From Verrucomicrobiia bacterium (lineage in GTDB: Bacteria > Verrucomicrobiota > Verrucomicrobiia > Opitutales > Cerasicoccaceae): DNA of 64,000 nucleotides. This document shows, one piece after another, positions 1-64,000 of this stretch (position 1 is its first letter; each line of letters starts with the position of its first letter). The DNA lies in assembly GCA_030432235.1 (NCBI GenBank), contig JAUIHT010000008.1, positions 1-64,000 on the forward strand, written 5' to 3'. The notes under the pieces were generated by a model. That model did no database searches and was not told the origin of the DNA. It worked only from the letters and a program-made list of their open reading frames with translations. The translations under genes were made by a program, and so were the position numbers.

Positions 1-505
1 TATACCACTCGTCACCTGATGCAACGGCCACACCGCCTGCGTTCCAAGCTACTGTATTCCGCGTGATGGTGTTATTGCCAATACCAGCGGACGTTAGCAT
101 ATAGACGCCACTCTCTGTATTGCCGCTCGTCAGCCAATTCGTGAATCGAGCCGCATCCCAGAAGGATACAAAGTTCACTGGCTTATTGGCCATGTTGGCT
201 TTGGTGCTGTAAGTATAGCTCCCGTCGTTGCCACTGCGTGAGATGCCTCCACGAGCATCTGATCCCATGCTGCTATTCCACAATCCGTTCGGGTCGCTCG
301 CGGCCGTTGCGTTTAAAAAGGAGGCATACTGGGCATTCGTTACCTCGGTGGTACCGATATGGTAGCCGTAGGAAACCCCGCCGTACCCGGTGGAGTCGTT
401 TGCATTGCCAACATCGCCAACATATACGGTGTCAATCTTCTGTGCTGCCGAGGCAGTCGTAGCGACCAAAACGCCTGCGGTTAGAAATATAATAATCCTT
501 TTCAT
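1..505 (-). CDS. Formylglycine-generating-enzyme-like secreted protein, 3' part off the window
   Basis: Reading the minus strand from the ATG at 505 gives an open frame that runs off the left edge (about 168 residues visible). It begins with a signal peptide (MKRIIIFLTAGVLVATTASA). It continues into the pattern of the SUMF1/formylglycine-generating-enzyme fold: YHIGTTEVTNAQYASFLNA, then PVNFVSFWDAARFTNWL. In Verrucomicrobia such domains are commonly found in exported proteins of unknown role, often ending in a PEP-CTERM anchor; the C-terminus is not visible here. The catalytic cysteines of true sulfatase-modifying enzymes lie further downstream and cannot be checked, so enzymatic activity is not claimed. 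It is transcribed away from module L and probably lies outside it. Confidence 0.75.
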   Translation of the reverse strand, partial: MKRIIIFLTAGVLVATTASAAQKIDTVYVGDVGNANDSTGYGGVSYGYHIGTTEVTNAQYASFLNATAASDPNGLWNSSMGSDARGGISRSGNDGSYTYSTKANMANKPVNFVSFWDAARFTNWLTSGNTESGVYMLTSAGIGNNTITRNTVAWNAGGVAVASGDEWY

Positions 506-601
506 GATAGTTCGCTTGTTATGCTAAAAATACAATTGCTCCGATAGCGGAACCTAATCTGCCTGTAATTCGATTAACATCAAGCTCCAATTACGGAGCA
601 C

Positions 602-880
602 TTGAAAAATATAGTATTTAAACATGTAAAGGCCTTGAGGCTATCCCATGGCTGGTCTCAGGACGCGCTCGTGGCTAAGCTAAATCTCCAGAGCTGGGAT
701 GTTTCACGCAGCACGCTGGCGAAGATCGAATCTGGCATTCGCGCAGTATCTGACGCCGAAGTATGGGCTTTGGCAAAAGCACTTAAATGTACACCAGCTG
801 ATCTTCTTGGCGGTGATCCTAAAGAAATCTCAGAGGTTTTGACCGGTACTCGAGTTACTCCTCGCCGTAAGCAAAAATAG
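602..880 (+). CDS. XRE-family transcriptional regulator (module L)
   Basis: A 92-residue protein that is almost entirely one XRE/Cro helix-turn-helix domain: VKALRLSHGWSQDALVAKL, then SRSTLAKIESGIRAVS, then ALAKALKCTPADLLGG. It starts at TTG, with GGAG about 7 nt upstream supporting that start. It holds the same position as the XRE gene at 50510 in module R, ahead of the structured leader and gene A, but the two are not close relatives. Just downstream (929-984) is a remnant of the tail of the module R type regulator, so the regulator seems to have been exchanged here. It probably controls module L; targets are unknown. Confidence 0.8.
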   Translation: MKNIVFKHVKALRLSHGWSQDALVAKLNLQSWDVSRSTLAKIESGIRAVSDAEVWALAKALKCTPADLLGGDPKEISEVLTGTRVTPRRKQK

Positions 881-928
881 TCCTGCTTATTGCAGGCCTG
901 ACTAACGTTTAGCCACAGTAATAGAAGG

Positions 929-984
929 CAAGCGTGTCGGCAGACCGCCTACAAAGCCTGCCTCAAATAAGCGTCCGACGTAGG
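929..984 (+). pseudogene. 3' remnant of an AT-hook-tailed XRE regulator
   Basis: This stretch translates to KRVGRPPTKPASNKRPT, stop. It matches the C-terminal tail of the XRE regulator at 50510-50851 (KRVGRPPKKPASNKRPQAG). No start or HTH precedes it; a different XRE gene ends at 880. It is therefore a leftover of the ancestral regulator of module L. The GRP core is AT-hook-like. Confidence 0.65.
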
Positions 985-990
985 CGGGCT

Positions 991-1455
991 AAATCCGGGC
1001 ACTGCCCACACCTGGAGAGGGGTAGATTCCAGCCCAAACCTCCTATTTTTAAGCCAGGAGAAGGTATAACTGCACTCCTGATTATGGTAGCAACCGTTAA
1101 AAGGTTGATGCCTCCTGGGCCATCTCCCCAAGGCGTCGCAGGGCGCGCAAGATAGCGTTCCTGTCCTACGTGGAACGCGGCGATTTCTTTTTGATAACTC
1201 AAGGGAAAATAAACGGGGGATTCATTCTGTAGGTGCTCCGAGTTGAAAAGGGAAGCTTAACGCCCGCCCCTTCGGAGGGGCCCGCTTCCTGGGGAAATTC
1301 AATGTCTGCGACGCTTTCTGAATACAAAATACAGATTCGGTCTCTCCATTCCCTTGTAGGGGGACTGCGGTGTCCTCCGTCCGTGCTGGCAATATGCAGA
1401 GGACTCCCTTCGCGAGGCCCCCTGCATGAGCAAGAAAATATGAATTCTGCGAATT
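991..1455 (+). ncRNA. Structured leader of module L, copy 1 of 3 (candidate ncRNA)
   Basis: No convincing ORF fills this 465-nt stretch. It aligns over its length with 50850-51312 and in its first third with 46208-46446. Shared blocks are AATCCGGGC, AGGGGTAGA, CAGCC, AACTGC, then (copies 1 and 2) TTTTGATAACTCAAGGGAAA, GTGCTCCGA and GGGGGACTGCGG. Several hairpins keep their place while their bases change: CTCCT/AGGAG here against CTCTT/AAGAG in copy 2; CCCCTTCGGAGGGG here against CCCC...GGGG in copy 2; and a final GCAG...CTGC stem against GCGGC...GCCGC. That pattern suggests an RNA structure under selection. It ends at the start of gene A, so it could be a long 5' UTR or a free RNA. Confidence 0.6.
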
Positions 1456-2106
1456 ATGAGAAACTACACTCTGACTTCTTCAGTACCCATATTATGTCCT
1501 GGCAACGACACTTTTATTGGGCAAACGCCCGATGGATGGATGTTCTATGAAACGCCGGATGGGCTGCTTTATCTGGCAAATCAAATCCCGACTCAAGAAG
1601 GCTACATTCTTCCAGTGAGTGAAGCGCATAGGGCCAGGCTAATTGCGCTGGCAAACCGCTTCACCGAGGGTGGCAAGCATCTGGTACAAAAGCCAAACGC
1701 GAAAGGTTATACGCCATATTCGATTCCAATGCTTCCCGGGCTTCTGGGGATGTCGCCGAGAGAGGATCGACTTTTTGGAACAGGTCAAAACATTATCGGC
1801 TTTGTAACGCAAAGCCTGGTGCCATACTTCATTCATGGCGAGCACTGCATCGTAGCCGATGCGCTGCCCTTTCGGCTGGCCTTATCTTTACTGGATAAGC
1901 TGCCCTATGCGGAGCTGACCGCCGATGCCTCCGACCCGGAGTATCCCAAAATATTTATCGAGCTAGACGGACTTTATGTCTGCTTCCATCTGGTCCATCC
2001 AGGCGATGGAAACGAACACTTTTGCGAGGGCTGCATTCATGCCACGCCAGTGCTCCTGCATGGAGAGCATGAAGGCCAAAATTTGAACCTCAAAATTCAG
2101 TCATAA
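1456..2106 (+). CDS. Module protein A, copy L (unknown family)
   Basis: A 216-residue protein of no family I recognise. The start is chosen because MRNYTLTSSVPILCP lines up with the N-termini of the copies at 51313 and 46447. Conserved blocks among the three copies: DGW near residue 27, YILPVSEAHRA, IIGFVTQSLVPYFIHGEHC, VADALPFRLA, FHLVHPGDG and a C-terminal GCIHATPVLL. No signal peptide or membrane segment is seen, so it is probably cytoplasmic. The DGW block and the final I-x-[ST]-P motif recur in module proteins E and G, suggesting one superfamily. It sits directly behind the structured leader in all three copies, so leader and A are the most constant pair of the system. Confidence 0.85.
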   Translation: MRNYTLTSSVPILCPGNDTFIGQTPDGWMFYETPDGLLYLANQIPTQEGYILPVSEAHRARLIALANRFTEGGKHLVQKPNAKGYTPYSIPMLPGLLGMSPREDRLFGTGQNIIGFVTQSLVPYFIHGEHCIVADALPFRLALSLLDKLPYAELTADASDPEYPKIFIELDGLYVCFHLVHPGDGNEHFCEGCIHATPVLLHGEHEGQNLNLKIQS

Positions 2107-2140
2107 TTTTTAGCTTTCTCATGCAAAGCTAAACTCTTCA

Positions 2141-2168
2141 AGGCGGGCCATAACGGCTCGCCTTTTTT
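2141..2168 (+). terminator. Intergenic hairpin A-B, module L
   Basis: AGGCGGGCC-ataac-GGCTCGCCT followed by a T run. The module R counterpart (51999-52025) has AGGCGAGTC-acgac-GACTCGCCT, so paired bases changed together. It could act as terminator or attenuator. It is followed by a low-G spacer rich in AAC/AAA up to gene B. Confidence 0.75.
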
Positions 2169-2217
2169 GTAACCCAAAAACCAAAAAAATAAACAAAGAA
2201 CCTCAAAACCAAATCCT

Positions 2218-2715
2218 ATGGAACAACCTAAAACACAAAGAAAAATCGCTGCCGTCGCGCAGATCATAACCCGCCTAGCAAGAGACGGCTACTTCGAGGT
2301 CATCCTCGATGTGACCGGAGGCTTCGCCTTCCGAGATCAACTCAAATCCACTGGCTTCCAGTTCTGCAGAAACCGTTCGGCAGGCTTAGGCAGTGACACG
2401 CCCCTCGACAAAAACGGGGAGCGCTCGACCCAAGCGGTCTGGCGTCGCATCCTGGCCGCCGTGCCGCCTGAGGCCTCACCGGAGCGTGCTCTGGCCGGGA
2501 TCGAACAGGCCATCCAGGACCTCGACGATCTCCTCCAAGGCGTGCTGGAAGGCAGCCGGGTCAAAGGGGCCAAGACCAGCGCTCTCAAGCTGCGTGAACA
2601 CTACCGCACGGCCGAAGGCATCGACGCCCTTGTTGAAAAACTGGCTGCCCTGGACACGCCCTGGGTTCCCGATGAAAATGAAACCACCGTGCCGCGCCCA
2701 GCTTTCGCGGCTTAA
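2218..2715 (+). CDS. Module protein B, copy L (unknown family)
   Basis: A 165-residue soluble protein without recognised domains. It begins MEQPKTQRKIAAVAQIITRL, followed by a GGFAFRDQLKSTGFQF block, a STQAVWRRILAAVPPEASPE block and a helical C-terminal half (IEQAIQDLDDLLQGVLEG, then LREHYRTAEGIDALVEKLAAL). It ends PWVPDENETTVPRP. The copy at 52081 has the same length and is highly similar. It stands between two hairpins as a single-gene unit. No Shine-Dalgarno is evident; the 50 nt before the ATG are A/C-rich. Confidence 0.85.
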   Translation: MEQPKTQRKIAAVAQIITRLARDGYFEVILDVTGGFAFRDQLKSTGFQFCRNRSAGLGSDTPLDKNGERSTQAVWRRILAAVPPEASPERALAGIEQAIQDLDDLLQGVLEGSRVKGAKTSALKLREHYRTAEGIDALVEKLAALDTPWVPDENETTVPRPAFAA

Positions 2716-2743
2716 TCAATAACCAAATAACCTTAACCACTAT

Positions 2744-2780
2744 GGCGGGGCCCCGGTCAATCCGGAGCTCCGCCTTTTTT
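2744..2780 (+). terminator. Intergenic hairpin B-C, module L
   Basis: A 13-bp stem, GGCGGGGCCCCGG paired with CCGGAGCTCCGCC around TCAAT, then six T. The start codon of gene C lies only 5 nt after the T run. The copy at 52607-52643 keeps the stem with compensating changes. With no room for a separate promoter, an attenuator or RNA-processing role is as likely as plain termination. Confidence 0.75.
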
Positions 2781-2785
2781 ATATC

Positions 2786-3337
2786 ATGCAATATATTCAC
2801 ACACCCACACCCCAGGAAGTGCATACTTCTTTGCTTTGCGAAGCAAAGCTAATTCCTCACAGCCCTTTCTGGGACGCTTACGATCACATTCGCGGCCAGG
2901 ATGTGTCTTCGGCTTCCAACATTCTCAGGGAAGACCTCCTCGACGATGAAGGCCACCGATCGGGCAGCAAACGCCTCGGGCTTATATATAGCCTCTGCCA
3001 CGATGACGGAATCAACCTCAGCCATCTGGACTGGCCGCAAGTACTGGCGGCCGCAAATTGCCAAAGCTCACTCGTCCAGCTCTACCGGGCCGGACGCATT
3101 CTGGGAGTGCAGGCCGTCAGCGCGATGCTGGACTTCGGGCATGCCTTCGTGTCCTTGCGCTTATTCGAGATAACCGGACCCGAAGCATCCGCTTTGCTCC
3201 AGCTCTTTGACTTGGAAATGGACGTCATCCTATCCAGCCCGCAAACCGATGAGGCCATGCTCAAGTGGCTCATCGAACGCCAGGAACGAGCCGAACACTA
3301 TCTGGAACCCATCGCCGATCTCTATGCAACAGCCTGA
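2786..3337 (+). CDS. Module protein C, copy L (unknown family, paralogue of F)
   Basis: A 183-residue soluble protein of unknown function. Visible blocks: PFWDAYDHIRGQD near residue 30, SGSKRLGLIYSLCHDDGINL, LDWPQVLAAANCQS, YRAGRILGVQAVSAMLDFGH and LFDLEMDVILSS. The same framework (FW-x-AY, a C-H-D/YHAV region, LDW...AA, R-x-GRI, then H..F..G) appears in module protein F, so C and F look like ancient paralogues, mostly helical. Its last 14 nt overlap the start of gene D, which implies translational coupling. The overlap is the same length in module R. Confidence 0.85.
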   Translation: MQYIHTPTPQEVHTSLLCEAKLIPHSPFWDAYDHIRGQDVSSASNILREDLLDDEGHRSGSKRLGLIYSLCHDDGINLSHLDWPQVLAAANCQSSLVQLYRAGRILGVQAVSAMLDFGHAFVSLRLFEITGPEASALLQLFDLEMDVILSSPQTDEAMLKWLIERQERAEHYLEPIADLYATA

Positions 3338-3722
3338 CCTCTTCCTGCCGTATCCCGGCACGCGCATCCTAGCCTCAGGACCCGAAGCACTCCTTATCAA
3401 AGAATTCGATGGCACTCTCGGTATAATCGACCGCACCCGTTATCAAATCTACCGCTTAAAGCCCCTAAGCTTCAGCATCGGCTTCCAAATGCTCGGCTCA
3501 CCGATCAACGGTATGGGCCTTTTCCGGGGAGGTCTACCGGAGGCTCTCGGCTTCTGGCTAGGAAGAGGCGCAACCTACGTGGGGCTGCTCAATGACGGCA
3601 TCATGCCTGAATGCGAGCTGTTGTGCACGACCCGCATCCTCGCCAGCCCCGGCCAGCTTCAACACCGCCGAACGCCCCATGAGCCTTGGAAGAAACTCAT
3701 CTGGCATATCGAACCAAAATAA
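3324..3722 (+). CDS. Module protein D, copy L (unknown family)
   Basis: A 132-residue protein. The ATG at 3324 is chosen over upstream in-frame starts because it gives the same length and N-terminus as the module R copy (PYPGTRILASGPEALLIKEF) and a conserved 14-nt overlap with C. Blocks: GIIDRTRYQIYRL, LGSPINGMGLFRGGLPEALG, FWLGRGA, TTRILASPGQLQ. The final RILASPG resembles the C-terminal I-x-[ST]-P signature of A, E and G, so D may be a diverged member of that group. It probably works with C. No known domain is recognised. Confidence 0.8.
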   Translation: MQQPDLFLPYPGTRILASGPEALLIKEFDGTLGIIDRTRYQIYRLKPLSFSIGFQMLGSPINGMGLFRGGLPEALGFWLGRGATYVGLLNDGIMPECELLCTTRILASPGQLQHRRTPHEPWKKLIWHIEPK

Positions 3723-3773
3723 TAACCGAACCTCAACGCCTGTTTCGTCAGGCAAAACCATACAACCACTCAC

Positions 3774-3805
3774 GCGTCGGATCCCTCCAGGGGTCCGGCG
3801 CTTTT
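3774..3805 (+). terminator. Intergenic hairpin D-E, module L
   Basis: GCGTCGGATCCC pairs with GGGGTCCGGCGC and is followed by TTTTATTTT. The counterpart at 53648-53680 has GCGCCGGATCC/GGGTCCGGCGC. Gene E starts about 25 nt downstream. Confidence 0.7.
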
Positions 3806-3829
3806 ATTTTATATATAAACCAAAAAACT

Positions 3830-4282
3830 ATGAAAATTAAAATCAACCCACAAACCGACCCTTACCTTCACTTCATCGACGGCTGGCAGATTTTTCGCAC
3901 CATAAGCGAAGACCGCAGCTATTACATAATCAAAGATGGAAAGCTCATTCTGATCCTGGGCTTTCATCAAAATATTAGCTTCGGCATGGCGCTCAAAAGC
4001 AATGCTCTGCGAATCAATCACGACGTCATAGATGGTATTGATCTGCTTAGCGTAATCATGCCGCACGATGACTTGCTCATCCTCACGAATGCGGACGTGC
4101 ATGACGAACTTGCCCGGATTCTGCCTGCACACAGCGGAGGCATGAGCATCCTTTCACCCACCGTAATTTATCAGTCCGGCTACCAATCAATTCCCATTAA
4201 TGACCCACACCCAAGCGGAAAATCTTTCGATGTTTTTACTCTGGATGAGTTCGAAACCTCGGGAGGGAAAATATACCGATGA
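3830..4282 (+). CDS. Module protein E, copy L (unknown family, paralogue of G)
   Basis: A 150-residue protein. The start at 3830 is fixed by alignment with the module R copy, whose first 71 nt are identical. It opens MKIKINPQTDPYLHFIDGW, has alternating hydrophobic strands (KLILILG, IDLLSVIMPHDDLLIL), then DELARILPAHSGGMSILSP and SGKSFDVFTLDEF. The DP..D..L..IDGW opening and the G-x-x-I-x-[ST]-P motif are shared with G. Its stop overlaps the start of F (ATGA), as in module R, so E and F are probably made in fixed ratio. Function unknown. Confidence 0.85.
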   Translation: MKIKINPQTDPYLHFIDGWQIFRTISEDRSYYIIKDGKLILILGFHQNISFGMALKSNALRINHDVIDGIDLLSVIMPHDDLLILTNADVHDELARILPAHSGGMSILSPTVIYQSGYQSIPINDPHPSGKSFDVFTLDEFETSGGKIYR

Positions 4283-4821
4283 GGTTCGTGGACAAAATCG
4301 CCCGACCTAGTTCCTTCTTTCATGCGCTCCGCACCGAATACATCGCAGAGCCAGTCGACTCCTGTTTCTGGGGTGCCTACGAACTTGTTAAACAAGACCG
4401 CACCCTCGCCGCCTGGCGACATTTCAGGGATGGTCTCAGGCAAAGTATCTACGGTCCAGAAGCCGATCAGGTCACCAGCCGCTACTTACTGTATCATGCT
4501 GTCGGCCGCTACCAACGCATCGATACCCAAGGCCTGGACTGGCTGCACCTGATCGTCGCCGCCGGGCTCACACTCGAAGTCCAGCGTTGGATCTGGGCAG
4601 GAAAAATCGGGACCATACACTACTGGCACGCATGTTTTGAACTGGGCAAGCTGCCTAAATTTCTGCCGCTCATGCTTCAGCCTGAGCCAGAAGAAATCAC
4701 GGCCCTCTTGAAAACATACGCCCTCGAGCAAAGGTGCTTTTCGAAGTATCATGGCTCACCGCCTTACGCCGAAGATTTCTGGGTCCAGCGTCAGGCAGTA
4801 GCCACCGCTTTTCTCATTTAA
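4279..4821 (+). CDS. Module protein F, copy L (unknown family, paralogue of C)
   Basis: A 180-residue, mainly helical soluble protein. Blocks: ARPSSFFHALRTE, AEPVDSCFWGAYELVKQD, LAAWRHFRDGL, SRYLLYHAVGRYQRID, GLDWLHLIVAAGLTLEVQRW, WAGKIGTIHYWHACFELGKL. The order FW-x-AY, YHAV, LDW..AA, R-x-GKI, H..FELG matches protein C. It is translationally coupled to E through ATGA. The C-D and E-F pairs each join one helical C/F-type protein with one D/E-type protein, in opposite order. Function unknown. Confidence 0.85.
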   Translation: MRFVDKIARPSSFFHALRTEYIAEPVDSCFWGAYELVKQDRTLAAWRHFRDGLRQSIYGPEADQVTSRYLLYHAVGRYQRIDTQGLDWLHLIVAAGLTLEVQRWIWAGKIGTIHYWHACFELGKLPKFLPLMLQPEPEEITALLKTYALEQRCFSKYHGSPPYAEDFWVQRQAVATAFLI

Positions 4822-4852
4822 ATTATAACCAACAACCATTCATCAACCATGG

Positions 4853-4887
4853 GCCGGTCTCCCATCCGAGGAGGTCGGCTATTTTTT
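4853..4887 (+). terminator. Intergenic hairpin F-G, module L
   Basis: A 10-bp stem, GCCGGTCTCC with GGAGGTCGGC, then ATTTTTT. The module R version is at 54718-54755 and there precedes the radical SAM gene instead of G. Gene G follows after an A/C-rich spacer. Confidence 0.7.
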
Positions 4888-4926
4888 AACTACAAACCAC
4901 AACTACTAATTATAACCAATAAGACC

Positions 4927-5349
4927 ATGAATATGAACTCCAATATCGACCCCAGAAACGACACACACCTTGAAGTAATCGACGGGTGGCGCATTTACGC
5001 CGCCCGGTATACTGCCCAGCTATATCTGCGCGGCAAAAATTTCTTCATCTTCATCAACGGTCAGGAGGCTACCACACGCCTGTTACTCGCCCTGTATCAG
5101 GGAGTCGAAAAAATTGAATTCAGCGAGGCCTGTGAATCCGAATCGCTGACCATTCATTATGGTCAGGGAGAAGTGCTAAGCTTGGTTAACTTTTCTGTGG
5201 ATGAAGATACATATGAAATCTTTCAAGAACACAAGCCCGGCCACTGCATTGTTTCTCCACACATAATAATCCAGTACGGGCACCCCGCTATTGTAGAAGA
5301 TGATCTTCCATCAGGCTGGGTGCTGCAGGTGCTTCAACTGCGAGGGTGA
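4927..5349 (+). CDS. Module protein G, copy L (unknown family, paralogue of E)
   Basis: A 140-residue protein starting MNMNSNIDPRNDTHLEVIDG (start matched to the module R copy). Blocks: the IDGWRIY opening, YLRGKNFFIFINGQEA, VLSLVNFSVDEDTYEIFQEH, GHCIVSPHIIIQYG and DLPSGWVLQVLQLRG. The first block and the I-x-SP block are those of E. The 3' half of the gene and the non-coding DNA behind it are nearly identical to module R, while the 5' half has diverged more. This suggests either gene conversion between modules or selection on the nucleotide sequence. Function unknown. Confidence 0.85.
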   Translation: MNMNSNIDPRNDTHLEVIDGWRIYAARYTAQLYLRGKNFFIFINGQEATTRLLLALYQGVEKIEFSEACESESLTIHYGQGEVLSLVNFSVDEDTYEIFQEHKPGHCIVSPHIIIQYGHPAIVEDDLPSGWVLQVLQLRG

Positions 5350-5480
5350 GTGGCTAAAATAGCCTCTATTTTCGCCAAAATTTGCCATCCAGATAAGAGT
5401 CCGACCCCTCAGAATGCCCCAGAAAGCGTTTTCATCGACCAACCCATACCCTGGGCCAGCCCCAAAAAGACCTATTTTGC
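5350..5480 (+). other. Conserved non-coding tail of gene G, module L
   Basis: From the G stop onward about 130 nt match 56331-56460 far better than an unconstrained spacer should, including a run of 43 identical bases (5407-5449) that begins CCCTCAGAATGCCCCAGAAA. No frame is conserved. A small GGCTAAAATAGCC hairpin follows the stop. It could be a 3' UTR, an RNA or a recombination tract. Confidence 0.55.
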
Positions 5481-5530
5481 CTAAAACAGCGGTTGATCGG
5501 GTGGCAAGAAGTAGGAAATTTAGTGACAAA

Positions 5531-6352
5531 CTAAGCCTTCTTCGGACGGGGGAGAGCTTCCGCAAGGGCCTCCAGCTTCGACAGGGCTTTTTTCGGCTCA
5601 TTCGCCCGGAGTAGGGCAACCACAGCTTTCACGTTTGCTGCGACATCTCGCAAAGTCAGCCGCGCGGTGTTTCGTTCCTTATGTTCAGAGGGAAAATGTT
5701 TCTCAACTTCGGCTCGGACAGCCTTGGCCGTGAGGCGCATGTTTCCAGATTGCTGGGACTGCTCAAGTGAGTTCCAGACCTTTGCACGGTCCTCCACGTT
5801 TTCAATCCGGGCCAATTCGGCGACATGCGCTTCTTTAAGACGGGGGAGGGTATTGCCCGATTTGTCTAAAAAATTAGACATTTCCACAAAGACCTCTGCG
5901 CGGTTCATAAGCTGATAGGCTCGGGAGCGGGCCACATTAACCACATCCTCTACAAATTCTTCAAATGTCTCGTGAGATTCGCGGTATAACTTCTCATCGC
6001 GGATGGTGGCCAGTGCCTGCCCCATTTCCACGTAAGCGCTGAACCCATATGCGATGACTTGAAGGCACTTTTGAAGCTTCGACTGCTCTCGGGCTGTGAG
6101 GCTATCGCCCATCACAAGTTTGGTGGAAGCAACGTCCTCTTCCTCGATAAGTGGTGATTCTATAGCCTTATTGTTAGAGGGTAGTAGCCCCATCTTTCGG
6201 GCCTTTTTCACCTGGTAGTTGATGGCCCGGTCGGTCACCACTTCACCAAGGACGCCACTGCAGTAGTTCGCAATAGCAACGTCCGTCAACCCTCTGCGCT
6301 TCAAATCGACGATTTCGTCGAATTTACCATCTAGTTTATGTCCACCAGGCAT
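5531..6352 (-). CDS. Hypothetical DNA-binding-like protein present only in module L
   Basis: A 273-residue soluble protein. The N-terminus (DEIVDLKRRGLTDVAIANYC, then RAINYQVKKARKMGL) reads like a helix-turn-helix. The middle (QVIAYGFSAYVEMGQALATI, ETFEEFVEDVVNVARSRAYQ, LPRLKEAHVAELARIENVED) resembles phage and plasmid proteins with a KilA/ParB-like region; that assignment is tentative. The C-terminus is helical and basic. It lies antisense between the G tail and the winged-helix gene; module R lacks it, so it was gained here or lost there. It may be a maintenance or regulatory gene of the element. Confidence 0.7.
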   Translation of the reverse strand: MPGGHKLDGKFDEIVDLKRRGLTDVAIANYCSGVLGEVVTDRAINYQVKKARKMGLLPSNNKAIESPLIEEEDVASTKLVMGDSLTAREQSKLQKCLQVIAYGFSAYVEMGQALATIRDEKLYRESHETFEEFVEDVVNVARSRAYQLMNRAEVFVEMSNFLDKSGNTLPRLKEAHVAELARIENVEDRAKVWNSLEQSQQSGNMRLTAKAVRAEVEKHFPSEHKERNTARLTLRDVAANVKAVVALLRANEPKKALSKLEALAEALPRPKKA

Positions 6353-6463
6353 GGTGTAGATTTATACCAAAATATTAACATTGTTCAAGACCTAAATATG
6401 ATGTCAAAATATTAGGGTTATTTGGGCACTTGATTAGGGGGCACTAATTGTCATAGAATATGA

Positions 6464-6907
6464 ATGCAAAGGCATTCAGAAAACCCTAAAAAAACCCTAA
6501 TTGGGCCAGAAAATCCAATTTCTAGCTCAATAAAACCCAAAATATACAAAAATTTAAAGGGTTTATTAGCAAAAACAGAAGAACCTATCAGCGATTCGAC
6601 CAGAATTCTGCAATTGGTAGGCAAAGCCCTCGTGCTTTTTACGGAGAAATACCCGTCCAAATGCCCTGAAGAAGTGCCGAAAATCATAGAGGCCACAGAG
6701 CCCCCTCCAGCCGCTCAGACGGATGACGCCGTCGTCATCGCCCTCCAAAATCTGGGTACTGCATCCCCCCGCCAAGTCGCCCAGGCCACCGGCCTGTCCT
6801 TGCCCACCGTCCAACGACGCCTGCGTGCCCTCATAGAAGAGGGTACCGTCACCAAACAAGGGAGCACCCGCTCCGTTCTCTACGAATTTGCCACTACATC
6901 TATCTAA
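6464..6907 (+). CDS. Winged-helix protein upstream of recombinase (module L)
   Basis: A 147-residue protein. Residues about 88-140 form a winged helix: VIALQNLGTASPRQVAQATG, LSLPTVQRRLRALIEEGTVT, KQGSTRSVLYEF. The N-terminal half is variable. The copy at 56604 keeps the same C-terminal domain. The gene ends 3 nt before the recombinase start, so the two are surely co-transcribed. It could be a recombination directionality factor or repressor; that is inference from position only. Confidence 0.8.
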   Translation: MQRHSENPKKTLIGPENPISSSIKPKIYKNLKGLLAKTEEPISDSTRILQLVGKALVLFTEKYPSKCPEEVPKIIEATEPPPAAQTDDAVVIALQNLGTASPRQVAQATGLSLPTVQRRLRALIEEGTVTKQGSTRSVLYEFATTSI

Positions 6908-6910
6908 GCA

Positions 6911-8968
6911 ATGAGCTATTCCTCGAAACACGATAAAGCAAAGAGGGCGCCCGCACGGGTCGTCATCTACGCACGTGTTTCGGATAAGAAGCAATTACAG
7001 GATAAATTGGAAGATTCTCTGGAAAGCCAGGAGGCTGGATGCAGGGAGTTTGCCCAGCGTCTATCCTTAGACGGCCAAGAAGCCTCGATCATTGAGGTAA
7101 TAAAAGATGACGGCCGAACAGGCCGTAACGATAAGCGCTCAGGGCTCCAGCGCCTGAAGGAATTAGTCCTCCAGAATAAAGTAGATGTTATTCTGGTAAA
7201 CCGGCTCAGCCGTGTTTTTCGAAATGGCGAACTCGGACTTGGCATCGACAACCTCGTTGAAAAGCATGGCGTACGAATTGTTTCCCGTATGGAACCGGGA
7301 GACAACGATACTGCTTCCGAGAAGTTTGTCCGCGGACTTCACTGGCTTTTGGCTGAAAGAGAGAGCAATGTGATATCAGAAGATGTCAGACGTTCTATCA
7401 GCACGCGAGCGGCCAAAGGCCTGACAAACGGAGGCACGCCAAAGCCTGGTTACAAAACAGAAGGTGGTAGACTTGTCATTGTAAAAGAGGATGCTGCCAC
7501 CGTCGAAGAGATATTTCGTCTGGCCTGCCTGAAGAAAACCCCGATGCAAATCGCAAACGAACTCAATGCTCGGGGACTACGCACACGCGTGCGTATTTCC
7601 AAAAAAGGTAACAAGTCTGGCGGAAATCCGTTTACTCAAGATTATGTGTTTCGGATTCTCAGAGACCCGACCTACAAGGGCGTTATTATATATAACGGTG
7701 AAAGCTACCAGGGAGATTTCGAACCGATCATCTCCGAAGACGTTTGGGATGCCGCACAAGTTGCTCTTGAGAATCGCCCCAGCAAGCGCGAAGGCATTAC
7801 CCAAAGACGCGATCGTTATTTTATGCCGCTCAAAGGCATCCTCCGTTGCGGACATTGCGGTGCAGCGTTGAAACCGACTTACACCAAAAAGGCAGATAAA
7901 CTCTATCATTATTACATCTGCGGTAAACACGAAGACCTCGGAAAGGATTCATCCTGTCCCGTCCAGCGTATCTCTGCCCGGGTGGTAGAACGTTCTGTGC
8001 TTACGGCCGTTGGAGAAATGGCCAACCAATCTGAGGTTATCGAAAAAGTTCTCAACGCTGATGCTTCAGGGCAGGGCAAACGGATTCGCGAACTACGCTC
8101 GCAACGTCGTGCCATTCAAAAGCAACTTAAGGAAATAGATTCGGACGTTCGTGAGTTGAAAGCCAAACTCCTCGCCGTCGCTGGTACCATTGTTGGTGAT
8201 GAGATACGCGATGAGGCTCAAGCCCTGACGGAAAAGAAGAAGCAACTCGTCGCAGATGAGGTGCAGCTGGAGCAGCAAATCAAGTTTTTGGAGTTAGAGC
8301 ATCTCGACGCTGATAAGGTAAGCCGTGGCTTTAAGAAGTTTGCTGAGGCCGTCGCCATGCTTTCCGAGTCTGAGCAAAAAGAGCTGTTTCGGCTGCTTTT
8401 CCAGAAGATCATCGTGAGCGAGGGTGTCACTATCCCTGACCCCGGTATACCCTCCGATAAACGCTGTCGTATGCAGCGGCGTCAGGTGACTGCGATCATC
8501 ACGCTTCGTGGGGCCGCCATTCAGGCTTTAGCTGCCGGGGAGTCTCAAGCCAAAGGGCGGGCTAGGAATCTTGCTGTCGAGTTGATAATCGTCCACAGCC
8601 GCAGCAAACCGACGGAGAGTTTCGGCATCCTTGAGCCCATCTATAAAGAATGCGGCTCGAAACCAACAGGCCCTACCCGCAAACGTACCCCCAAGACCGA
8701 ACACGAAATCCACAAGGCCATTCGCTGGAAAAAGGAAATGGAGTCGTTAGGCATAGGGCAGAATGAGTTCGCCCGCAGGAAGGGACTGTCCCAAGGTGCT
8801 GTCGCCCACGTAATGGCTTGGCTCAAATTGGAGCCAGCTACGATTGGCGTTCTAAAGAAACTCACAGGAACGCAAATTCGCCGCGTGAGTCGTTCAGCCA
8901 GGTCGAAATTGCTTCTACATTATGGTCAGGCGCAACTGCAGTTGCTCAAAGCTCTATTGGGTAAATAG
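6911..8968 (+). CDS. Large serine recombinase (module L)
   Basis: A 685-residue site-specific recombinase. The resolvase domain carries the Y-x-R-x-S motif (YARVS, nucleophile Ser24), followed by VDVILVNRLSRVFRN and the ERESNVISEDVRRSI helix. The recombinase domain follows (PKPGYKTEGG, DYVFRILRDPTYKG), then a zinc ribbon (LRCGHCGAAL ... YICGKH ... SCPVQ) and a long coiled coil (about 380-470). The C-terminal extension has an HTH-like NEFARRKGLSQGAVAHVM. Length and domain order are those of large serine integrases. tRNA-like repeats lie directly downstream (8970-9207), as expected for an integrase next to its attachment site. It is presumably functional, since the frame is intact. Confidence 0.93.
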   Translation: MSYSSKHDKAKRAPARVVIYARVSDKKQLQDKLEDSLESQEAGCREFAQRLSLDGQEASIIEVIKDDGRTGRNDKRSGLQRLKELVLQNKVDVILVNRLSRVFRNGELGLGIDNLVEKHGVRIVSRMEPGDNDTASEKFVRGLHWLLAERESNVISEDVRRSISTRAAKGLTNGGTPKPGYKTEGGRLVIVKEDAATVEEIFRLACLKKTPMQIANELNARGLRTRVRISKKGNKSGGNPFTQDYVFRILRDPTYKGVIIYNGESYQGDFEPIISEDVWDAAQVALENRPSKREGITQRRDRYFMPLKGILRCGHCGAALKPTYTKKADKLYHYYICGKHEDLGKDSSCPVQRISARVVERSVLTAVGEMANQSEVIEKVLNADASGQGKRIRELRSQRRAIQKQLKEIDSDVRELKAKLLAVAGTIVGDEIRDEAQALTEKKKQLVADEVQLEQQIKFLELEHLDADKVSRGFKKFAEAVAMLSESEQKELFRLLFQKIIVSEGVTIPDPGIPSDKRCRMQRRQVTAIITLRGAAIQALAAGESQAKGRARNLAVELIIVHSRSKPTESFGILEPIYKECGSKPTGPTRKRTPKTEHEIHKAIRWKKEMESLGIGQNEFARRKGLSQGAVAHVMAWLKLEPATIGVLKKLTGTQIRRVSRSARSKLLLHYGQAQLQLLKALLGK

Positions 8969-8969
8969 G

Positions 8970-9207
8970 TGTTTACCACTTTTGGCCAATTTTCAGAGCC
9001 AGGCTTAACGATTATGCTCAAAATAGGCGATTATCGAACCAGTGACCAAATGGTAAACACCTTGACGCTTTCATAAATCGCTGTTTTATCGTGTTTTATG
9101 CGAAAGTGTTTACCACTTCGCACCGCAGTTCGATTTTGAAAAATCATGGCTGGCCAAACACTTGTGAAAATTCGAACTGATTGAAATCGGGCCAAAGTGG
9201 TTAACAG
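8970..9207 (+). repeat. tRNA-Asn-like repeats behind recombinase L (candidate att region)
   Basis: Four copies of a word related to CCAAAGTGNTWAACA: 8970-8985 (inverted), 9044-9059, 9107-9118 (inverted) and 9192-9207. The same word occurs in the anticodon arm of tRNA-Asn (59439-59453) and three times behind the module R recombinase. The spacing pattern direct/inverted/direct is alike in both places. They may be recombinase binding sites or relics of successive integrations. Confidence 0.6.
9033..9059 (+). repeat. Partial copy of tRNA-Asn (candidate distal att site)
   Basis: ATCGAACCAGTGACCAA and the ten bases after it match tRNA-Asn at 59426-59452 at 23 of 27 positions, in the same orientation, 50.4 kb apart. 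The tRNA is on the minus strand with its 3' end facing this site. That is the geometry expected for an island inserted at the tRNA. Confidence 0.6.
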
Positions 9208-10160
9208 CTCACAAGGCGCTATTTTAAGCGGAATTCTGCTGTTTTGGCTTTGTTCAATTTCAATCACGGTGATTGAAATCAAGCCACACAACTGAACGTC
9301 CGTATACTGTATGATGGGTGAAAAACACTGCACGATTTCAATCATTTCAATCACGAAGGGTCTAAATGATACTTCAACCTCTTCAGATATTAGGTGTTGC
9401 CCAAGTAAAAGTCGAGCGATGGAGTAGGTTGACATAGCTTGGATAGTCGCACGATTGCCGAATAGGAACGAGAGTTCAGAATGAAAGATATCAATGAGAC
9501 TTTGGGGTTAACCGGGGCAGCACCACGAGGCGGGCAGGGTGTTTCGTTGTTTAGTTAGAGTAGGCGAGATTAGCTCCTGAATCCATAATATGGAGGGTTG
9601 GTAGAGTCGAGAAGCTCTTATATCCAGACTGGCATCCGATATGCCGTGGTGCCGGGTAGAGCCGCCCATTGCTGGGTGACTCCCCCACAGACCTGGACGT
9701 ACACGTTTGATGCATCCAGTTCCTCTGTGAATGAGATTCGCTAAACGTCTAGGTGATAGATACTCGGTGGTGTGATGCCATATAGACAGGTGGCTTTGTT
9801 AACGAAGTCGGAGAAGCGGTCCTGGATACTAGCGCAGTTTCTCGTTCTTCGTTGCAGCCATCCAAACATACCTATTTCGAAACTCAATCACACAGCCTAA
9901 GCATCACCCTGTCTACGCTTCACGCCTTCGTTGCCTCCGGGCTATCAAGACACGGTTCTGATTGTTTGCCAAACGCTATCAGGCGGGCTCTCTCTCACCC
10001 GCTGGGCATATACTCTGACTTTCAATGAACGATTTTTTCTTCTACGTCACGTCCCATCAGATTGGGCTTTCATGGCGCAATGGCTCGTAGGTTGAATAGG
10101 CCAGTAAATTGGGAGTTCGATTTCATTCTTCCACTACACAAACTATCAGATAAAAAATAG
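9208..10160. other. Gene-free stretch with decayed mobile DNA
   Basis: No believable ORF lies in this roughly 950-bp stretch. Its centre (9640-10013) looks like a degenerate group II intron on the minus strand, listed separately. The remainder shows no structure I can name. It separates module L from the metal-resistance cargo. Confidence 0.5.
9640..10013 (-). mobile_element. Degenerate ORF-less group II intron
   Basis: On the minus strand the sequence opens GTATATGCCCAGCGGGTGAG and continues with GGAGGCAACGAAGGCGTGAA, both like domain I of bacterial group II introns. At 9690-9723 a hairpin (CTGGATGCATC ... GTACGTCCAG) followed by TCTGTGGGGGAG resembles domain V. Further on, GGCTCTACCCGGC resembles the intron 3' end. 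There is no maturase between them, so it is shortened to roughly 370 nt. Identification is from remembered consensus; boundaries are approximate. Confidence 0.45.
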
Positions 10161-10165
10161 TTTAA

Positions 10166-10191
10166 GGGTTTTCCAGAAAACCTGCGTTTAA
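10166..10191 (+). promoter_or_regulatory. Candidate ECF-sigma promoter of the sensor/sigma operon
   Basis: GGGTTT-N13-CGTTTAA, identical in form and spacing to sites at 14277 and 22776. The ATG of the first gene (10198) lies 6 nt after the -10 element, so the transcript is probably leaderless. It would make the sigma factor self-activating. Confidence 0.65.
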
Positions 10192-10197
10192 GTGACT

Positions 10198-10536
10198 ATG
10201 AAGGACGAAGATTTGGACAAATTCCTCGGTGCTGCCAAAGACACCCCTATCCCTGACTGCCCTGGTGCTCTGGAGGATAATGTGCTACGCAGAATTCGCC
10301 TCTCGAAGCAGGTAACAGAGGGCTCGCTCTGGGACTGGCTCCCCGCCTTGTTGCCCAAGCCTGTTTTTGCCGCTGCGATGCTGGCCGTCGTGGTTACCGT
10401 CAGCTCCGGCATAACGGTAGTGACAACACAGCGCTATGTCAGTTCCGACCAAAACCATCAGTTAGCCTCTAATGCACTGGACTTTGGCGTCTTTGCCTCC
10501 GGTGACCTACTCAACCTTAACCATCGTGAACCATGA
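10198..10536 (+). CDS. Putative anti-sigma factor, CnrY-like
   Basis: A 112-residue protein with an acidic cytoplasmic N-terminus (MKDEDLDKFLGAAKDTPIPD), one membrane segment (PVFAAAMLAVVVTVSSGITV) and a short outer tail. Its place first in a three-gene set with a periplasmic sensor and an ECF sigma factor copies the cnrYXH order of Cupriavidus, where CnrY is the membrane anti-sigma factor holding CnrH. Sequence similarity to CnrY cannot be judged by eye. An alternative GTG start lies two codons upstream. Its stop overlaps the next start (ATGA). Confidence 0.65.
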   Translation: MKDEDLDKFLGAAKDTPIPDCPGALEDNVLRRIRLSKQVTEGSLWDWLPALLPKPVFAAAMLAVVVTVSSGITVVTTQRYVSSDQNHQLASNALDFGVFASGDLLNLNHREP

Positions 10537-11003
10537 GCTGTGGCTGTCATAAAAAAAACAAAGCAGGGCTTTTGCTCGGCATTTTTGCCGGGCTCATTAT
10601 TCTTTGCGTCGTAATCTCTGCCATCACTTCAAAACTCATTCTAGCGGAGAAAGACTGGAGCCAGCACGATAGTGTTCACGGTCATCAGTGGCTCCATAAA
10701 GCTCTAAACTTGACCGACGAAGAGGCTACGGCCATCGACGCCTTTGAGCCCAAATACCGGGAGCAAAAAGCAGTTTTGGAAGCCGAATTTCAAGAGAAGA
10801 TTGAGGCGCTACGTGAACAACTGATAACCTCGGACCAATTTTCCCCGGAGGTAGAACATGCGATTCATGAACTGCATCTGGTTCATGGCCAACTTCAGGA
10901 GCTATCCATTCGCCATTATTACCAGATGATGAGCGTCCTGCCCCCTGAGAAGCAGGCCCGTCTTAAGGAACTCGCCAGCCAGGCCCTCAGCGTACCCCAG
11001 TAG
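10533..11003 (+). CDS. Periplasmic metal sensor, CnrX/CpxP-like
   Basis: A 156-residue membrane-anchored protein: N-terminal MSCGCHKK, a hydrophobic anchor (LLLGIFAGLIILCVVISAI), then an all-helical periplasmic domain with W-x-QHDSVHGHQWLHKALNLT. The domain continues with the long helical hairpin typical of the Spy/CpxP/CnrX group (AVLEAEFQEKIEALREQL, LPPEKQARLKELASQ). Histidines 46, 49, 51 and 55 (approximate) are plausible metal ligands, as in CnrX. It is presumably the partner that releases the sigma factor from the anti-sigma protein when metal binds. It is coupled to the preceding gene by a 4-nt overlap. Confidence 0.75.
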   Translation: MSCGCHKKNKAGLLLGIFAGLIILCVVISAITSKLILAEKDWSQHDSVHGHQWLHKALNLTDEEATAIDAFEPKYREQKAVLEAEFQEKIEALREQLITSDQFSPEVEHAIHELHLVHGQLQELSIRHYYQMMSVLPPEKQARLKELASQALSVPQ

Positions 11004-11010
11004 CTGCCCC

Positions 11011-11595
11011 ATGTCGGAAAACGACGAAGATAGCCTATTGCTCCAGAAGCTAGGTAACGGCGAGGAACATGCTTTGGTTCCCCTCATGGAACGCTACAAG
11101 CAGTCGATCTTTCGCTTTGTCTACCGTTACCTGGGCAATGAGGCAGACAGCGCGGAAATCACGGAGGATACTTTTTTTCGTGTCTACCAGAATGCCTCCA
11201 AATATTCCCCCAAAGCTTCGGTTAAGACATGGATATTCGCCATTGCCCTGAACTTGTGCCGTGACCGCTTGCGCCGGCAAAAGAAGCTCAAAGGACAGGT
11301 ATCTCTCAATACTCCTGTGCCAGAGAACCAAACAGGAAGTCATGTGCTTGAAGCCATCGATTCAGGCAGTATGGATCCACGTTCTGAACTGAATTCGTCG
11401 GAAACAATCCAATTGGTGAACCAGCAAATTCAGCGACTCCCGGAAAAGTTAAAATTCCCCTTCGTCTTTTGCATCCTGGAAGAACACACTTACGACGAGT
11501 GTGCCACCATCCTGAAAACAAATCGCAAAACGGTGGAAACACGCATCTACAGGGCGCGAAAAGCTCTGCGTGAGCGGCTATCAGCTTCACTCTAA
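11011..11595 (+). CDS. ECF RNA polymerase sigma factor, CnrH-like
   Basis: A 194-residue ECF sigma-70 protein. Region 2: LVPLMERYKQSIFRFVYRYL, then AEITEDTFFRVYQNA and VKTWIFAIALNLCRDRLRR. Region 4: LPEKLKFPFVFCILEEHTYD, CATILKTNRKTVETRIYRAR, KALRERL. It follows the sensor by 7 nt. The likely targets are the three GGGTTT-N13-CGTTTAA promoters at its own operon, the CusCBA operon (14277) and the gene at 22853. The assignment of regulon to this sigma factor is inference. Confidence 0.9.
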   Translation: MSENDEDSLLLQKLGNGEEHALVPLMERYKQSIFRFVYRYLGNEADSAEITEDTFFRVYQNASKYSPKASVKTWIFAIALNLCRDRLRRQKKLKGQVSLNTPVPENQTGSHVLEAIDSGSMDPRSELNSSETIQLVNQQIQRLPEKLKFPFVFCILEEHTYDECATILKTNRKTVETRIYRARKALRERLSASL

Positions 11596-11694
11596 CTCTA
11601 TCTCAGCATTCCGGGAATCGTTCCCACCCTGGGCAGAGAATAAAAGTCTAGCATCATCATTTGTTATATCGAGCAAACTCCTTAAATTACACCT

Positions 11695-12432
11695 ATGAAA
11701 AAGAACGCAGACATTTACCGTATGGTTGCACCCGGTCACCTGTGCCCTTGGGGAATCAAGGCCTTGGATTTACTGAAGCGCTCTGGCTACAAGGTCGAGG
11801 ATCACCACCTCGAATCGATGGAAGCGAACAAAGCCTACAAGGAGGAACATGGCTACGATGAGACTCCACAAATATTCATCGATGGGAACCACCTTGGTGG
11901 ATACGATCAACTGCGTGAACACTTGGGTAAAGGCCCCGATCCTAAGGAGGGCGAAACTTACCAGCCGGTTATCGCCATCTTTGCGGTTACCTTCTTGATG
12001 GCCTCAACCACGACCTGGGCAATGCTCGGGACAATCAATCTCATTCGTATTCTAGAGCTATTTATCGCTTTTAGCATGTGCGCTCTTGGTATTCAGAAGT
12101 TACAAGACCTGAAAGGCTATGCCACCGGCTTTGTTCAGTACGATCTGGTAGCGCAACGCTATGTGCCCTATGCCTATGTTTATGCCTATATTGAGGCGGG
12201 TGGCGGCATCCTCATGATTGCCGGATTGTTCACCTGGATAGTCGCCCCCATCGTGCTTATTGCCAGCAGCATCGGTGCTGTGTCTATTTTTAAGGCCGTT
12301 TATATCGAAAAACGTGATCTTAAATGCGCCTGCGTCGGTGGAGACAGTAGCGTGCCATTGGGCTTCATATCACTCACAGAAAATATAATGATGATCGCCA
12401 TGGCAGTCTGGATGATGGTGAAGGCTGCATAG
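11695..12432 (+). CDS. Glutaredoxin-MauE fusion membrane protein
   Basis: A 245-residue protein with two parts. Residues 1-82 are glutaredoxin-like: MVAPGHLCPWGIKALDLLKR has a CPWG active site with a single cysteine, followed by DETPQIFIDGNHLGGYDQL with the cis-proline TP and the GGYD glutathione-site pattern. Residues about 90-245 form a four-helix MauE/DoxX-like membrane domain (FAVTFLMASTTTWAML, LFIAFSMCALGIQKLQDLKG, IEAGGGILMIAGLF). MauE-type proteins usually assist disulfide chemistry or maturation of exported proteins. Here it sits in a metal-stress locus, so repair or delivery of thiol proteins is plausible. Confidence 0.8.
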   Translation: MKKNADIYRMVAPGHLCPWGIKALDLLKRSGYKVEDHHLESMEANKAYKEEHGYDETPQIFIDGNHLGGYDQLREHLGKGPDPKEGETYQPVIAIFAVTFLMASTTTWAMLGTINLIRILELFIAFSMCALGIQKLQDLKGYATGFVQYDLVAQRYVPYAYVYAYIEAGGGILMIAGLFTWIVAPIVLIASSIGAVSIFKAVYIEKRDLKCACVGGDSSVPLGFISLTENIMMIAMAVWMMVKAA

Positions 12433-12475
12433 CTTGCGGTAAAAAACGAGAAATTTTGAGAGATAAATAATATCC

Positions 12476-13819
12476 ATGGCGGAGCATAAGCATTCCAATA
12501 ATAAGAACTCATTAAGCCTCTGGGGTGCCGTGTCGATGGGCACTGGCGTCATGATTGGTGCCGGAATTTTCGCCCTGACCGGACAAATTGCTGAATTAGC
12601 AGGAACATGGTTTCCATTGGCATTTTTTGTAGCAGCAATCATCGCAGGGTTCAGCGCCTACAGTTACGTTAAACTAGCGCAAAAATATCCTTCTGCTGGA
12701 GGCATCGCCATGTTCCTCAAAAAGGCATATGGGCGTGGTCTGGTGACTGGTGCCTGCGCGCTGCTCATGTATTTCTCGATGGTGATTAATGAGAGCCTGG
12801 TCGCACGTACCTTTGGCACGTATGTCCTGCAAGTGTTTAACGCAAAGGATACAGACTGGCTGATCCCCGCCCTTGGTGTCGGCCTGCTGCTCTTCACCTT
12901 TCTCATCAACATTCTCAGCAACCGCTTTATCCAGACATTTTCGTTCGCCATGGCTTTCGTAAAAATCGCTGGCCTGGCAGTGCTGGCAATAGGTGGACTG
13001 TGGGCAACGGGGTGGTCCTTTGAAAGTATTTCCGTCGAACCACAGGAAACGGGCATTGCCAGCTTCCTTGGCGCGGTTGCCTTGGGCATACTTGGGTACA
13101 AAGGCTTTACCACGATAACGAATAGCGGGGGCGAGCTAAAGAACGCAAATAAGAACGTCGGAAGAGCGATAATAATCTCCATTTTTATCTGCGTTGTTTT
13201 GTATGTATTCGTCGCGCTTGCGGTGGGCGCAAACTTGACGATTGAAGAGATTATTAGAGCAAAGGACTATTCGCTCGCCGAGGCCTCACGCCCGGCCTTC
13301 GGTCAGTATGGAGTCTGGTTTACGGTGGGATTCGCCATCATTGCTACGGTGTCAGGCGTCATCGCCAGCGTCTTTGCCGTATCACGCATGTTGGCTATGC
13401 TAACCTCCATGCAACTGGTGCCCCACCGGCACTTTAAACTACCCGGAAATTTACAGCGCCATACGCTCGTCTACACCGTAGCCATCGCAATGTTGCTCAC
13501 CATCTTCTTCGACCTAAGCCGTATTGCTTCCCTCGGCGCAGTCTTCTACATCGTGATGGACATCTGCATTCATTGGGGCGTTTTCAAGCACGTGCGTAAA
13601 GAGGTCAACGCACGCACATGGGTCTTACTCACTGCGATCACTCTAGATGCAGTCGTTCTGGGGGCCTTCCTATGGGTCAAGGCACAATCCGACGTCTTCG
13701 TTGTTTGGATTTCTCTAATTGGCCTGGCGCTGGTATTCGCGGCGGAAAAATGGTTTTTGAAACTGCACGATTACGACGACGAGGATCCGCACTACTCGAC
13801 GGAGACGAGTTCATCATGA
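12476..13819 (+). CDS. APC-superfamily permease
   Basis: A 447-residue transporter with about 12 membrane helices. It opens SLWGAVSMGTGVMIGAGIFA LTG (the APC helix-1 break GAGIFAL), followed by PLAFFVAAIIAGFSAYSYVK and PSAGGIAMFLKKAYGRG, hallmarks of amino acid/polyamine permeases. The end is cytoplasmic and acidic (DDEDPHYSTE). The substrate cannot be told. Its last bases overlap the next gene (ATGA), making a pair with the small channel-like protein. Confidence 0.85.
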   Translation: MAEHKHSNNKNSLSLWGAVSMGTGVMIGAGIFALTGQIAELAGTWFPLAFFVAAIIAGFSAYSYVKLAQKYPSAGGIAMFLKKAYGRGLVTGACALLMYFSMVINESLVARTFGTYVLQVFNAKDTDWLIPALGVGLLLFTFLINILSNRFIQTFSFAMAFVKIAGLAVLAIGGLWATGWSFESISVEPQETGIASFLGAVALGILGYKGFTTITNSGGELKNANKNVGRAIIISIFICVVLYVFVALAVGANLTIEEIIRAKDYSLAEASRPAFGQYGVWFTVGFAIIATVSGVIASVFAVSRMLAMLTSMQLVPHRHFKLPGNLQRHTLVYTVAIAMLLTIFFDLSRIASLGAVFYIVMDICIHWGVFKHVRKEVNARTWVLLTAITLDAVVLGAFLWVKAQSDVFVVWISLIGLALVFAAEKWFLKLHDYDDEDPHYSTETSSS

Positions 13820-14247
13820 TCGTTTCCATTATTCTAGTTTCTGTCCTTATTGTCTTCGCCGTAGCCTTTCATTATTGGGCTCTGGGTAAATTGTTGGACA
13901 TGCTTCCGGAAGAATGCGGGCCTAATCGCCATTTTCTACACGCCGTAGGCATTTTGCTACTAGTCATGGGGGTTCATGTCGTGATTATTCTCTGTTTCGC
14001 TTCCTTGTTGTGGTTTGCCTCACAATATTTGAACTTGGGAAACTTGAACGCTGACGGCGCCATCGGCATTATGGACTATTTTTACCACTCCGCTGTCAGC
14101 TACTCGACTCTGGGAGTGAGCGAAGTACCCGATGGTCATTTAAAAGTCATGACTGCACTCGAATCTCTGACCGGGATCATGCTACTGACATGGTCTGCTA
14201 CCTTTTTTTATAATGTCATGGGTAGAAACTCAAAGCGCCAAAGTTGA
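13816..14247 (+). CDS. Small ion-channel-like membrane protein
   Basis: A 143-residue membrane protein; ATG 13816 is preferred because it overlaps the permease stop and begins directly with a membrane segment (MIVSIILVSVLIVFAVAFHY). A second segment (LLLVMGVHVVIILCFASLLW) and a C-terminal pair flank FYHSAVSYSTLGVSEV. This resembles the pore helix and selectivity filter of two-helix potassium channels (YHS..T.TTLGYGD), but with TLGVSE in place of TxGYGD. So ion selectivity is doubtful. Confidence 0.7.
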   Translation: MIVSIILVSVLIVFAVAFHYWALGKLLDMLPEECGPNRHFLHAVGILLLVMGVHVVIILCFASLLWFASQYLNLGNLNADGAIGIMDYFYHSAVSYSTLGVSEVPDGHLKVMTALESLTGIMLLTWSATFFYNVMGRNSKRQS

Positions 14248-14276
14248 TTCGAGGTTTTTTATTCAAAATTTTTTGA

Positions 14277-14302
14277 GGGTTTGCGCCAATGCCTGCGTTT
14301 AA
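14277..14302 (+). promoter_or_regulatory. Candidate ECF-sigma promoter of the CusCBA operon
   Basis: GGGTTT-N13-CGTTTAA, sharing GCCTGCGTTTAAGTG with the site at 10166 almost base for base. The start codon (14313) is 10 nt behind the -10 element, so the message is leaderless or nearly so. Confidence 0.65.
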
Positions 14303-14312
14303 GTGGGCATAG

Positions 14313-15644
14313 ATGAGTCGAATACTACGGATATCCCCTCTAGCGACATGGTCGGGCCTTCTTCTGGCGACACTCCTTTCGAGTGTACCCTTGAAAGCAG
14401 AAGATAAAACCGGGTCGAATATCCCGTTCACAGACCTGCAAAGCTACCTGACGCAGGCCCTGGCGGCCAACCCGCAGTTGGAGGCCTTTGAACGTCGTTA
14501 CGAAGCCGCCATGCAGCGCATTCCCCAGGCGTCGGCCCTGCCGGACCCAATGTTTCAGGTGACGCACTTTGTCGAGTCCGTCCAGACCCGCACGGGGCCG
14601 CAAGAGAACGTCTTTCTGTTCAGTCAAAAGATTCCGTGGTTCGGTAAACTTAGCAGCCATGAGAACGCCGCCTCCGCAGAAGCCGAAGCGCTTTGGTATG
14701 CATACCAGAACCAACAGTTGATGCTGGCCCGCATGGTCTCTCTGGCCTTTTACGAATACGGTTACACGGAAGAGGCCATCCGGCTGACTCAAAAGAACCG
14801 GGACTTACTCCGTGACCTGGAGCCCATCGTCGAGGAGAAAGTACGCGCAGGCGGTGACCTCAATGCCCTGCTACGTCTCAAAGTGGAAGTCGGCATCATC
14901 GACGACCGCTTGCAATCCCTGCACCAAAAACGTGTGGCTCAATCGGCCAAGCTAAACGAGTTGCTGGCACTACCGGAATCAACCTTGCTCCCCTGGCCAC
15001 AATGGCAAGCTCCCGATACCGCCACATTGGATGGTCCCTCATTAGCGGCTTCCATACGCGCCAATAACCCGGAGCTGCAAATGCTGGAACGCAAAATCAC
15101 GAGCGCGGAGGCGCGTCGTGAAATTGCTCGTCTGGAGAACTTTCCCGACATCACTTTAGGCTTTAACTACATCCAGACCGGCGACCCGGTGGTGAACCCG
15201 AACACGCCTGATGCGGGACAGGACCCATGGGGCTTCACCGTGGCGGTTAACATCCCCATCTGGTTTGAAAAATACAATGCCGCCAAAGCCGAAGCGCTGG
15301 CCAACCAGCGTTCGTTCGAGAGCGAATACGATAATCGTCTCAACGAACTCCGGGCGCAGCTTTCTGCCAGTTTGGCGACGCTGAACGATGCCAATCGGCG
15401 TCTAGCACTCTACGGCGATGAATTACTGGGGCTGGCCGAACAGGCCGTGGAGAACACCCGCTCCAGCTATGAGGCAGGCCGTACAGGCATACTGGAAGTC
15501 ATCGACAGTGAGCGCTCCTTACTCGACCTCCAACTGCTTTACTGGCGGGCCGCCTCCGACACATGGCAACAGCGTATTATTATCCAGACCCTGGCAAACC
15601 TCCCCATTTTAGGAACTTTTCACGCAACCCAGAACCATGAATAG
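14313..15644 (+). CDS. cusC: Outer-membrane efflux protein, TolC/CusC family
   Basis: A 443-residue TolC-family outer-membrane factor. A signal peptide (LLATLLSSVPLKA) is followed by an OEP repeat: LTQALAANPQLEAFERRYEA, ASALPDPMFQVTHF, VFLFSQKIPWFGKL. The second half contains NPELQMLERKITSAEARREI, FPDITLGFNYIQTG and VAVNIPIWFEKYNAAKAEAL. It supplies the periplasm-spanning channel for the adaptor and pump downstream, forming a tripartite exporter of monovalent copper or silver. It overlaps the adaptor gene by 8 nt. The cus naming rests on the adaptor and pump type. Confidence 0.88.
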   Translation: MSRILRISPLATWSGLLLATLLSSVPLKAEDKTGSNIPFTDLQSYLTQALAANPQLEAFERRYEAAMQRIPQASALPDPMFQVTHFVESVQTRTGPQENVFLFSQKIPWFGKLSSHENAASAEAEALWYAYQNQQLMLARMVSLAFYEYGYTEEAIRLTQKNRDLLRDLEPIVEEKVRAGGDLNALLRLKVEVGIIDDRLQSLHQKRVAQSAKLNELLALPESTLLPWPQWQAPDTATLDGPSLAASIRANNPELQMLERKITSAEARREIARLENFPDITLGFNYIQTGDPVVNPNTPDAGQDPWGFTVAVNIPIWFEKYNAAKAEALANQRSFESEYDNRLNELRAQLSASLATLNDANRRLALYGDELLGLAEQAVENTRSSYEAGRTGILEVIDSERSLLDLQLLYWRAASDTWQQRIIIQTLANLPILGTFHATQNHE

Positions 15645-17568
15645 CAAACTGATTTTAATCCTTAGCGGCTCTGTCGCAGCAGCCCTGGTGGTGGGCGTTG
15701 GCATTGGCCGCGTAGTTTTCAGCAGCGCTCCCGCACACGAGCATTCCGCCGGGCCGGATGTATCGACGAACACGACTTCGGAGCCAAGCGAAGCCACCCT
15801 GTGGACTTGCTCCATGCACCCGCAGATTCAGCAATCCGAACCAGGACAGTGCCCGATTTGTGGCATGGATTTGATTCCCCTGATTAAAGACGCTGGCAGC
15901 GACGATGGTCCACGCGTGATGAGCATGAGTGAGGCTTCGCGTGCCCTAGCTGATATCGAAACCACCGAGATCGTTCAGGAATACCCGGAGGCGGAAATCC
16001 GTTTAGTCGGGAAACTCGACTATGACGAAACCCGCGAGCAATCGCTTACGGCACGCTTCCCCGCTCGCATCGACGAATTGTATGTCAACTACACCGGCAT
16101 CCGGGTCAAAAAGGGCGAGCACTTGGCGAAGGTCTATAGCCCGGACCTCCTGACCGCACAGCGCGAGCTGCTAACCTCCTACCGCGCCGACCCCAACAGT
16201 GCCATCACGCGTGCCGCCCGCGACAAACTGCGCCTCTGGGACCTACTTCCCGAGCAAATCGAAGCCATCATCGAAAGCGGCGAACCCAAGGACCACTTCG
16301 TTTTGAAGTCTCCCATTGGGGGCATTGTCGTCGCCAAGCATGTCAAGGAAGGCGACTATTTGAAGACGGGCGAGCCGCTTTTCAAAATCGTCGACCTGTC
16401 GGTGCTCTGGGCCAATCTAGATGCCTACGAATCCGACCTCCCCTGGCTACGCTATGGTCAGGATGTGTCCTTCTCGGTGGAAGCACTCCCGGGAGAAACC
16501 TTCCACGGTCAAATCGCCTTCATAGAGCCCGAGGTTAACCGCAAGACCCGTACGGTACCAGTTCGCGTAAATGTCCCCAACCCGGACGGACGTCTCAAGC
16601 CTGGCATGTTCGTGCGGGGCATCGTCAAATCCCGCTTAGCTGAGGATGGCAAGGTGTACGCTCCTGAGTTTGAAGGCAAATGGATAAGCCCCATGCACCC
16701 GGAAATCATCAAGGACGGCCCGGGCCAATGTGATATCTGCGGCATGGATCTAGTGCCTGCCGAAGAGCTGGGCTATGTGGATAACGCCAGCGAAGCCGCA
16801 CCCATCGTCGTGCCCAGCTCCGCCGTACTGCGAACGGGCAAGCGGGCCGTCGTTTACGTGGAAAAGCCTGACAGCGAGCGCCCCACTTACGAGGGGCGCG
16901 AGATCGTGCTCGGCCCTCGGGCAGGTGACAACTACATCGTCGTCTCCGGATTGGATGCTGGCGAGCGCGTGGTCACCCGGGGTGCCTTCAAGATAGACAG
17001 CGCCCTACAGATTCAGGCCAAGCCCAGTATGATGAATCTCGAAGGCGGTGGCCCGATGCCCGGCCATATCCACGGTGGCGCAGAGCAGACTGTAAGCGGC
17101 AAGGACCAAGCCCAGCATCAAGGGATGGCGATGGTGGAGATTTCCACAGAGATGTTGCCTCAGCTTCTCAGTCCTTACTTGAAAATGCAGGCAGCCCTGG
17201 CTGCTGACGACTTGGAAGCCGCCAAAGCTGAGGCCAAGGCCATGATGAGCACGACTGGCCATAGCGGCAGCCTCCCGGACTTGCTCCATAACATGTTGGC
17301 CGCAGACACACTCGAGGCCTTTCGTCTGCCTTATTTCCAGACTTTGTCCAACGCCTTCATCGAAGCGGCAAAGAATGATCCGACGATCCTAAAGCAAGAT
17401 CTATTCGTGATGCATTGCCCGATGGCGAACAACAATGCCAGTGCGGATTGGCTACAGTCTTCGGAGGCCCTGCAAAATCCGTATTTTGGCTCGATGATGC
17501 TCACCTGCGGTGAAGTCCAGCAAGCCATCAGCGCATCGGAAAAGGAGCCCACCAGCCATGAGCACTAA
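15637..17568 (+). CDS. cusB: RND periplasmic adaptor with two metal-binding domains and DUF3347, CusB-like
   Basis: A 643-residue membrane-fusion protein. Order: membrane anchor (5-28); heavy-metal-binding domain at about 56-80 (WTCSMHPQIQ ... CPICGMDL); adaptor core with lipoyl/hairpin part (KLDYDETREQSLTARFPARI, SPIGGIVVAKHVKEGDYLKT); a second metal-binding domain near 350 (ISPMHPEI ... CDICGMDL) inserted in the barrel region; C-terminal DUF3347 from about 500 to the end (LLSPYLKMQAALAADDLEAA, FVMHCPMA, TCGEVQQAI). The family passes Cu+/Ag+ from the periplasm to the pump. Two metal-binding domains plus DUF3347 in one chain is an unusual load of metal sites. It overlaps the pump gene by 11 nt. 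Confidence 0.9.
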   Translation: MNSKLILILSGSVAAALVVGVGIGRVVFSSAPAHEHSAGPDVSTNTTSEPSEATLWTCSMHPQIQQSEPGQCPICGMDLIPLIKDAGSDDGPRVMSMSEASRALADIETTEIVQEYPEAEIRLVGKLDYDETREQSLTARFPARIDELYVNYTGIRVKKGEHLAKVYSPDLLTAQRELLTSYRADPNSAITRAARDKLRLWDLLPEQIEAIIESGEPKDHFVLKSPIGGIVVAKHVKEGDYLKTGEPLFKIVDLSVLWANLDAYESDLPWLRYGQDVSFSVEALPGETFHGQIAFIEPEVNRKTRTVPVRVNVPNPDGRLKPGMFVRGIVKSRLAEDGKVYAPEFEGKWISPMHPEIIKDGPGQCDICGMDLVPAEELGYVDNASEAAPIVVPSSAVLRTGKRAVVYVEKPDSERPTYEGREIVLGPRAGDNYIVVSGLDAGERVVTRGAFKIDSALQIQAKPSMMNLEGGGPMPGHIHGGAEQTVSGKDQAQHQGMAMVEISTEMLPQLLSPYLKMQAALAADDLEAAKAEAKAMMSTTGHSGSLPDLLHNMLAADTLEAFRLPYFQTLSNAFIEAAKNDPTILKQDLFVMHCPMANNNASADWLQSSEALQNPYFGSMMLTCGEVQQAISASEKEPTSHEH

Positions 17569-20500
17569 TACCTTCAATCCAATCAACGCACTGATTCGCT
17601 TCTGCCTGGAAAACAAGCTGGTCGTTATCCTCTTCACCGTGGTGCTGGTTCTCTGGGGGATCGCCGTTGCCCCGTTTGACTGGGAATCGGATGTCCTGCC
17701 ACGCGACCCCGTGCCCGTCGATGCGATCCCGGACATCGGCGAGAACCAGCAAATCGTGTTCACCGAATGGATGGGGCGCTCCCCGCAGGACATTGAGGAC
17801 CAAGTCACATACCCGTTGACCACCGCCTTGCTCGGACTGCCGGAGGTCAAGACGATCCGTAGCTACTCGATGTTCGGGTTCTCCTCGATCTACATCATCT
17901 TCAAGGAGGACGCGGAGTTCTACTGGACGCGCAGTCGCATCCTGGAAAAACTCAACAGTCTGCCTTCCGGCACACTGCCTCAGGGAGTATCGCCGCAGCT
18001 CGGGCCGGATGCCACCGCGCTCGGGCAAGTCTTCTGGTACACGCTCGAAGGCATGAGCCCGAAGGGGAAGCCTACTGGTGGCTGGGATCCGGAGGAACTG
18101 CGCAGTATACAAGACTGGTATGTACGCTATGCCCTGCAGGGCGTGGACGGTGTGGCCGAGGTCGCCTCTATCGGCGGCTACGTCAAGGAATACCAGATCG
18201 ATGTGGATTCCGATGCCCTGCGCACTTACAACATCTCCCTTCAGGATGTGTTCAATGCCGTCCGTGGCAGCAATCTCGACGTCGGCGCACGCACCATTGA
18301 AATCAATGCCGTCGAATACGTCATTCGGGGCCTCGGCTTTATCAAGAACCTGGACGACCTGCGCCAAACGGTCATCACCCAGAGAGACAATGTGCCCATC
18401 ACCCTCCAGCAAGTCGCCGAGATTGAATACGGCCCAGCCTTACGACGGGGAGCCCTCAACAAAGCGGGCGCGGACGCTGTCGGCGGTGTTGTCGTGACCC
18501 GCTATGGAGAAAACCCCTTGGCGGTCATCAAACGTGTCAAAGCCAAAATTCAGGAAATCTCACCAGGTCTTCCGAAAAAAACGCTCGAAGACGGCACCGT
18601 CAGCCAAGTTGATATCGTCCCTTTTTATGATCGCACGGGACTGATTTACGAAACATTGGGCACATTGGAAGATGCCGTACGCCAGCAAATCCTGGTCACC
18701 ATTATCGTGGTGGTGCTTATGGTGCTTCACCTGCGTAGCGCCGCGCTGATATCCGGCGTCCTGCCTTTGGCCGTTCTGTTTGCATTTATCGGCATGAAGG
18801 TCTTCGGCGTGGACGCCAATGTCGTGGCCTTGTCCGGTATCGCCATCGCGATTGGCACCATTGTGGACATGGGCGTTGTCTTGATTGAGAACATCCTCAA
18901 ACACCTCGACGACGCTCCCCCAGATGAGAGCCGTCTGGAGGTCGTCTACCGTGCCTGCGCCGAAGTCGGAAGCGCTGTGGTTACCGCCGTCCTCACGACG
19001 GTTATCAGCTTCTTGCCCGTCTTCACAATGGAGGCTGCCGAAGGCAAACTGTTCCGGCCTCTGGCCTATACCAAGACCTTCGCCTTGATTGGTTCGATTG
19101 TCGTAGCTCTGACCGTTATCCCTCCACTTGCCCACTGGTTCATTGCCGGACGTCATAAATCGACATGGTCCAAATACGGGCTCTGGGGTGGCATCGGTGT
19201 CATCGGACTTCTTGGCTCATTACTGTTCAGTTGGTTTCCCTGGTGGCTGGGCGTGCTAATGCTCGCGACAGCGGCCTTCCATCTGGCCGGAACTCAAATA
19301 CCCGAAAAGGTACGCCGAGGTATTCTATTCGCCTTTAACTTCATCGTAGCCGTACTGGTCGCCCTCTGGCTGGCCGCAGACTGGAAACCGCTTGGACCCG
19401 AACAACACATCCATAATATCTTCTTCGTCCTGATCGTCGTCGGTGGCCTGCTCGGATTCTTTATGGTCTTCATCCGCTTTTATGCGCGGATGCTCGCTTT
19501 CCTTCTGCGCATCAAAACGGTCTTCATCGCACTCAGTTGCTTCATTATTCTGTTTGGCTTCACCGTCTGGCTGGGTTGGGGTAAAGCCTTTGGCTGGCTG
19601 CCCGAACCCATTCGCCAATCAGGGCCCTACGTGGCGATGGCCCACGCCATCCCCGGTCTGGGCAAAGAATTCATGCCTGCTCTCGACGAAGGTTCCTACC
19701 TGCTCATGCCAACCACGATGCCCCACGCCTCCATCGGGGAAGTCATGGATGTACTGAGCAAACAGGACATGGCCATCAACGCTATCCCCGAAGTCGAGAG
19801 TGCCGTGGGTAAACTGGGGCGTGTGGAAAGTCCGCTCGACCCTGCGCCCATCTCAATGATTGAGACCATCATCTCCTACAAGTCGGAGTACATCACCGAT
19901 GATAACGGTCGGATTCTAACTTTCGCCTACGATAGCAAAACCGATGAATACAAGCGCAATGACGCTGGGAAACTCATACCCGATCCTGACGGACGCCCCT
20001 TCCGCCAATGGCGGGATGAAATCAAAAGTCCGGACGATATATGGGACGAGATTGTCAAAGCGGCCACCATTCCCGGCACTACTTCTGCTCCCAAACTTCA
20101 GCCTATCGCTGCCCGCATTGTCATGCTGCAAAGCGGTATGCGGGCTCCCATGGGACTGAAGGTTTACGGTCCCGATTTGCAAACATTGGAAAAGGTAGCA
20201 CTGGAGATTGAAGGCTTCCTCAAACAAGTGCCTTCCATCAAATCAGAGGCTGTCCTGGCTGACCGCATTGTCGGGAAGCCGTATCTGGAAATCGACATCA
20301 ACCGTGAAGCCATCGCCCGCTACGGCATCAAAATCCAAAACGTGCAGGACGTGATCGAGGTTGCTATCGGTGGCAAGCCCATCACCCAAACCGTTGAGGG
20401 CCGCGAACGCTATCCCGTCCGTGTACGCTACATGCGTGAGCTACGCGATTCCATTGAAGCCATCGAAGGCATCCTCGTCGCCGCGCCTGATGGCACACAA

Positions 20501-21340
20501 ATCCCATTACGGGAGCTAGCAACCATCGACTACGTGCGCGGCCCCCAGGTTATTAAAAGCGAAGACACATTCCTCGTCGGCTATGTCATCTTCGACAAGC
20601 GAGACGGCTACGCTGAAGTGGAAGTCGTCGAGCAGGCCCAAAAATTCCTGCAGGACAAAATCGACAGCAACGAACTGGAAATACCCGCCGGAGTCAGCTA
20701 TAGGTTCACCGGGAGTTATGAGAACCAAGTGCGCGCAGAGAAGAAGCTGCGCATCGTGCTACCCATTGCGCTTTTTGCTATTTGGCTGATTCTCTATTTT
20801 CAATTTAAACGTATCGCCACAACGTTGCTGGTCTTTTCCGGCATTCTCTTCGCTTGGTCGGGTGGTTTCATCTTGATATGGCTCTATGGGCAGCCGTGGT
20901 TCCTAGACTTCAGCTTGTTTGGGCACAACCTGCGCGAACTATTTCAGATGGGCACGATCAATCTTAGTGTGGCCGTCTGGGTTGGCTTCCTCGCGCTCTT
21001 CGGTATCGCTACGGACAACGGTGTGATCGTCTGCACATACCTTCAGCAAATCTTTCGGGAGAAGAATCCGCAAACCCTGGAGCAGATACGCGCCGCCACC
21101 GTGGAGGCCGGGGATCGCCGTGTACGTCCGGCTATGATGACCAGCGCCACGACGATTCTTGCACTACTGCCCGTGCTGACATCCGTGGGCCGAGGCTCAG
21201 ACATCATGGTGCCTATGGCCATTCCCTCATTCGGCGGCATGTTGCTCGCCATACTCACCATATTTGTTGTGCCCGTCCTGTATTGCGGACTGGCAGAACT
21301 CACTCATCGATTCAAACCCACAAGGAAAATAGCACTATGA
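17558..21340 (+). CDS. cusA: Heavy-metal RND efflux pump, CusA-like
   Basis: A 1260-residue HME-RND pump. ATG 17558 is chosen because it overlaps the adaptor stop and gives the usual start (FCLENKLVVILFTVVLVLWG). Hallmarks: VDAIPDIGENQQIVFTEWMG, the proton-relay helix VDMGVVLIENILKHLDD, PIAARIVMLQSGMRAPMGLK, RPAMMTSATTILALLPVL. The family exports Cu+/Ag+ (CusA) or divalent metals (CzcA); methionine-rich context and partners favour the former. It is longer than usual (about 1050) owing to extra hydrophobic sequence near 545-660 (GLWGGIGVIGLLGSLLFSWF and onward) and an inserted loop near 780-830. Confidence 0.93.
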   Translation: MSTNTFNPINALIRFCLENKLVVILFTVVLVLWGIAVAPFDWESDVLPRDPVPVDAIPDIGENQQIVFTEWMGRSPQDIEDQVTYPLTTALLGLPEVKTIRSYSMFGFSSIYIIFKEDAEFYWTRSRILEKLNSLPSGTLPQGVSPQLGPDATALGQVFWYTLEGMSPKGKPTGGWDPEELRSIQDWYVRYALQGVDGVAEVASIGGYVKEYQIDVDSDALRTYNISLQDVFNAVRGSNLDVGARTIEINAVEYVIRGLGFIKNLDDLRQTVITQRDNVPITLQQVAEIEYGPALRRGALNKAGADAVGGVVVTRYGENPLAVIKRVKAKIQEISPGLPKKTLEDGTVSQVDIVPFYDRTGLIYETLGTLEDAVRQQILVTIIVVVLMVLHLRSAALISGVLPLAVLFAFIGMKVFGVDANVVALSGIAIAIGTIVDMGVVLIENILKHLDDAPPDESRLEVVYRACAEVGSAVVTAVLTTVISFLPVFTMEAAEGKLFRPLAYTKTFALIGSIVVALTVIPPLAHWFIAGRHKSTWSKYGLWGGIGVIGLLGSLLFSWFPWWLGVLMLATAAFHLAGTQIPEKVRRGILFAFNFIVAVLVALWLAADWKPLGPEQHIHNIFFVLIVVGGLLGFFMVFIRFYARMLAFLLRIKTVFIALSCFIILFGFTVWLGWGKAFGWLPEPIRQSGPYVAMAHAIPGLGKEFMPALDEGSYLLMPTTMPHASIGEVMDVLSKQDMAINAIPEVESAVGKLGRVESPLDPAPISMIETIISYKSEYITDDNGRILTFAYDSKTDEYKRNDAGKLIPDPDGRPFRQWRDEIKSPDDIWDEIVKAATIPGTTSAPKLQPIAARIVMLQSGMRAPMGLKVYGPDLQTLEKVALEIEGFLKQVPSIKSEAVLADRIVGKPYLEIDINREAIARYGIKIQNVQDVIEVAIGGKPITQTVEGRERYPVRVRYMRELRDSIEAIEGILVAAPDGTQIPLRELATIDYVRGPQVIKSEDTFLVGYVIFDKRDGYAEVEVVEQAQKFLQDKIDSNELEIPAGVSYRFTGSYENQVRAEKKLRIVLPIALFAIWLILYFQFKRIATTLLVFSGILFAWSGGFILIWLYGQPWFLDFSLFGHNLRELFQMGTINLSVAVWVGFLALFGIATDNGVIVCTYLQQIFREKNPQTLEQIRAATVEAGDRRVRPAMMTSATTILALLPVLTSVGRGSDIMVPMAIPSFGGMLLAILTIFVVPVLYCGLAELTHRFKPTRKIAL

Positions 21341-21906
21341 AACAAATCATCAAACTGGCCCTTGGCCTTATTCTTGGCGTCTCTGCGACGTATGCCCACG
21401 ACGATGCCTTCCAGCCTAAATTCGTCGACACCTTGGTCGGCCCTTATCTCGCTATCCAAAAAGGCTTGGCCGGCGACGATTTGAAGACAGCTCAAACGGG
21501 TGCCAACAGCTTCCTCGACGCCATGAAGAACGCGCCTCAGGAAGGTGAAGCCAAGGAAGAGTCTGCCGATTTGTCGAATCCCGCTGATGCCATTGCCAAG
21601 GCTTCCGACCTCAAGACCGCCCGAACGGCCTTCCTGGATTTATCGCACGAGATGATTCCCTTGGTTCAACATGTTGGCATAACCACGAACACGAAATTGT
21701 TCGTCATGCATTGCCCGATGGCCCTTGAACATCAAGGCGGCGACTGGATTCAGATGGATAAGAACGTGGTCAACCCCTACATGGGTGCCAAGATGCTGCA
21801 CTGCGGCAGTATCCAAAAGCAAATCGCCGGAGTATCCGTATCGCCAGAGGGTCACTCGGATCACGACGAAGACCACGAGCACAACGCGGACCACCACGAC
21901 ATTTAA
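21337..21906 (+). CDS. Secreted DUF3347 protein with His-rich tail
   Basis: A 189-residue exported protein; ATG 21337 overlaps the pump stop (ATGA) and begins a signal peptide (MKQIIKLALGLILGVSATYA). The mature part is DUF3347: PKFVDTLVGPYLAIQKGLAG, LSHEMIPLVQHVG, KLFVMHCPMALEHQGGDWIQ, KMLHCGSIQKQI. It ends in a His/Asp-rich tail (HSDHDEDHEHNADHHDI). DUF3347 also forms the C-terminus of the CusB-like adaptor in this operon, so this is probably a free periplasmic metal buffer or donor. The operon ends behind it with a terminator. Confidence 0.85.
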   Translation: MKQIIKLALGLILGVSATYAHDDAFQPKFVDTLVGPYLAIQKGLAGDDLKTAQTGANSFLDAMKNAPQEGEAKEESADLSNPADAIAKASDLKTARTAFLDLSHEMIPLVQHVGITTNTKLFVMHCPMALEHQGGDWIQMDKNVVNPYMGAKMLHCGSIQKQIAGVSVSPEGHSDHDEDHEHNADHHDI

Positions 21907-21910
21907 ACCA

Positions 21911-21949
21911 TTTGCCGCCCGCGCCGATAAGGCCGGGCGGCTTCTTTTT
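21911..21949 (+). terminator. Rho-independent terminator after the Cus operon
   Basis: GCCGCCCG-loop-CGGGCGGC followed by TTCTTTTTT. It sits between the DUF3347 gene and the YHS-protein gene, whose ATG follows within a few bases. Confidence 0.8.
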
Positions 21950-21954
21950 TAGCC

Positions 21955-22755
21955 ATGTTTAAAAGTTTAAGAACGACCCCAGGGTTCATCGTCCTATGCC
22001 TAATCGCCTTAACCACAAGTGCCGTCGCCGCTGAAGCGGTTAATCAATATTGTCCTGTAACCCCAGATGAACCTGCTGAATCCTACATAACAACCGAGTA
22101 TAAAGGACAAACCATTGGGTTTTGCTGCAAACGTTGTTTACGTAAATTCATTGCCGATCCTGAAGCCTATATCGCCAATCTCCCCCACGATAATACAGAT
22201 ACGCAGGCGATATACGATGCATCTGGCAAAGAGCAGAATCCGGGAAACAATGAAGGTGTTGCGCCAGGTCAAAGCCCATCACATGAGCACAACCATTCAA
22301 CTGATCATGCGGAATCCGATGAGTCACCTGTACTCATTTTCCTCGGCAAGCTTCATGTTCTTAGTGTTCACCTGCCGATAGCACTCTTACCCATAGCAGC
22401 TATTTTGGAAATGCTCGGATGGGTATTCCGTTCCCAGTCCTTACTATTCGCCGCCCGTACGAATTACGTCCTCGGCGCGATGGCCGCGATGATTACGGCG
22501 TCCCTAGGGTGGATTGCGGCAAGTCTGAGCCATTACCCCCAAGATCTGGCAACGGTGCTCCTATGGCATCGCTGGCTAGGTATCACCGTAGCATCCATCA
22601 GCCTGCTTGGACTTCTCGGTATACTCGGAATGCAAAAGTCGAAATCATGGGGCACGGTTCTTTACCGGACTGTCATTTTCGTCCTGCTGGTCTTGGTGCC
22701 AATAACCGCGCATTTCGGCGGCACTCTCATATACGGATTAGATTATCTATTCTGA
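21955..22755 (+). CDS. YHS-domain and DUF2231 membrane protein
   Basis: A 266-residue protein. A signal peptide (IVLCLIALTTSAVAAEA) precedes a YHS/TRASH metal-binding domain with cysteines in NQYCPVTPDEPAE and GFCCKRCLRKFIADPEAYI. A His-rich linker (SHEHNHSTDHAESDE) leads to four membrane helices of DUF2231 type (KLHVLSVHLPIALLPIAAIL, MAAMITASLGWIAASLSHYP). Such proteins are common beside copper efflux genes; the YHS part probably binds Cu(I), while the role of the membrane part is unknown. It starts right after a terminator, so it depends on read-through or an internal promoter. Confidence 0.8.
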   Translation: MFKSLRTTPGFIVLCLIALTTSAVAAEAVNQYCPVTPDEPAESYITTEYKGQTIGFCCKRCLRKFIADPEAYIANLPHDNTDTQAIYDASGKEQNPGNNEGVAPGQSPSHEHNHSTDHAESDESPVLIFLGKLHVLSVHLPIALLPIAAILEMLGWVFRSQSLLFAARTNYVLGAMAAMITASLGWIAASLSHYPQDLATVLLWHRWLGITVASISLLGLLGILGMQKSKSWGTVLYRTVIFVLLVLVPITAHFGGTLIYGLDYLF

Positions 22756-22775
22756 TTTTCTCGAAACAAATCTGA

Positions 22776-22801
22776 GGGTTTCCCTTATCGCATACGTTTA
22801 A
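22776..22801 (+). promoter_or_regulatory. Candidate ECF-sigma promoter of the gene at 22853
   Basis: GGGTTT-N13-CGTTTAA with the same spacing as the sites at 10166 and 14277. Here a normal leader follows, with AAAGGAAACGAA as ribosome binding site before the ATG at 22853. Confidence 0.6.
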
Positions 22802-22852
22802 TAGTATGAATGCGAATGAGCGCATTTAAAACCTGAGTTAAAAGGAAACGAA

Positions 22853-23257
22853 ATGAAAAAGATAGCTTCAACATTCATCGCTGTAATGACGCTCGCAAGC
22901 GTATCCCTACTGGCTGGTCCGCCTGCCGGAGGATGGTACAAGGAAAAGACCTTATCCACGGCTGCTGATTTCGCGGCCCTCGAACTGGGGGATCAAGTCG
23001 CCCAGGTTTGCAAGAAATGTGACAGCATTTCCGTGGTCGAAATCCAGTCCAAGGATCAGGCGATGGACTTCTGCAAAGAAGGCGCTACCATCGACTGCCC
23101 ATCCTGCGGAAATGTAGCGAAAGTCGTTCGCACGGGCCCTCCATCCCAGTCACCTCAGAAAATCGAATTCGTCGATGAGCATGGGAACGCCTGCATGTTT
23201 ATGGCAAAACTGGAGCCGAAGTCGCCGGCTGATTTCCAGCACGGCCACAAACAGTAG
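22853..23257 (+). CDS. Secreted Cys-rich metal-binding protein, sigma-regulated
   Basis: A 134-residue exported protein with signal peptide (MKKIASTFIAVMTLASVSLL AG). It has two CxxC pairs, VCKKCDSISVVE and CPSCGNVAKVVR, plus single cysteines in DFCKEGAT and GNACMFMAK. The pattern is that of a zinc-ribbon or soft-metal site. It has its own promoter of the type attributed to the ECF sigma factor, so it is probably a periplasmic buffer made under metal stress. No named family recognised. Confidence 0.8.
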   Translation: MKKIASTFIAVMTLASVSLLAGPPAGGWYKEKTLSTAADFAALELGDQVAQVCKKCDSISVVEIQSKDQAMDFCKEGATIDCPSCGNVAKVVRTGPPSQSPQKIEFVDEHGNACMFMAKLEPKSPADFQHGHKQ

Positions 23258-23279
23258 CCCGAATCCGTCAAATTCAACG

Positions 23280-23312
23280 AAGCGATGGCTCAAAAGGCCA
23301 TCGCTTTTTAAT
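23280..23312 (+). terminator. Rho-independent terminator after 22853-23257
   Basis: AGCGATGGC-tcaaaag-GCCATCGCT followed by TTTTAA. Confidence 0.85.
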
Positions 23313-23437
23313 TTATACAAAAAGAAATAACCGAATCTTGGGAACTAAATTCCTGTATTAATTTCACAAAAATAAAGCTTGTTTCCCCTAAATGATCTTG
23401 ACAGGTCTTTGTTAATATTCTGCTTCTTAGGTTCGAC

Positions 23438-23839
23438 GTGCATCACAAAAAGAAAATAGTTGCCTTACTAGTAGGTCTTATTGCTTGGAACGGTGTTCTA
23501 GGTGGCGTAAGTGGCATACTAATGTGTCTGCATGCTGCGGGGTCATTTCATATCGCAAGTTTTGAGACCACGGAGAATTGCTGCCACGTCCAAGAGGATG
23601 ACGTCATCCACGAGTGTCAAAAATGCAATGACTTGGAACTGGATGGCATCGATCTGTTAGCATTTAGAGACAGCGATTCCGCACTGACGTATCCTTTTGC
23701 TGAGATATCAGAGGTTTTCGTATTGCCTGAACCCACGTGGAATAAGTTAACGATTCTTGGGCCTAATCCCACACGTGCCCCTCCCTATCGCGTCGACACC
23801 TGCCTTATGGTGGCAGAAACAGTCGTACTGCGCATTTGA
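23438..23839 (+). CDS. Small exported Cys-rich protein ahead of the Czc operon
   Basis: A 133-residue protein starting at GTG with a hydrophobic leader (IVALLVGLIAWNGVLGGVSG). Cysteines cluster in ENCCHVQED and HECQKCNDLEL, a plausible metal site. It stands before the CzcCBA-type operon, separated from it by a terminator-like hairpin (23857-23885). The family is not recognised; small CzcN- or CzcI-like proteins occupy this place in other clusters, but similarity cannot be shown by eye. Confidence 0.6.
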   Translation: MHHKKKIVALLVGLIAWNGVLGGVSGILMCLHAAGSFHIASFETTENCCHVQEDDVIHECQKCNDLELDGIDLLAFRDSDSALTYPFAEISEVFVLPEPTWNKLTILGPNPTRAPPYRVDTCLMVAETVVLRI

Positions 23840-23856
23840 AATCCTGATCAATGTTG

Positions 23857-23886
23857 ATGGGCGTCACCCTTCCCGGGGACGCTTTT
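23857..23886 (+). terminator. Rho-independent terminator before the Czc operon
   Basis: GGCGTCACC-cttc-CCGGGGACGC followed by TTTTT. It separates the small exported protein from the outer-membrane factor gene. Confidence 0.7.
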
Positions 23887-23935
23887 TGCATGCCCTCATG
23901 GGGTGTGCATACACCAACTCGAATCAGGATTTTTT

Positions 23936-25204
23936 ATGCACTTTTTCAAACAATTACACACATATACAATCATTATAGTTGTCCCTATGGGGGCTTTGTT
24001 CGGGCAAGAACCCGCCGGTTTTGAGCCGGAAACGATTAGCTACGCGACTGCCCTAGAGCGGGCAATCGACGGTAACCCTAGATTATATCTGAACGCTTCA
24101 GAAGCGGAAGCAGCAGAGGGCCAAATTGAACAAGCTGACCTGCCTCCCAATCCAGTGGTCGGTTTCGAGGCTGAAAACTTCTTGGGGACCGGTCCCATAA
24201 CCGGCGTCCAGGGGCTGGAACTCACTTTGGGTATAAGCCAAGTCATTGAAACCGCCGACAAACGCCAACACCGCACTAACTTGGCCAGAAAAGAACGCGC
24301 TCTGGTCGACTGGCAACGCGAGGTTTTGCTGACCGAACTGGAGGCAGCTGTCAGAGCGGCTTTTGTCGATGTTTTGCTCGCCCAGGATTCGGTCGACTTA
24401 CGAAAAGAACAACTGGCGTTAGCCCAGGAAAGTGAAGGTGAAACTTCTCGTTTGGTTGAGGCTGCCCGTTCCCCTCAAGTGGAACTGACGCGCGCCACGC
24501 TCGCCGTACGCCAACAGCAGTTTTCTTTGGATAAAGCTCAACGAGATTTGGCTACGACCAAGACGGTCCTTGCTTCCCTATGGGGCCTAGGAGCGGAGCA
24601 ATCATTCGCGGTTGAAGGGTATGTTACTCTGGAACCAGAGCTTCCCGATTTCACGGCATTGGCCTCAAGGCTGCCTAGCACCGCTCAACTTGCTCAATAC
24701 GAGGCGCTTCTTAAGAGCCGCGAGGCAGCTCTGGACCTGGAAAAGGCCCGGGCAGTGCCCGATGTGGAGGTGTTCGCCGGAGGCCGCTATTACAACGAAG
24801 ACAGCGGCAACTTTGGGTTCGTGGCGGGTTTCAATATTCCATGGCCTCTCTTTGACAGGAATCAAGGGAACATCCGAACCGCGAGGGCTCAAGTGCGAGC
24901 GGCGGAGTATGAGCGTGAGTCCGTAAGACGTGAGATGCTGATTCGGCTCAATAGTGCCTATCAGGCATTAGCCAGTGCTCATGCCGAAGCCTTAGCGGTA
25001 CAAAGAGACCTACTGCCCAGTGCCGAACAAACGCTGGCCGATACGAATACTGGGTATGAGCGAGGTCAATATACCCAGCTCGCTGTTCTAGAGAGCAGGG
25101 AAGCTCTTTTTGAGGTGCGAGAAGCCTATCTCGACGCGTTGCAGCGCTATGCCACTGCTCAAGCAGCCATAGAGGCCCTTACGCGTCCGGCAGGCCTCCA
25201 ATAG
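23936..25204 (+). CDS. czcC: Outer-membrane efflux protein, CzcC family
   Basis: A TolC-family protein (422 residues from ATG 23936; an in-frame start 11 codons upstream is possible). A hydrophobic leader (TIIIVVPMGALFG) is followed by SYATALERAIDGNPRLYLNA, DLPPNPVVGFEAENFLG, ELTLGISQVIETADKRQHRT and the second repeat VEVFAGGRYYNEDSGNFGFV AGFNIPWPLFDRNQGNI. The phrase SQVIETADKR is typical of CzcC. It forms the exit duct for the divalent-metal exporter encoded next. Confidence 0.88.
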   Translation: MHFFKQLHTYTIIIVVPMGALFGQEPAGFEPETISYATALERAIDGNPRLYLNASEAEAAEGQIEQADLPPNPVVGFEAENFLGTGPITGVQGLELTLGISQVIETADKRQHRTNLARKERALVDWQREVLLTELEAAVRAAFVDVLLAQDSVDLRKEQLALAQESEGETSRLVEAARSPQVELTRATLAVRQQQFSLDKAQRDLATTKTVLASLWGLGAEQSFAVEGYVTLEPELPDFTALASRLPSTAQLAQYEALLKSREAALDLEKARAVPDVEVFAGGRYYNEDSGNFGFVAGFNIPWPLFDRNQGNIRTARAQVRAAEYERESVRREMLIRLNSAYQALASAHAEALAVQRDLLPSAEQTLADTNTGYERGQYTQLAVLESREALFEVREAYLDALQRYATAQAAIEALTRPAGLQ

Positions 25205-25252
25205 CAATCAAGCAACGCAGTAACCAATACATAAACATTTATTTACCATTCA

Positions 25253-26347
25253 ATGAAAACGACACCGTATACATTCAAACTTTTTATTATAGGCATTTTT
25301 GCACTGGGCTTGTCTGCAATCGCCCAAGGACAAGCACACAATGATCATGACCACGAGGAAGAGGCAGATCATGGAGAAACACATAAGCAACACGATACGC
25401 ATGATTCCCATGCCAAACCGAAGAGTGATGTGGATGAACACGATCACGGCGAGGAGCAGGAGCATGGCGAGTCCCATGATGCCCATGAAGATCATGATGA
25501 GCACGGAGAGCACGGTGACCACGAAGAAGGTCCCATTAAGCTTAACCCAGAGGTCATGCGTGAGTTTGGAATTGTCATAGGAAAGGCAGGCCCGGGAACC
25601 TTGCATGAGACGGTCGTGTTGCCCGGTGAGATTCAATACAATCGGGAAGCAATTGCCTACGTAACGCCTCGCTACGAGGGCACGGTCTTGTCCATCAATG
25701 CGCGACTTGCTGACAAGGTAAAAAAGGGCCAAGTATTGGCCAGTCTCGAGAGCACGGAGACACTTCGTCCCTTCGAGTTAAAAGCGCCTTTTGATGGCGT
25801 GGTCGTCGCATACGATGTCACTCCCGGCCAAACCGTTCAAGCTGGCATTCCCTTATTCACAGTTGCAGACCTATCCACCGTCTGGGCGGATCTAAAAGTC
25901 TACCAACGCAACATTGGCGAGATCCATGAGGGGCAGACTGCCCGTATCGAAGGTGGCCACTCACAGACCAGTTACACCGGAAAGATAGCCTACGTTGCTC
26001 CTACTGTCGATGAACATACCCGTACGGGTCTAGCCCGAATTGTGATTGAAAATCCTCAGGGCATCTGGAAGCCGGGCCAGTTTGTTAAGGGTACAGTGTC
26101 GACCGACGAACAGAAGGCTGCCTTGTTGGTTCCTCGTTCAGCCGTTTTGAAAAATGAAGGCGATACGGTAGTTTTCATCCAGGATGAAGACGGATTCGAG
26201 CCTCGTCCTGTGGTTTTGGGAAGCAGTGATGCAGAATCCTGGGAGGTCGTTTCCGGACTCAAGCCCGGAGAGGTAATTGTCGTGGAGAATCCGATCTCCC
26301 TCAAAGCCGAAATGGGCAAAGGCTCCTTCGGTGGACACCATCATTAA
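25253..26347 (+). CDS. czcB: RND periplasmic adaptor, CzcB family, His-rich
   Basis: A 364-residue adaptor. A signal peptide (LFIIGIFALGLSAIAQG) is followed by about 75 residues dominated by His, Asp and Glu (for example HNDHDHEEEADHGETHKQHD), a likely zinc/cobalt/nickel-binding region. The core is standard: VLPGEIQYNREAIAYVTPRY, LKAPFDGVVVAYDVTPGQTV, TVADLSTVWADLKVYQRNIG, APTVDEHTRTGLARIVIENP. It ends GGHHH. It links the CzcA-type pump to CzcC. Compared with the CusB-like adaptor upstream it uses histidine rather than Cys/Met sites, which suggests divalent cations. Confidence 0.9.
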   Translation: MKTTPYTFKLFIIGIFALGLSAIAQGQAHNDHDHEEEADHGETHKQHDTHDSHAKPKSDVDEHDHGEEQEHGESHDAHEDHDEHGEHGDHEEGPIKLNPEVMREFGIVIGKAGPGTLHETVVLPGEIQYNREAIAYVTPRYEGTVLSINARLADKVKKGQVLASLESTETLRPFELKAPFDGVVVAYDVTPGQTVQAGIPLFTVADLSTVWADLKVYQRNIGEIHEGQTARIEGGHSQTSYTGKIAYVAPTVDEHTRTGLARIVIENPQGIWKPGQFVKGTVSTDEQKAALLVPRSAVLKNEGDTVVFIQDEDGFEPRPVVLGSSDAESWEVVSGLKPGEVIVVENPISLKAEMGKGSFGGHHH

Positions 26348-26365
26348 TTCCAAAGAACTGACATC

Positions 26366-29300
26366 ATGTTGAATAAGCTTATAGAATCGGTTCTGCGGAA
26401 CAAATTAGTTATCGTACTTCTGACCTTGGCCGTTATGGCTGGAGGCTACTGGAGTTACAAGAAGCTGCCGGTCGACGCCTTCCCCGACGTTTCACCAGCC
26501 CTCGTACAGGTTTTTACGGTTACTTCAGGCCTGGGGCCAGAAGAGGTCGAAAAGTTCGTCACCTTCCCGGTGGAGGCATCGATGAGTGGACTACCCAAGG
26601 TTACGGAGATACGCTCTGTTTCCAACTTCGGGCTCTCCGTGGTCAGCATCTACTTCGAGGAAGGCACTGACATTTATTTTGCCAGACAGGTCGTTGGAGA
26701 ACGCTTGGGTGAAGCGCGAGAGGCCATTCCGGCTGGATTCGGCGAACCGGAAATGGGACCAATATCTACCGGGCAAGGGCTCGTGCTTTACTACAATCTT
26801 ATCGATACGACTGGCAAATACAGCCTGGAGGAATTGCGTTCGATACAAGATTGGGTGGTTAAATACAACCTACAGACGGTACCCGGTGTCACCGAGGTTC
26901 TCGGCATTGGTGGTTTCGTGAAGCAGTTCCAGGTGAACATCGATCCGGATGCGTTGCTGCGCTATAAAATTTCGCTCGAAGAGGTCATCCGTCGCATTGA
27001 AGAAAACAATGAAAACGTTGGAGGCCAGTTCATTGAACGCAATGGCGAGATGTTTATTGTCCGCTCTGAAGGTCTGGCCGCAGGCATTGAGGACTTGAAC
27101 AATATCGTGGTGGCCCATGAAGACGGTGTACCAGTGTACCTCCGTGATTTAGCTACGGTCGAAATCGGAGGTGAAATTCGTCAGGGACTTCAAACCCTGA
27201 ACGGAGCAGGTGAAGTGGTTTCGGGCATGGTAATCAAGCTATATGGCAGCAATTCTTCTACAGTCATCAGTGCTGTTGAAGCTAAACTTAAGGAAATCCA
27301 GACCGCACTCCCAGAAGGAATCGTTATCGAGCCCTATTACCAACAAAAGACATTGGTGCAGGCGTCGGTTAACACCGTAACCAGTGCGCTGGTGCAAGGG
27401 ATCGGCCTGGTTGTCTTGGTGCTTTTGCTCTTCATCGGGGGCTTTCGTCCCAGTGTGGTGGTCGCGCTCTCTATACCCTTCTCAGTACTGTTTGCGACGA
27501 CCGCGATGTATTATCTAGGCATCTCAGCGAATCTCATGTCCTTAGGCGGTCTGGCCATCGCTATCGGCATGATGGTGGACGGCACGATTGTAATGGTAGA
27601 AAACGCAGACCGAATCCTGCGTGCTTCCGATGGCAGGGAAAGCAAAATACGACTGATTGCGAGAGCCTGTCAGGAGGTCGCTCAGCCGATCACATTTGCC
27701 ATCTTGATTGTGGTGCTCGTTTTCATCCCGCTCTTCACCCTGCAAGGCGTGGAGGGTAAGATGTTCCGTCCCTTGGCCTATACCGTTTCCTTGGCCATGT
27801 TTGGTTCTTTGATATACGCGCTCTTTGGTGCACCGGTTTTTGCGGCACTCCTTATGCCTCGTCCCAAGAGAGAGGATAGTGAATCAAGTAAAGAAAACCG
27901 TGAAATATGGATCGTTCGTGCATTGCTTGTCGTTTACCGTCCAATGGTAACCTTCTTTGTCCGTTACAGAATCATATCCGTTGTTCTGTCGATCCTCTTG
28001 TTGGTCGCAGGCGTGCTGGTTTTTCCGAGACTTGGTTCGGAATTCACGCCTCGACTGATGGAAGGTGATATCATTGCCAATCTCACCATGGCTCCCTCCG
28101 TTTCGCTCGAAGAAACGAAGAGAAATACCATGATTGCCGAGCGGCGTCTGTTGGAGATTCCCGAAATCGAACAGGCGGTTTCCCGCATCGGGCGTGGTGA
28201 AGTCGGCGCTCATGCCGACCCCATCAATACCGTCCACATGATGGTCGTACTGAAGCCACGGGATGAGTGGCGCGAGGGCTTTACCCAGGAAGACGTTGAA
28301 AATGCCATGCGTGAAAAACTGGAAGGCATGCCCGGCGTGTTGGTCAACATGACTCAACCAATTCAGCTTTCCGTGGATGAACTAATTGGTGGCACCAAAG
28401 CACAGCTCGCCATCAAACTGTTTGGCCCGGATTTGGATGTCCTCAAAGAAAAGGGCGAAGCTCTCGCGGCTGTCGTACAGCAAGTAAAGGGAGCCGCTGA
28501 TGTACAGGCTGGACAAATTACGGGTGCTCCGCAAATCGTCATCCGACCTGATCGCGAAGCCATCGCGCGCCATGGACTGAATCTCTCCGAAGTTCAGGAC
28601 CTAATTGAGGCAGCGGTTGGTGGGGTCGAGGCCGGTCAAGTCTATGAGGGGGTTCAGCGCTTTGATATTTATGTTCGCTATCAGGAGCATGCCCGGGACA
28701 CGGTCGAAGATCTGCAGCACCTTGTCGTACAAACGTCAGAGGGCGCATTGTTGCCTCTTGATGAGATTGCCGATATTACGGAAATCACGGGTCCGCTCTC
28801 CATTGTTCGTGAAAACACTCAACGTTACTTGCAGATCCAATCCAACGTGGTGGGGCGGGACATCGGCAGCTTCGTTGCCGATGCCCAAGCGGCGATTGAT
28901 GCCGAGGTAAATTTGCCGCCGGGCTACTATGTAACCTGGGGCGGTCAATACGAACTGCAGCAAGAGGCGAACAAACGACTCGCCGTAGTCGTCCCGGTAA
29001 CACTGACGTTGATCGCCTTGCTCATCTACATGTCGTTCGGTTCAATCAAAAACACCGTTTTGATTCTACTCAACATACCGTTGGCCTTGGTCGGTGGCGT
29101 CGTGGGCTTATGGATGGCAGGGGAAAATCTCTCGGTGCCATCCAGCATCGGATTTATCGCGCTTTTCGGCATCGCGCTTGGAAACGGGATGGTTCTAGTC
29201 ACCTACCTGAATCAACTTTTCCGCGAAGGATTAGGTATCGATCAAGCGAGTATTCAAGCGGCATGTCTGCGCGTGCGACCTGTTCTCATGACTGCTGGTA

Positions 29301-29473
29301 CGACTGCACTCGGTCTTGTCCCACTACTTTTAGCTAGTGGAACCGGTAGTGAAGTTCAAAGACCTCTCGCAGTAGTCGTTACAGGCGGCTTGGTCTCATC
29401 GACTATACTCACCCTGCTTGTACTACCCGCCCTGTACAAGTGGTTCTCCGTCAACCCCAATCAGGAACTGTAA
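26366..29473 (+). CDS. czcA: Heavy-metal RND efflux pump, CzcA family
   Basis: A 1035-residue HME-RND pump of normal length. Signature segments: KLPVDAFPDVSPALVQVFT, GLGPEEVEKFVTFPVEASMS, IGMMVDGTIVMVENADRIL (the acidic relay helix), GEVGAHADPINTVHMMVVLK, FIALFGIALGNGMVLVTYLN, RVRPVLMTAGTTALGLVPLL. The family expels Co, Zn, Cd or Ni from periplasm or cytoplasm with proton influx. It lies 18 nt behind czcB and directly ahead of a PII-like gene, forming one operon to about 32.3 kb. Confidence 0.93.
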   Translation: MLNKLIESVLRNKLVIVLLTLAVMAGGYWSYKKLPVDAFPDVSPALVQVFTVTSGLGPEEVEKFVTFPVEASMSGLPKVTEIRSVSNFGLSVVSIYFEEGTDIYFARQVVGERLGEAREAIPAGFGEPEMGPISTGQGLVLYYNLIDTTGKYSLEELRSIQDWVVKYNLQTVPGVTEVLGIGGFVKQFQVNIDPDALLRYKISLEEVIRRIEENNENVGGQFIERNGEMFIVRSEGLAAGIEDLNNIVVAHEDGVPVYLRDLATVEIGGEIRQGLQTLNGAGEVVSGMVIKLYGSNSSTVISAVEAKLKEIQTALPEGIVIEPYYQQKTLVQASVNTVTSALVQGIGLVVLVLLLFIGGFRPSVVVALSIPFSVLFATTAMYYLGISANLMSLGGLAIAIGMMVDGTIVMVENADRILRASDGRESKIRLIARACQEVAQPITFAILIVVLVFIPLFTLQGVEGKMFRPLAYTVSLAMFGSLIYALFGAPVFAALLMPRPKREDSESSKENREIWIVRALLVVYRPMVTFFVRYRIISVVLSILLLVAGVLVFPRLGSEFTPRLMEGDIIANLTMAPSVSLEETKRNTMIAERRLLEIPEIEQAVSRIGRGEVGAHADPINTVHMMVVLKPRDEWREGFTQEDVENAMREKLEGMPGVLVNMTQPIQLSVDELIGGTKAQLAIKLFGPDLDVLKEKGEALAAVVQQVKGAADVQAGQITGAPQIVIRPDREAIARHGLNLSEVQDLIEAAVGGVEAGQVYEGVQRFDIYVRYQEHARDTVEDLQHLVVQTSEGALLPLDEIADITEITGPLSIVRENTQRYLQIQSNVVGRDIGSFVADAQAAIDAEVNLPPGYYVTWGGQYELQQEANKRLAVVVPVTLTLIALLIYMSFGSIKNTVLILLNIPLALVGGVVGLWMAGENLSVPSSIGFIALFGIALGNGMVLVTYLNQLFREGLGIDQASIQAACLRVRPVLMTAGTTALGLVPLLLASGTGSEVQRPLAVVVTGGLVSSTILTLLVLPALYKWFSVNPNQEL

Positions 29474-29474
29474 T

Positions 29475-29801
29475 ATGAAAGAAATTAAAGCTTATATAAA
29501 AGATTCCAAACAGGATGCCGTTACCAGTGCACTCCACCAAATCGAAGGACTTAATGGAGCCAGCTTTTCCAAGGTCCTTGGCTTTGGACGCGGCAAAGAC
29601 CAAACTTCCGGTTATCGACCAGATGCTGACCCATCCGGGTACGTCCACCACGTCAAGGTTGAGGTCGTATGTTCAGACGACCTGGCCGATACCGTCATCC
29701 GTGCGATCCACCATGCAGCCCACACCGGGCTGCGTGGTGATGGCCGTATATTCGTTAGCTCCGTTGAGAGAGATTATCGTATTCAAAACAAGCCCGCTTA
29801 A
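29475..29801 (+). CDS. PII-like signalling protein linked to metal efflux (first copy)
   Basis: A 108-residue PII/GlnB-like protein; ATG 29475 follows the pump stop directly and begins MKEIKAYIKDSKQDAVTSAL. The T-loop region is short (GFGRGKDQTSGYRPDADPSG). The C-terminal PII signature is recognisable: CSDDLADTVIRAIHHAAHTG, GDGRIFVSSVERDYRI. It lacks the uridylylation-type Tyr context of GlnB. PII proteins of the so-called PII-NG group are known to sit beside heavy-metal efflux genes; their ligand and target are not settled. A second copy follows at 30573. Confidence 0.82.
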   Translation: MKEIKAYIKDSKQDAVTSALHQIEGLNGASFSKVLGFGRGKDQTSGYRPDADPSGYVHHVKVEVVCSDDLADTVIRAIHHAAHTGLRGDGRIFVSSVERDYRIQNKPA

Positions 29802-29838
29802 CTTCCGACCATATGCCAGTGGGAAATTCCTGAACGCC

Positions 29839-30102
29839 ATGGTTCCAAAAAAAAGAAAAAAGAAGCGGCCAGAAAAATCGAAGATAGGTCATATTTCAGC
29901 AAAGGAGGAAAAGAAACAGCGCAAGAGTCTGGCTCTGGCATTACTCATACTTCTTTGCTTGCTTGTTGCCTTTACCGTGTTCGTGACAATGAAAACACCT
30001 CAATCACAAGGTCATTTTCGGATACCTCTCAATCTATTATTGATGGACGTTATTCTGGCACCTTGTGCGGTATTCGCTCTTTACGATTGGTTCAAACACT
30101 AA
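29839..30102 (+). CDS. Small membrane protein, unknown
   Basis: An 87-residue protein. ATG 29839 starts a very basic N-terminus (MVPKKRKKKRPEKSKIG), followed by two hydrophobic segments (SLALALLILLCLLVAFTVFV, LLLMDVILAPCAVFALYDWF). It has no known family. It lies between the first PII gene and a lipoprotein gene, in the same direction. Confidence 0.55.
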   Translation: MVPKKRKKKRPEKSKIGHISAKEEKKQRKSLALALLILLCLLVAFTVFVTMKTPQSQGHFRIPLNLLLMDVILAPCAVFALYDWFKH

Positions 30103-30107
30103 ATCTA

Positions 30108-30560
30108 ATGAAAGCAGTAGTCATATTGGGATGCATCACTATTATATTAAGTGCATGCAGCAACCAAAATATTTGGCTTAGATCCGAATCCCGGAGTTCT
30201 CCGATAAATGATAATATATCGGAGGAACCTCATATGGTTATTAATAATGAAGGTATTGCAATTGATGTTTCAAAAGCTCACGCAATTGTGAGGAAAAACG
30301 ACATTCTAATCTCCATGCAAGTGATTCGCCGTAATTATCAACCTCTGCCCCATGGAGCCCACATAGACGTAGTTCTGTATGATAATGTTGGGAACCTATT
30401 GGAGACGAAAACGAAATTCTTGAACTCGCAGAGCTTCCATCGTCGACCCAATGGCAGTTTTTTACCCGCAAATATCAATGTAGTCATCGAAAGCGAAAAG
30501 CAGACTATACAAAAAATCCTCATTAATTCCTTCTATGGTCCACATTCGAATCACTCATGA
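30108..30560 (+). CDS. Putative lipoprotein, unknown
   Basis: A 150-residue protein; ATG 30108 gives a lipoprotein signal (MKAVVILGCITIILSACS, lipobox LSAC). The mature part is a beta-rich domain (GIAIDVSKAHAIVRKNDILI, HIDVVLYDNVGNLLETKTKF). This resembles YcfL/DUF1425-type lipoproteins in outline, without a firm match. It lies in the metal-efflux operon between the two PII genes. Confidence 0.65.
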   Translation: MKAVVILGCITIILSACSNQNIWLRSESRSSPINDNISEEPHMVINNEGIAIDVSKAHAIVRKNDILISMQVIRRNYQPLPHGAHIDVVLYDNVGNLLETKTKFLNSQSFHRRPNGSFLPANINVVIESEKQTIQKILINSFYGPHSNHS

Positions 30561-30572
30561 TTTTTACCTAAT

Positions 30573-30956
30573 ATGAAAAAAATAAATGCCATTATTCGTG
30601 CAGGTCGGCTTCAATCAGTTACAGATTCCTTGCGAGGGATTTCTGGACTGACCGGAATGACTCTCTCTACTGTGCGTGGTTACGGATGTCGCACATGGAA
30701 TTCTCAAGTCGGTTCACGGCATCGAATGTCATCTCTGACAAAATTCAAAGCTGAAGCACATACGAAAATAGAGATCATTTGCACTGATAGCATTGTTGAG
30801 AGGGTTGTCTCTGCAATCGCTAATGCTGCGAAAACAGGAAAACCAGGTGACGGAAAAATCACGATATTTCCCATTGATGACGTAGTGCGCATAGAAACAG
30901 GGGCTAGAGGTGAAAAAGCCATCCATGAACAAGGAATTATATTTGATCATGACTGA
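30573..30956 (+). CDS. PII-like signalling protein linked to metal efflux (second copy)
   Basis: A 127-residue PII/GlnB-like protein: MKKINAIIRAGRLQSVTDSL, LTGMTLSTVRGYGCRTW, then TKIEIICTDSIVERVVSAIA, AAKTGKPGDGKITIFPIDDV VRIETGARGEKAI. The B- and C-loop signatures TGKPGDGKI and VRIETG are the classical PII ones, so nucleotide binding is plausible. The T-loop is long and basic (SQVGSRHRMSSLTKFKAEAH). Pairing of two divergent PII proteins with one Czc operon suggests hetero-oligomers or two targets. It overlaps the next gene by 8 nt. Confidence 0.85.
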   Translation: MKKINAIIRAGRLQSVTDSLRGISGLTGMTLSTVRGYGCRTWNSQVGSRHRMSSLTKFKAEAHTKIEIICTDSIVERVVSAIANAAKTGKPGDGKITIFPIDDVVRIETGARGEKAIHEQGIIFDHD

Positions 30957-31443
30957 TACTGTGATCATCGATCAAAAAGATGCCCTACCGGAAGTTTCAC
31001 TGGCCGAGGACCCTTGTGTGCACAGACTCGTTCACACAATAACAACTCAGCTCCCCGAAACATTGAATGTTTCCGTTATCCCGTATGTGAGGGAAGATAT
31101 TGAAACCTACAAACTGCATATAGCATTCAATAAGAGCCTCACTTCGGCTGAAAAGTTAAGATTTCATATAAGACAAATTGGTTCGAATATACTTCAATGC
31201 AACAAGCATGCGTACTGGGCTATTTATTGCAGATTATCGATCCTGCAGAGAAGAGATTTGCTGCATAGTCTGATTTCAATTCCTGGGGTTCAGTTTGCCA
31301 CTATAGATACTCATGGATTTCTATGCGTCGAGTATGCAGCGAAAATCGAAAAAATAGAGTTTTGCTTAAACCAATATTTGGACGAATTCTTTAAAACGAT
31401 AATTCTAGAGAGGGGTAGCCATGAGCGAGCATCACCACCATGA
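30949..31443 (+). CDS. Unknown protein between PII and CDF exporter
   Basis: A 164-residue protein (ATG 30949 overlaps the PII stop; earlier starts at 30910 or 30925 are possible). No named family. The C-terminal part, LLHSLISIPGVQFATIDTHG followed by FLCVEYAAKIEKIEF, resembles the strand-helix pattern of a heavy-metal-associated domain but lacks the CxxC. Its end overlaps the CDF gene by 23 nt, so the proteins are made together. A role in metal sensing or delivery is only a guess. Confidence 0.6.
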   Translation: MTDTVIIDQKDALPEVSLAEDPCVHRLVHTITTQLPETLNVSVIPYVREDIETYKLHIAFNKSLTSAEKLRFHIRQIGSNILQCNKHAYWAIYCRLSILQRRDLLHSLISIPGVQFATIDTHGFLCVEYAAKIEKIEFCLNQYLDEFFKTIILERGSHERASPP

Positions 31444-32347
31444 TCATGGAGTCGAACAGGTAAGTGACTCTGTATTATTATGGACGACTTTGGTCAATAT
31501 TGGCCTTTCTGTATTCGAGTTTATAGCTGGTGCGATAGCTGGAAGCGTCGCGTTGATGGCAGATGCACTGCATAATACCAATGATGCTGCGGCATTACTT
31601 ATTGCCTATGTCGCGCGCAAAATTTCCAGAAAGGGTGCAGACGAGAAATACACTTTTGGTTATCGTAGGGCTGAACTCATCGGTGCGATGATTCAACTGA
31701 CGGCGCTCATCATCGTCGGCATTTATCTTATTTATGAGGCAATCCGTAGGTTTTTTTCACCCGAGCCGCTCGAAGGTGGTTGGATAATGGCTGCTGCCTC
31801 AGTCGCTTTGGTCGTCGATATAGTGACCGCGTGGCTTCTATGGGCTATGTCCAAAGGAAGCATGAACGTCAAAGCAGCGTTTCTGCATAATATAACCGAT
31901 GCAGGCGCTTCTGTGGCAGTTTTGTTAGGGGGAGCCGCCATCTATTTTCTAGACTGGAGCTGGGTAGACCCCACTCTCACGCTTATTATAGCAGGCTATA
32001 TTCTCTACATGTCATTCGACATGCTAAAAGCGACCTGCCGCATCCTTATGGAAGGTACACCGCCTGAACTTTCCCTGAAGCAAGTGCAAGCAACCATGAC
32101 AGCGGTAGCCGGGGTTAGGAGTGTGCACCATTTGCACGTTTGGGAACTCGACGAGCACCATACGGCCTTGGGGGCTCATGTGGTAGTATCACGCAATCCC
32201 GAGGACAAGAATCATCAAAGTAGTGTCCGGCAGGAGCTAAAGAAAAAGCTCCATGAAACACACTCCATTGCTCACTGCACTTTGGAACTGGAATATTTTG
32301 GGGACCAATGTGTCAGTCCTGTCGAAAAACTTATTGCAAATGAATAG
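31421..32347 (+). CDS. czcD: Cation diffusion facilitator, CzcD-like
   Basis: A 308-residue CDF exporter. The N-terminus is His-rich (MSEHHHHDHGVEQ). Six membrane helices carry the site residues: ALMADALHNTNDAAALLIAY (HxxxD type, here with N in place of the first D of the usual HxxxD partner) and AAFLHNITDAGASVAVLLGG (HNxxD). The cytoplasmic domain starts with the usual MEGTPPELSLKQVQATMTAV and contains HHLHVWELDEHHTALGAHVV. The family exports Zn, Co or Cd to the periplasm, where the RND pump takes over. It is the last gene of the metal block. Confidence 0.9.
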   Translation: MSEHHHHDHGVEQVSDSVLLWTTLVNIGLSVFEFIAGAIAGSVALMADALHNTNDAAALLIAYVARKISRKGADEKYTFGYRRAELIGAMIQLTALIIVGIYLIYEAIRRFFSPEPLEGGWIMAAASVALVVDIVTAWLLWAMSKGSMNVKAAFLHNITDAGASVAVLLGGAAIYFLDWSWVDPTLTLIIAGYILYMSFDMLKATCRILMEGTPPELSLKQVQATMTAVAGVRSVHHLHVWELDEHHTALGAHVVVSRNPEDKNHQSSVRQELKKKLHETHSIAHCTLELEYFGDQCVSPVEKLIANE

Positions 32348-32792
32348 CTCACTGAAAGCCATGGCAGATCGATGCCATAGCGGTCGAATGCTTTCGGATG
32401 TATGGGTTGTAAAAGTCGACGATGAGCACTTGAGAAACTAGATATAAGTGAGCTACGTCACACTATGGGGTCGTTGTCCTATAATATCCCTTATGTCTGT
32501 ATTTCCTGGGTTCATGAACTTTAGTGAACGCAACCTATCCCTACTAGTTACTGTTTTCGGCTCATCCAACCTGCTAAATTGCTCAGAAAAATAGAGATTG
32601 CATATTCAAGAGCCTATTTTAGATATTCCTAAGTTGCTGTCATTCAGTACTGATGCTAAATTTTGGCCATACGGGTTTCAGTCCGTTTCGGGCAGCTACT
32701 TCCTACCTTCGGTAAGTCCATTGAAGGGGGCAGTAGCAGTACAGGAGGCCGACCAATGCATGATCTAAAACTTCGTACGTAGGATGTAATTT
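32348..32792. other. Intergenic, nothing recognised
   Basis: About 445 bp between the convergent CDF and dGTPase genes. No ORF, tRNA or clear terminator found. Confidence 0.5.
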
Positions 32793-34226
32793 CTAGCTTG
32801 GAAGTGCCATTCCTTTGAGCCTGCGATAAAGGCTTAGGGCATAGCTGTCGGTCATCCCCGTGACGTAATCTGTCATTTTCAACAATCGCTCGTACGGATC
32901 CTCATCAGGTCTTCCATCGCTCCCGAGAAACTCAAGGGGAATCAGTTTTAGAATTTTTTCTGCTTTTGGGCTTGGAGTACCAGGCCCCGCGATTTCGTCG
33001 ACCGCACTGACGAACAAATCAAGCAACCCTCCGATGATTTCGAAACCCGCAGCTTCGGTCTGAATAACTCTCTCCGCGGAGAAAACATTCTTCTGCAGGA
33101 AAGACTTGATTGTCTGAATAGGCCCTCCGTCTCGTCCAGCAGTAGTTTTTGAAATCAGATCGCCAATTGGTTCCCCTCGGAGTATTTGTTCCTCGTGGCG
33201 CTCATAGGCATCGGAAGTTTGTTTTACGAGTTCACCAATTGCGATGGCTCTAAGATAGCCTATCCGGGACATATTATCGATTTGTTCATTCAGTCTTTTC
33301 TCTGTCCCGTCCCTACTTCCACCTACGATGTTCAAAAACCCTTCTTTTACGCATTCATAAGACAGGTGGCCAAGGCGGAATCCATCTTCAAAATCCACGG
33401 TCATATTGCACAGATCATCAGCAGCCTCCATCAGATAGGTCAGCGGGTGGCGGCACCAGCCAAACCTATTCGCCAGAGGGATAAGACCGGTAGCGGCAGC
33501 AATCTCTTCTAGATATTGGTATTCAGACAGAAATACGCCATTTTTCTTATAAGGAGTGTTAGATGAATCTCTCACATCGATTGCCCTGAGCGGGTATTTT
33601 GTAAACGTTGCGAGGCAGGGAGCCGTCAACCTTAGTCCACCATCGTTTCTGGCCATTTGTAGACGGGTAAGGATACGAAATCCTTGGGCATTCCCCTCCC
33701 ATTGTGCAAAGTCTTCGTGCTTGGGGCCACTGCCAAACGCGCTTCGGTATGCGTTAGCCGTCGGACTATGCAAATACCAACTTCTGACTGCGTCCTCACC
33801 GGAATGTCCAAAGGGAGGATTGCCGAGATCATGTGCAAGGGCAGCAGTCGCGACTATTGTTCCAAAATCGGAGGGAGAGAATACATCCTTTAATGGCTTT
33901 TTTTCATTAGATTTTGTCCACGAAAGTGGAGCCACTTCTTCATCACCGTGACGTAAGAGTATTTTATGGCCGACTATCATGCCAAGTGTCCGAGAAACAG
34001 TCGAAACCTCCAGGCTGTGTGTCAGGCGAGTTCTGACGTAATCACTTCCGCTTAACGGGAAAACCTGCGTTTTATCCTGCAACCTCCTGAATGCGGCAGA
34101 AAAAATGATTCGGTCATAATCCATCTGCCAAGGCGGTCTTGCCTCATCTATATCATCGGCTTTGAGGCCACCGATTCGGATCCAGTTCAACAAGTTTGCC
34201 CAGGTCATTTCCGATGATGCATTCAT
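32793..34226 (-). CDS. dgt: dGTP triphosphohydrolase-like HD protein
   Basis: A 477-residue dNTP triphosphohydrolase. Motifs: YDRIIFSAAFRRLQDKTQVF, VRTRLTHSLEVSTVSRTLG (first His of the HD site), AALAHDLGNPPFGHSGEDAV (HD pair), YLMEAADDLCNMTVDFEDGF (last Asp). The reaction is dGTP to deoxyguanosine and triphosphate. Free-standing dGTPases of this kind can deplete dGTP during phage infection. Here the gene follows the Gabija-like pair on the same strand, 245 nt downstream, so a defence function is plausible but not proven. Length is close to the family norm. Confidence 0.88.
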   Translation of the reverse strand: MNASSEMTWANLLNWIRIGGLKADDIDEARPPWQMDYDRIIFSAAFRRLQDKTQVFPLSGSDYVRTRLTHSLEVSTVSRTLGMIVGHKILLRHGDEEVAPLSWTKSNEKKPLKDVFSPSDFGTIVATAALAHDLGNPPFGHSGEDAVRSWYLHSPTANAYRSAFGSGPKHEDFAQWEGNAQGFRILTRLQMARNDGGLRLTAPCLATFTKYPLRAIDVRDSSNTPYKKNGVFLSEYQYLEEIAAATGLIPLANRFGWCRHPLTYLMEAADDLCNMTVDFEDGFRLGHLSYECVKEGFLNIVGGSRDGTEKRLNEQIDNMSRIGYLRAIAIGELVKQTSDAYERHEEQILRGEPIGDLISKTTAGRDGGPIQTIKSFLQKNVFSAERVIQTEAAGFEIIGGLLDLFVSAVDEIAGPGTPSPKAEKILKLIPLEFLGSDGRPDEDPYERLLKMTDYVTGMTDSYALSLYRRLKGMALPS

Positions 34227-34471
34227 TTATTTAGTATTATAGGTTTCTCTGATTTTTACAGGAAAATATAGTACCAACAACTTGCTGAGTGGCCGAAAAT
34301 CTAGTTTTGGGGACGATGGGCATATGAATTAAAACCTTGAATACAGTTTAACGATATTGTATCACATAATTCAAAATGTGATGCAACAGAACTTTCCTCA
34401 TGTATTTCTCAACTCCCGCTAATCCTTCAGTGTGGCAATCGGATCGAAAATACCTATATTGGAATTTTCTG

Positions 34472-36208
34472 TTAGGTAGGATCAAATGCAGAAATGTTCT
34501 CTGAGCCGAACCAACTTTCTAACGTTGTAAGCGCTCCCTGTGAAAGCTTTTGCGTGAACAACAGCGCGAGGTTCGTCTTCGGGCGCGAGCATGCGACGTA
34601 GAAGAGATTTCTGTTACGAACGTAGCTATCCTCTTTATTGGCTGGGTAGTGGTCAGGAAACCACTCGAGAAACTGGTTCCAATTATACTGGTTCCAACCT
34701 CGGCCCAGGACGACTAGAATGTTTTCAAATTCCGCTCCTTTCACCCCGTGCTTGGTTGAGAATGGAGTGTGATCGCTGATGAAATCCGATAAGGCCACGA
34801 GCTCCGAATACGGCAATGGCCGAAGCTTTTCGATTTGAGTCAGTGTTCTCGAAGCGTCGATCTCCTCGCGCATGGCCCCGGCAAGCTGCCTCTCGGTCCT
34901 GAGCACGGAGTCAGGAAGTCTTGGCTTCCGTGTCTCCATTAAGAGATCGATGACTTCTCCTATAGTCCCAGCAGCCCTAAGATCGACTAAGCGTTGCATG
35001 TCTCTCGCCCAGTCATGCTTCTCTGAGAGGCTGGAGAGGTTCCCCTCTTTTCTGCCAATGACCGAAAACATCTCGCCAAACCTTCCCGCCGAGAATGCCG
35101 CACAAGCAGGCTCCACCGTGTCAGCCAAAAATGCGATGTGCGGATCCTCTTTCTTGAGGAGCGAATCGTTGTATTCGAATACGTCCCAAATCTGGCTGTA
35201 GTGCTGCTCCGCGGCCAGGACGTTGTGGGTGAGCATCAGAATTTTTGTCTTTCCTGGCTCAAAACTCCATCCGGCATTAGCGAGTGTCTCCCGAAGCGCT
35301 GACAAATAGCGGTGTGCCTCGTCAGAAGGGAGATCTCCTCCCCAATGTCCACCGGTTTGTCGGGTCCCGGTGAACCCGTTGGAGTGATACACATTTACCG
35401 ACCCAACAGCCGCAGGGTCACTGATCTGCTGAGGAAGATCAGGTCGGATGCGATTCAAAACATCTACCACCGCGGGCACTGACCGGAAGTTCGCTTCCTT
35501 GCCGATCAGTTGTAGATTCGCATGATCGACGCATCCGGCGCCGGTTCGATAAATCTTCTGCCAGCTATCGCCGAACAACCCGATTAGCGGACCTTCACCA
35601 GCCTCTACAAAATGCCGAATCAGACTTTCTGCGAATGCGGCATCGGTATCCTGATATTCATCAATAAAGAGCACCGGAAACCTGGCAGCGAGAATCCTCC
35701 GGAATTTCGGGTTCTCCATCAGAGCCACCATGACTTTCAAAACATCGTCATGGTGCAACAGCACCTCGTTATCGGTAACCCGGCGGTGCCCGAGTTCGTA
35801 GCCAATGCGCCGCGTGCCGATTCCGCCCACCTCGTCAATCTTCTCGAACAACTGAGGAATGTTCATGACTTCGGATCGAAGCACCGCTTGGAAGCTCTTA
35901 CACAGTTCCCAACAAAACGAGTGGATGGTCGATGCTTGGACGGCTGGATGCCCGTCAGTGCGCTTTGTGACTTCGTCGGTCGCGACGTTGGTGTAGGTGA
36001 TACAAGCAACCCTTTGATGGCGGCGGATCAAATCGACTCCGTCCTCTTCGATGATCAACTGAAGTGCCTTGACGAGAGAGTAAGTTTTTCCCGCCCCAGC
36101 ACCCGCTTCGAGGCGAAAGCTTCTTCTTTCCCGGATACACCGGAAAACCTCATCGAGGGCGCGTTGTGCTGCGACCTCAGCCGGATTTGCTTCCGTAACT
36201 TCAGGCAT
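34472..36208 (-). CDS. gajB: UvrD-like helicase, Gabija GajB-like
   Basis: A 578-residue superfamily 1 helicase. ATG 36208 is chosen because it overlaps the nuclease stop by 8 nt and begins just before the first conserved helix; a longer frame upstream reads through the nuclease gene and is spurious. Motif I is LEAGAGAGKTYSLVKAL; motif Ia CITYTNVATDEV; motif II PVLFIDEYQDTD; then GLFGDSWQKIYRTGAG (motif III) and NRNLFYVACSRPKTNLALLF (motif VI). In Gabija the GajB helicase partners the GajA OLD nuclease and acts on DNA ends made during phage infection. Gene order and coupling fit type I Gabija. Confidence 0.82.
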   Translation of the reverse strand: MPEVTEANPAEVAAQRALDEVFRCIRERRSFRLEAGAGAGKTYSLVKALQLIIEEDGVDLIRRHQRVACITYTNVATDEVTKRTDGHPAVQASTIHSFCWELCKSFQAVLRSEVMNIPQLFEKIDEVGGIGTRRIGYELGHRRVTDNEVLLHHDDVLKVMVALMENPKFRRILAARFPVLFIDEYQDTDAAFAESLIRHFVEAGEGPLIGLFGDSWQKIYRTGAGCVDHANLQLIGKEANFRSVPAVVDVLNRIRPDLPQQISDPAAVGSVNVYHSNGFTGTRQTGGHWGGDLPSDEAHRYLSALRETLANAGWSFEPGKTKILMLTHNVLAAEQHYSQIWDVFEYNDSLLKKEDPHIAFLADTVEPACAAFSAGRFGEMFSVIGRKEGNLSSLSEKHDWARDMQRLVDLRAAGTIGEVIDLLMETRKPRLPDSVLRTERQLAGAMREEIDASRTLTQIEKLRPLPYSELVALSDFISDHTPFSTKHGVKGAEFENILVVLGRGWNQYNWNQFLEWFPDHYPANKEDSYVRNRNLFYVACSRPKTNLALLFTQKLSQGALTTLESWFGSENISAFDPT

Positions 36209-38234
36209 TGGGATTTTCCTCTGCTGGGGGTTCGATTGCGTCCGGCGCCGCGGCATCATTGTCAACCCGTCCGAGCCAACGCAGCCCTTGGTCAATATAA
36301 CGCGGGATAGCCCATTCCGTGTCGTTGATCGCATACTGCAGAGCGAACTCACTCTTCTTGACGTCTTTTGCAATATCCCACGCCTGCGTCTCTCTATCGG
36401 CCGCAGTCTGTCCTGCGACGCCGAATTTATTCGGATTCGCCAAGATGAATGCATCCTCAAAGCTTCGCCCGCAGGCATCCCCTTCGTCGTGCGGAACCTG
36501 ATATGCGATACGACGACAACCTTGGACTTTGTCACCGTCCGCCTTGGCCAGTAGTTCCGGGAGGGTAGGGTTGTTGCCACCATCGGGATCGAACCACCTA
36601 TTGACCGAAGCGTTGCTGGAGTGAGTCCCCTCAGAAACCTTGCGCTTCTTTCTGTTGTCGGCGGCATCGACCGAGTCCAAGTCCGTGACGACTAGAGTCC
36701 GGAGATCGAGAAAATCGACAAGGTTGTAAAACAGATGGGCGTAAGCTCCGCCTACCTCCATAATCGAGAGGTATTTTCCGCCCAGATTGCTGCCGTTCAG
36801 CACATCGAACTTCCCAATCGCAGCAGGAAGGATAAGCCGTTCTGTGGTCCCCTCGACCAAGACCGCACCGTCGGCGAACAACAGATCGCATCGCGTCAAA
36901 GTCATATACTGATGTAGGAACGCGCGTTTCTCGGGTTCTTCCCCGCTCAATCCCGTGCGGAGGTCTTTCGATCGCGTGCTTAAAATCGTGGAACCGACTT
37001 CCCGAGGTCTCGCCAGAAAATACCGCATCGCATCAAATGACGCTTCGTTGGCGATATGCGATGAGTGAGTAGTAACCACGAATTGCACCGGCCAACGGTT
37101 TCCTCCGTTGTAGGTCCCCTCGAACATCGCCCGAATGCGGTTGAGCTGGCGGATGAAGACCGACTGCATTTGCGGATGCAGATGCGCCTCTGGTTCTTCA
37201 ATAAAGATGAGATGGACTCCTGATTCTGGCTGGCGAGTTGTGAACTCTCGAAATAGCTCGAAGAGCTTGAGCAGGATGAAGATCAGGTTTCTCGAACCGA
37301 GGCCATTGTAGGATTCCGGCAAGTTAATTCCCTCTGGGTCGGGACCAGAATATGTTACTGTTGTGTGATTGGAGAGCAACTGTTGGACATCGAGCTGTGT
37401 CTCCGTCCGAAGCTGAGGATCGGAAAGCCCAGGATAACCGAATAGAGCAAACGTCGGTGCAAGAGCTCCTAATTGGTCGTTAAAATCGGTGTCGATTTGA
37501 GTCTGAACTCCTTCGACCGCAGTCTTGAGTGTTTCAGCCCTCGCTTGATCATCGGTGCCAGCTCCAGCCGCAGAAGCAGACGTGAACAAGCGTTCGAAAA
37601 CTTTGCCCAACACCGCCTTTTCCTTGTTTGACGCATCATCCAAGGCTCGTTGTGCGTTGATGAACCCGAATTGGAGGACGGCCTTTAAGTTCGCGCTTTC
37701 TAGGAGTTTCGTGTTTGTCGCGTCGTTCGGATCTTCAGCTTCAACACGTGCCTCGAACAGTTTTGGAACGCGCTCACGTAGCGCCCGAAAGAAATCCCGG
37801 CGACCATCGCCAAGCTCGGCAAACAAGGCGGCTATCTTCCCCGGGCCGACAGAGTAGGTGACGACGATCTTTGTCGTCGTGCATGCGTCATTCAAATCGA
37901 CGACAAAGTCGGAGAGCGTTCCAAGCTCCTCATCCGCAGCGTATTCAACGTTCAGGGAGATCGAAATCGCCGGCAGCCTCTCTCGAACAATATTCTCCTC
38001 TTCATTGCTTTGAAAGAGTTCCCGCGCCTCCCAGAATCGTTCGTGTGCTCCCAATGAAAAATCCTCAAGCCTGAACCTTGGAGAACTATCCGCCAACAAG
38101 CGGCGGAACAGCTCGGTCAACGAAGTCTTGCCGCAGTTGTTTCGCCCAACGATCAGAGTCGTGTCGTCTTCGAGACGGAGCTCAACGTTTTCGAGCAGGC
38201 GAAAATTTTGGACAGAAAGGGATCGGATTTTCAT
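36201..38234 (-). CDS. gajA: OLD-family ATP-dependent nuclease with TOPRIM, Gabija GajA-like
   Basis: A 677-residue protein. The ABC-type ATPase part starts MKIRSLSVQNFRLLENVEL with Walker A GRNNCGKTSL (about 31-40). Near residues 340-400 come LIFIEEPEAHLHPQMQ (Walker B) and VVTTHSSHIANEA. The TOPRIM nuclease part has VLVEGTTERLILPAAI (the acidic E) and TLVVTDLDSVDAADN (the DxD). This is the layout of class 2 OLD nucleases, which occur with UvrD-like helicases as Gabija. The next gene downstream is that helicase, overlapping by 8 nt. Role: nucleotide-gated cleavage of DNA in phage defence (family knowledge, not tested here). Confidence 0.85.
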   Translation of the reverse strand: MKIRSLSVQNFRLLENVELRLEDDTTLIVGRNNCGKTSLTELFRRLLADSSPRFRLEDFSLGAHERFWEARELFQSNEEENIVRERLPAISISLNVEYAADEELGTLSDFVVDLNDACTTTKIVVTYSVGPGKIAALFAELGDGRRDFFRALRERVPKLFEARVEAEDPNDATNTKLLESANLKAVLQFGFINAQRALDDASNKEKAVLGKVFERLFTSASAAGAGTDDQARAETLKTAVEGVQTQIDTDFNDQLGALAPTFALFGYPGLSDPQLRTETQLDVQQLLSNHTTVTYSGPDPEGINLPESYNGLGSRNLIFILLKLFELFREFTTRQPESGVHLIFIEEPEAHLHPQMQSVFIRQLNRIRAMFEGTYNGGNRWPVQFVVTTHSSHIANEASFDAMRYFLARPREVGSTILSTRSKDLRTGLSGEEPEKRAFLHQYMTLTRCDLLFADGAVLVEGTTERLILPAAIGKFDVLNGSNLGGKYLSIMEVGGAYAHLFYNLVDFLDLRTLVVTDLDSVDAADNRKKRKVSEGTHSSNASVNRWFDPDGGNNPTLPELLAKADGDKVQGCRRIAYQVPHDEGDACGRSFEDAFILANPNKFGVAGQTAADRETQAWDIAKDVKKSEFALQYAINDTEWAIPRYIDQGLRWLGRVDNDAAAPDAIEPPAEENPNA

Positions 38235-39274
38235 TTGATGGCAGTTATGTGAACGCGATTCTTAAAAATTGGCCGATATATATCATCTGCACTGGTGGGG
38301 ATTTAGTTCTTTTATATCTTTGATGCATTGCTTCACGAATAGAGCAGGGTACTCAGATCCGGCATTCGCGGAATCCGCCACTTGGGAGGGCCGCTTTCTT
38401 GGATAGACGGTATAGCACTTAAGATACACATTATGCTAGAATGTAGGGATAACCACCCATTTGAGAAGTCTTATTATTAGTTCATCCAGTATTCTAAAGC
38501 GAACCATCTGAGCTGAACCTATGAACTTAGGGCCTGCTGTGAAAAGGATGGTGAAAAGAGCAAAACAACTAGTTCGGTTTTCAACCACTTACAAACACGT
38601 ACAGGCCAACTGACCATGTTGGGCCTGTGCGTGATGACGACCTCCGCCTACTAGCTCTGCCTGTGAGACAGAATTTTCGCCATACCTTTCTTTGCTGCTT
38701 CCAGCCCTTAACTGTTGCTATTTAATCGTCTTTCGGGCGCTGGGCCATCTCGTCTCAGCACGGATCAAAACTCCCATCGTGGCCAGTAATTTATCCTTCT
38801 CGACGGGCTGGTCGAAGGCACCAGCTTCCTCCAGCACGGTGGCTGCCATGGCTGGGATCGTGCTTGAGTCTAAACAGTTATTCAATTGGAAGTTGTGACT
38901 GGTCTACGGTTACCTAAGCATGGCTAGAATTTTGGGTTTAATTTCACTTGAAAGATTCAGCCAGGCCAAAGCAACTTGTGTCAATATGGGGCATGCGTAA
39001 TTTGGTATCAATGCGAGTATGTGTGTACCCTGGCAGTTTTCTTGATAGGGTCTCGATTGGTCTTCAAAAAGTTCCGTGATTTTGGCTTTGGGTTCGAATA
39101 CCCAATATAAACTTACATTTAATCGATTGTATGGTATATGCAAGGAATAGATGATTCTGATTGCTAAATTCCACTACTTCTGGAAAAAGCCAAATTCCTG
39201 CTTTATGTAGGTGTGAATACATTATAGATGGGAATACCGCCAAATGTATGCTAAACATTCAATAAAGGAATACC
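38235..39274. other. AT-rich intergenic region with one gene fragment
   Basis: About 1 kb without an intact gene. A hairpin (ACAGGCCAAC ... GTTGGGCCTGT, near 38600-38630) and a receiver-domain fragment (38718-38872, minus strand) are the only things seen. The right third is AT-rich like the gene that follows. Confidence 0.5.
38718..38872 (-). pseudogene. C-terminal fragment of a response-regulator receiver domain
   Basis: The minus strand reads DSSTIPAMAATVLEEAGAFD then QPVEKDKLLATMGVLIRAE, stop at 38718. This is the pattern of the last helices of a CheY-like receiver (...GA.AF..KP...+..L). No start or phosphorylation-site part is present upstream, so it is a remnant. Confidence 0.4.
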
Positions 39275-40312
39275 ATGGATGCAGTGGAGATATTGATAAG
39301 TGACAAAGAGAAATTTACTTCAAATTTTTGGGAGGATGCTAGCTCGCACCAAGCGTACTTGTACTATGATTCAGAATGCTTTCACCTGTTGATCAATGAG
39401 CCTAAGGAAGGCCAATTTTGCCGGCACATTGAAAATTGTGTGTTATTGACAATTACAAGAGGCCTGAGTTCTCAGGGTCTACGCCTATTTCAGGTGGATT
39501 TCTTTGACGATAATAACTCGTTTTTGGGAAGGATTTTTATTCAAGCACCCGAATTGCCACCGTGGAGTGTTCAGAGGGATATTGAGTGGGCAGATCATCT
39601 GCTGCATTTTGAGGTCAAAATATGGGCACATGAAGAAGAAAATGTCGGCAGCCTTCTGAATGAAACTAGTGCTATAGTTGTTCGTGCTGATTCGATACCC
39701 TTCGAATATGCCTTAAAGGCTTTATTGGATACAAGTATAAGGGCGCATCCGTATCCATGGTTTGATGAAAGTATGATAACTTCGGATGAAGCATTGGATC
39801 CAGAGTTTGAAGAACATCCTATTACCATTTACGATAAGTTGAGTATATACGACTTCAATAGCGGTCAATTTCGGGATATCGAGGTTGATTTAAATGATGT
39901 CCAATCCGAAGTTTTCAGTGCTTCGAGTGAGCATCAAATGAATGATGGTACTTTTGTTTCTATAAACTATTCTATAGATGAGAAAGGTTATTCATTTTTG
40001 AAGATTACCGATAGGTTTAAAGAAGCATCCATACTGGCTGTAGGTGGTCTTTTGTGGGATAAAATTCATCAAGAAGATTACTTTATTACGATGACGGAAT
40101 ATTTAATCCAAGAGGCTCCTTGCAAAGACTACTATGGGCGAAGCCCCGATATATTGAACATTGAGGTTGTTGGGCGGGTGCCCCTAATTGGTGTCGTTTA
40201 TTCAGAAGACTTGATGAGGGATTTGCGTGAGGAATTGAGCGACATAGTGCTCATGAAGTCACTTAAAATCATTAAACATAAGTGCCCATGGGTGTTGGGG
40301 CACAAGACCTAG
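39275..40312 (+). CDS. AT-rich orphan protein of unknown function
   Basis: A 345-residue soluble acidic protein with no recognised domain. The gene is clearly richer in A/T than its neighbours, suggesting recent transfer. Visible traits: aromatic-rich strands at the N-terminus (HQAYLYYDSECFHLLINEP), an acidic middle (EALDPEFEEHPITIYDKLSI) and a C-terminus EVVGRVPLIGVVYSEDLMRD. No signal peptide. It lies alone between the Gabija-like block and the mobilisation block; a defence or immunity role would be speculation. Confidence 0.75.
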   Translation: MDAVEILISDKEKFTSNFWEDASSHQAYLYYDSECFHLLINEPKEGQFCRHIENCVLLTITRGLSSQGLRLFQVDFFDDNNSFLGRIFIQAPELPPWSVQRDIEWADHLLHFEVKIWAHEEENVGSLLNETSAIVVRADSIPFEYALKALLDTSIRAHPYPWFDESMITSDEALDPEFEEHPITIYDKLSIYDFNSGQFRDIEVDLNDVQSEVFSASSEHQMNDGTFVSINYSIDEKGYSFLKITDRFKEASILAVGGLLWDKIHQEDYFITMTEYLIQEAPCKDYYGRSPDILNIEVVGRVPLIGVVYSEDLMRDLREELSDIVLMKSLKIIKHKCPWVLGHKT

Positions 40313-41192
40313 GGTACCAAGTCTATTGATTTAGGCTCCCGGAATAGAACTTGCCCTATTAGTGCATTGTAGGGATGTTTACTATATCAGCTATATGGCA
40401 TAAAAACTCCTTGTAACGTTTGTTTTTGATGATGATTTGGTTTGCTGCTCTTTCTTAGAAGGGGACGTCTTCGAGGGGGCTTTTACTAACATGAATCGAG
40501 AATTGAGCCCGGTTGTCGATGTCTAGGTGGATGTTTCCGTCGATAGCCATGTGCGCGATGTTCTCGCTGCAATGTTTTGTGTCTCGATGGAAGCTCTCAA
40601 CTTGGTTCCAGACATTCTGAATCAAACCACTATGGCCTCGTTCCCAGCACATGGCAGATGTGTTCGGACGGGGATCGTTCAAAAAAACAAAAACGAGAGC
40701 AATTGTCCTCGGTGGATTGGAGCATGTCTATCAAGCCTATAAGCGGCATTAATCGCCGCTCGGGTATCCTATCAAGAAGACGGAAGCCATTCCACTGGAA
40801 ACCGATACTGAATTATTGGACTGAAAGCGAGCGGATGAATCTATCAAACGACCTCGGCTGAATACCTACGACCATATGCTGGAGGCTAGAAGGAGCCTCG
40901 CAGTAAAACTAGAGCAATTAATCGAACGCTTCTATGAACAAAAATCATGCTATAAGCTCGGCCGGAACAAAGCCGTCAAGGGCAAGATTGCTAAAATAGT
41001 CAGCCAGATTTAGGCCTATCTGTATCAAAGAGAACTCCTCACTGCCTTCGCAAGATGGTATATCCAATCTAGAAATAATCACCGGATCAACCGTCTGGTG
41101 GCATATTTCAAAATGCGTATATTGGCTATCTAGACTAAGCTATTCTTTGTAAATGGGGACGTGCCCAACAGATGAGGGAAGTAACAACCTGT
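40313..41192. other. Degenerate region, possible decayed genes
   Basis: About 880 bp without an intact gene. On the plus strand 40849-41013 stays open (RPRLNTYDHMLEARRSLAVK ... KAVKGKIAKIVSQI) but lacks a clear start, and a short frame continues after its stop. This looks like a decayed gene, possibly a transposase. I cannot name it. Confidence 0.35.
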
Positions 41193-42302
41193 CTACCCCA
41201 GCTTCCCCTCCAGCTCCTGCAGCCGCTGAATCTGCGCCTTAAGGCTCTTTCGCTTCTTCCTGAGCGCATCAGGCTCCAGTTTGCCGAAAAAGTCAGACAA
41301 GTTTTCATAGGCAAGAAAGGCTGAATCAATCACCAGAGCCTGCTCCTCTGGCTTCTTCTTTTTGAACTTCTTCAGATAATCATCCAAGGGCTCAGAGAGT
41401 AGGGCACGGGCTCGTTTAGCAGTAGCCCCTTGGTCCTGATTAGAAGTTTTATTGGCATTTGCCTGAAGAGAAATGCCTTCATCCGAAAAGCGTTTTTCAA
41501 GGTACTCTGGAATCACGGACACAGACGCTTTATAGAACTCAAAGAGAGCTTTAGGGTCGCTGTATTCTGGCTCAGGAATATTAAGATATGCCGCTAACTT
41601 TGAGCGATAGCCTGAACTTAGGCGTTGAATATCAGATTTTAAGGCCGCATCTGACTTATTAAGGACTATTTCAAGAGATTGCTTAAAGCTGACATCTTCG
41701 CTCTGGGCCTCTTCCGGAAGCATAAGGGATTTCTGCAGGTGTACAAAGATAATGGACGCACCTAGCAGGAGTTTGGCCTCCTCGAATTGCCGAGAGCGTT
41801 TCTTGAATATGAAGATACACCCGGTAAGCACCTGATTGAATTCTTCGAGGTCTACAGACAGGGTACTAGTATCGGCATTCTCCCATTGATTCAAATAGTT
41901 CCACAGATGTTCTGTGGATACTAATTCGCCTGGATGTACCTTGAGCGGTTTGGCTTTATTTGCCTTGAGGGCTCTATCCGCATTGGCCTTCCTCAAGGGC
42001 TTAATATCCTTAGAGAAATCTAAGCCCCATAGTTCTCTGGCGAAGAAAACAATCGGCCGCTTGCGACGGTGGCTGATGATCTCTTTGAGGAGCGCATCGC
42101 GTTCTGTCTCCGGCACAACGAAAGTATCGCCATCCTTTTCTAGTATACCCTTAATCTTAACCAATGCATCGGCGTAGTAACCAAAATGTGAATCACCCTT
42201 ATCGGCGACAGTTTTGTATTCGCCGTCTGGGTTATCCAAGTACATACGAACTGCCTCGATAAAGACAGGTTGTTTGTAACTTAAGTTTGTTGTTTTCGGC
42301 AT
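41193..42302 (-). CDS. Hypothetical protein of the mobilisation block
   Basis: A 369-residue soluble protein starting MPKTTNLSYKQPVFIEAVRM. Features: a basic N-terminal third (RKRPIVFFARELWGLDF, NADRALKANKAKPLKVHPGE), a helical middle, and a lysine-rich end with a short coiled coil (PDALRKKRKSLKAQIQRLQE). No named family. It lies 84 nt behind the next gene upstream on the same strand and probably belongs to the element's mobilisation or maintenance operon running from 45265 down to here. Confidence 0.75.
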   Translation of the reverse strand: MPKTTNLSYKQPVFIEAVRMYLDNPDGEYKTVADKGDSHFGYYADALVKIKGILEKDGDTFVVPETERDALLKEIISHRRKRPIVFFARELWGLDFSKDIKPLRKANADRALKANKAKPLKVHPGELVSTEHLWNYLNQWENADTSTLSVDLEEFNQVLTGCIFIFKKRSRQFEEAKLLLGASIIFVHLQKSLMLPEEAQSEDVSFKQSLEIVLNKSDAALKSDIQRLSSGYRSKLAAYLNIPEPEYSDPKALFEFYKASVSVIPEYLEKRFSDEGISLQANANKTSNQDQGATAKRARALLSEPLDDYLKKFKKKKPEEQALVIDSAFLAYENLSDFFGKLEPDALRKKRKSLKAQIQRLQELEGKLG

Positions 42303-42386
42303 ACCCAGGAATATTCAAGTTGAATAATGTTGGGTTTGGCCATTGTGGTCAAACCCATTGACTCTTAATTCACTGCATTAAATGCA

Positions 42387-43058
42387 CTATTTCTTCGATG
42401 CATTGGGAGGAATCAGGCCGTCCAAGATGCGGCCGCACTTCTGAATCTTTTCAGGGACATCCTCGCCTCGACGACAAATGGTAACGGCTCTTTCAAAAGC
42501 TTTGCGGATTTTAGCGAATTCTTCTACACGGAGCCGAACGGCCTCAACTGTATTCAGAATTTCAATCTCTGGCTTATCTTTGGGATCCTCCACTGCATTT
42601 AATGCAGCCTTCGCCATTTCCTTGATCTTTTCCCGGATTGCAGGGAATGCCTCCTTGGGCAAGCTCAAGCAACATTCAGCAACCTTTTCGATTTCCCCAG
42701 ATGCAATCTTGACGTGATGCTCCTCTGCAATCTTTGCAATGGTTCTTCGACGCTCGACCCAATTAAAGATTTTAGTAATACCAATTTCTTCATTGTCTTT
42801 AAATTGCTTTTTCACAGCTTCAAAATCCTGATGGGCGGCAAGGAAGTATAATGGCCATCTGCCATGCAGGCCGACCACCTCGTAGACTTTACTGACTCGT
42901 TCCTCTGGCGCGTAAAGTAGGTGGCCGATCTCTATAAATCGTCCTACCTTTTCTATGCGGTTAAATACCTCCTGAGTCTCAGGAAGCACAGCATTAATGA
43001 TCTCCTGAACCGGTTCGATCAGGTCATTGAATTCTTTTTGTAATAATTGTCTGTCCAT
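42387..43058 (-). CDS. Hypothetical helical protein of the mobilisation block
   Basis: A 223-residue, strongly helical, acidic/basic-alternating protein (MDRQLLQKEFNDLIEPVQEI, GRFIEIGHLLYAPEERVSKV, FNWVERRRTIAKIAEEHHVK). No family recognised. It is on the same strand as, and 79 nt behind, the HUH-like protein gene and may be its partner in DNA processing. Confidence 0.72.
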   Translation of the reverse strand: MDRQLLQKEFNDLIEPVQEIINAVLPETQEVFNRIEKVGRFIEIGHLLYAPEERVSKVYEVVGLHGRWPLYFLAAHQDFEAVKKQFKDNEEIGITKIFNWVERRRTIAKIAEEHHVKIASGEIEKVAECCLSLPKEAFPAIREKIKEMAKAALNAVEDPKDKPEIEILNTVEAVRLRVEEFAKIRKAFERAVTICRRGEDVPEKIQKCGRILDGLIPPNASKK

Positions 43059-43137
43059 GTCCAGTATGTGGTATTTTGGGGGCCACCTGCAAAGTTTTTT
43101 TCACAAAAACTTTGCGGAACGGGTGAAGACCATAATC

Positions 43138-44646
43138 CTACCTGCCGGATTTATCCCGATTATGGCCAGGGCCTCTATCCCGCCCGAGAATCTCGTCGTC
43201 CCAAATTCGGAGAATTTCCGAAGCGTCCACCCGCTCCTCTTGGCTTAAAGGGATGCTGAGGTCTGTGGCCAAGTCGCTTAGCAGCTTGTAGGCGGCGGAG
43301 GTCTTTCTCTGAAAGAGTCCTTCCGCTACCTCATGGAAATGTACGCTATCCTCCAAAATCTCCGCTGGAACGTACCCCTTCAGGCGTTCCGAAAAGGGAA
43401 GCGCGGTAGCAGAGTCTTTGGGCACAGGGGCTGGTTTCTTCTCAGCTTCCAGCAGCCGTATTCGCTCTAACAGTGCTTCCTCCCGCTCCTGGGCCTCATG
43501 AGCCCGTTGTTCAGCCAGGCGGATCGCTGACTCCATGGCCGCTTGGCTGGCCTCACGTTCCGCTTCGGCGGCCTTTTTATCCTTGTTTCTCTGCTCCTCA
43601 GCTTCCCGGCGTAGTTTGGCCATTTCCTCTTGGTGGACTTTTTCACTGCGGGTCTGCTCGTTGGAGTACTGGACAACGACATTCTCTAGACTCTTGAGTT
43701 GGTCTTTTAATTTCCGGTTCGCCTCCTCGAGCTTCTCTGGCATCCTGGCCCTTTTCCTGTCTACAAACTTCTGATAGGTTCCTTGAGCTTTTTCCAGTAT
43801 TGGCATCAAATCTGACTCTTTCTCAAAAATTCGCTCGCAGCAGGCGTCGAGGCTGGTGGCCAGCAGGTAGTCGATGGGAATGGCACCCTTGTTGCCACGG
43901 GTTCGCCTTCTAAGATATCCGTAGGCCTTTTTCGCCTCGCGTTTATCCACAAAGCCGCTCTCCACTTGGCGCAGAAAATTGGTCGTGGGGATACCCAAGC
44001 GTTTGAGCTTACGAAATCCCCGTCCGAGTTTTTGCCATAAGATTTCGTTGTTCTCATCGACGGTCGTAAATTCAAGGTGGAAGTGCAAATTCCCTTCGGC
44101 GGCGTGGACATCGACCATGATGGTTTCCAAGCCGGTAGCCCGCTCGAATTCATCCATCATGCGACCTGTGAGATATTTCAGATGCTTTTTGAAACGCTCG
44201 GGGTCGGTCTTATCCATTTCCATGAACGCCATGGAGTAGGGTGGGTTCACGGTTATGAGGAGCTGATGCAGAGGTCGGAACTTACCGTCATTGTTCTCCT
44301 TTTCTTCCCGCAGCGTGCCGTTCTCTCTGAGGTATCGTGACCAATACCAGCAGCGTTGTCGCTCGATTAAGTCGAGGATCCCATTACGGTCATCTGAGGA
44401 CAGTTCACGCCCGTCACGCGAAAAGCATGTTCCTCGCCCAAGCGAGGGATAGGACAAGCCCAGCGGCGACACAAAGTCGCCCGCATCGAAGGACTGCTGC
44501 AGAGCCTCCTCATGTCGTCTCACATTCGCCTTCGCATTGTCTTCTTCGTTCGCCTTGCTGCGCCCGTCGAGGTGGTCGCGCTCACGGCGCGTCTTGGGGG
44601 TGCTAGCGCCGCAACCGCGGCTCAATGGTCTTCGCTTACCGCTCAT
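43138..44646 (-). CDS. Putative HUH relaxase/mobilisation protein with coiled coil
   Basis: A 502-residue protein; ATG 44646 is chosen because it overlaps the preceding stop (ATGA), the upstream ATG at 44664 being inside the previous frame. The N-terminal half has QLLITVNPPYSMAFMEMD and METDPERF-like helices, then TIMVDVHAAEGNLHFHLEFT: the H-x-H of NLHFHLEF is the HUH signature of relaxases and rolling-circle initiators. KKAYGYLRRRTRGNKG gives candidate catalytic tyrosines. Residues about 300-420 form a long charged coiled coil. The likely role is nicking at an origin of transfer for mobilisation. An alternative is a replication initiator. The first conserved tyrosine cannot be assigned. Confidence 0.65.
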   Translation of the reverse strand: MSGKRRPLSRGCGASTPKTRRERDHLDGRSKANEEDNAKANVRRHEEALQQSFDAGDFVSPLGLSYPSLGRGTCFSRDGRELSSDDRNGILDLIERQRCWYWSRYLRENGTLREEKENNDGKFRPLHQLLITVNPPYSMAFMEMDKTDPERFKKHLKYLTGRMMDEFERATGLETIMVDVHAAEGNLHFHLEFTTVDENNEILWQKLGRGFRKLKRLGIPTTNFLRQVESGFVDKREAKKAYGYLRRRTRGNKGAIPIDYLLATSLDACCERIFEKESDLMPILEKAQGTYQKFVDRKRARMPEKLEEANRKLKDQLKSLENVVVQYSNEQTRSEKVHQEEMAKLRREAEEQRNKDKKAAEAEREASQAAMESAIRLAEQRAHEAQEREEALLERIRLLEAEKKPAPVPKDSATALPFSERLKGYVPAEILEDSVHFHEVAEGLFQRKTSAAYKLLSDLATDLSIPLSQEERVDASEILRIWDDEILGRDRGPGHNRDKSGR

Positions 44647-45050
44647 CGCACCCCCCTCTCGCATGGCTCATGGCCAGCTTGCGGCTCGCCCAAGCAGAAC
44701 GCTTGAGGCTCGACCGTGGCGGGATGGCAGCAGGGGGCCCAGTAACCTGGGCCGACCTGCCTGCCACACCGCCTACAGCCCCACCGGAACCCGGTGGGGA
44801 ATACTTCAGGACCCTGTATTCCCCAAGCATTCGCAAAAAAGGGGAATACAGCGGCCCACGAGGCAGACCCGCGTGACTCACGCGGGCTGCCCGACGGGCC
44901 TTTGTCCTGGTCGACCACTGAGGGTGCGACGGTAAGGTCGGAAGTGACCTGGGCACCTCTGACCAATTTATGGACGGTGGTAAGTATGCCGTCCTGAACA
45001 CCACCATCAACAGGAGGCGTAATTAATAACCAAGGAGCTGCATTACTCAT
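44643..45050 (-). CDS. Unrecognised ORF coupled to the HUH-like protein gene
   Basis: A 135-residue frame held by two ATGA overlaps: its ATG (45050) overlaps the stop of the 72-residue gene upstream, and its stop (44643) overlaps the start of the HUH-like gene. Sequence: MSNAAPWLLITPPVDGGVQD and later a Cys/Pro-rich end (WGCRRCGRQVGPGYWAPCCH). No family is known, and the Cys-rich half is odd in composition, so the reality of the C-terminal part is uncertain. The region is G+C-rich with inverted repeats and could also hold the element's oriT. Confidence 0.45.
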   Translation of the reverse strand: MSNAAPWLLITPPVDGGVQDGILTTVHKLVRGAQVTSDLTVAPSVVDQDKGPSGSPRESRGSASWAAVFPFFANAWGIQGPEVFPTGFRWGCRRCGRQVGPGYWAPCCHPATVEPQAFCLGEPQAGHEPCERGVR

Positions 45051-45265
45051 AGCTGCTCCTTTGCTTTTGCATTGTCGAGGCGTCTGGCTTTCTTCCACGA
45101 GGAATACGCCCGATCCACCATGGAAGGCGATAGCGCCTTCAGGTGCATTGTCTTCAATGCATCGATTAAGCCGCAAGCTGTCGGGTCATACCCTTCAGCC
45201 TTCAGCGCGTTTTCGTACAGTGAGTCGAGCAGCGTAGCCTGCCCTGGTTTGGGGACTTGGTCCAT
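45047..45265 (-). CDS. Small protein at the head of the mobilisation operon
   Basis: A 72-residue protein, MDQVPKPGQATLLDSLYENA, with a helical C-terminus (SPSMVDRAYSSWKKARRLDN). ATG 45265 has GTGGGG upstream; a TTG nine codons earlier is possible. It could be a relaxosome accessory DNA-binding protein by size and place, but there is no clear domain. Confidence 0.5.
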   Translation of the reverse strand: MDQVPKPGQATLLDSLYENALKAEGYDPTACGLIDALKTMHLKALSPSMVDRAYSSWKKARRLDNAKAKEQL

Positions 45266-45391
45266 ACTTGCCCCACTGCGAAATTGGCTCAAGACCCCCC
45301 AAGTTATTTTTTCAATTTTTTTCCGAATTGGCTTTCCTGAAAAGTGGGATGGAATGCCTTAGAAGAGTATCTTGACAACTTTCTTATTAAG

Positions 45392-45407
45392 TGACAGATT
45401 TCTGTCA
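45392..45407 (+). promoter_or_regulatory. Palindromic operator over the antitoxin start
   Basis: TGACAGATTTCTGTCA is a perfect inverted repeat (TGACAGA/TCTGTCA) that ends in the A of the antitoxin ATG (45407). The place suggests autorepression by the antitoxin complex. No Shine-Dalgarno precedes the ATG. Confidence 0.5.
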
Positions 45408-45661
45408 TGCAAACAACGCTTCGCATCAATGATACCACCTACCGCCGGGCCAAAGCAAAGTCCAGCGAGCTTGGGCTGAGCCTGACGCGCTTCTTTGAAG
45501 AAGCGGTCGAGGAGCGTCTGGCCAAGTTGGAGAAACAACCCATTCGAGGAAAGTTCTCTCTGCCCGTTAGTTCCGTTGCCGGTTCACGCCTGAGTCAGGA
45601 AGAATATACGAGACGCATCCTGGGTACCTCCGATGAGGACGATCTCACTGGTCTGAAGTAG
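45407..45661 (+). CDS. vapB: Antitoxin of a PIN toxin pair, VapB-like
   Basis: An 84-residue antitoxin. The N-terminus MQTTLRINDTTYRRAKAKSS followed by ELGLSLTRFFEEAVEERLAK is a ribbon-helix-helix DNA-binding domain; the C-terminal tail (SQEEYTRRILGTSDEDDLTG) is the probable toxin-neutralising part. The toxin gene starts 1 nt after its stop. A palindrome covers its start codon. Confidence 0.85.
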   Translation: MQTTLRINDTTYRRAKAKSSELGLSLTRFFEEAVEERLAKLEKQPIRGKFSLPVSSVAGSRLSQEEYTRRILGTSDEDDLTGLK

Positions 45662-45662
45662 C

Positions 45663-46091
45663 ATGGATCTACTGGATAACAATATTCTGATCTACGCCTT
45701 GCGTCCTGATGCGCCGCATCATGCCCGGGCCAAGCAGTGGCTGGAGGATGCAATCAACTCAGGCCAGGCGATTCGACTCTTTCCCACTGTGGAAGTGGGG
45801 TTTTTGCGTATTGCGACTCATCCTAAAATCTTTTCGCCCCCAACTCCCTTCGATGAAGCTGCGGATTTCCTTCGGGTACTGTGCTCTGCACCGAACGTGG
45901 AAAATTGCCCGTGGACAGCCTCAGCAAGGGATCGCTGGATTGAACTTTGCCAGGACATCAGCTTAAGTGGCAATGACTGCAACGACGCCATGCTGGCAGC
46001 GGTTTGTCTCGAACGAGGCCTGCGTCTGGTGACCTTCGACCAAGGCTTTGCACGCTTTCCCAGACTTCAGCTACTATGCTTAGAGGGGTAG
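45663..46091 (+). CDS. vapC: PIN-domain ribonuclease toxin, VapC-like
   Basis: A 142-residue PIN nuclease. Acidic active-site residues fit: MDLLDNNILIYAL (first Asp), FPTVEVGFLRIAT (Glu), LSGNDCNDAMLAAVCLERGL (Asp) and LVTFDQGFARFP (last Asp). PIN toxins cleave RNA, often tRNA, when released from the antitoxin. The pair probably stabilises the island. Confidence 0.87.
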   Translation: MDLLDNNILIYALRPDAPHHARAKQWLEDAINSGQAIRLFPTVEVGFLRIATHPKIFSPPTPFDEAADFLRVLCSAPNVENCPWTASARDRWIELCQDISLSGNDCNDAMLAAVCLERGLRLVTFDQGFARFPRLQLLCLEG

Positions 46092-46207
46092 GGCTGTTTT
46101 TTTGGGGGCTAATGCTGACGTTCGTCGATATTCCAAAAATGTTGATGAACATCGACACGGGCAGTATTGGTGCCATGGTTGAGCATGGAACACTTTACTT
46201 TCTATTT

Positions 46208-46446
46208 TAATCCGGGCGCAGGTGCCCGGCGAGGGGTAGAGACCAGCCTGAAGCTCCTATAAGAAAAAGAGATGGAGCAAACTGCACATCGAGATGATGG
46301 TAGATAAAACCAGGGTAGGGGGGCTACAGATAAGGGGGGCGGGCATCGTGCGATGCCCTGTCTGTGTACACAAGCTCCTCGAAAAGGAGCCTTCGGCCCC
46401 GTTTTTCCCTTCGGCGAGAAGGATGACAAGAGGGTTCTCTGAACTT
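46208..46446 (+). ncRNA. Structured leader, copy 3, before the solitary A gene
   Basis: Begins AATCCGGGC like the other two copies and keeps AGGGGTAGA, CAGCC and AAACTGCAC. Hairpins: CCGGGC...GCCCGG at the front; CTCC...GGAG where copy 1 has CTCCT/AGGAG; then GGGCATCGTGCGATGCCC and GCTCCTCGAAAAGGAGC, both perfect. The second half differs in sequence from copies 1 and 2 but is again a chain of hairpins. It ends at gene A3. Confidence 0.55.
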
Positions 46447-47175
46447 ATGAAAAATACACCCTTATCCTTTTCCACCCCTATATTATCCATGCAGCGCGAC
46501 CTGTGCTTGGGCGAAAGCCCAGGCGGCTGGTCGCTCTTTCAATCCCCTCTTGGGCGGATCTACCTTGGCTGTCATGCACCCGGCGAGGAGGAATACATAC
46601 TGCCTTTACGTGCCGACATTATTGAGACGTTTCAGAATCTATTCCACAAGCACTCTCACTGTGCTCCCGAATCTGTCGCTGAGGATGCTGAAACCACTGA
46701 CGAAACATTCGAAGACTCTGTTTATATATATGACGATGTTTCCAATGAAGATGTCGATGATATTGACGAATGGGATGGCATCGATGGTGGCGATGCCGCC
46801 AACGGAGATGTTCTTTCACTGCGCCCGGGCCGGGACCGGGTGACGGGATCCGGTGACGATATTATCGGCTACGTAACACCGTTCGGAGTGCCTTATTTTC
46901 TGCACAATGACTACTGTGTCGTCTGCGATGCGCTGCCATTTCGGATCGCGTTCGGGCTATTGAATTCTACTGAAGACGCAGACATCATTGCCGACATGGC
47001 GAATCCGATATCGCCGAAGATCCATCTTCGTCAAGGTGAGCTTCATTTAACCTTTCACCTCACTCATATCGATGGCTTCAAGCCAGAATGCGCTGATGGT
47101 GTTATACACGCCACCCCGCTACTTCTCATCGGCACCTACAAGGGCAAACGTCTTCACCTGTCGCATCAGGACTAA
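46447..47175 (+). CDS. Module protein A, solitary third copy with acidic insert
   Basis: A 242-residue homologue of the A proteins at 1456 and 51313. The start at 46447 (MKNTPLSFSTPILSMQRDL) matches their N-termini. Shared blocks: GGWSLFQSPLGRIYL, YILPLRADIIETF, IIGYVTPFGVPYFLHNDYC, VCDALPFRIAFGLL, FHLTHIDGF, GVIHATPLLL. Between the first and second block it carries an insert very rich in Asp and Glu (for example SNEDVDDIDEWDGIDGGDAA) absent from the others. No B-G genes follow, so A plus leader can stand without them. Confidence 0.82.
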   Translation: MKNTPLSFSTPILSMQRDLCLGESPGGWSLFQSPLGRIYLGCHAPGEEEYILPLRADIIETFQNLFHKHSHCAPESVAEDAETTDETFEDSVYIYDDVSNEDVDDIDEWDGIDGGDAANGDVLSLRPGRDRVTGSGDDIIGYVTPFGVPYFLHNDYCVVCDALPFRIAFGLLNSTEDADIIADMANPISPKIHLRQGELHLTFHLTHIDGFKPECADGVIHATPLLLIGTYKGKRLHLSHQD

Positions 47176-47243
47176 CTGGTCAATACCGGGCTAAACCTCA
47201 ATTGGTAAACTTAACGGCAACAAAATGGGCAAATACCTGTGAA

Positions 47244-48074
47244 TCAAAAATTCTTCAACAGGCGTTTGAGCCACAGGTGCTGATCTATCCACCCTAAACG
47301 GGCGACAAAGTTTCGGGCATCAATGAAAGGTTGGTGCAAATACACGGGATCCTTTGAATCTGGTCGCGAAATTAGGCATGTGTCTTGCCCGGATAGTGAA
47401 ACAGAAAAAATGAAAGTAGACTTTTCAGGGTCATAATCGCTCTCAGCTCCCAAAACCACAAGGTGTGGCGTGAAACTTACGGCGCCATCAAGACTATGGG
47501 ACGCCAGCCAAGCGGCCATGTCTTGGATGCGTCTGTGCGCCTCTGCTATTCGAGCCGCTTGTAACTCCCTCCAAAATGCGGCGTGCTTTTTTATGTTAAG
47601 CACACTCGCACCACAATGCGGACTACTCCAAGCTTTTTGGCCTTCTTCGGGTAAGCCAAACTCTTCAAGCATCATTTGGAGCCAACGAATGCCGCGATCA
47701 GCTTTGGGGTCCATGAGCCATGAGATAAATTCACTGCTCCATGGCCAGAGTATTTCGACAGCTTTTTGGGGCAGAGGTGGCAGCACTAGAACATTAAACT
47801 CTTCTGCCTCCTTTTCTGTTCGTATGGGCAACACCATATAGCCGAGGCAGGGTGTAATGTTTCCCGGCCTTATTGGAATCAGGTTCTCAGTGGCTCCTTC
47901 CCAGCGTATGCGCTGGCGAGCATCTTTGAGAACATGGGTAACCCGTCGGCGCAACTCACGATCACGCTCTTGAGACCATCGCTCCCTAAGCTGAAGTAGC
48001 TCATAGTCGTTAAAACCAGCGGCGTGGGCCGCCTCGAATCCACGTGTGAAATCCCAATCATGTACGCGGTCCAT
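47244..48074 (-). CDS. Hypothetical partner of the PD-(D/E)XK-like protein
   Basis: A 276-residue protein (ATG 48074, 2 nt behind the upstream stop; an in-frame ATG at 48113 would overlap that gene). The N-terminal third is helical and basic (LLQLRERWSQERDRELRRRV); further on FISWLMDPKADRGIRWLQMM and HLVVLGAESDYDPEKSTFIF. No named family is recognised. It forms a two-gene operon with the nuclease-like gene. Confidence 0.7.
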   Translation of the reverse strand: MDRVHDWDFTRGFEAAHAAGFNDYELLQLRERWSQERDRELRRRVTHVLKDARQRIRWEGATENLIPIRPGNITPCLGYMVLPIRTEKEAEEFNVLVLPPLPQKAVEILWPWSSEFISWLMDPKADRGIRWLQMMLEEFGLPEEGQKAWSSPHCGASVLNIKKHAAFWRELQAARIAEAHRRIQDMAAWLASHSLDGAVSFTPHLVVLGAESDYDPEKSTFIFSVSLSGQDTCLISRPDSKDPVYLHQPFIDARNFVARLGWIDQHLWLKRLLKNF

Positions 48075-48076
48075 GT

Positions 48077-48622
48077 TTAATTGCACTCCATGATTGCGGC
48101 GGCGATAGCGCAAAGTTGCCCGGCAGAAAAATCAAAAGTCTTAATCCTCGGGCGACTTTTTCTCGAACCTCCATAGAAATAAACCAATTTTGGATGCACA
48201 GATTTGCCTCTGTATTTGCGGCAAAGGGCATAGGTGTAAAGAGCAAGCTGTCTGACATGTTTAGTGTCTGGCTTTCTTGGACAACGACGGGGAGCCCACT
48301 TTGCCTCTATAACGGTAACGTCATTTCCCAAAATTTGAACCAGGTCGGCGAAGCCCCGCCATGAACCCCAAGTGTTCAGCTCATGATTTCGCTTCCAAGA
48401 GTAGGCAGTGAGTCTGACCTGCTTGGTAAACTTCTCAACCATACCCTTAAGCCCGGGGTCGGTTATACCCTTCACCAAATAATCATCAAGAGCTTCTCCG
48501 CCTGAAACTCCAGTCGATGGGCGAAATGTGTGACCACGACGGAAGCATAAATCCGATTCAGAGAATTTCAGACGATACAAATGGAGTTCTGATTCAAAGG
48601 CGAGTTTCTTGGCTGCTTTCAT
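48077..48622 (-). CDS. PD-(D/E)XK nuclease-like protein
   Basis: A 181-residue protein. The ATG at 48622 is preferred; longer frames start inside the operator palindrome. The core is WRGFADLVQILGNDVTVIEA followed by KWAPRR: an Asp then E-x-K on a strand, then KHVRQLALYTYALCRKY, the helix with Q-x3-Y seen in RecB/Cas4-type PD-(D/E)XK nucleases. It has no iron-sulfur cysteines, so it is not Cas4. With its partner and the divergent regulator it looks like a small defence or DNA-processing cassette. Confidence 0.7.
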   Translation of the reverse strand: MKAAKKLAFESELHLYRLKFSESDLCFRRGHTFRPSTGVSGGEALDDYLVKGITDPGLKGMVEKFTKQVRLTAYSWKRNHELNTWGSWRGFADLVQILGNDVTVIEAKWAPRRCPRKPDTKHVRQLALYTYALCRKYRGKSVHPKLVYFYGGSRKSRPRIKTFDFSAGQLCAIAAAIMECN

Positions 48623-48636
48623 AGCGCGCATAAAAT

Positions 48637-48682
48637 GTTGCGCGATACGCAACGTCAACTAAAAAGTTGCGTACCGGACAAC
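48637..48682. promoter_or_regulatory. Twin palindromic operators between nuclease and XRE genes
   Basis: GTTGCGCGATACGCAAC (48637-48653) and GTTGCGTACCGGACAAC (48666-48682) share GTTGCG-N7-CAAC and lie 29 bp apart in the divergent promoter region. They are probable binding sites for the XRE protein at 48702. Confidence 0.6.
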
Positions 48683-48701
48683 ATTAGTTTTTTAGTACTC
48701 C

Positions 48702-49010
48702 ATGGCTGAGAAAAAATCGAAGCGTGAGATAAGTGCTTTCGGCAGGGCTCTGGAAGCCATCCGCCGTGAGCAAAAACTTACGCAGGAAAAATTTGTCGAT
48801 AATTTAAGCCTTAATCGCTCCAGCTACATCTCGATGCTCTACCAAAGACACTCACCCGGGCCGACCCTGATGAAAAGGATTCTCACGGATGAGGCCGTCA
48901 GTCTTGAACAACGCGCCGGCCTTCTGTCGCTTTACTTTGAGCACCAACTTGATGTCCAGCTGGAAGCCAAAGATTTCGAGGTCGCAGTAAAATTGAAAAA
49001 CAAAAGCTAA
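48702..49010 (+). CDS. XRE-family regulator divergent from the nuclease pair
   Basis: A 102-residue helix-turn-helix protein: FGRALEAIRREQKLTQEKFV, LSLNRSSYISMLYQRHSPG, LMKRILTDEAVSLEQRAGLL, and a C-terminal strand part (LDVQLEAKDFEVAVKLKNK). It faces the nuclease operon across twin palindromes and probably represses both promoters. Confidence 0.82.
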   Translation: MAEKKSKREISAFGRALEAIRREQKLTQEKFVDNLSLNRSSYISMLYQRHSPGPTLMKRILTDEAVSLEQRAGLLSLYFEHQLDVQLEAKDFEVAVKLKNKS

Positions 49011-49015
49011 AGGCA

Positions 49016-50461
49016 CTACGCCTTACGGCTTCTGAGTAAAAGACAATAACTCAAACCGAGCACGGAAATCATAAGTGCCGCCGTTTGAGGCTCAGGCACG
49101 GTTGATGTCAAAATCGTGTAGTCTCCCAATCCTTCATAACCGCTAAAATCAAAGGCTTCCTGGTCGGTCGCAAAATAGCCGTAAGAGAAGTACTTGCTGC
49201 CATAGGCGTTCATCCATGCCTCGGCTTCCATATCCCAAACTTGAATTTTGCCATCAACTAAGAGCGTGGCCAATTCCGTGAGGTTGTTGCCTTGCCAGGC
49301 AAAATATCCTTCGTTCAACCGCAGAAAATTATCCGTTGCACCTGCTTGCGAGGAGATAACAAGATCACCATTCAACGTCACCAGCGCTCCGTCCTCAATG
49401 GTCAAGTTGCCGTTATCTGCCTCATAACCGATCGTCAAAGCACTTGAAGATAGCCCGCCGATGTCCCAAGTTGAGTCATTACCTGTAAGCAAGACCGCCG
49501 CAGAGGCCCCATCGAAGAGTCCAATAGTACTACTGGTGCTGGAAACTGAGCCGCCTGCTTCTACCTGCAATGCGCCCGTCCCATAGCGGCCAACGACAAG
49601 TCCTGCAGTATCACTCCACTCAGACCCGGAGCCCGTAACAACAACAGTGCCATGGGAGCCACTTTCGCTCCCAATCGTGCTCCGACCAGTTACAGACCCG
49701 CCCGATTCTATTCTCAGTTCTCCGGTTCCTGAGCTGCCGACATACAACTCGTTCCCCGTGCTCCAGCTCGAGCCTTCACCGCTGACCGTAACCATACCAC
49801 TTGCTTGGGGAGAGCTTGTTCCAATACGGCTGCTTCCACTGTTGATGACGGTCCCGCCGTTCTCTACTCGCAGCACGCCTGTTGCCATACTGCCCCCGCC
49901 AATTCGCAATTCATCATAGGAAAACTCACCCACTGTTAGAGTTGATCCCATACCTGAAACGGTCACGCTGCCATCTGAACCAGACCCGGATGCGATAGTC
50001 GCGCTTGAGCCGCTGGAGACACTGCCTCCAGCTTCAATACTCAGCGCGCCGTGACCGGATGATCCGAAATAGTACCCGACATATAAAGAGTTGCTGGTCG
50101 ACCAGGCGGAGCCGTTGCCCGTTACAACCGCACTCCCGGAGCCAGCGTAGCCAATGAAACTGCTTCCACCATCCACATCCAAAACGGAGGCGTTGCGAAC
50201 GAGCAACTGATTCCAGGAACTGTTTTTACCGACATAAACTGGCTCAAAGAAATCCCGGTCGAATTTGCCGGAGAAACCGAGTATGTATTCTGCCGGATTT
50301 AGCTCAGTGCCCCCAGCGCTCATATTGGCTGGAATATCCCCGTCCGTGGCGATAATATCGGCGCATACTTCTGGCGTTAGGGTTCTTAGCACGCACAAGA
50401 ATAGCACTTTTGCGGCAGTGGGATGCATATATATTTTTTCACTCATGACAGTCATTAGCAT
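49016..50461 (-). CDS. PEP-CTERM beta-solenoid repeat protein
   Basis: A 481-residue exported protein. After a hydrophobic leader the chain is Gly/Ser/Thr-rich with about seven repeats of the type GSGSxWSxxxxLxVGxxGxGxL followed by xIExGGSVxS, as found in autotransporter-associated beta-solenoids. It ends VPEPQTAALMISVLGLSYCL followed by LLRSRKA: PEP motif, membrane helix, basic tail, the PEP-CTERM sorting signal. It is probably a surface or matrix protein. Start codons 5 or more residues later are possible. Its link to the neighbouring island genes is unclear. Confidence 0.85.
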   Translation of the reverse strand: MLMTVMSEKIYMHPTAAKVLFLCVLRTLTPEVCADIIATDGDIPANMSAGGTELNPAEYILGFSGKFDRDFFEPVYVGKNSSWNQLLVRNASVLDVDGGSSFIGYAGSGSAVVTGNGSAWSTSNSLYVGYYFGSSGHGALSIEAGGSVSSGSSATIASGSGSDGSVTVSGMGSTLTVGEFSYDELRIGGGSMATGVLRVENGGTVINSGSSRIGTSSPQASGMVTVSGEGSSWSTGNELYVGSSGTGELRIESGGSVTGRSTIGSESGSHGTVVVTGSGSEWSDTAGLVVGRYGTGALQVEAGGSVSSTSSTIGLFDGASAAVLLTGNDSTWDIGGLSSSALTIGYEADNGNLTIEDGALVTLNGDLVISSQAGATDNFLRLNEGYFAWQGNNLTELATLLVDGKIQVWDMEAEAWMNAYGSKYFSYGYFATDQEAFDFSGYEGLGDYTILTSTVPEPQTAALMISVLGLSYCLLLRSRKA

Positions 50462-50509
50462 TAGGAGACTATGCTTTATCTAATTCTTGTAAAGACGTAA
50501 ACACTCTAA

Positions 50510-50851
50510 ATGATGCGGTGTTTAAAGGGCTATCTTATGAGGTATATTTCATGGGTGCCTAGCTCCTATGAAGTCCTCATTACTAATCTTCGTAATTTGC
50601 GTGAAACCAACGATTTAACGCAGGAGAAGGTTGCGGAGCGATCCGGTCTTGACTACAAGCATTATCAAGGGATTGAGGCAGGTCGACGACCTGAGCTACG
50701 CCTATCCACAGTGGATAAGCTGGCCAAAGCCTACGAATTACAAGCCTGGCAACTGCTGCAGCCAAAGCGAGGCAGCTCAAAAGCACCTGAAAAGCGTGTT
50801 GGTAGACCGCCTAAAAAGCCTGCCTCAAACAAGCGCCCGCAGGCGGGCTAG
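50510..50851 (+). CDS. XRE-family regulator with AT-hook-like tail (module R)
   Basis: A 113-residue protein (a later ATG at 50537 is possible). HTH: LRNLRETNDLTQEKVAERSG, DYKHYQGIEAGRRPELRLST, AKAYELQAWQLLQ. The basic tail KRVGRPPKKPASNKRPQAG has the R-G-R-P core of AT-hooks. A decayed copy of the same tail sits at 929-984 in module L. It immediately precedes the structured leader of module R. Confidence 0.82.
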   Translation: MMRCLKGYLMRYISWVPSSYEVLITNLRNLRETNDLTQEKVAERSGLDYKHYQGIEAGRRPELRLSTVDKLAKAYELQAWQLLQPKRGSSKAPEKRVGRPPKKPASNKRPQAG

Positions 50852-51312
50852 ATCCGGCTGCGGGTCGCACCCGGCGAGGGGTAGATATCAGCCTGATGCT
50901 CTTAAATAAACAAGAGACAGGAATAACTGCGCTCGAGATTAAGTTAGAAGCCGCAAAAGGGGGTGGCGTAGAGTTTGTGAACAGGGATCTGTCTCAGCCT
51001 TTACGCTCTAACGCCTCCAGGCTGCGGAGCTTCTCCTGTACGCGCTGACGGTAGCGCCGTTGACGCTCGGCGCTCTTTTGATAACTCAAGGGAAATCAAA
51101 CGGGGGGAATTGATTCTTTAGGTGCTCCGAACTGGCTAGGGAAGCGTGACGCCCCCCGTTTCAGGGGAGCCTGCTTCCTGAGGGCAAATGAGAAATACGG
51201 TCACTCCATTCCCATCTAGGGGGACTGCGGTTTCCTCCGTCCGGGCTGGCAAACGCGGCGGCTACTTCGTTCACGCCCAGCCGCTCTCTAAAGCTAATGA
51301 GTTCTGCGAACT
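50850..51312 (+). ncRNA. Structured leader of module R, copy 2 of 3 (candidate ncRNA)
   Basis: Aligns with 991-1455 throughout. Conserved words include AGGGGTAGA, AACTGC, TTTTGATAACTCAAGGGAAA, GGTGCTCCGAACT and GGGGGACTGCGG. Stems with changed but still paired bases relative to copy 1: GCTCTT/AAGAG, CCCC/GGGG, and GCGGCGGC/GCCGC before gene A. No open frame is shared between copies. Seen directly; the RNA interpretation is inference. Confidence 0.6.
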
Positions 51313-51963
51313 ATGATATACAATACACTGGCTTTTACTACTCCTATTCTATGTCCCTGTAACGACGTGTTCTACGGGCAAACACCCGATGGCTGGATGC
51401 TCTATGAGACACCGGATGGGCTCCCTTACCTCGCTAAAGAAAGACCTCCAGTGCAAGGCTACATCCTTCCGGTCAGTGAAGCGCATAGGGCCAGGCTAAT
51501 TGCGCTGGCAAGACGCTTCACCGAGGGTGGCAAGCATCTGGTACAAAAGCCAAACGCGAAAGGTAATACGCCACATTCGATTCCAATGCTTCCCGGGCTT
51601 CTGGGGATGTCGCCTGCACAGGATAGGCTGATTGGCTCCGGCAAGAACATTAACGGCTTTGTGACGCAAAGCATGGTGCCGTACTTCATTCACGGTGAGC
51701 ACTGCATCGTAGCCGATGCGCTTCCATTTCGGCTGGCCTTCTCTTTAATGGTTAAGCTGCCCTATGCGGAGCTGACCGCTGATGCCTCCGACCCGGAGCA
51801 TCCCAGAATATTCATCGATCAAGACGGACTTTATATCTGCTTCCACCTGGTCCATCCAGGCGATGGAAACGAATATTTTTGCGAGGGCTGCATCCATGCC
51901 ACGCCAGTGCTCCTCAAAGGTGAACATGTAGGCAAAAATCTGCACCTCAAAATGCAGCCATAA
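51313..51963 (+). CDS. Module protein A, copy R (unknown family)
   Basis: A 216-residue protein, same length as the module L copy. N-terminus MIYNTLAFTTPILCPCNDVF; blocks DGWMLYETPDGLPYLA, YILPVSEAHRARLIALARRF, INGFVTQSMVPYFIHGEHC, FHLVHPGDGNEYFCEGCIHA. The central stretch from the SEAHRA block to the PMLPGLLG block is almost identical at DNA level to module L, while the ends differ more, so the two copies may have exchanged sequence. Followed by a TTAGCTTT/AAAGCTAA stem and the A-B hairpin. Confidence 0.85.
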   Translation: MIYNTLAFTTPILCPCNDVFYGQTPDGWMLYETPDGLPYLAKERPPVQGYILPVSEAHRARLIALARRFTEGGKHLVQKPNAKGNTPHSIPMLPGLLGMSPAQDRLIGSGKNINGFVTQSMVPYFIHGEHCIVADALPFRLAFSLMVKLPYAELTADASDPEHPRIFIDQDGLYICFHLVHPGDGNEYFCEGCIHATPVLLKGEHVGKNLHLKMQP

Positions 51964-51998
51964 ATTTTTAGCTTTCTCATACAAAGCTAAATTCCTCA

Positions 51999-52025
51999 AG
52001 GCGAGTCACGACGACTCGCCTTTTT
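51999..52025 (+). terminator. Intergenic hairpin A-B, module R
   Basis: AGGCGAGTC-acgac-GACTCGCCT then TTTT. Counterpart of 2141-2168 with paired substitutions. Confidence 0.75.
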
Positions 52026-52080
52026 CGTAACCCAAAAACCAATAACACAAAAAAACAAAAGAACCTCATAACCAAATCCT

Positions 52081-52578
52081 ATGGAACAACCCAAAACACA
52101 AAGAAAAATCGCTGCCGTCGCGCAGCTTATAACCCGCTTAGCGAAAGACGGCTACCTAGAGGTCATCCTCGATGTGACCGGAGGCTTCGCCTTCCGCGAT
52201 CAACTCAAATCCGCAGGCTTCCAGTTCGTCAAAGACCGGTCGGCTGGTCTGGGCAGCGACATCCCCCTCAACAAGAACGGGGAGCGCTCGACTCAGGCGG
52301 TCTGGCGCCGTATCCTCGCTGCCGTACCGCCTGAGGCCTCACCAGAGCGTACTTTGGCTGGACTCGACCAAGCTATTCAGGACCTGGAGGAACTCCTCCA
52401 AGGCGTGCTGGAATCCTCGCGCGTAAAAGGGGCTAAAACCAGCGCCCTCAAGCTAAAGGAGCACTACCACACAGCTGAAGGCATCGATGTCCTTACTGAA
52501 AAGCTGGCCGCCCTAGATACGCCCTGGGTACCCGATGAAAATGAAACCACCGTGCCGCGTCCTCAATTCGCGGCCTAA
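52081..52578 (+). CDS. Module protein B, copy R (unknown family)
   Basis: A 165-residue protein, the same length as the module L copy, with MEQPKTQRKIAAVAQLITRL, GGFAFRDQLKSAGFQFVKDR, STQAVWRRILAAVPPEASPE and the PWVPDENETTVPRP end. It is single between two hairpins. No function can be proposed from sequence. Confidence 0.85.
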   Translation: MEQPKTQRKIAAVAQLITRLAKDGYLEVILDVTGGFAFRDQLKSAGFQFVKDRSAGLGSDIPLNKNGERSTQAVWRRILAAVPPEASPERTLAGLDQAIQDLEELLQGVLESSRVKGAKTSALKLKEHYHTAEGIDVLTEKLAALDTPWVPDENETTVPRPQFAA

Positions 52579-52606
52579 CCAATAACCAAACAACCTCAAC
52601 CATTAT

Positions 52607-52643
52607 GGCGGAGTTCCGGTCATTCCGGGGCTCCGCCTTTTTT
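52607..52643 (+). terminator. Intergenic hairpin B-C, module R
   Basis: GGCGGAGTTCCGG pairs fully (with two G-T) with CCGGGGCTCCGCC around TCATT, then six T; gene C starts 6 nt later. Counterpart of 2744-2780. Confidence 0.75.
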
Positions 52644-52649
52644 GTCACC

Positions 52650-53201
52650 ATGCAATACATCTATACACCCACACCCCAAGAAGTACATACTTCTTTGCTT
52701 TGCGGAGCAAAGCTAACACCTAGAGGTCCCTTCTGGGACGCCTATGATCACATCCGCGGCGACGATATGTCTTCTGCTTCGAACATTCTCAGAGAAGAAT
52801 ATCTCGACGAAGAAGGCCATCGATCGGGCAGCAAAAGACTCGGGCTCATATATAGCCTCTGCCACGATGACGGAATCAACCTCAGCCACCTTGACTGGCC
52901 ACAACTCCTGGCAGCCGCAAATAACCAAAGCGGCCTCGTACAACTTTACCGGGCAGGACGCATCCTGGGAGTGCAAGCCGTCAGCGCGATGCTGGACTTC
53001 GGTCACGCCTTCCCGTCGCTGCGCCTATTCGAGATAACCAGACCAGAAGCATCCACATTGCTCCAGCTTTACGATCTGGAAATGGACGTGATTCTCTCCA
53101 GTCCGCAGACCGACGAGGCCACGCTGACTTGGCTGGTGCAAAGGCAAGCTCGCGCTGAAGAATACCTCGAACCACTCGCAGACATCTATGTTAAAACCTG
53201 A
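52650..53201 (+). CDS. Module protein C, copy R (unknown family)
   Basis: A 183-residue protein. ATG 52650 is taken because it equals the module L start; an in-frame ATG at 52605 lies inside the hairpin and has no counterpart in frame in module L. Blocks as in copy L: PFWDAYDHIRGDDMSSASNI, LGLIYSLCHDDGINLSHLDW, YRAGRILGVQAVSAMLDFGH. It overlaps D by 14 nt. Confidence 0.85.
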   Translation: MQYIYTPTPQEVHTSLLCGAKLTPRGPFWDAYDHIRGDDMSSASNILREEYLDEEGHRSGSKRLGLIYSLCHDDGINLSHLDWPQLLAAANNQSGLVQLYRAGRILGVQAVSAMLDFGHAFPSLRLFEITRPEASTLLQLYDLEMDVILSSPQTDEATLTWLVQRQARAEEYLEPLADIYVKT

Positions 53202-53589
53202 TGCCTATCTGCCTTATCCAGGCACACGTATCTTAGCCACTGGGCCCGAAGCACTTCTTATCAAAGAATTTGATGGAGCCATCGGGGTTATCGACCGTAC
53301 CCGCTACCAGATATACCGTCTGCCCCCCATCAGCTTCAGCATCGGCCTACAGCTTCTCGGCTCACCAATCAACGGGGTGGGCCTCTTTCGGGGAGGCTTA
53401 CCGGAGGCGCTGGGCTTTTGGCTGGGACGCGGCGCTGTGATGGTGGGCATGCTAGATGATGGGCTCATGCCCGAAAGCGAGCTGCTTCACACGACCCGCA
53501 TCCTCGCCAGCCCCGGCCGACTGCAATACCGCCGAAGCGCCACCGATTCCTGGAAAACGCTCATCTGGCATATCCAGCCGCAATCATAA
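53188..53589 (+). CDS. Module protein D, copy R (unknown family)
   Basis: A 133-residue protein beginning MLKPDAYLPYPGTRILATGP. Blocks: LLIKEFDGAIGVIDRTRYQI, LLGSPINGVGLFRGGLPEAL, GFWLGRGAVMVGMLDDG, LHTTRILASPGRLQYRR. It starts within the last codons of C (14-nt overlap), as in module L, so translation of D probably depends on C. Confidence 0.83.
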   Translation: MLKPDAYLPYPGTRILATGPEALLIKEFDGAIGVIDRTRYQIYRLPPISFSIGLQLLGSPINGVGLFRGGLPEALGFWLGRGAVMVGMLDDGLMPESELLHTTRILASPGRLQYRRSATDSWKTLIWHIQPQS

Positions 53590-53647
53590 AACACACTCAA
53601 GGCCTGCACCCGCAGGTTTTAACAAACAACAAAATCAACCAACTCAC

Positions 53648-53680
53648 GCGCCGGATCCTTACAGGGTCCGGCGCATTTTT
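53648..53680 (+). terminator. Intergenic hairpin D-E, module R
   Basis: GCGCCGGATCC-ttaca-GGGTCCGGCGC then ATTTTTATTT. Counterpart of 3774-3805. Confidence 0.7.
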
Positions 53681-53699
53681 ATTTCTACACTAAAATCAC

Positions 53700-54149
53700 A
53701 TGAAAATTAAAATCAACCCACAAACCGACCCTTACCTTCACTTCATCGACGGCTGGCAGATTTTTCGCACCACAAGCGAAGACCGCAGCTTTTATCTAAT
53801 CAAAGACCAAAAGCTCATTCTCATCCTGGGCGAGGTCCATAACGAAGTCTTATCCCTGGCATTGCAGAGCGATGTTCAGCGAATCCGTTACGACTTTATC
53901 GACGAAATCGAACTGCTCAGCGTTCTTCTGCCAAAGGATCAACTGTTGATCTTCACCAATGTAGAAGTACATGAGGAACTTGCTCGTATCCTGCCGGCTC
54001 ACCACGGAGGTATGTCCATCCTGACTCCTGGTGATATTCACCAATCCGGCTGCGAGCCTACGAAGGTGGAAGCGCTGCACCCCAGCGGTAAATGCTTCGA
54101 CGTTTTCACCCTGGATAAATTTGAAGCTGGAGGAGAGATGCACCGATGA
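53700..54149 (+). CDS. Module protein E, copy R (unknown family)
   Basis: A 149-residue protein, identical to copy L over the first 24 residues (71 identical nt) and then diverging. Blocks: DGWQIFRTTSEDRSFYLIKD, KLILILGEVHNEVLSLAL, IELLSVLLPKDQLLIFTNVE, ELARILPAHHGGMSILTPGD. ATGA overlap with F. Paralogue of G. Confidence 0.85.
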   Translation: MKIKINPQTDPYLHFIDGWQIFRTTSEDRSFYLIKDQKLILILGEVHNEVLSLALQSDVQRIRYDFIDEIELLSVLLPKDQLLIFTNVEVHEELARILPAHHGGMSILTPGDIHQSGCEPTKVEALHPSGKCFDVFTLDKFEAGGEMHR

Positions 54150-54688
54150 CGCTGGAAGACACACTCGCCCGGCCCAGCTCCTTTTTCCATGCGCTCCGCA
54201 GCGAAGACATCGCCGAGCCCGTGGACTCCACCTTCTGGGGGTCGTACGAACTCGTTAAACAAGACCGCATGCTTGCAGCCTGGCGGCATTTTCGGGAAGG
54301 TCTCACGCAAAGCATATTCGGTCCAGAAGCCGATCAGGTCACCAGTCGCTACCTGCTTTATCATGCTGTCGGCTGTTACCAACGCATCGATAGCCCCGGC
54401 CTTGACTGGCTGCATCTGATTGTCGCTGCGGGGCTAACCCTCGAAGTACAGAGATGGATACGGGCAGGGAAAATCAGGACCATCCACTACTGGCACGCCT
54501 GTTTTGAACTGGGCAAGTTGCCTGACTTCTTGCCGCTCGTGCTGCCACCGGAGACTGAAGAAATCGCGGCCCTCCTCGTAACATACGAATTAGAGCAAAG
54601 GTGTTTTTCGAGGTATTACGGGACGCTCCCGTATGCCACAGACTTCTTGCATCAACGCCAGGCTGTCGCCATCGCCCATCTCCTCTGA
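54146..54688 (+). CDS. Module protein F, copy R (unknown family)
   Basis: A 180-residue protein, same length as copy L. Blocks: LARPSSFFHALRSEDIAEPV, FWGSYELVKQDRMLAAWRHF, SRYLLYHAVGCYQRID, GLDWLHLIVAAGLTLEVQRW, HYWHACFELGKLPDFLPLV. Translationally coupled to E. Paralogue of C. Confidence 0.85.
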   Translation: MTLEDTLARPSSFFHALRSEDIAEPVDSTFWGSYELVKQDRMLAAWRHFREGLTQSIFGPEADQVTSRYLLYHAVGCYQRIDSPGLDWLHLIVAAGLTLEVQRWIRAGKIRTIHYWHACFELGKLPDFLPLVLPPETEEIAALLVTYELEQRCFSRYYGTLPYATDFLHQRQAVAIAHLL

Positions 54689-54717
54689 AAAGACACCAAC
54701 AACCATTCATCACTGAA

Positions 54718-54755
54718 GAGCCGATCTCCCATCCTAGGGGGTCGGCTCTTTTTTT
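54718..54755 (+). terminator. Intergenic hairpin after F, module R
   Basis: GAGCCGATCTCCC-atccta-GGGGGTCGGCTC then seven T. Counterpart of 4853-4887 but followed by the radical SAM gene. Confidence 0.75.
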
Positions 54756-54775
54756 AACTTCAACAACTACAAACC

Positions 54776-55750
54776 ATGAACAACGAACGAACCACTATGA
54801 ACCGTAAGCCGGTGTTTACTGTGCCGGCACGCACTATTCTTAATCTCCAATCGGCCTTCCAGCATAAGCTGCTTTGCGACGGACCAACCTTCAGCGCGGG
54901 CAGCGCCTGCGCCTACTCATGCGCTTTCTGTTACGTGCCCTCGATGATGAACCGATCCGCGCATGCGAACGTGCTCACTGAATCCAAAACACGATTTGAA
55001 GACGCCGTCATTCGACGTCAGAGCGCAGCTAAAATCCTGCATGATCAGCTCCACTTTTCTGATGGACGACCACGTTTCAACGATCCCAAAGACACGCGGG
55101 TAGTGTACGCATCACCCTTGGTCGATGTCGCAGCCAACATGGAGTTGGTACGCGAGACTATTGAGTTGTGCCGTATAATTTTGGAGTCAACACACTGGCA
55201 AATTCGCTTGCTCTCCAAAAGCAACCTGCTCCCCGTCATTGCACGAGAACTGTCCGACTTTCGCAGCCGTATGATCTACGGCGTTTCCACCGGAACTTTG
55301 GACGATGGTGTTGCTCAAGCAATAGAAGCGGGTACGCCGCGGGTGTCCAAGCGCATCAAGTCCCTCCATACCTTACAGGATGAGGGCTATCGGACATATG
55401 GCATGATTTGTCCGAGTTTGCCGCAAGACGACTACTTTGCCTTCAGCCGGGAGATGTGCCGCGCCATCCGTACCGAGAAATGCGAACACATTTGGTGCGA
55501 AGTTATAAACGTCCGTGGGCAATCCATGAACCGCACAGTCGATGCACTGCGCCAAGCAGGCTACGATGCCGTTGCTGCTCAACTCGCGGCCACAAGTAAC
55601 CGAAGCATTTGGGAGGCTTACGCAAGAGAGACTTTTCTTGCGCATACGCAATTTATCCCGCCGCAAAAGCTGAGATTTTTACAATACGTTACACCTGAAA
55701 CCCGCAACTGGTGGACCCAGCAAACATACAGAGGAGCGATTCTCCTGTAA
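54776..55750 (+). CDS. Radical SAM protein, spore-photoproduct-lyase-like, inserted in module R
   Basis: A 324-residue radical SAM protein (ATG 54797 would give 317). The cluster motif CX3CX2C is GSACAYSCAFCYVPSMM near residues 45-52. Further on FNDPKDTRVVYASPLVDVAA, STHWQIRLLSKSNLLPVIAR, SRMIYGVSTGTLDDGVAQAI EAGTPRVSKR and GYRTYGMICPSLPQDDYFAF. The arrangement resembles the SPL/SplB-like radical SAM group (DNA photoproduct repair and relatives), without a substrate-specific sign. Module L lacks it. It sits between two hairpins of the F-G type, like an added cassette. Confidence 0.82.
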   Translation: MNNERTTMNRKPVFTVPARTILNLQSAFQHKLLCDGPTFSAGSACAYSCAFCYVPSMMNRSAHANVLTESKTRFEDAVIRRQSAAKILHDQLHFSDGRPRFNDPKDTRVVYASPLVDVAANMELVRETIELCRIILESTHWQIRLLSKSNLLPVIARELSDFRSRMIYGVSTGTLDDGVAQAIEAGTPRVSKRIKSLHTLQDEGYRTYGMICPSLPQDDYFAFSREMCRAIRTEKCEHIWCEVINVRGQSMNRTVDALRQAGYDAVAAQLAATSNRSIWEAYARETFLAHTQFIPPQKLRFLQYVTPETRNWWTQQTYRGAILL

Positions 55751-55834
55751 TTCACAAGCAGCCCAATGCTATCCATCCTGAAAAGTAAGTTAGCTATGCA
55801 TAACTTTGTGACTAAGCAAAATCCATCTAATTAG

Positions 55835-55870
55835 CGTCGGCCAAATAAAAAGGAAGGCGCTATTTTTTAA
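55835..55870 (+). terminator. Weak second F-G-type hairpin before gene G, module R
   Basis: GCGTCGGCC-loop-GGAAGGCGC then TATTTTTTAAC. The flanking bases equal those before G in module L. It looks like a worn duplicate of the F-G hairpin left after the radical SAM gene was inserted. Confidence 0.4.
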
Positions 55871-55907
55871 CTACAAGCAACAACCCCTAATTATAACCAA
55901 TACGACC

Positions 55908-56330
55908 ATGAATATGAATTCCAACTTCGACCCCACCAACGACACACTTCTTGAAGAAATTGACGGGTGGCGAATCTTCGCCGCACGGTACAGTGCTCAG
56001 GTATATCTGCGCGGCAAAAATTACTTTGTCTTCATCAACGGCGAAGAGGCAACGAAACGCCTGCTGATCGCCATCATTCAATGCATCGAAAAAATCGAGT
56101 TCAGCCCAGGCTGTGAATGCGACTCTCTGACTGTTCATTATGGTGAGGGAAACGTGCTTAGCCTAGTTAACTTTTCTGTGGATGAAGATACTTATGAAAT
56201 CTTCCAAGAACACAAGCCCGGCCACTGCATTGTTTCTCCACACATCATAATCCAGTACAGGCAGCCCGCTATTCTAGAGGATGATCTTCCATCAGGCTGG
56301 GTGCTGCAGGTGCTTCACCTGCGAGGGTGA
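55908..56330 (+). CDS. Module protein G, copy R (unknown family)
   Basis: A 140-residue protein: MNMNSNFDPTNDTLLEEIDG, IDGWRIFAARYSAQVYLRG, LSLVNFSVDEDTYEIFQEHK, GHCIVSPHIIIQYRQPAIL, DLPSGWVLQVLHLRG. Same length as copy L and nearly identical in the last third including the DNA beyond the stop. Function unknown. Confidence 0.85.
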   Translation: MNMNSNFDPTNDTLLEEIDGWRIFAARYSAQVYLRGKNYFVFINGEEATKRLLIAIIQCIEKIEFSPGCECDSLTVHYGEGNVLSLVNFSVDEDTYEIFQEHKPGHCIVSPHIIIQYRQPAILEDDLPSGWVLQVLHLRG

Positions 56331-56460
56331 GTGGCTAAAATAGCCTCTATTTGTGCCAGAATTGACCATCCAGAGAAGAGTCCGAACCCTCAGAATGCCC
56401 CAGAAAGCGTTTTCATCGACCAACCCATACTCTGGGCTAGCCCGAAAAGAGGGCCCGTTT
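56331..56460 (+). other. Conserved non-coding tail of gene G, module R
   Basis: Matches 5350-5480, with GTGGCTAAAATAGCCTCTAT and the block around CCCTCAGAATGCCCCAGAAA unchanged. After it the modules differ: module L has the antisense gene at 5531, module R only about 140 bp before the winged-helix gene. Confidence 0.55.
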
Positions 56461-56603
56461 TGCTACATTTCTCAAAATAGGCCTGGCCAGAGGAAAACAA
56501 CCAAAGGCCGCCAACTTCCAACAGGAAGGATTTTTTACCAAAACTTTTTTCAAGTTTTTCAAGAATTCCTTGATCTAGGGGTTGATCGGGCCATAAACTG
56601 GGG

Positions 56604-56993
56604 ATGGAAAACGCCCAAGAACCCCATAGTAAACGGCTTAAACAAGCCGATTGCAGGCGTTTACCCCTCTCGGAGGACGCTCAAGAGAAAAATCGAGCTT
56701 TTGAGCTAATCGCAAAGGCAATATCCCTATATTCGCAGCAAACTGTGGCTGCTGAGTCCCTAATATTACCGGACCGGGACTCCCATGTAAATGCTCCCAC
56801 CGGGTCATCGGATGACGCCACAGTCATCGCCCTCGAAAAACTGGGTACTGCGTCCCCCCGTCAAATTGCTCAGGCCACTGGCATGTCTGTACCCACCGTC
56901 CAGCGGCACCTCCTTGCCCTCATTAAAGAGGGCACCGTCACTAAACACGGCAGCACCCGCGCCGTTCGCTACCAACTTTCCACGCCCACCTGA
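56604..56993 (+). CDS. Winged-helix protein (module R)
   Basis: A 129-residue protein with the same C-terminal winged helix as 6464-6907: VIALEKLGTASPRQIAQATG, MSVPTVQRHLLALIKEGTVT, KHGSTRAVRYQL. The N-terminal half is different. It ends 2 nt before the start of a decayed recombinase fragment, preserving the ancestral arrangement. Confidence 0.8.
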   Translation: MENAQEPHSKRLKQADCRRLPLSEDAQEKNRAFELIAKAISLYSQQTVAAESLILPDRDSHVNAPTGSSDDATVIALEKLGTASPRQIAQATGMSVPTVQRHLLALIKEGTVTKHGSTRAVRYQLSTPT

Positions 56994-56995
56994 AA

Positions 56996-57151
56996 ATGAA
57001 CCGTTCTCAGAAACACGATAATGCAACGAGGGCGCCCGCACGGGTCGTCATCTACGCACGTATTTCTGTGTGCCGGTCCGAGGCAAAGCTAGGGAGTAAG
57101 AATGGCATAGCAACGTTGCCGTTCATTTCAGGAGAGGAGGGTGCCCTGTGA
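56996..57151 (+). pseudogene. 5' fragment of the ancestral serine recombinase
   Basis: Encodes MNRSQKHDNATRAPARVVIY then ARIS, matching the first 24 residues of the module L recombinase up to the catalytic serine; after that it is unrelated and stops. The stop overlaps the GTG start of the next recombinase (GTGA), so the fragment now serves as an upstream ORF. It shows that the recombinase was replaced. Confidence 0.75.
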
Positions 57152-59214
57152 GTTCACACTCTGAAAATACAGAAGACTACCACGATGACTGGATAGATGG
57201 TGGTATCTACTTGCGCCTTTCCGATGAGCGTCAAGTCCGAGGGGATATGCATTCTCTCGATACGCAAGAAATTCGTGTTCGAGAACTTTATAAGCAGCTC
57301 AAAATAAATGTAGTTAAAGTATACATAGATCGCGGGTGGTCTGGAAGGAAATCCAAACGGCCCGATTGGAAGAGCATGTTGGCTGATATTAAAACAGGTG
57401 TGATTCAAGCAATTGGTGCCTATAAAATGGAAAGGTGTGCGCGAGACACCTTGGAAGGAGTCATTTTTATCGATACCTGTATTAAACACAGATGCCATAT
57501 TCACTCATGCACCGAACATATCAAAATATTTACAGCGCATGGGCGTAAGAGTGCGATAGACCTGATTACTGATGCTGAGTATATCAGTCGGAACACCGGA
57601 GAAAAGGTTCGTGATGCACGAGAAATTTATGCAAGCCAAGGCTACAAAAATGGAGGCAGGTATCCTCCGGGCTTTCGCCCATCCTCTACACCGCGTATCC
57701 CCGATCATGACCCACTCTATGCCGAGTTGCTTAATGAAATCTTTGAACAGGTATCTTCTGGTACATCGCTACTGGAGATCGAAAAGGATTTATCTAAGCG
57801 TGGAGTACGCACACCTGAATTTGAGATCAGAAAGCGGGGCGGTGAAAAAGTCCTGAGTGGTGGCCGTCCAATACGTGTGGACCAATTGGAAAGTTGGATT
57901 CGTAATCCGATGTATAAAGGCTACGTTTCCGAGACACATCATAAAGATGGACAAGATGACACGCACACTTACGTAAAAGGTCTATTCGATCCTATTGTCT
58001 CCGAAGAACTTTGGGCGGCAGCCAACAAAGCTTTGGATGATGCCAAGAAATCGGACACGGGGCGTATTCAGAAGCGGGACAGGTGGTTCCATCCCCTGAA
58101 GGGACTTATTCAGTGCGGAGTCTGCGGTTCTCTCATGACGCCTCGCCCAACCAGCAAACGCGATTCTACTGGCAGGCCATACTCTTATTATAGATGTCGA
58201 GGTGCTTCGGAAGATCGCAAAGCTTGCGATACACCTGTGAAGCAACTGCCTGCTCGGCTCATTGAAGATCTCATTTACGATTATCTGGGTAAGATGGCGG
58301 ATAGTCCCGAAGTTATCGATGCATTGGTGGGTAATGCCCAGCGTGGGAAGACAAGCAAGATTCGGAGACTCGGCACTGAAATTAGTAAACACACCCGGAC
58401 GCTGAATGAGATAAAGACTGAAGTTGATAATTTGACTGAGGTGGCCGCCAAATTGGGGATCGAGGAATTTTCTGAAGACCTTAAGAAAAAGGTTAAAAGG
58501 CTAACCAGAGAGCGGGAGGAAATTCTTGCCGCTATCCATCGATGCCAGTGCGAGCAGGACGCTTTGAAGGATGAACGCGATTATCGTAAGTCCATTCAAA
58601 ATGGACTCAAACATTTTTCAGAAGCTCTGCGTACCCTTTCAGAAAAAGAACAACGGGAACTGATCCAGCTCATCATTCAGGGGATCATCATCCAGCCCGA
58701 CCTATCCAATGTCAGAGGGGGAGGGGGTAGTGGCCATCAACACATGAGGGTCGAAATCAACCTCAAGATGGGCTCACTGGTGAGAACTGATTCTCAACGA
58801 GGGAGGAAGCTAAAGGTCAAATTGGATGTTACCCTCAATCGCGGGAAAACAGTCTGGGCCAGTACCACGGGCGATATTCCCTTGGACATCGGAAAACCAA
58901 CGTCCAGTTCCTCACCAAAGAAGCCCTCGAATGGGAAACGACATGAAATCCACCGTGCCGATAAGATTCTGGCTACAATGAAGAAGCACGGATGGTCTGC
59001 CGCGGACTATGCTCGAAAACAGGGCATTTCTCGGTCAGCGGTCAGTCAGGTCATGCAATGGTATCAACTCAGTTCAGAATGCCAACAATATTTGCGGGAG
59101 TTGTCTGACCCTAAGCTTGAACGAGCCTGCAGTCACAGACTTCTCCGGAAATTGGTTAAATTACCTCCCGTGGAGCAATTTCCTGCGCTACTCCAAGCAT
59201 TGAAAATACGGTGA
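57148..59214 (+). CDS. Large serine recombinase (module R)
   Basis: A 688-residue recombinase starting at GTG 57148 behind a strong GGAGAGGAGG site. The catalytic motif is YLRLS (Ser25); QAIGAYKMERCARD replaces the usual RLSR region. The recombinase domain (YPPGFRPSSTPRIPDHDPLY, WIRNPMYKGYVSETHH) is followed by a zinc ribbon (IQCGVCGSLM ... YRCRGA ... KACDTP), coiled coil and a C-terminal HTH-like SAADYARKQGISRSAVSQVM. It is distinct in sequence from the module L enzyme though of equal size and order. tRNA-like repeats and tRNA-Asn follow within 200 nt. Confidence 0.92.
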   Translation: MSSHSENTEDYHDDWIDGGIYLRLSDERQVRGDMHSLDTQEIRVRELYKQLKINVVKVYIDRGWSGRKSKRPDWKSMLADIKTGVIQAIGAYKMERCARDTLEGVIFIDTCIKHRCHIHSCTEHIKIFTAHGRKSAIDLITDAEYISRNTGEKVRDAREIYASQGYKNGGRYPPGFRPSSTPRIPDHDPLYAELLNEIFEQVSSGTSLLEIEKDLSKRGVRTPEFEIRKRGGEKVLSGGRPIRVDQLESWIRNPMYKGYVSETHHKDGQDDTHTYVKGLFDPIVSEELWAAANKALDDAKKSDTGRIQKRDRWFHPLKGLIQCGVCGSLMTPRPTSKRDSTGRPYSYYRCRGASEDRKACDTPVKQLPARLIEDLIYDYLGKMADSPEVIDALVGNAQRGKTSKIRRLGTEISKHTRTLNEIKTEVDNLTEVAAKLGIEEFSEDLKKKVKRLTREREEILAAIHRCQCEQDALKDERDYRKSIQNGLKHFSEALRTLSEKEQRELIQLIIQGIIIQPDLSNVRGGGGSGHQHMRVEINLKMGSLVRTDSQRGRKLKVKLDVTLNRGKTVWASTTGDIPLDIGKPTSSSSPKKPSNGKRHEIHRADKILATMKKHGWSAADYARKQGISRSAVSQVMQWYQLSSECQQYLRELSDPKLERACSHRLLRKLVKLPPVEQFPALLQALKIR

Positions 59215-59229
59215 TATTGGAGGCCGAGT

Positions 59230-59380
59230 TGTTAAGCACTTTGGTGTGCCCAGATAGGGCAAGTGACACGGAATCTGGACCTTATGCTCTGGAAATACGA
59301 ACCTTAAGCAAAGTGCTTAACAATTTAAAATCGCATAAGGCTATTATATACAACGGATTGTGTATATCTGTTAAGCACTT
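59230..59380 (+). repeat. tRNA-Asn-like repeats behind recombinase R (candidate att region)
   Basis: TGTTAAGCACTTTGG at 59230-59244, the inverse CAAAGTGCTTAACA at 59309-59322, and TGTTAAGCACTT at 59369-59380. The tRNA-Asn minus strand contains CTGTTAATCACTTGG. Layout direct/inverted/direct as behind the module L recombinase. Confidence 0.6.
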
Positions 59381-59408
59381 CTAAGCAGAGTTCGTATTTG
59401 CCATTATT

Positions 59409-59483
<75 letters not shown>

Positions 59484-59629
59484 ACTTTGCGGCAAAGGGG
59501 AGGAAGAAAAGGATCGGGAGGGGCTTTGGCAAGGACGAATTTGAGGGGAAAGTGATTTTGGCAAAGAAAAGATTGCCAAGGGGGAGGGAAGGGTCTTTTT
59601 TCGTTCGTTTTCTCAAATACCAATCAACC

Positions 59630-60289
59630 ATGAGTGAACAAAGTCTATCCGTACAAAAACGTGAGGGCATCGGCCGCGGTCATTCGCGGCGCCTGCGCGC
59701 ACAGGGTCGTATCCCTGCAGTCATCTACGGAGCCAGCGGCAGCACGAGTCTGTCCGTGGGCGAGCGTGATTTTCTGCAGTTGATGCGCAAAATCGGGGGC
59801 GGCGCCTCCATCGTAACGCTGAAATTCGAGGGCGGCAGCGACAGCCTGATGTCTCTCGTGCATGACGCACAACGCAATCCACGCACGGACCGTTTCGAGC
59901 ATATCGATTTCCTCGAGGTCCAGGCCGGGCACGAAATCACCGCACACCTGCCGGTGCACACCAAGGGCGAGCCGGTCGGGGTCAAGACCGAGAACGGCAC
60001 CCTGGAGATCCACCTGCATGAGGTGGAAATCAAGTGTCTGCCGAAGGACCTGCCCGAGTCCATCACGCTGGACGTGTCCGAGCTGCATGTTGGCGAGGCC
60101 ATCCACATCCAGGACTTGCCCGCCATGCCGGGGGTGACTTTCGAGGGCGACCCTGAGACGGTGGTCGTCTCCGTGGCCGAGCAGGCTGAGGAAGAGCCCG
60201 AAGCCCCCGCCGAAGAGGTGGCCGCGGATTCGGTTCCGGCCAGCGAAGTCAAGGAAGACGGCGAGGATTCCGAGAAGAAGGAAGACTAA
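59630..60289 (+). CDS. rplY: 50S ribosomal protein L25 (bL25, CTC family)
   Basis: A 219-residue long-form L25. ATG 59630 (MSEQSLSVQKREGIGRG) is chosen over an upstream frame extension. The N-terminal 5S-rRNA-binding domain has RRLRAQGRIPAVIYGASGST and HIDFLEVQAGHEITAHLPVH; the CTC beta domain has LPEDLPESITLDVSEL-like sequence and GEAIHIQDLPAMPGVTFEGD. The tail is acidic (EEEPEAPAEEVAADSVPASE). First gene of the core block rplY-pth-rpsF-ssb. Confidence 0.95.
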   Translation: MSEQSLSVQKREGIGRGHSRRLRAQGRIPAVIYGASGSTSLSVGERDFLQLMRKIGGGASIVTLKFEGGSDSLMSLVHDAQRNPRTDRFEHIDFLEVQAGHEITAHLPVHTKGEPVGVKTENGTLEIHLHEVEIKCLPKDLPESITLDVSELHVGEAIHIQDLPAMPGVTFEGDPETVVVSVAEQAEEEPEAPAEEVAADSVPASEVKEDGEDSEKKED

Positions 60290-60343
60290 GCCTGCCTTTA
60301 ACCGACACCGCGCCTCAGGCGCGTTCACCTGTTCTTTACCATT

Positions 60344-61021
60344 ATGGCGCTCGCCGTCATCGCCGGACTGGGAAATCCCGGGCCGGACTACGTCGAGACC
60401 CGTCACAACCTCGGGGCCGTCGTCATCGAGCAACTGGCACGGGAGCTGGGGCTTTCCTGGAAAACGGAAAAGTTCACCCGCTGTCAGGTCGCCCGCGGCG
60501 AGCTGGAAGGCCGTCCGGTCGTGCTTCTGCGGCCCACGCTCTACATGAACGAGAGCGGGCAGGCCCTGGGCGCGTACGCGCGGTACCACCGTATCGAGCC
60601 GACATCCTTCGTCGTGGCCTACGACGACATCACCCTGGAGCTGGGACGCCTGCGGCTGACCCTTCAGGGGGGCGCCGGGGGCCACAACGGCATCGCCGAT
60701 TTGCTCCAGCATTTCGGAAACGGTTTCGTCCGTTTTCGACTCGGCATCGGTGGCAAGCCGCATCCTGGCATCCCGTTGAAAGACTGGGTGCTGGGTCGCT
60801 TCAGCCCGGAGGAGCAAGCTGAGCTGGCTTCGCGTCAGTCAGCCTTTATCGAGGGCCTGCGCCTGCTGTGGCAGGTAGGGTCTGAGCGCGCCATGAATCA
60901 ACTTAACACACGTAATTCCAAATCCCAAGACAATGAGCCAAACCGCAACCCAACGCCCTTACCGGGCGACCTTCATTCTGGACCTTCGCAACTACCAGGA
61001 GCCGGTCGAGACCCTGATTGA
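60344..61021 (+). CDS. pth: Peptidyl-tRNA hydrolase
   Basis: A 225-residue Pth. It has AVIAGLGNPGPDYVETRHNLG with the catalytic His, LLRPTLYMNESGQALGAYAR, VVAYDDITLELGRLRL (catalytic Asp), GGAGGHNGIADLLQHFGNGF and FRLGIGGKPHPGIPLKDWVL. It recycles peptidyl-tRNA. About 30 C-terminal residues beyond the family norm (NEPNRNPTPLPGDLHSGPSQ) are low-complexity and overlap rpsF by 89 nt in another frame, as if the original stop had been lost. Confidence 0.95.
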   Translation: MALAVIAGLGNPGPDYVETRHNLGAVVIEQLARELGLSWKTEKFTRCQVARGELEGRPVVLLRPTLYMNESGQALGAYARYHRIEPTSFVVAYDDITLELGRLRLTLQGGAGGHNGIADLLQHFGNGFVRFRLGIGGKPHPGIPLKDWVLGRFSPEEQAELASRQSAFIEGLRLLWQVGSERAMNQLNTRNSKSQDNEPNRNPTPLPGDLHSGPSQLPGAGRDPD

Positions 61022-61238
61022 GAAAATCAAAGAAACCGTCACCACCGTCGAAGGCACGGTCGATTCCGTGGAAAACCTCGGCCAGAAGGACTTTATCCGC
61101 GTGACCGACCGCAACCGCCCCAATGGCATCTATGTGCAGGTCGACTTCAGCGGCCCCGGCAGCGCCCCCGCCGCGCTGAAGGAAAAGTTTCGCCTCGACA
61201 AAACGATTGACCGCATCCTGATCCAGGCGAAAGACTGA
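60933..61238 (+). CDS. rpsF: 30S ribosomal protein S6
   Basis: A 101-residue bS6: YRATFILDLRNYQEPVETLI, VEGTVDSVENLGQKDFIRVT, GIYVQVDFSGPGSAPAALKE and KFRLDKTIDRILIQ. The start lies 89 nt inside pth. It is followed after 5 nt by ssb, as in many bacteria. Confidence 0.93.
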   Translation: MSQTATQRPYRATFILDLRNYQEPVETLIEKIKETVTTVEGTVDSVENLGQKDFIRVTDRNRPNGIYVQVDFSGPGSAPAALKEKFRLDKTIDRILIQAKD

Positions 61239-61243
61239 TCGGC

Positions 61244-61687
61244 ATGGCCAACTACAATAAAGTCATCCTCATGGGCAACCTGACCCGTGACCCGGAAATG
61301 CGCATGACGCCCGGAGGGATGGCTATTTGTAAGCTGGGCCTGGCTGTTAATCGCGTCTTCACCACCAAGGAGGGTGAAAAGCGCGAGGAAACCACGTACG
61401 TCGATTGCGACTCTTTCGGCCGGCAGGCCGAGACGATTTCGAAGTACATGACCAAGGGGCAGTCCATCCTGATTGAAGGGCGGCTGAAGCTTGACCAGTG
61501 GGAGTCCAAGGAGGGTGAAAAACGCAGCAAGCTGACCGTGGTGGTGGAAAATTTCCAGTTTACCGGCGGTAAAGCCGAGGGCGGCTCTGGTGGCGGTTCC
61601 AGCTATGAGGACAACTCACCGCCGCGCCGCAGCACGGGTCAGCAGCCTCCGCCGGAGCAGGATGTCGACGAAGATGTCCCCTTCTGA
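61244..61687 (+). CDS. ssb: Single-stranded DNA-binding protein
   Basis: A 147-residue SSB with an OB fold (NKVILMGNLTRDPEMRMTPG, ICKLGLAVNRVFTTKEGEKR, YVDCDSFGRQAETISKYMTK, GQSILIEGRLKLDQWESKEG), a Gly/Pro linker and the acidic tip DVDEDVPF that binds partner proteins. Overlaps the next ORF by 14 nt. Confidence 0.96.
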   Translation: MANYNKVILMGNLTRDPEMRMTPGGMAICKLGLAVNRVFTTKEGEKREETTYVDCDSFGRQAETISKYMTKGQSILIEGRLKLDQWESKEGEKRSKLTVVVENFQFTGGKAEGGSGGGSSYEDNSPPRRSTGQQPPPEQDVDEDVPF

Positions 61688-61880
61688 GCAGCGTCCGTCG
61701 CGTTCCCTGGGCATTGCCATCATGGCCGCAGGCGCTTTGGTGGGCATCGTCAGCCTCCTTGGCCTTTTTGTGCCGGACAAGGCACGCCTGTTGCACTTTC
61801 CCGCCCTCGTTCTCGGGATATTCATCATTGGCGCCGGTATCGCGTTGTTTTTCGGCGTCTCCGGAAAACCGTCAGAATAA
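61674..61880 (+). CDS. Small membrane protein, unknown
   Basis: A 68-residue protein starting MSPSEQRPSRSLGIAIMAAG in the last codons of ssb. Two membrane helices (GIAIMAAGALVGIVSLLGLF, LVLGIFIIGAGIALFFGV). No family assigned. It overlaps the following start by one base. Confidence 0.65.
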   Translation: MSPSEQRPSRSLGIAIMAAGALVGIVSLLGLFVPDKARLLHFPALVLGIFIIGAGIALFFGVSGKPSE

Positions 61881-62701
61881 TGGTGCATTCGCGGCTTGAT
61901 GAAGCGCATGCCGGAAACTTTACTGATCATTCGGTGTTCATCAGGTTAGTGAAATACTTTCCCCAAGCCCCCGGCCTGCGCGTGTGCGTGGTACCGGTAC
62001 TGTTTGCATTGGCTGCGCCGATGGCAGGCGCGGCGCTGGAAAGCAACTTGATCGAGCACTCGCCTTTCCTGCCGCCCGGTTGGGGCAAGAAGACGGAAAC
62101 CGCCCCGGTGGTGGAGGAAGCCCCGGTCGTGCAGGGCCCTCTCAGCCGCGAATTGGAGTTCCGCGGCATCTTCGAGATGGGCGGTGAGATCCAGTTCAGC
62201 ATATTCGACAAGTCGACCCAGGAGGGCAAATGGATACCCCTCAACGGAGGCACCGATCGCTTCTCCATCATCCGCTACAATGAGGGCAAGGAAAGCATCA
62301 TGGTGAAGTCCGGTTCGCGCCTGGAGGAGATTACCTTGGCGGACCCCGACGACAAGCCGATGCCCGTCGTCGGCCAGGCTCCGCCCAACTTCACCCCGCC
62401 GACGGCTCCGCCGAATTTCAAGCCGCCTACATCGCCGCCGAGTTCGCCCCCGTCTACGTCGCCACCTTCGACCATTCCGCCGCCTCCGCCCGCGGCGCTT
62501 CTGAACGCTCGTAACAACGCTTCGGGCACCACGGTGCCGCGTCGCCGGATTATCCGGAGAACTTCGGATTCCACCAGCAGTCCGAGCAGCAGCTCTTCCA
62601 GTAGTGGTACTAATCTGCCGTCGAACATACCGCCTCCGCCGAATTACACTCCCGGATCACCACCGAATTTCACGCCTCCGCCTCCCAACACATCCAATTA
62701 G
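61880..62701 (+). CDS. Exported proline-rich protein, unknown
   Basis: A 273-residue frame (a GTG near 61949 would place the signal sequence VVPVLFALAAPMAGAA closer to the start). The mature N-terminal part has a small beta domain (ELEFRGIFEMGGEIQFSIFD, WIPLNGGTDRFSIIRYNEGK, SIMVKSGSRLEEITLADPD). This outline recalls periplasmic pilus/secretion accessory domains. The rest is low-complexity Pro/Ser with repeats of PPNF-x-PP and ends PPPPNTSN. Location is probably periplasmic. Function unknown. Confidence 0.72.
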   Translation: MVHSRLDEAHAGNFTDHSVFIRLVKYFPQAPGLRVCVVPVLFALAAPMAGAALESNLIEHSPFLPPGWGKKTETAPVVEEAPVVQGPLSRELEFRGIFEMGGEIQFSIFDKSTQEGKWIPLNGGTDRFSIIRYNEGKESIMVKSGSRLEEITLADPDDKPMPVVGQAPPNFTPPTAPPNFKPPTSPPSSPPSTSPPSTIPPPPPAALLNARNNASGTTVPRRRIIRRTSDSTSSPSSSSSSSGTNLPSNIPPPPNYTPGSPPNFTPPPPNTSN

Positions 62702-62750
62702 GGCCATCCGGTTCAAGAGGGGCAGGCGAAAATCGTTGCTCTCTATCTTG

Positions 62751-63830
62751 TCAGGAAGGCGTACGCAGTTTCAGGCGTGAACGGCGCTCGGCAGGCTTCT
62801 CGTAATAATCGCCGGTAAGGCCGCGGCCCGTATCTTTGTCTGCTGCTGCGGGCATAGCGGGGTCTTCCACTGGCTGCCCCGGGGCGGAGGGTGCCGGACC
62901 CGGCTGTTCGGGGACTGCGCCTGCTGTCTGAAAAGGAGCGGTTGTCATGCGCGCGCTTTGCGGCATGGGCTTGATTTCGTGAAGCTGTTTCCAGACCTGG
63001 GCGCGCAGATCCTGCCAGAAGGAGTCAATCCGCTTGAGGCAGGCATCGCGTGTGGCCTGCTCTGCGTGGGCGAGAGCCTGCTCGTAGGCAGGGAAGCTTT
63101 CCTTGAGGAATTGCTCGCAATTCTTCACCGCCTTGCCAACCGCATCCTGGGCGGCGTCGAGGGGCATGGTGCGCAGAGTTTCCGTAAAGTCCCCGAGGCT
63201 GAGCGTGTAAAACTCCGGCAGGGTCACATGCTGGGCGAAAGTGTTCGAAACAAGTTGGTTGAACTGGTTTTCGCGCTCCTGCAGCTTCAGAATGATGCCG
63301 TCGACGGCGTAGCCGGACTCAATGGCGGCCTTGATCGTATCGAGTGCCGTGGGTGAAAAACTCTGCGTGGCCGTGTTGTAGCCGGCGGCCATGGCGCCGC
63401 GGACTTGCCCCAGGCGGGGCATGTAGTCGACGAGACGGTTGCGCAGGTTGGTCAGGATGGCTCGTGTTTCGGCAATGAGGCCGAAGGCGCGGCCGGCCTT
63501 GATGAAATCGTCGTCAGCGGCCAGGAAATAGGCCTCTATCTTCTGCTCTATTTCTGACTTCAGCTCGTGCCACTGCTGGATTTTTTCACGAATATCGGCG
63601 GACTTGGCGGCGATGGTTTCACGAAGCTGCTCGGAGGGCAGCTTTTTCATACTGAAGGGCACGCGGGTCAGCCCGATTTTGTCCGGCACCGTTTCCGTTT
63701 CCAGCATCTGGCGTAGTTTTTCCCGCCTTTCGCTGTTCTGGGTACGCATCATGACGACCTCCTGGTTGAGATTCAGCTCGCGCTGAATCAGCCAGGCCAA
63801 TTCGGGTGGTATGGTCGCTGATGAAGGCAT
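62751..63830 (-). CDS. Hypothetical helical protein
   Basis: A 359-residue protein from ATG 63830 (a GTG at 63890 adds 20 residues). Almost wholly helical: PPELAWLIQRELNLNQEVVM, RREKLRQMLETETVPDKIGL, AAKSADIREKIQQWHELKSE, then a Pro-rich segment and a basic end (RGLTGDYYEKPAERRSRLKL). No named domain. It is convergent with the preceding gene and belongs to the core side of the window. Confidence 0.7.
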   Translation of the reverse strand: MPSSATIPPELAWLIQRELNLNQEVVMMRTQNSERREKLRQMLETETVPDKIGLTRVPFSMKKLPSEQLRETIAAKSADIREKIQQWHELKSEIEQKIEAYFLAADDDFIKAGRAFGLIAETRAILTNLRNRLVDYMPRLGQVRGAMAAGYNTATQSFSPTALDTIKAAIESGYAVDGIILKLQERENQFNQLVSNTFAQHVTLPEFYTLSLGDFTETLRTMPLDAAQDAVGKAVKNCEQFLKESFPAYEQALAHAEQATRDACLKRIDSFWQDLRAQVWKQLHEIKPMPQSARMTTAPFQTAGAVPEQPGPAPSAPGQPVEDPAMPAAADKDTGRGLTGDYYEKPAERRSRLKLRTPS

Positions 63831-64000
63831 CAAATGTAGTTTCGTGGCGAGTGTTTCAGCTATAGGGCCGAACGGCTTACTGGCAAGCACATATACAGGC
63901 TAGCCTGGGGGCTTTTACTGCAATTTTCGGGCCTGCAAAGCCTTTAAATACGCTGGCCCTGCTCACTTACCTTGCTGCGGAAGACTTCCAGGACTTGGGC

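Follow-up and report, generated by a model that had tools for sequence, protein, structure and literature searches.

Gene A and its operon

The window analysed in this work is a stretch of 64,000 nucleotides of the contig JAUIHT010000008.1 from a Verrucomicrobiia bacterium. It contains three copies of a gene, here called A, that encodes a protein of a family without Pfam, NCBIfam, or PHROG match (1456..2106, 51313-51963, and 46447-47175, + strand). The leaders 991-1455, 50850-51312, and 46208-46446 are each located directly 5' of one copy of A (P0001, P0002, and P0003), and a fourth leader with its own A copy is found on the same contig at 173.8-174.7 kb, outside the window. Cluster 2 also comprises the genes B-G (52081..55750, +), of which B, C, D, E, and F are of no recognised family, and G encodes a radical SAM protein (54776-55750). 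The small proteins of the operon, A-F and H, gave no Pfam, NCBIfam, or convincing PHROG match, and when the structures of A (pLDDT 73) and B (pLDDT 80) were modelled, neither resembled a known fold convincingly.

Between clusters 1 and 2, which are recent paralogues, identity is about 80% over several kb. There are also paralogous pairs inside the operon (C/F and E/H; 2218-5349 and 52081-54688 of the window) and two D-like genes in copy 4. These pairs, together with the altered gene order in a second genome of the same family (G002), suggest repeated gene duplication and shuffling. Genes for large serine recombinases lie some way behind clusters 1 and 2, and G002 carries two copies of the unit that are 99.7% identical over 7.7 kb; thus, the unit looks like a mobile or duplicating element. 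Direct repeats marking the ends of the element were looked for and none were found. A tRNA-Asn gene (59409-59483, - strand) lies directly behind the serine recombinase of cluster 2, with no matching direct repeat upstream of the cluster.

The conserved core of the leaders

The initial annotation of this DNA had described the three leaders of the window as copies of a large structured RNA of about 450 nt, tied to A and with no shared ORF. There is indeed no reading frame conserved among them: most of the indels between the leaders of clusters 1 and 2 have lengths not divisible by three, and the tblastx signal is spread over many frames and both strands. The short invariant words that it had noticed are also common to the three leaders. 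The size has to be reduced, since the part common to all sites is only about 105 nt at the leader 5' end, the remainder varying between sites or being missing. A further 220 nt or so are common to the leaders of clusters 1 and 2 alone, and because these two clusters are about equally similar throughout, this long-range likeness is not by itself evidence of an RNA.

Six distinct sites carry this core, which consists of a hairpin (P1) with the words AGGGGTAG and AACTGCRC..CGAGAT: five are in the genome of the window (three of them in the window itself) and one, duplicated, is in G002. The first core, c1 (991..1096, +; alignment A9), carries P1 and the AGGGGTAG and AACTGCAC..GAT words, c2 (50850..50953, +) starts at the stop codon of an XRE-type gene, and c3 (46208..46312, +) precedes a lone gene A; c4 is the copy at 173.8-174.7 kb. 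The same 105 nt or so were found as c5 by a scan of G002, a carrier of A-like and B-like genes, directly behind an XRE gene. With a covariance model (R1) built from five core sequences, c1, c2, and c3, all of them training sequences, score 87.3 bits (E 7.6e-26), 107.2 bits, and 98.7 bits, respectively. The same model detected c6 (L050:3386-3488), outside the training set, on another contig of the window's genome with 60.7 bits (E 1.5e-15). The diverged copies c3, c4, c5, and c6 keep the core in differing surroundings, c3 and c6 being reduced or degenerate sites with one following gene and none, respectively.

An XRE-type gene precedes the core at c1, c2, c4, and c5 (four of the six sites), with the core in the operon direction. 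At c2 it is a repressor gene (50510..50851, +; Pfam HTH_3/HTH_31); its counterpart at c1 is another XRE gene (602-880), followed by a relic of the 3' end of the c2-type gene at 930-977, as detected by tblastn. The first gene behind the core differs between sites, being A in c1, c2, and c4 and B in the second genome, where the core lies about 1.8 kb ahead of B as first gene of the operon. At c6, A is gone and only a possible relic of its ATG is left. A specific link of the core to A is refuted by c5 and c6.

Between the core and the operon of G002 there is an ORF of 404 aa, lipoprotein-like, on the strand opposite to the operon (L012 10372-11586, +), and by eye a similar-looking protein is encoded at L050 5471-6490 (-). 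An island is duplicated between the window (45407-49010) and L050 (1351-5392). Its first genes, named by eye as are the others, are a VapBC-like small-protein/PIN-like pair; the core follows, accompanied by A in one copy and not in the other, and behind it lie a pair of opposite-strand ORFs and then an XRE gene.

The core is narrowly distributed. Over 273 relatives, the R1 model gave convincing matches in two genomes only, all other matches having E values of at least 2e-4 and being chance-like. A scan for the core motif in 384 genomes of the class returned only the two known genomes, and the same scan of viral contigs returned none. Similarly, B was present only in these two genomes among 388 of the phylum. 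No homologues of A or B were found in IMG/VR, none of A in plasmids, and none of B in phages or in GTDB contigs. The Rfam search that the initial annotation had suggested, run over the window at the gathering score, gave no match for the core, and with a relaxed E-value it returned nothing meaningful for c1, c2, and three further loci.

Evidence for RNA structure

P1 pairs columns 5-12 of alignment A9 with columns 21-28, and five of its eight pairs show compensatory changes among the six sequences. The pairing holds in 85% of the cells, compared with 31-42% when the partner is slid by one to three columns, and the covariation score was reached by 3 of 500 shuffles. As the six sequences come from two genomes and partly share their ancestry, this support is good but not overwhelming. 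Together with similar changes in a hairpin next to the ATG of A (see below), the compensatory changes in P1 support the view that the leader is a structured RNA.

Conservation in the core is highest in the words AGGGGTAG and AACTGCRC..CGAGAT, with c4 and c1 each deviating in one of them; these words look unpaired. Single-sequence folding energies are only mildly below those of shuffles (z -1.3 to -2.2). The paired changes pointed out originally (CTCCT/AGGAG against CTCTT/AAGAG and GCAG/CTGC against GCGGC/GCCGC) are present in the leaders. As a conserved second stem, CTCCT/AGGAG was rejected by eye because it fails in c4 and c5, and a stem CTGC..GTAG was likewise inconsistent over the six sites. 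In c1, c2, c4, and c5, a GC-rich hairpin can be drawn by eye immediately 5' of P1, and not at the same place in c3 and c6. The word GCTCTTAAA in c2 might be read as boxA-like; a 16S gene, whose rRNA leader could be compared with it, was looked for in the assemblies and none was found.

The chance that the leaders are decayed coding sequence, or untranslated spacer kept only by recent duplication, is very small: copies 1 and 2 are paralogues throughout and a 3' relic of an XRE gene precedes c1, but the diverged cores c3-c6 persist in different surroundings, P1 changes in a compensatory manner, and no frame is conserved.

Intrinsic terminators between the operon genes

Many of the operon genes have a predicted terminator of their own. 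Cluster 1 has strong predicted intrinsic terminators, all on the + strand, between A and B (2140..2168; dG -17.7, TTTTTT), B and C (2744..2780; dG -24.0), D and E (3772/3774..3805; dG -22.8), and F and H (4852..4887; dG -15.6). Those of cluster 2, also on the + strand, lie between A and B (51998..52025; dG -16.5), B and C (52607..52643; dG -26.3), D and E (53648..53680; dG -23.0), and F and the radical SAM gene G (54715..54755; dG -24.9). To these four terminators in each cluster, copy 4 adds three and the second genome six, always in the operon direction; on the opposite strand, we saw no hairpin of similar strength whose stem is immediately followed by a T-run. The A/B terminator is itself conserved as a structure: in its four copies 9-10 of 10 positions still pair although both bases have changed together in most pairs, and the T-run has been retained.

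A strong terminator at most 60 nt before the next start was found in 10 of 21 codirectional gene pairs of the operons and in 4 of 84 pairs elsewhere in the genome (Fisher p 8e-6, or 1e-4 without cluster 1), a count made with crude ORF calling on operons that are related to each other. The start codons lie 5-58 nt after the terminator stem, and in several cases these gaps are too short for separate promoters. In three copies, the stem before C ends 11 (in cluster 1), 12, and 25 nt ahead of the ATG, where a promoter would have hardly any space or none; C is therefore unlikely to be expressed unless the polymerase reads through the terminator.

Weaker, terminator-like hairpins are found inside two of the leaders, about 60-110 nt after the core. 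They occupy the same place in c1 (1156..1190, +; CGTTCC..GGAACG, then the T-rich TTTCTTTTT) and c2 (51053..51079, +; AGCGCCG..CGGCGCT, then CTTTT), with different stem sequences. The leader of c4 has no U-tract terminator and that of c3 only a poor one, and there is no clear terminator behind the single gene of c3.

A possible role in processive antitermination

Because the genes behind the core are separated by strong terminators, the most likely role of the core would be to let RNA polymerase through these stops. The core follows an XRE gene and heads an operon interrupted by terminators, a position that suggests a leader element acting in cis and not a free-standing RNA. In our estimation, the chances are about even that the core is a new and narrowly distributed cis-acting RNA antiterminator heading the element operon, a proposal drawn from gene order and sequence, with six core sequences from two genomes.

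According to this proposal, a transcript would start at or before the XRE gene, so that the operon would be co-transcribed from the promoter of that gene, and the core would fold behind it into P1 and the unpaired AGGGGTAG and AACTGCRC..CGAGAT words. The folded core would then bind RNA polymerase or a host factor, and the modified polymerase would pass the leader terminator and the three to six further terminators. Without the core, a stray transcript would end at the first terminator. The terminators would in this way insulate the unit against such transcription and keep it silent up to the release of its own promoter.

The literature consulted here describes only a few antiterminators that consist of RNA alone or are centred on an RNA, from a lambdoid phage and from Gram-positive bacteria (PMC11658703; PMC8955417; PMC9378689). 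The canT region of Tn916, shown experimentally to pass several terminators, is a cis-acting region of 452 nt that works in one orientation (PMC11658703). Like the core, it is an RNA of a mobile element, located sense-upstream of an operon with several internal intrinsic terminators, and has a complex predicted structure (PMC11658703); the likeness is one of layout, the functional region of canT having 452 nt and the conserved core about 105 nt, and canT belonging to a Gram-positive integrative and conjugative element, in another phylum. In pLS20, conAn1 and conAn2, a protein/RNA pair, stand at the start of an operon that contains over 20 terminators, and ConAn1 is a processivity factor (PMC8955417). 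Both systems have an RNA at the start of a terminator-rich operon and a small gene beside it, although the neighbour here encodes an XRE-type HTH protein, and no conjugation genes were recognised around the core.

The put RNAs of HK022, of about 70 nt, bind RNA polymerase, putR being located about 270 nt behind the PR start (PMC9378689). These RNAs act in cis, as predicted here, and are short hairpin RNAs, but put consists of two adjacent stem-loops that bind the beta' zinc-binding domain (PMC9378689), whereas one hairpin, P1, is supported in the core and its other conserved parts look unpaired. Finally, EAR is an operon-leader RNA antiterminator of the eps operons of Bacillales (PMC11658703; PMC8955417), a different phylum and operon, and the core loci have no Rfam match to any family.

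The core shares with the RNA processive antiterminators a structured RNA in sense orientation at the head of the predicted transcription unit, at c1, c2, c4, and c5, and predicted internal intrinsic terminators that are enriched relative to the rest of the genome. It matches none of the described members in Rfam and is assigned to none of these families, although it may work like them. We would entertain, with somewhat less confidence than the cis-acting role itself, a new class of RNA processive antiterminators, unrelated in sequence to put, EAR, conAn2, and canT, which would head undescribed multi-copy element operons of Verrucomicrobiota, perhaps together with the XRE gene. The kind of system is known, and the novelty lies in a core that has no sequence match to any known RNA family. 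If the proposal is true, the core would add an antiterminator from a different phylum, without recognised sequence relation to the others, and would suggest that this kind of control has been invented more than once by mobile elements. The built-in terminators make the claim directly testable.

Several observations speak against antitermination. At c3, with one gene and no clear terminator, and at c6, with no gene, there would be little for an antiterminator to do, and in the second genome the opposite-strand ORF of 404 aa separates the core from the operon. Moreover, the same spacing would result, with no antiterminator involved, from leaky terminators or from hairpins that only stabilise the ends of mRNAs.

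Hairpin next to the ATG and other possible functions of the core

In all four A leaders, a short hairpin ends 1-2 nt before the ATG of A. It was located at 1443..1455 (+; AATTC-TGC-GAATT), 51300..51312 (+; AGTTC-TGC-GAACT), and 46434..46444 (+; GTTC-TCT-GAAC), and it covaries between the copies (ATTC-TGC-GAAT, GTTC-TGC-GAAC, GTTC-TCT-GAAC, and GGTC-TCC-GACC). Hairpins adjacent to the start in this way were found at 4 of 163 ORF starts of the genome at large, the window's own A genes included, and the chance of finding one in three independent A leaders is about 1e-5. This hairpin probably serves the translational control of A, separately from the core.

The hairpin is also the main reason why we retain some confidence in an otherwise unlikely reading, in which the core is a riboswitch-like or autoregulatory cis-regulator of A itself, translation being switched by the hairpin at the ATG and the leader hairpin serving as an attenuator. 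Such a regulator would agree with c3, which is core plus A alone, and with the T-rich tract of the leader hairpin in c1 and c2. It agrees poorly with a core that stands ahead of B in the second genome and persists without A at c6, and is thus not always upstream of A, and with the region between the core and the hairpin, which is not conserved across c1/c2, c3, and c4.

Ornate RNAs such as GOLLD and ROOL are also known from phage-related DNA. A free-standing noncoding RNA, either a trans-acting sRNA or an ornate RNA of this type, with its end at the leader terminator or immediately 5' of A, would account for the conserved structured core, for the terminator-like hairpin behind it in c1 and c2, and for carriers that resemble mobile elements. 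We consider it rather improbable, as the leaders of c3 and c4 provide no common 3' end and an operon, or what is left of one, always lies downstream of the core in the sense direction. GOLLD and ROOL are structured like the core but far longer (PMC12286853), and neither the several hundred conserved nucleotides nor the Rfam match by which the core would be assigned to the large ornate RNAs (GOLLD, ROOL, and OLE) was found.

Still less probable is a site acting at the DNA level, such as a repressor operator or a recombination or replication site, whose stems would be RNA only in appearance. The core does adjoin an XRE repressor gene at four sites, and serine recombinases are encoded behind clusters 1 and 2. 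Nevertheless, the core is behind and not before the XRE gene, most of its conserved words are unpaired and asymmetric, and the arms of P1 change jointly while the sequence drifts, a pattern that keeps the pairing and not a protein-binding sequence.

Relatives of G and a group II intron match

The search for relatives of the operon genes gave a different picture for the radical SAM gene G, which has relatives in contigs of Opitutae MAGs and in two IMG/VR contigs (L059 5936-6895; L060 10001-11005; L051; L054), where A-F and the core are absent. The G protein is 54-60% identical to these relatives, which stand alone, and the IMG/VR contigs have, by eye, phage-type neighbours. In addition, a gap between ORFs of the window (9837-9993, -) matches the Rfam group II intron family D1-D4-6 with 56 bits.

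Follow-up and report, generated by a model that had tools for sequence, protein, structure and literature searches.

Each unit of one to three genes in two gene arrays of the window (the whole stretch of 64,000 nucleotides analysed here, from a Verrucomicrobiia bacterium) is followed by a hairpin with a T run or T-rich tail, and these hairpins are probably internal intrinsic terminators that are partly read through and act as attenuators. The two modules, named L (about 0.9-5.4 kb) and R (50.8-56.4 kb), are placed some 50 kb apart and comprise seven and eight genes, respectively, all of them co-directional. From this orientation and from the spacing between genes we infer that the genes of each array form one operon. 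A first-pass annotation had already pointed to four boundaries of L and the same four of R as sites of strong hairpins with T runs; all eight are indeed present and fold better than all of their shuffles. The same annotation, however, placed them at every cistron boundary, whereas they occupy four of the six boundaries in L and five of the seven in R, and the overlapping pairs C|D and E|F are bare.

The hairpins and the boundaries that carry them

The rule of one hairpin behind each unit, instead of one at every boundary, was drawn from a survey that covered 26 boundaries between genes of L, R, a third module of the same genome (M3) and one of the two array copies of a related genome (G002). 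A hairpin with a T run was found at 16 of these boundaries. When sorted by gap, 16 of the 18 boundaries with at least 20 nt between genes carry one (the exceptions being G|radSAM in M3, with 73 nt, and D|A1 in G002, with 38 nt), against none of the eight overlapping or abutting pairs. In G005, hairpins occur in five of the six gaps of at least 20 nt, with tails that are often poorer and a next start that is more distant; these hairpins seem closer to ordinary terminators. The features of the window are collected in Table 1.

Table 1. Hairpins, genes and leader RNA copies of modules L and R (positions in the window; dG in kcal/mol).
Feature	Position	Stem	Strand	dG	Remarks
H1 (A|B, L) + T run	2142-2168	2142-2162	+	-15.2	
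H2 (B|C, L) + T run	2744-2780	2744-2774	+	-24.0	ATG of C 5 nt on
H3 (D|E, L) + T-rich tail	3774-3811	3774-3801	+	-22.8	
H4 (F|G, L) + T run	4852-4887	4852-4880	+	-15.6	
H1 (R) + T run	52000-52024	52000-52020	+	-14.0	
H2 (R) + T run	52607-52643	52607-52637	+	-26.3	ATG of C 6 nt on
H3 (R) + T-rich tail	53648-53683	53648-53674	+	-23.0	
H4 (R) + T run	54718-54755	54718-54748	+	-21.1	
H5 (radSAM|G, R) + T run	55832-55868	55832-55862	+	-11.6	
Extra AT-rich hairpin ahead of H1 (L)	2109-2133		+		fold; no T run behind
Extra small hairpin ahead of H3 (L)	3738-3753		+		fold; R equivalent 53599-53620
Gene A (L)	1456-2106		+		216 aa, no family match
Gene B (L)	2218-2715		+		165 aa
Gene C (L)	2786-3337		+		start backed by codon pattern
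Gene D (L)	3324-3722		+		overlaps C; no hairpin between C and D
Gene E (L)	3830-4282		+		
Gene F (L)	4279-4821		+		aligns with C as relative; 4-nt overlap with E, hairpin-free
Gene G (L)	4927-5349		+		relative of E
Gene A (R)	51313-51963		+		
Gene B (R)	52081-52578		+		
Gene C (R)	52650-53201		+		
Gene D (R)	53188-53589		+		
Gene E (R)	53700-54149		+		
Gene F (R)	54146-54688		+		
Radical-SAM gene (R)	54776-55750		+		no counterpart in L
Gene G (R)	55908-56330		+		
Leader RNA (L)	992-1095		+		covariance model R1, 84.7 bits; one of five model-building sequences
Leader RNA (R)	50851-50952		+		covariance model R1, 104.7 bits
Solo leader RNA copy	46209-46308		+		before lone gene-A relative 46447-47175; no hairpin array

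Predicted folding energies range from -11.6 to -26.3 kcal/mol for the 16 hairpins of the survey, and from -14.0 to -26.3 kcal/mol for the four of L and their four homologues in R. At each of the 16 sites, none of 60 dinucleotide shuffles of the gap matched the real hairpin. Each of them looks like a canonical intrinsic terminator, with a GC stem and a U-run on the coding strand: the passage from GC stem to T-rich tail, with the tail at most 2 nt from the stem, is kept in all 16 hairpins from the four arrays, and the stem is located 10-36 nt behind the upstream stop codon in 13 of them. In this line, 15 of the 16 obtain a positive value in terminator scoring of the d'Aubenton-Carafa type, with low values for F|G of L (-5) and radSAM|G of R (2). 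A generic terminator scan gave 18 hits in R against a shuffle mean of 6.8, an excess, and 6 in L against 6.6, no excess, so that significance is carried by the position-specific tests. The whole F|G gap of L has only a slight folding advantage over its shuffles (z -1.78, with 6 of 200 reaching the real value), and in the folded gaps the stems are surrounded by otherwise unpaired RNA. The extra hairpin that precedes H1 has its R counterpart at 51967-51991, and 85.7% of the cells in its main helix are paired over three modules.

Searches of Pfam, NCBIfam, PHROGs and PADLOC gave no significant match for genes A-G. Weak database lines were obtained for B, C and D (E 0.03-0.1), and the AlphaFold models were too poor for searching, with a mean pLDDT of 55 for B and 38 for A. 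By relatedness among themselves, the units fall into the families A, C/F, D and E/G.

Selection for pairing and genomic setting

Paired substitutions that keep the stems, such as the change from GGGCC/GGCTC to GAGTC/GACTC advanced in the first-pass annotation, are found in the sequence. Between L and R, the 46 pairs of the four stems have received 13 substitutions that change ten pairs, three of them on both sides, and all ten still pair. Random placement of 13 substitutions broke a mean of 8.0 pairs and none of 20000 simulations did as well, in a comparison that somewhat favours pair retention through the choice of stems that are strong in both modules. When M3 is included, H1 keeps its ten pairs over three modules, three of them changed on both sides. 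Covariation is modest for the four sequences of H2, where 62 of 500 shuffles attain the paired percentage, and no better than shuffles in the three-way alignment of H3, partly because alignment gaps break its outer pairs. These comparisons support the notion that the hairpin structure is under selection for pairing.

The habits of the genome were gauged on 551 kb of its own sequence (contig C34 and 300 kb of contig C3), taking co-directional pairs outside the modules with gaps of 60-160 nt; the genes came from a simple greedy choice of ORFs, which makes this baseline approximate. Any hairpin with a T run was present in 6 of 64 such pairs and a strong one at most 60 nt from the next start in 2 of 64, both of the latter having G-containing leaders, whereas the identical automatic procedure gave 7 of 8 and 6 of 8 in the modules (Fisher 5e-6 for the strong near-start hairpins). 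The corresponding counts in a 200-kb sample of G002 were 6 and 3 of 26 comparable pairs. Shuffles, pair retention and genome baseline rule out a chance origin of the hairpins, and the baseline frequency of any hairpin with a T run in the 551 kb sampled, together with the G-containing leaders of the two strong cases, rules out a genome-wide habit as well.

The third module is encoded on the minus strand of contig C34 (L007), at about 170-175 kb, and its gene B is 57% identical. The related genome G002, from the same family as that of the window, contains a more distant array, in two copies; the layout is kept in M3 and in a related genome, and in G005 gene B is present and the other genes of its array are different. 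The system is narrow, since gene B occurs in 3 of the 384 genomes sampled from the class. A wider search revealed no relatives of gene B in viral contigs, genome contigs or plasmids, and found gene A in 2 of 36 genomes and C/F also in 2 of 36. Downstream of each module there is a large serine-recombinase gene, at 6911-8968 on the L side, which matches the phrog_95 integrase, and at 57148-59214 on the R side, which is a relative of the former. The gene array would be carried on an integrative element.

Probable read-through and rival explanations

A placement of the hairpins just before the next start, as originally proposed, holds for B|C, where gene C starts 5 nt (L) or 6 nt (R) behind a run of six Ts, and does not hold elsewhere in L and R, where 24-60 nt separate the beginning of the T run from the start codon. 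The start of gene C is credible because four of the five codons that change between L and R among its first 12 are synonymous, and because codon 12, GTG in L, is GTA in R. The few nucleotides between U-run and gene C leave no room for a promoter, in agreement with the first-pass annotation, and the longer gaps could have space for at most a compact one. Since gene C lies so close behind the U-run in both modules, and since the other gaps are short and their promoters unconvincing, read-through appears to be needed.

Under the model that we favour, intrinsic (Rho-independent) terminators would sit behind each unit of the co-directional array, and the RNA polymerase would have to pass them to reach the next unit. 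Polymerases that stop would leave a protected 3' end on the upstream mRNA, whereas the remaining ones would continue, and expression would fall unit by unit. On the other hand, the strong stems with six Ts could halt nearly all polymerases, which would silence gene C unless transcription is helped.

Complete terminators of the ordinary kind, insulating units whose promoters would lie inside the preceding gene or overlap the hairpin, are a rather unlikely explanation. Such a view agrees with the canonical terminator anatomy and with stems set behind the upstream stop, with a distance of 24-43 nt between the beginning of the T run and the following start in M3 and G002, and with weak promoter-like matches (8/12) between stem and start at F|G of L and radSAM|G of R. 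It conflicts with B|C, where any transcript from upstream of H2 must cross H2 to enter gene C in either module. Moreover, no promoter-like match of at least 9/12 was detected on the + strand of the hairpin gaps of L and R, except for one at D|E of R that overlaps the start of E. Such missing matches are weak evidence, because the scan barely separates upstream from coding DNA here (a 9/12 match occurs in 13.9% of the divergent upstream regions and in 10.4% of the coding sequences used as controls).

Less probable still is a mechanism like the selective RNA processing and stabilisation (SRPS) of the cip-cel operon, where a primary transcript would be cut in the single-stranded linkers and the stems would protect the upstream 3' ends and set gene ratios. 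The precedent from Clostridium cellulolyticum, which as described in the available part of that report has stem-loops at the 3' ends of upstream genes within one operon (PMC4423207), together with stems isolated in G-poor, unpaired RNA and a second hairpin without T run at A|B, are in keeping with processing. The cip-cel elements, however, are defined by processing sites, whereas here all 16 main stems have a direct T run, which is dispensable for processing. This T run and the place of the stem behind the upstream stop favour termination over pure processing. Accordingly, where the first-pass annotation preferred attenuators or processing sites to simple terminators, its first option, understood as a terminator that is leaky or antiterminated, fits the T runs and the probable read-through at B|C, and the second is less supported. 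The hairpins are very improbable as (also) cassette joints, sites of gain, loss or exchange of units: the order of related units differs in M3 and G002, and H4 of L resembles H4 of R at its front and H5 of R in its tail, as if the hairpin had been the point of loss or gain of a unit (the radical-SAM gene lies between H4 and H5 in R), but this is a single clear event, no core motif common to the stems was seen, and every T run lies on the coding strand, which is what an RNA signal would show. Hairpin-bounded units may nevertheless move as wholes.

Turning back to the attenuator model, the linkers between hairpins and starts are almost free of G (3% G in 539 nt, 16 linkers). At most two Gs were counted in all 12 linkers of the own genome (up to 30 nt counted, some being shorter), compared with 25 of 260 other starts. 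A match resembling a Shine-Dalgarno sequence is absent at 15 of the 16 hairpin-preceded starts, which does not distinguish the modules because such a match is present at only 16% of 389 genome starts.

A leader RNA and the relation to known systems

Upstream of the arrays there is a structured leader motif of ~100 nt, present in L, R, M3 and both copies of G002. A covariance model built from five copies finds one that it had not seen (C38, 64.3 bits). Over six sequences, 6 of 12 pairs are changed on both sides, and shuffles scored as high in 0-1 of 500 cases for paired cells, double changes and covariation score, and in 28 of 500 for pair types, with an alignment fitted to the tested structure and thus favouring it. 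Of 286 genomes, the two with gene A were the only ones to yield the leader, and its co-occurrence with the array is imperfect: the solo copy at 46209 and the one of C38 have no array, and the array of G005 has no leader. At the leader, all Rfam families stay below their gathering scores, and the only Rfam match with E up to 1 in positions 900-5500 is a 23-bit one to P31 located elsewhere. In viral contigs, the leader pattern gave 6 + 60 hits; of these 66 loci, the 35 scored with the model did not exceed 18.3 bits, all near chance. As a speculative proposal that we regard as doubtful, the modules would represent a new family of elements in which this self-encoded leader RNA, absent from Rfam, is a processive antiterminator allowing read-through at the unit boundaries, whereas stray transcription would stop at the first terminator.

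Internal terminators, processing stem-loops and antitermination in mobile elements are known ideas. In the literature consulted, operons of mobile elements with many terminators are described from Gram-positive conjugative elements, together with antitermination. According to the available part of a report on the conAn operons of pLS20-type conjugative plasmids, the presence of intrinsic terminators inside an operon points well to processive antitermination; an RNA near the start of these operons belongs to the antitermination system, and a conAn2 RNA is described (PMC8955417). The likeness would comprise a mobile-element operon with many internal terminator-like sites and an RNA near the operon start, which here would correspond to the candidate leader. 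The conAn hosts are, in contrast, Gram-positive (PMC8955417), and their operons contain conjugation genes instead of a few genes without family match; moreover, no protein like ConAn1 was identified here. Tn916, an integrative element, has three functional terminators (T1-T3) and a cis-acting antiterminator, canT, most likely an RNA, which resembles the putative role of the leader, but terminators at nearly every unit boundary were not found described in the available part of that report (PMC11658703). In Methanococcus maripaludis, internal termination in operons has been tied to differential expression in an excerpted account (PMC10450193), in that case in an archaeon and with terminators mapped by RNA methods. 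None of the records listed in a literature search described an array like the present one. The modules would extend the design of operons with internal terminators to the genome family of the window, and they offer a compact and naturally replicated test set, with homologous modules, the same hairpins, near-G-free leaders and a leader RNA upstream. Should this RNA antiterminate, it would be a new antiterminator RNA; otherwise the array would constitute a clean case of passive attenuation.

Module R has, in addition, a fifth hairpin before gene G, behind the extra radical-SAM gene. This gene has no relatives in phage records, and among the neighbours listed for 6 of 11 loci with its relatives (L085, L077, L078, L080, L091 and L092) there are no genes of the A-G families. 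The relatives themselves were found at eight genome-contig loci, on two viral contigs and on contig C12 of the own genome.

Copies of the leader RNA

Copies of a conserved, structured ~100-nt RNA lie in the window, at L109, at L007 (the locus holding M3, a third module of the same genome) and at L008, and Rfam returned no match to it. Each copy follows a gene that, judged from its sequence, looks regulatory (XRE, PIN or another type), and the hairpin array is missing at two of the copies. In module L, the tail of an R-type XRE gene (window 880-985) was apparently retained, by eye, behind a different XRE gene, and it looks as if the XRE regulator of this module had been swapped for another.

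Structured RNA features in the window and at other loci
Feature	Location	Strand	Score
~100-nt structured RNA	window 992-1095
~100-nt structured RNA	window 46209-46308
~100-nt structured RNA	window 50851-50952
~100-nt structured RNA	L109 6386-6486
~100-nt structured RNA	L007 8637-8735	(-)
~100-nt structured RNA	L008 9661-9762	(-)
Group II intron domains (Rfam RF02005)	window 9837-9993	(-)	56 bits

Reading frame across the B|C hairpin

Inspection by eye shows that in module R an ORF whose ATG sits at the base of H2, the hairpin of the B|C boundary, runs in frame across the hairpin into gene C (window 52605-53201), and that the corresponding frame in module L is not continuous with gene C.

Recombinases, tRNA-Asn and surroundings of the modules

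Directly behind the large serine-recombinase gene of module L, window 8970-9120 resembles by eye part of the tRNA-Asn gene, and the tRNA-Asn itself (59409-59483) adjoins the recombinase gene of module R, which together suggest that tRNA-Asn serves as the integration site. In G002, a genome of the same family, two near-alike array copies (L008 and L009) lie ~788 kb apart. Putative metal-efflux genes, CusA/CzcA-like from their ORFs, are found between modules L and R (10533-32347), and putative type I restriction-modification genes past the M3 module in L007.

Follow-up and report, generated by a model that had tools for sequence, protein, structure and literature searches.

Protein complexes in which several subunits are paralogues of one another are described as a general phenomenon (PMC2628386). 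The module analyzed here resembles such complexes in that its paralogues are proposed to have taken on differing roles in one complex, and differs from them in that this complex is only proposed, from genes. When its seven genes, A to G, were compared with Pfam, NCBIfam, PHROGs and PADLOC, none produced a match above chance, the only hit to a PADLOC-DB 2.0.0 model being to BrxB for C, at chance level (E 0.035). Sequence searches of the PDB returned no match for the E/G family and B, and a sequence-profile match of the C/F family to the GINS subunit Psf3 (E 0.024–0.035) was judged to be due to chance.

Gene content of the two copies

The window (the whole stretch of 64,000 nucleotides that was analyzed) contains two copies of the module, both on the forward strand. 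Copy 1 comprises gene A (1456–2106, 216 aa), a possible distant relative of E/G; gene B (2218–2715, 165 aa), the most conserved gene of the module, which stands outside the paralogy; gene C (2786–3337, 183 aa) of the C/F family; gene D (3324–3722, 132 aa); gene E (3830–4282, 150 aa) of the E/G family; gene F (4279–4821, 180 aa) of the C/F family; and gene G (4927–5349, 140 aa) of the E/G family. All seven open reading frames are real genes, at the positions named in the preceding sequence-only reading, the range of which (3324–5349) covers only D to G. The starts chosen for E (ATG at 3830) and G (4927) are both backed by copy 2; a longer frame for E, beginning at 3686, was rejected because copy 2 matches the ATG at 3830 instead.

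Copy 2 (51313–56330; DNA 78–87% identical to copy 1) consists of A (51313–51963, protein 80% identical), B (52081–52578, 88%), C (52650–53201, 85%), D (53188–53589, 77%), E (53700–54149, 67%), F (54146–54688, 81%) and G (55908–56330, 81%), and a third A-type gene of the window (46489–47175, forward strand) is 38% identical to A. The overlaps of C with D (14 nt) and of E with F (4 nt, ATGA) are identical in the two copies. The dN/dS ratio between the copies is 0.13–0.27 in all seven genes, which shows that all of them are under purifying selection. The C-terminus of the B product is [RQ]P-x-F-[AV]-A at each of the five loci compared (RPxFAA in copy 1, codons 2695–2712; also copy 2 and the loci L026, L027 and L035 described below), a tail which we take to resemble C-terminal degradation signals.

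Between F and G, copy 2 carries a gene for a radical SAM protein with a CxxxCxxC motif (54776–55750, forward strand) that loci 2, 3 and 4 share and module 1 lacks. Because the F–G spacer of copy 1 fuses the left part of the copy 2 spacer between F and the radical SAM gene with the right part of the spacer between the radical SAM gene and G, the change was more likely a loss of this gene by copy 1. Distant relatives of the radical SAM gene, 25–28% identical, are found on haloarchaeal plasmids.

Two families of paralogues

C and F are homologous, as are E and G. Profile–profile comparison with hhalign gave a probability of 97% for both pairs (E 6e-11 for C and F, 1e-11 for E and G), and whole-length alignments scored far above residue shuffles (z 8–11 and 16–23, respectively), none of 300 shuffles being as good in either case. 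Furthermore, the profile scores of 71.5 for C–F and 70.5 for E–G lie about 20 standard deviations or more above their column-shuffle nulls (13.1 ± 2.9 and 12.3 ± 2.2), again with no shuffle as good (0/100 each). Unrelatedness of C and F, or of E and G, the outcome that would speak against the kinship proposed from the letters, was thus not what we found at the sequence level. Not all of the landmarks cited for that kinship held equally well. FW-x-[AS]-Y and LDW....AA are present in both C and F; R-x-G-[RK]-I is exact in both copies of C and in F of copy 2, but F of copy 1 reads WAGKI; and of the H/FELG landmark, ELG occurs in F only, C having DFGH at that place. The C/F alignment is too divergent for use as a pattern. 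E and G have in common the DGW and a late I-[LV]-[ST]-P.

The two C proteins are 85% identical to each other, whereas C and F of copy 1 are 24% identical; together with the trees, this indicates that the duplications are older than the split between copies 1 and 2. The trees, the deep forks of which are unresolved, place the two F proteins apart from every C-type member and the single E/G member of L026 at a distance from both E and G. Further C/F members (C, C' and C'') are encoded in L027.

By propensity prediction, C and F are mostly helical. For E, a structure predicted with an alignment of E from copy 2 and both G proteins (pLDDT 81, pTM 0.79) has an alpha/beta fold with elements in the order EEEE-H-EEE-h-EEE. 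This model gave no clear match in the PDB (best Foldseek E 0.3; best VIA-align Z 4.6, a value that common arrangements also reach) and none in BFVD. Among the folds considered, the DNA clamps UL44, PCNA and beta clamp reached Z 2.0–2.5 only and the amino-acid racemases/epimerases Z up to 4.6, and both likenesses were judged meaningless.

Are A and D relatives of E and G?

The sequence-only reading had also grouped A, and perhaps D, with E and G, so that the module would have grown by duplication of two folds. The C/F and E/G families are well supported, but A and D are not proven members. In A versus E/G, one of 100 column shuffles was as good, the aligned stretch being 27 columns at DGW and the hhalign probability 1.4%; for D versus E/G and A versus D, 19 and 10 of 100 shuffles were as good, all of these shuffle counts being uncorrected for the 14 pairs compared. 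A does carry DGW (residue 26), but in place of I-x-[AST]-P it has a late I-H-A-T-P, and the distance from DGW to the late motif is about 168 residues in A versus 90 in E. In D, ILASP is present and DGW absent. An early DGW is rare by chance (0.1–0.8% per shuffled protein), whereas the late motif is not (3–14%). In a low-confidence model of A (pLDDT 37), residues 105–203 follow the order EEEE-H-EEE-E, as in E, and the strands in the propensity profile of D are roughly colinear with those of E. A common fold of A and D with E/G is therefore only suggested, by an order of predicted elements that is alike without significant sequence similarity.

According to the sequence-only reading, every overlapping pair would combine the two types. 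This agrees with E–F and, if D is of the putative second type, with C–D, neighbors in four loci, but the close pairs D–D' in L026 and D–A'' in L027 would both consist of the putative second type.

Hairpins between the genes

Terminator-like hairpins on the forward strand lie between A and B (2140–2164; the stem persists in copy 2, with a change on both sides), between B and C (2744–2774, approximate ends, found by folding in copy 1 and by scan at 52607–52637 in copy 2), between D and E (3774–3801) and between F and G (4852–4880); further hairpins of copy 2 are at 53648–53674 and 54715–54751. In every locus, among them L026, L027 and L035 with its different gene sets, most module genes are set apart by T-run hairpins, which are followed by A/C-rich, G-poor leaders ahead of the ATG. 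Because a terminator scan of copy 1 found 5 hairpins against 4.7 expected from shuffles, and hence was not above shuffles, the argument for stepped expression, which the hairpins at A–B, B–C, D–E and F–G suggest, rests on their position and on the stems kept in copy 2.

Genomic neighborhood

Both copies are preceded by a regulator gene on the same strand, of the Xre/HTH_3 type for module 1 (602–880, TTG start) and an HTH gene for module 2 (50510–50851), and followed by a gene for a large serine recombinase (6911–8968 and 57148–59214, both forward), the second of which adjoins tRNA-Asn (59409–59483). The start of the first recombinase gene (6910–6981) is kept at 88% in 56995–57066, just before the second, and this stretch is perhaps the remnant of a recombinase exchange.

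Copy 2 faces a group of genes in the opposite orientation, which includes the conserved gene w (47244–48113, reverse strand; no Pfam match) and the PD-(D/E)XK nuclease-like gene n (48077–48658, reverse strand); between the two groups lies a gene for an exported repeat protein with a tail that by eye is PEP-CTERM-like (49016–50461, reverse strand). The module recurs with these same neighbors: copy 2, L026 and L027 share the layout of a w–n group opposite the module, an exported-protein gene in between and an HTH gene ahead of the module, and in copy 2 and L026 the w–n group itself also holds an HTH gene. Copy 1 starts at one end of contig C34. Another contig, C38, carries at its end w, n, an HTH gene and a C-terminal portion of a PEP-CTERM protein; the start of the window encodes an N-terminal portion of an FGE-sulfatase-like protein. 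Because the two pieces fit in orientation, the contigs probably adjoin, which would give copy 1 the same layout. The kind of exported gene varies by locus (FGE-sulfatase-like, repeat protein with PEP-CTERM, S8 peptidase).

A recombinase or integrase lies near copies 1 and 2, L027 (adjoined by a tyrosine integrase) and L035, its type differing between loci; no such gene was seen over the 19 kb that represent L026. The region between the two modules contains metal efflux genes, named by reading (14313–29473, forward strand), with two large RND-type pumps and their outer-membrane and membrane-fusion partners, and a defense-type cluster on the reverse strand (34472–38234 and 32793–34226) of OLD-like ATPase/TOPRIM and UvrD helicase genes and an HD phosphohydrolase of the dGTPase type, the OLD/UvrD pair being Gabija-like by Pfam domains only. 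Type I restriction genes are present in L026.

Related loci and distribution

A third locus of the same genome, L026, encodes HTH, A, B, C, D, D', a single E/G protein and the radical SAM protein, and lacks F. A genome of the same family and another genus (G128) has two loci, L027 and L028, 99.6% identical over 7.7 kb, with HTH, B, C, D, A'', A', C', C'' and radical SAM genes and no E/G. C has D as its immediate downstream neighbor in copies 1 and 2, L026 and L027. In a search of 388 genomes from the phylum and 373 from the order, C/F is confined to the genome of the window and G128, as is w, and E/G was found only in the former; A, D, w, n and the radical SAM gene occur in both C/F-carrying genomes and in none of the 8 others of the family. 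In the genomes searched, the module occurs within a single bacterial family. Relatives of A and B were absent from a collection of 84,980 genomes, and no relatives were recovered from viral contigs (searched with B, A and E/G), phages (B, C and G) or plasmids (A and B).

In a third genome (G388, locus L035), B lies beside a gene that is nuclease-like by eye (no Pfam match), and w, which accompanies the module in every other locus, is missing. Next to this B, at 4699–8421 of L035, are duplicated gene sets X and Y (X1 and X2 98.7% identical, Y2 and Y3 96.9%, Y1 and Y2 96.3%). Profile comparison matched these sets with confidence neither to C/F nor to E/G; X versus C/F and Y versus D beat 100 shuffles, but with scores below 20. 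Such modules seem prone to grow by duplication, G388 being a parallel case.

What the module may be

The reading that we prefer, to which we would assign a probability of about one half, is that of an island-borne cytoplasmic module that has grown as at least two of its families duplicated within the operon, the duplicates being subunits of one hetero-oligomer. Duplication within the operon of the probably helical C/F and of the small alpha/beta fold of E/G would have been followed by divergence into different subunits of this complex. Because their reading frames overlap, C and D, and E and F, would be made in step, translational coupling providing the partners in equal amounts. More tentatively, the complex may act with the PD-(D/E)XK-like nuclease and the radical SAM enzyme to serve the island in conflict or maintenance, a function that the HTH regulators could switch; the link of the nuclease to the module is drawn from neighborhood, and the B locus of G388 lacks w. 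The terminator-like hairpins between most genes argue against one evenly expressed operon, and the loose gene content, with G128 devoid of E/G and L026 of F, also speaks against the preferred reading.

In a rival reading, the duplicates would be diversified stand-alone proteins, for instance an inhibitor- or immunity-like array of cassettes in which each protein has a partner different from the others' and its own terminator. The T-run hairpins in all loci, the differing numbers and combinations of C/F, D, A and E/G genes from locus to locus, and the clean absence of the radical SAM cassette from copy 1 are all in line with such an array, but the retained adjacency of C and D, the retained C–D and E–F overlaps and selection that, between copies 1 and 2, is purifying rather than diversifying in all genes speak against it, and we regard it as unlikely. 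Slightly less probable still is that the module serves the housekeeping of the island (excision, copy number, regulation) and is not its cargo. This would explain why the module stays in islands while the exported genes change from locus to locus, and it accords with the recombinase or integrase genes near four of the loci; however, none is seen near L026, and the variety of recombinase types indicates that the module is not tied to one. Convergence of composition without homology is hardly credible as the source of the C/F and E/G likenesses because, although a lone motif of the I-x-[AST]-P kind is often shared by chance, the alignments are full-length, no residue or column shuffle equaled them, and independent members from L026 and L027 fall into the same families.

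A bolder version of the hetero-oligomer reading, which we consider rather improbable, would make the locus a hitherto undescribed island conflict system: a hetero-oligomer built of two new folds, both duplicated, would work together with a radical SAM enzyme and a PD-(D/E)XK nuclease and would be coupled to an interchangeable exported protein. Should the preferred reading hold, the locus would be a compact example of a mobile module gaining subunits through in-operon duplication, with protein families absent from every library tested and a small fold without detected relative, and the related loci would make the order of events testable.

Comparison with known systems

The radical SAM partner weakly matches the PA0069 and rSAM_mob_pairB families (NF033668 and TIGR04470; E 2e-8 and 8e-8), but because its scores of 32–34 bits are far under the respective cut-offs of 360 and 410, it is a relative and not a member of these families. 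As for the anti-phage defense systems of PADLOC-DB 2.0.0, although none of the genes A to G fits any of the models, the module resembles these systems in its location in an island, in its nuclease-like neighbor and in the defense-type genes nearby.
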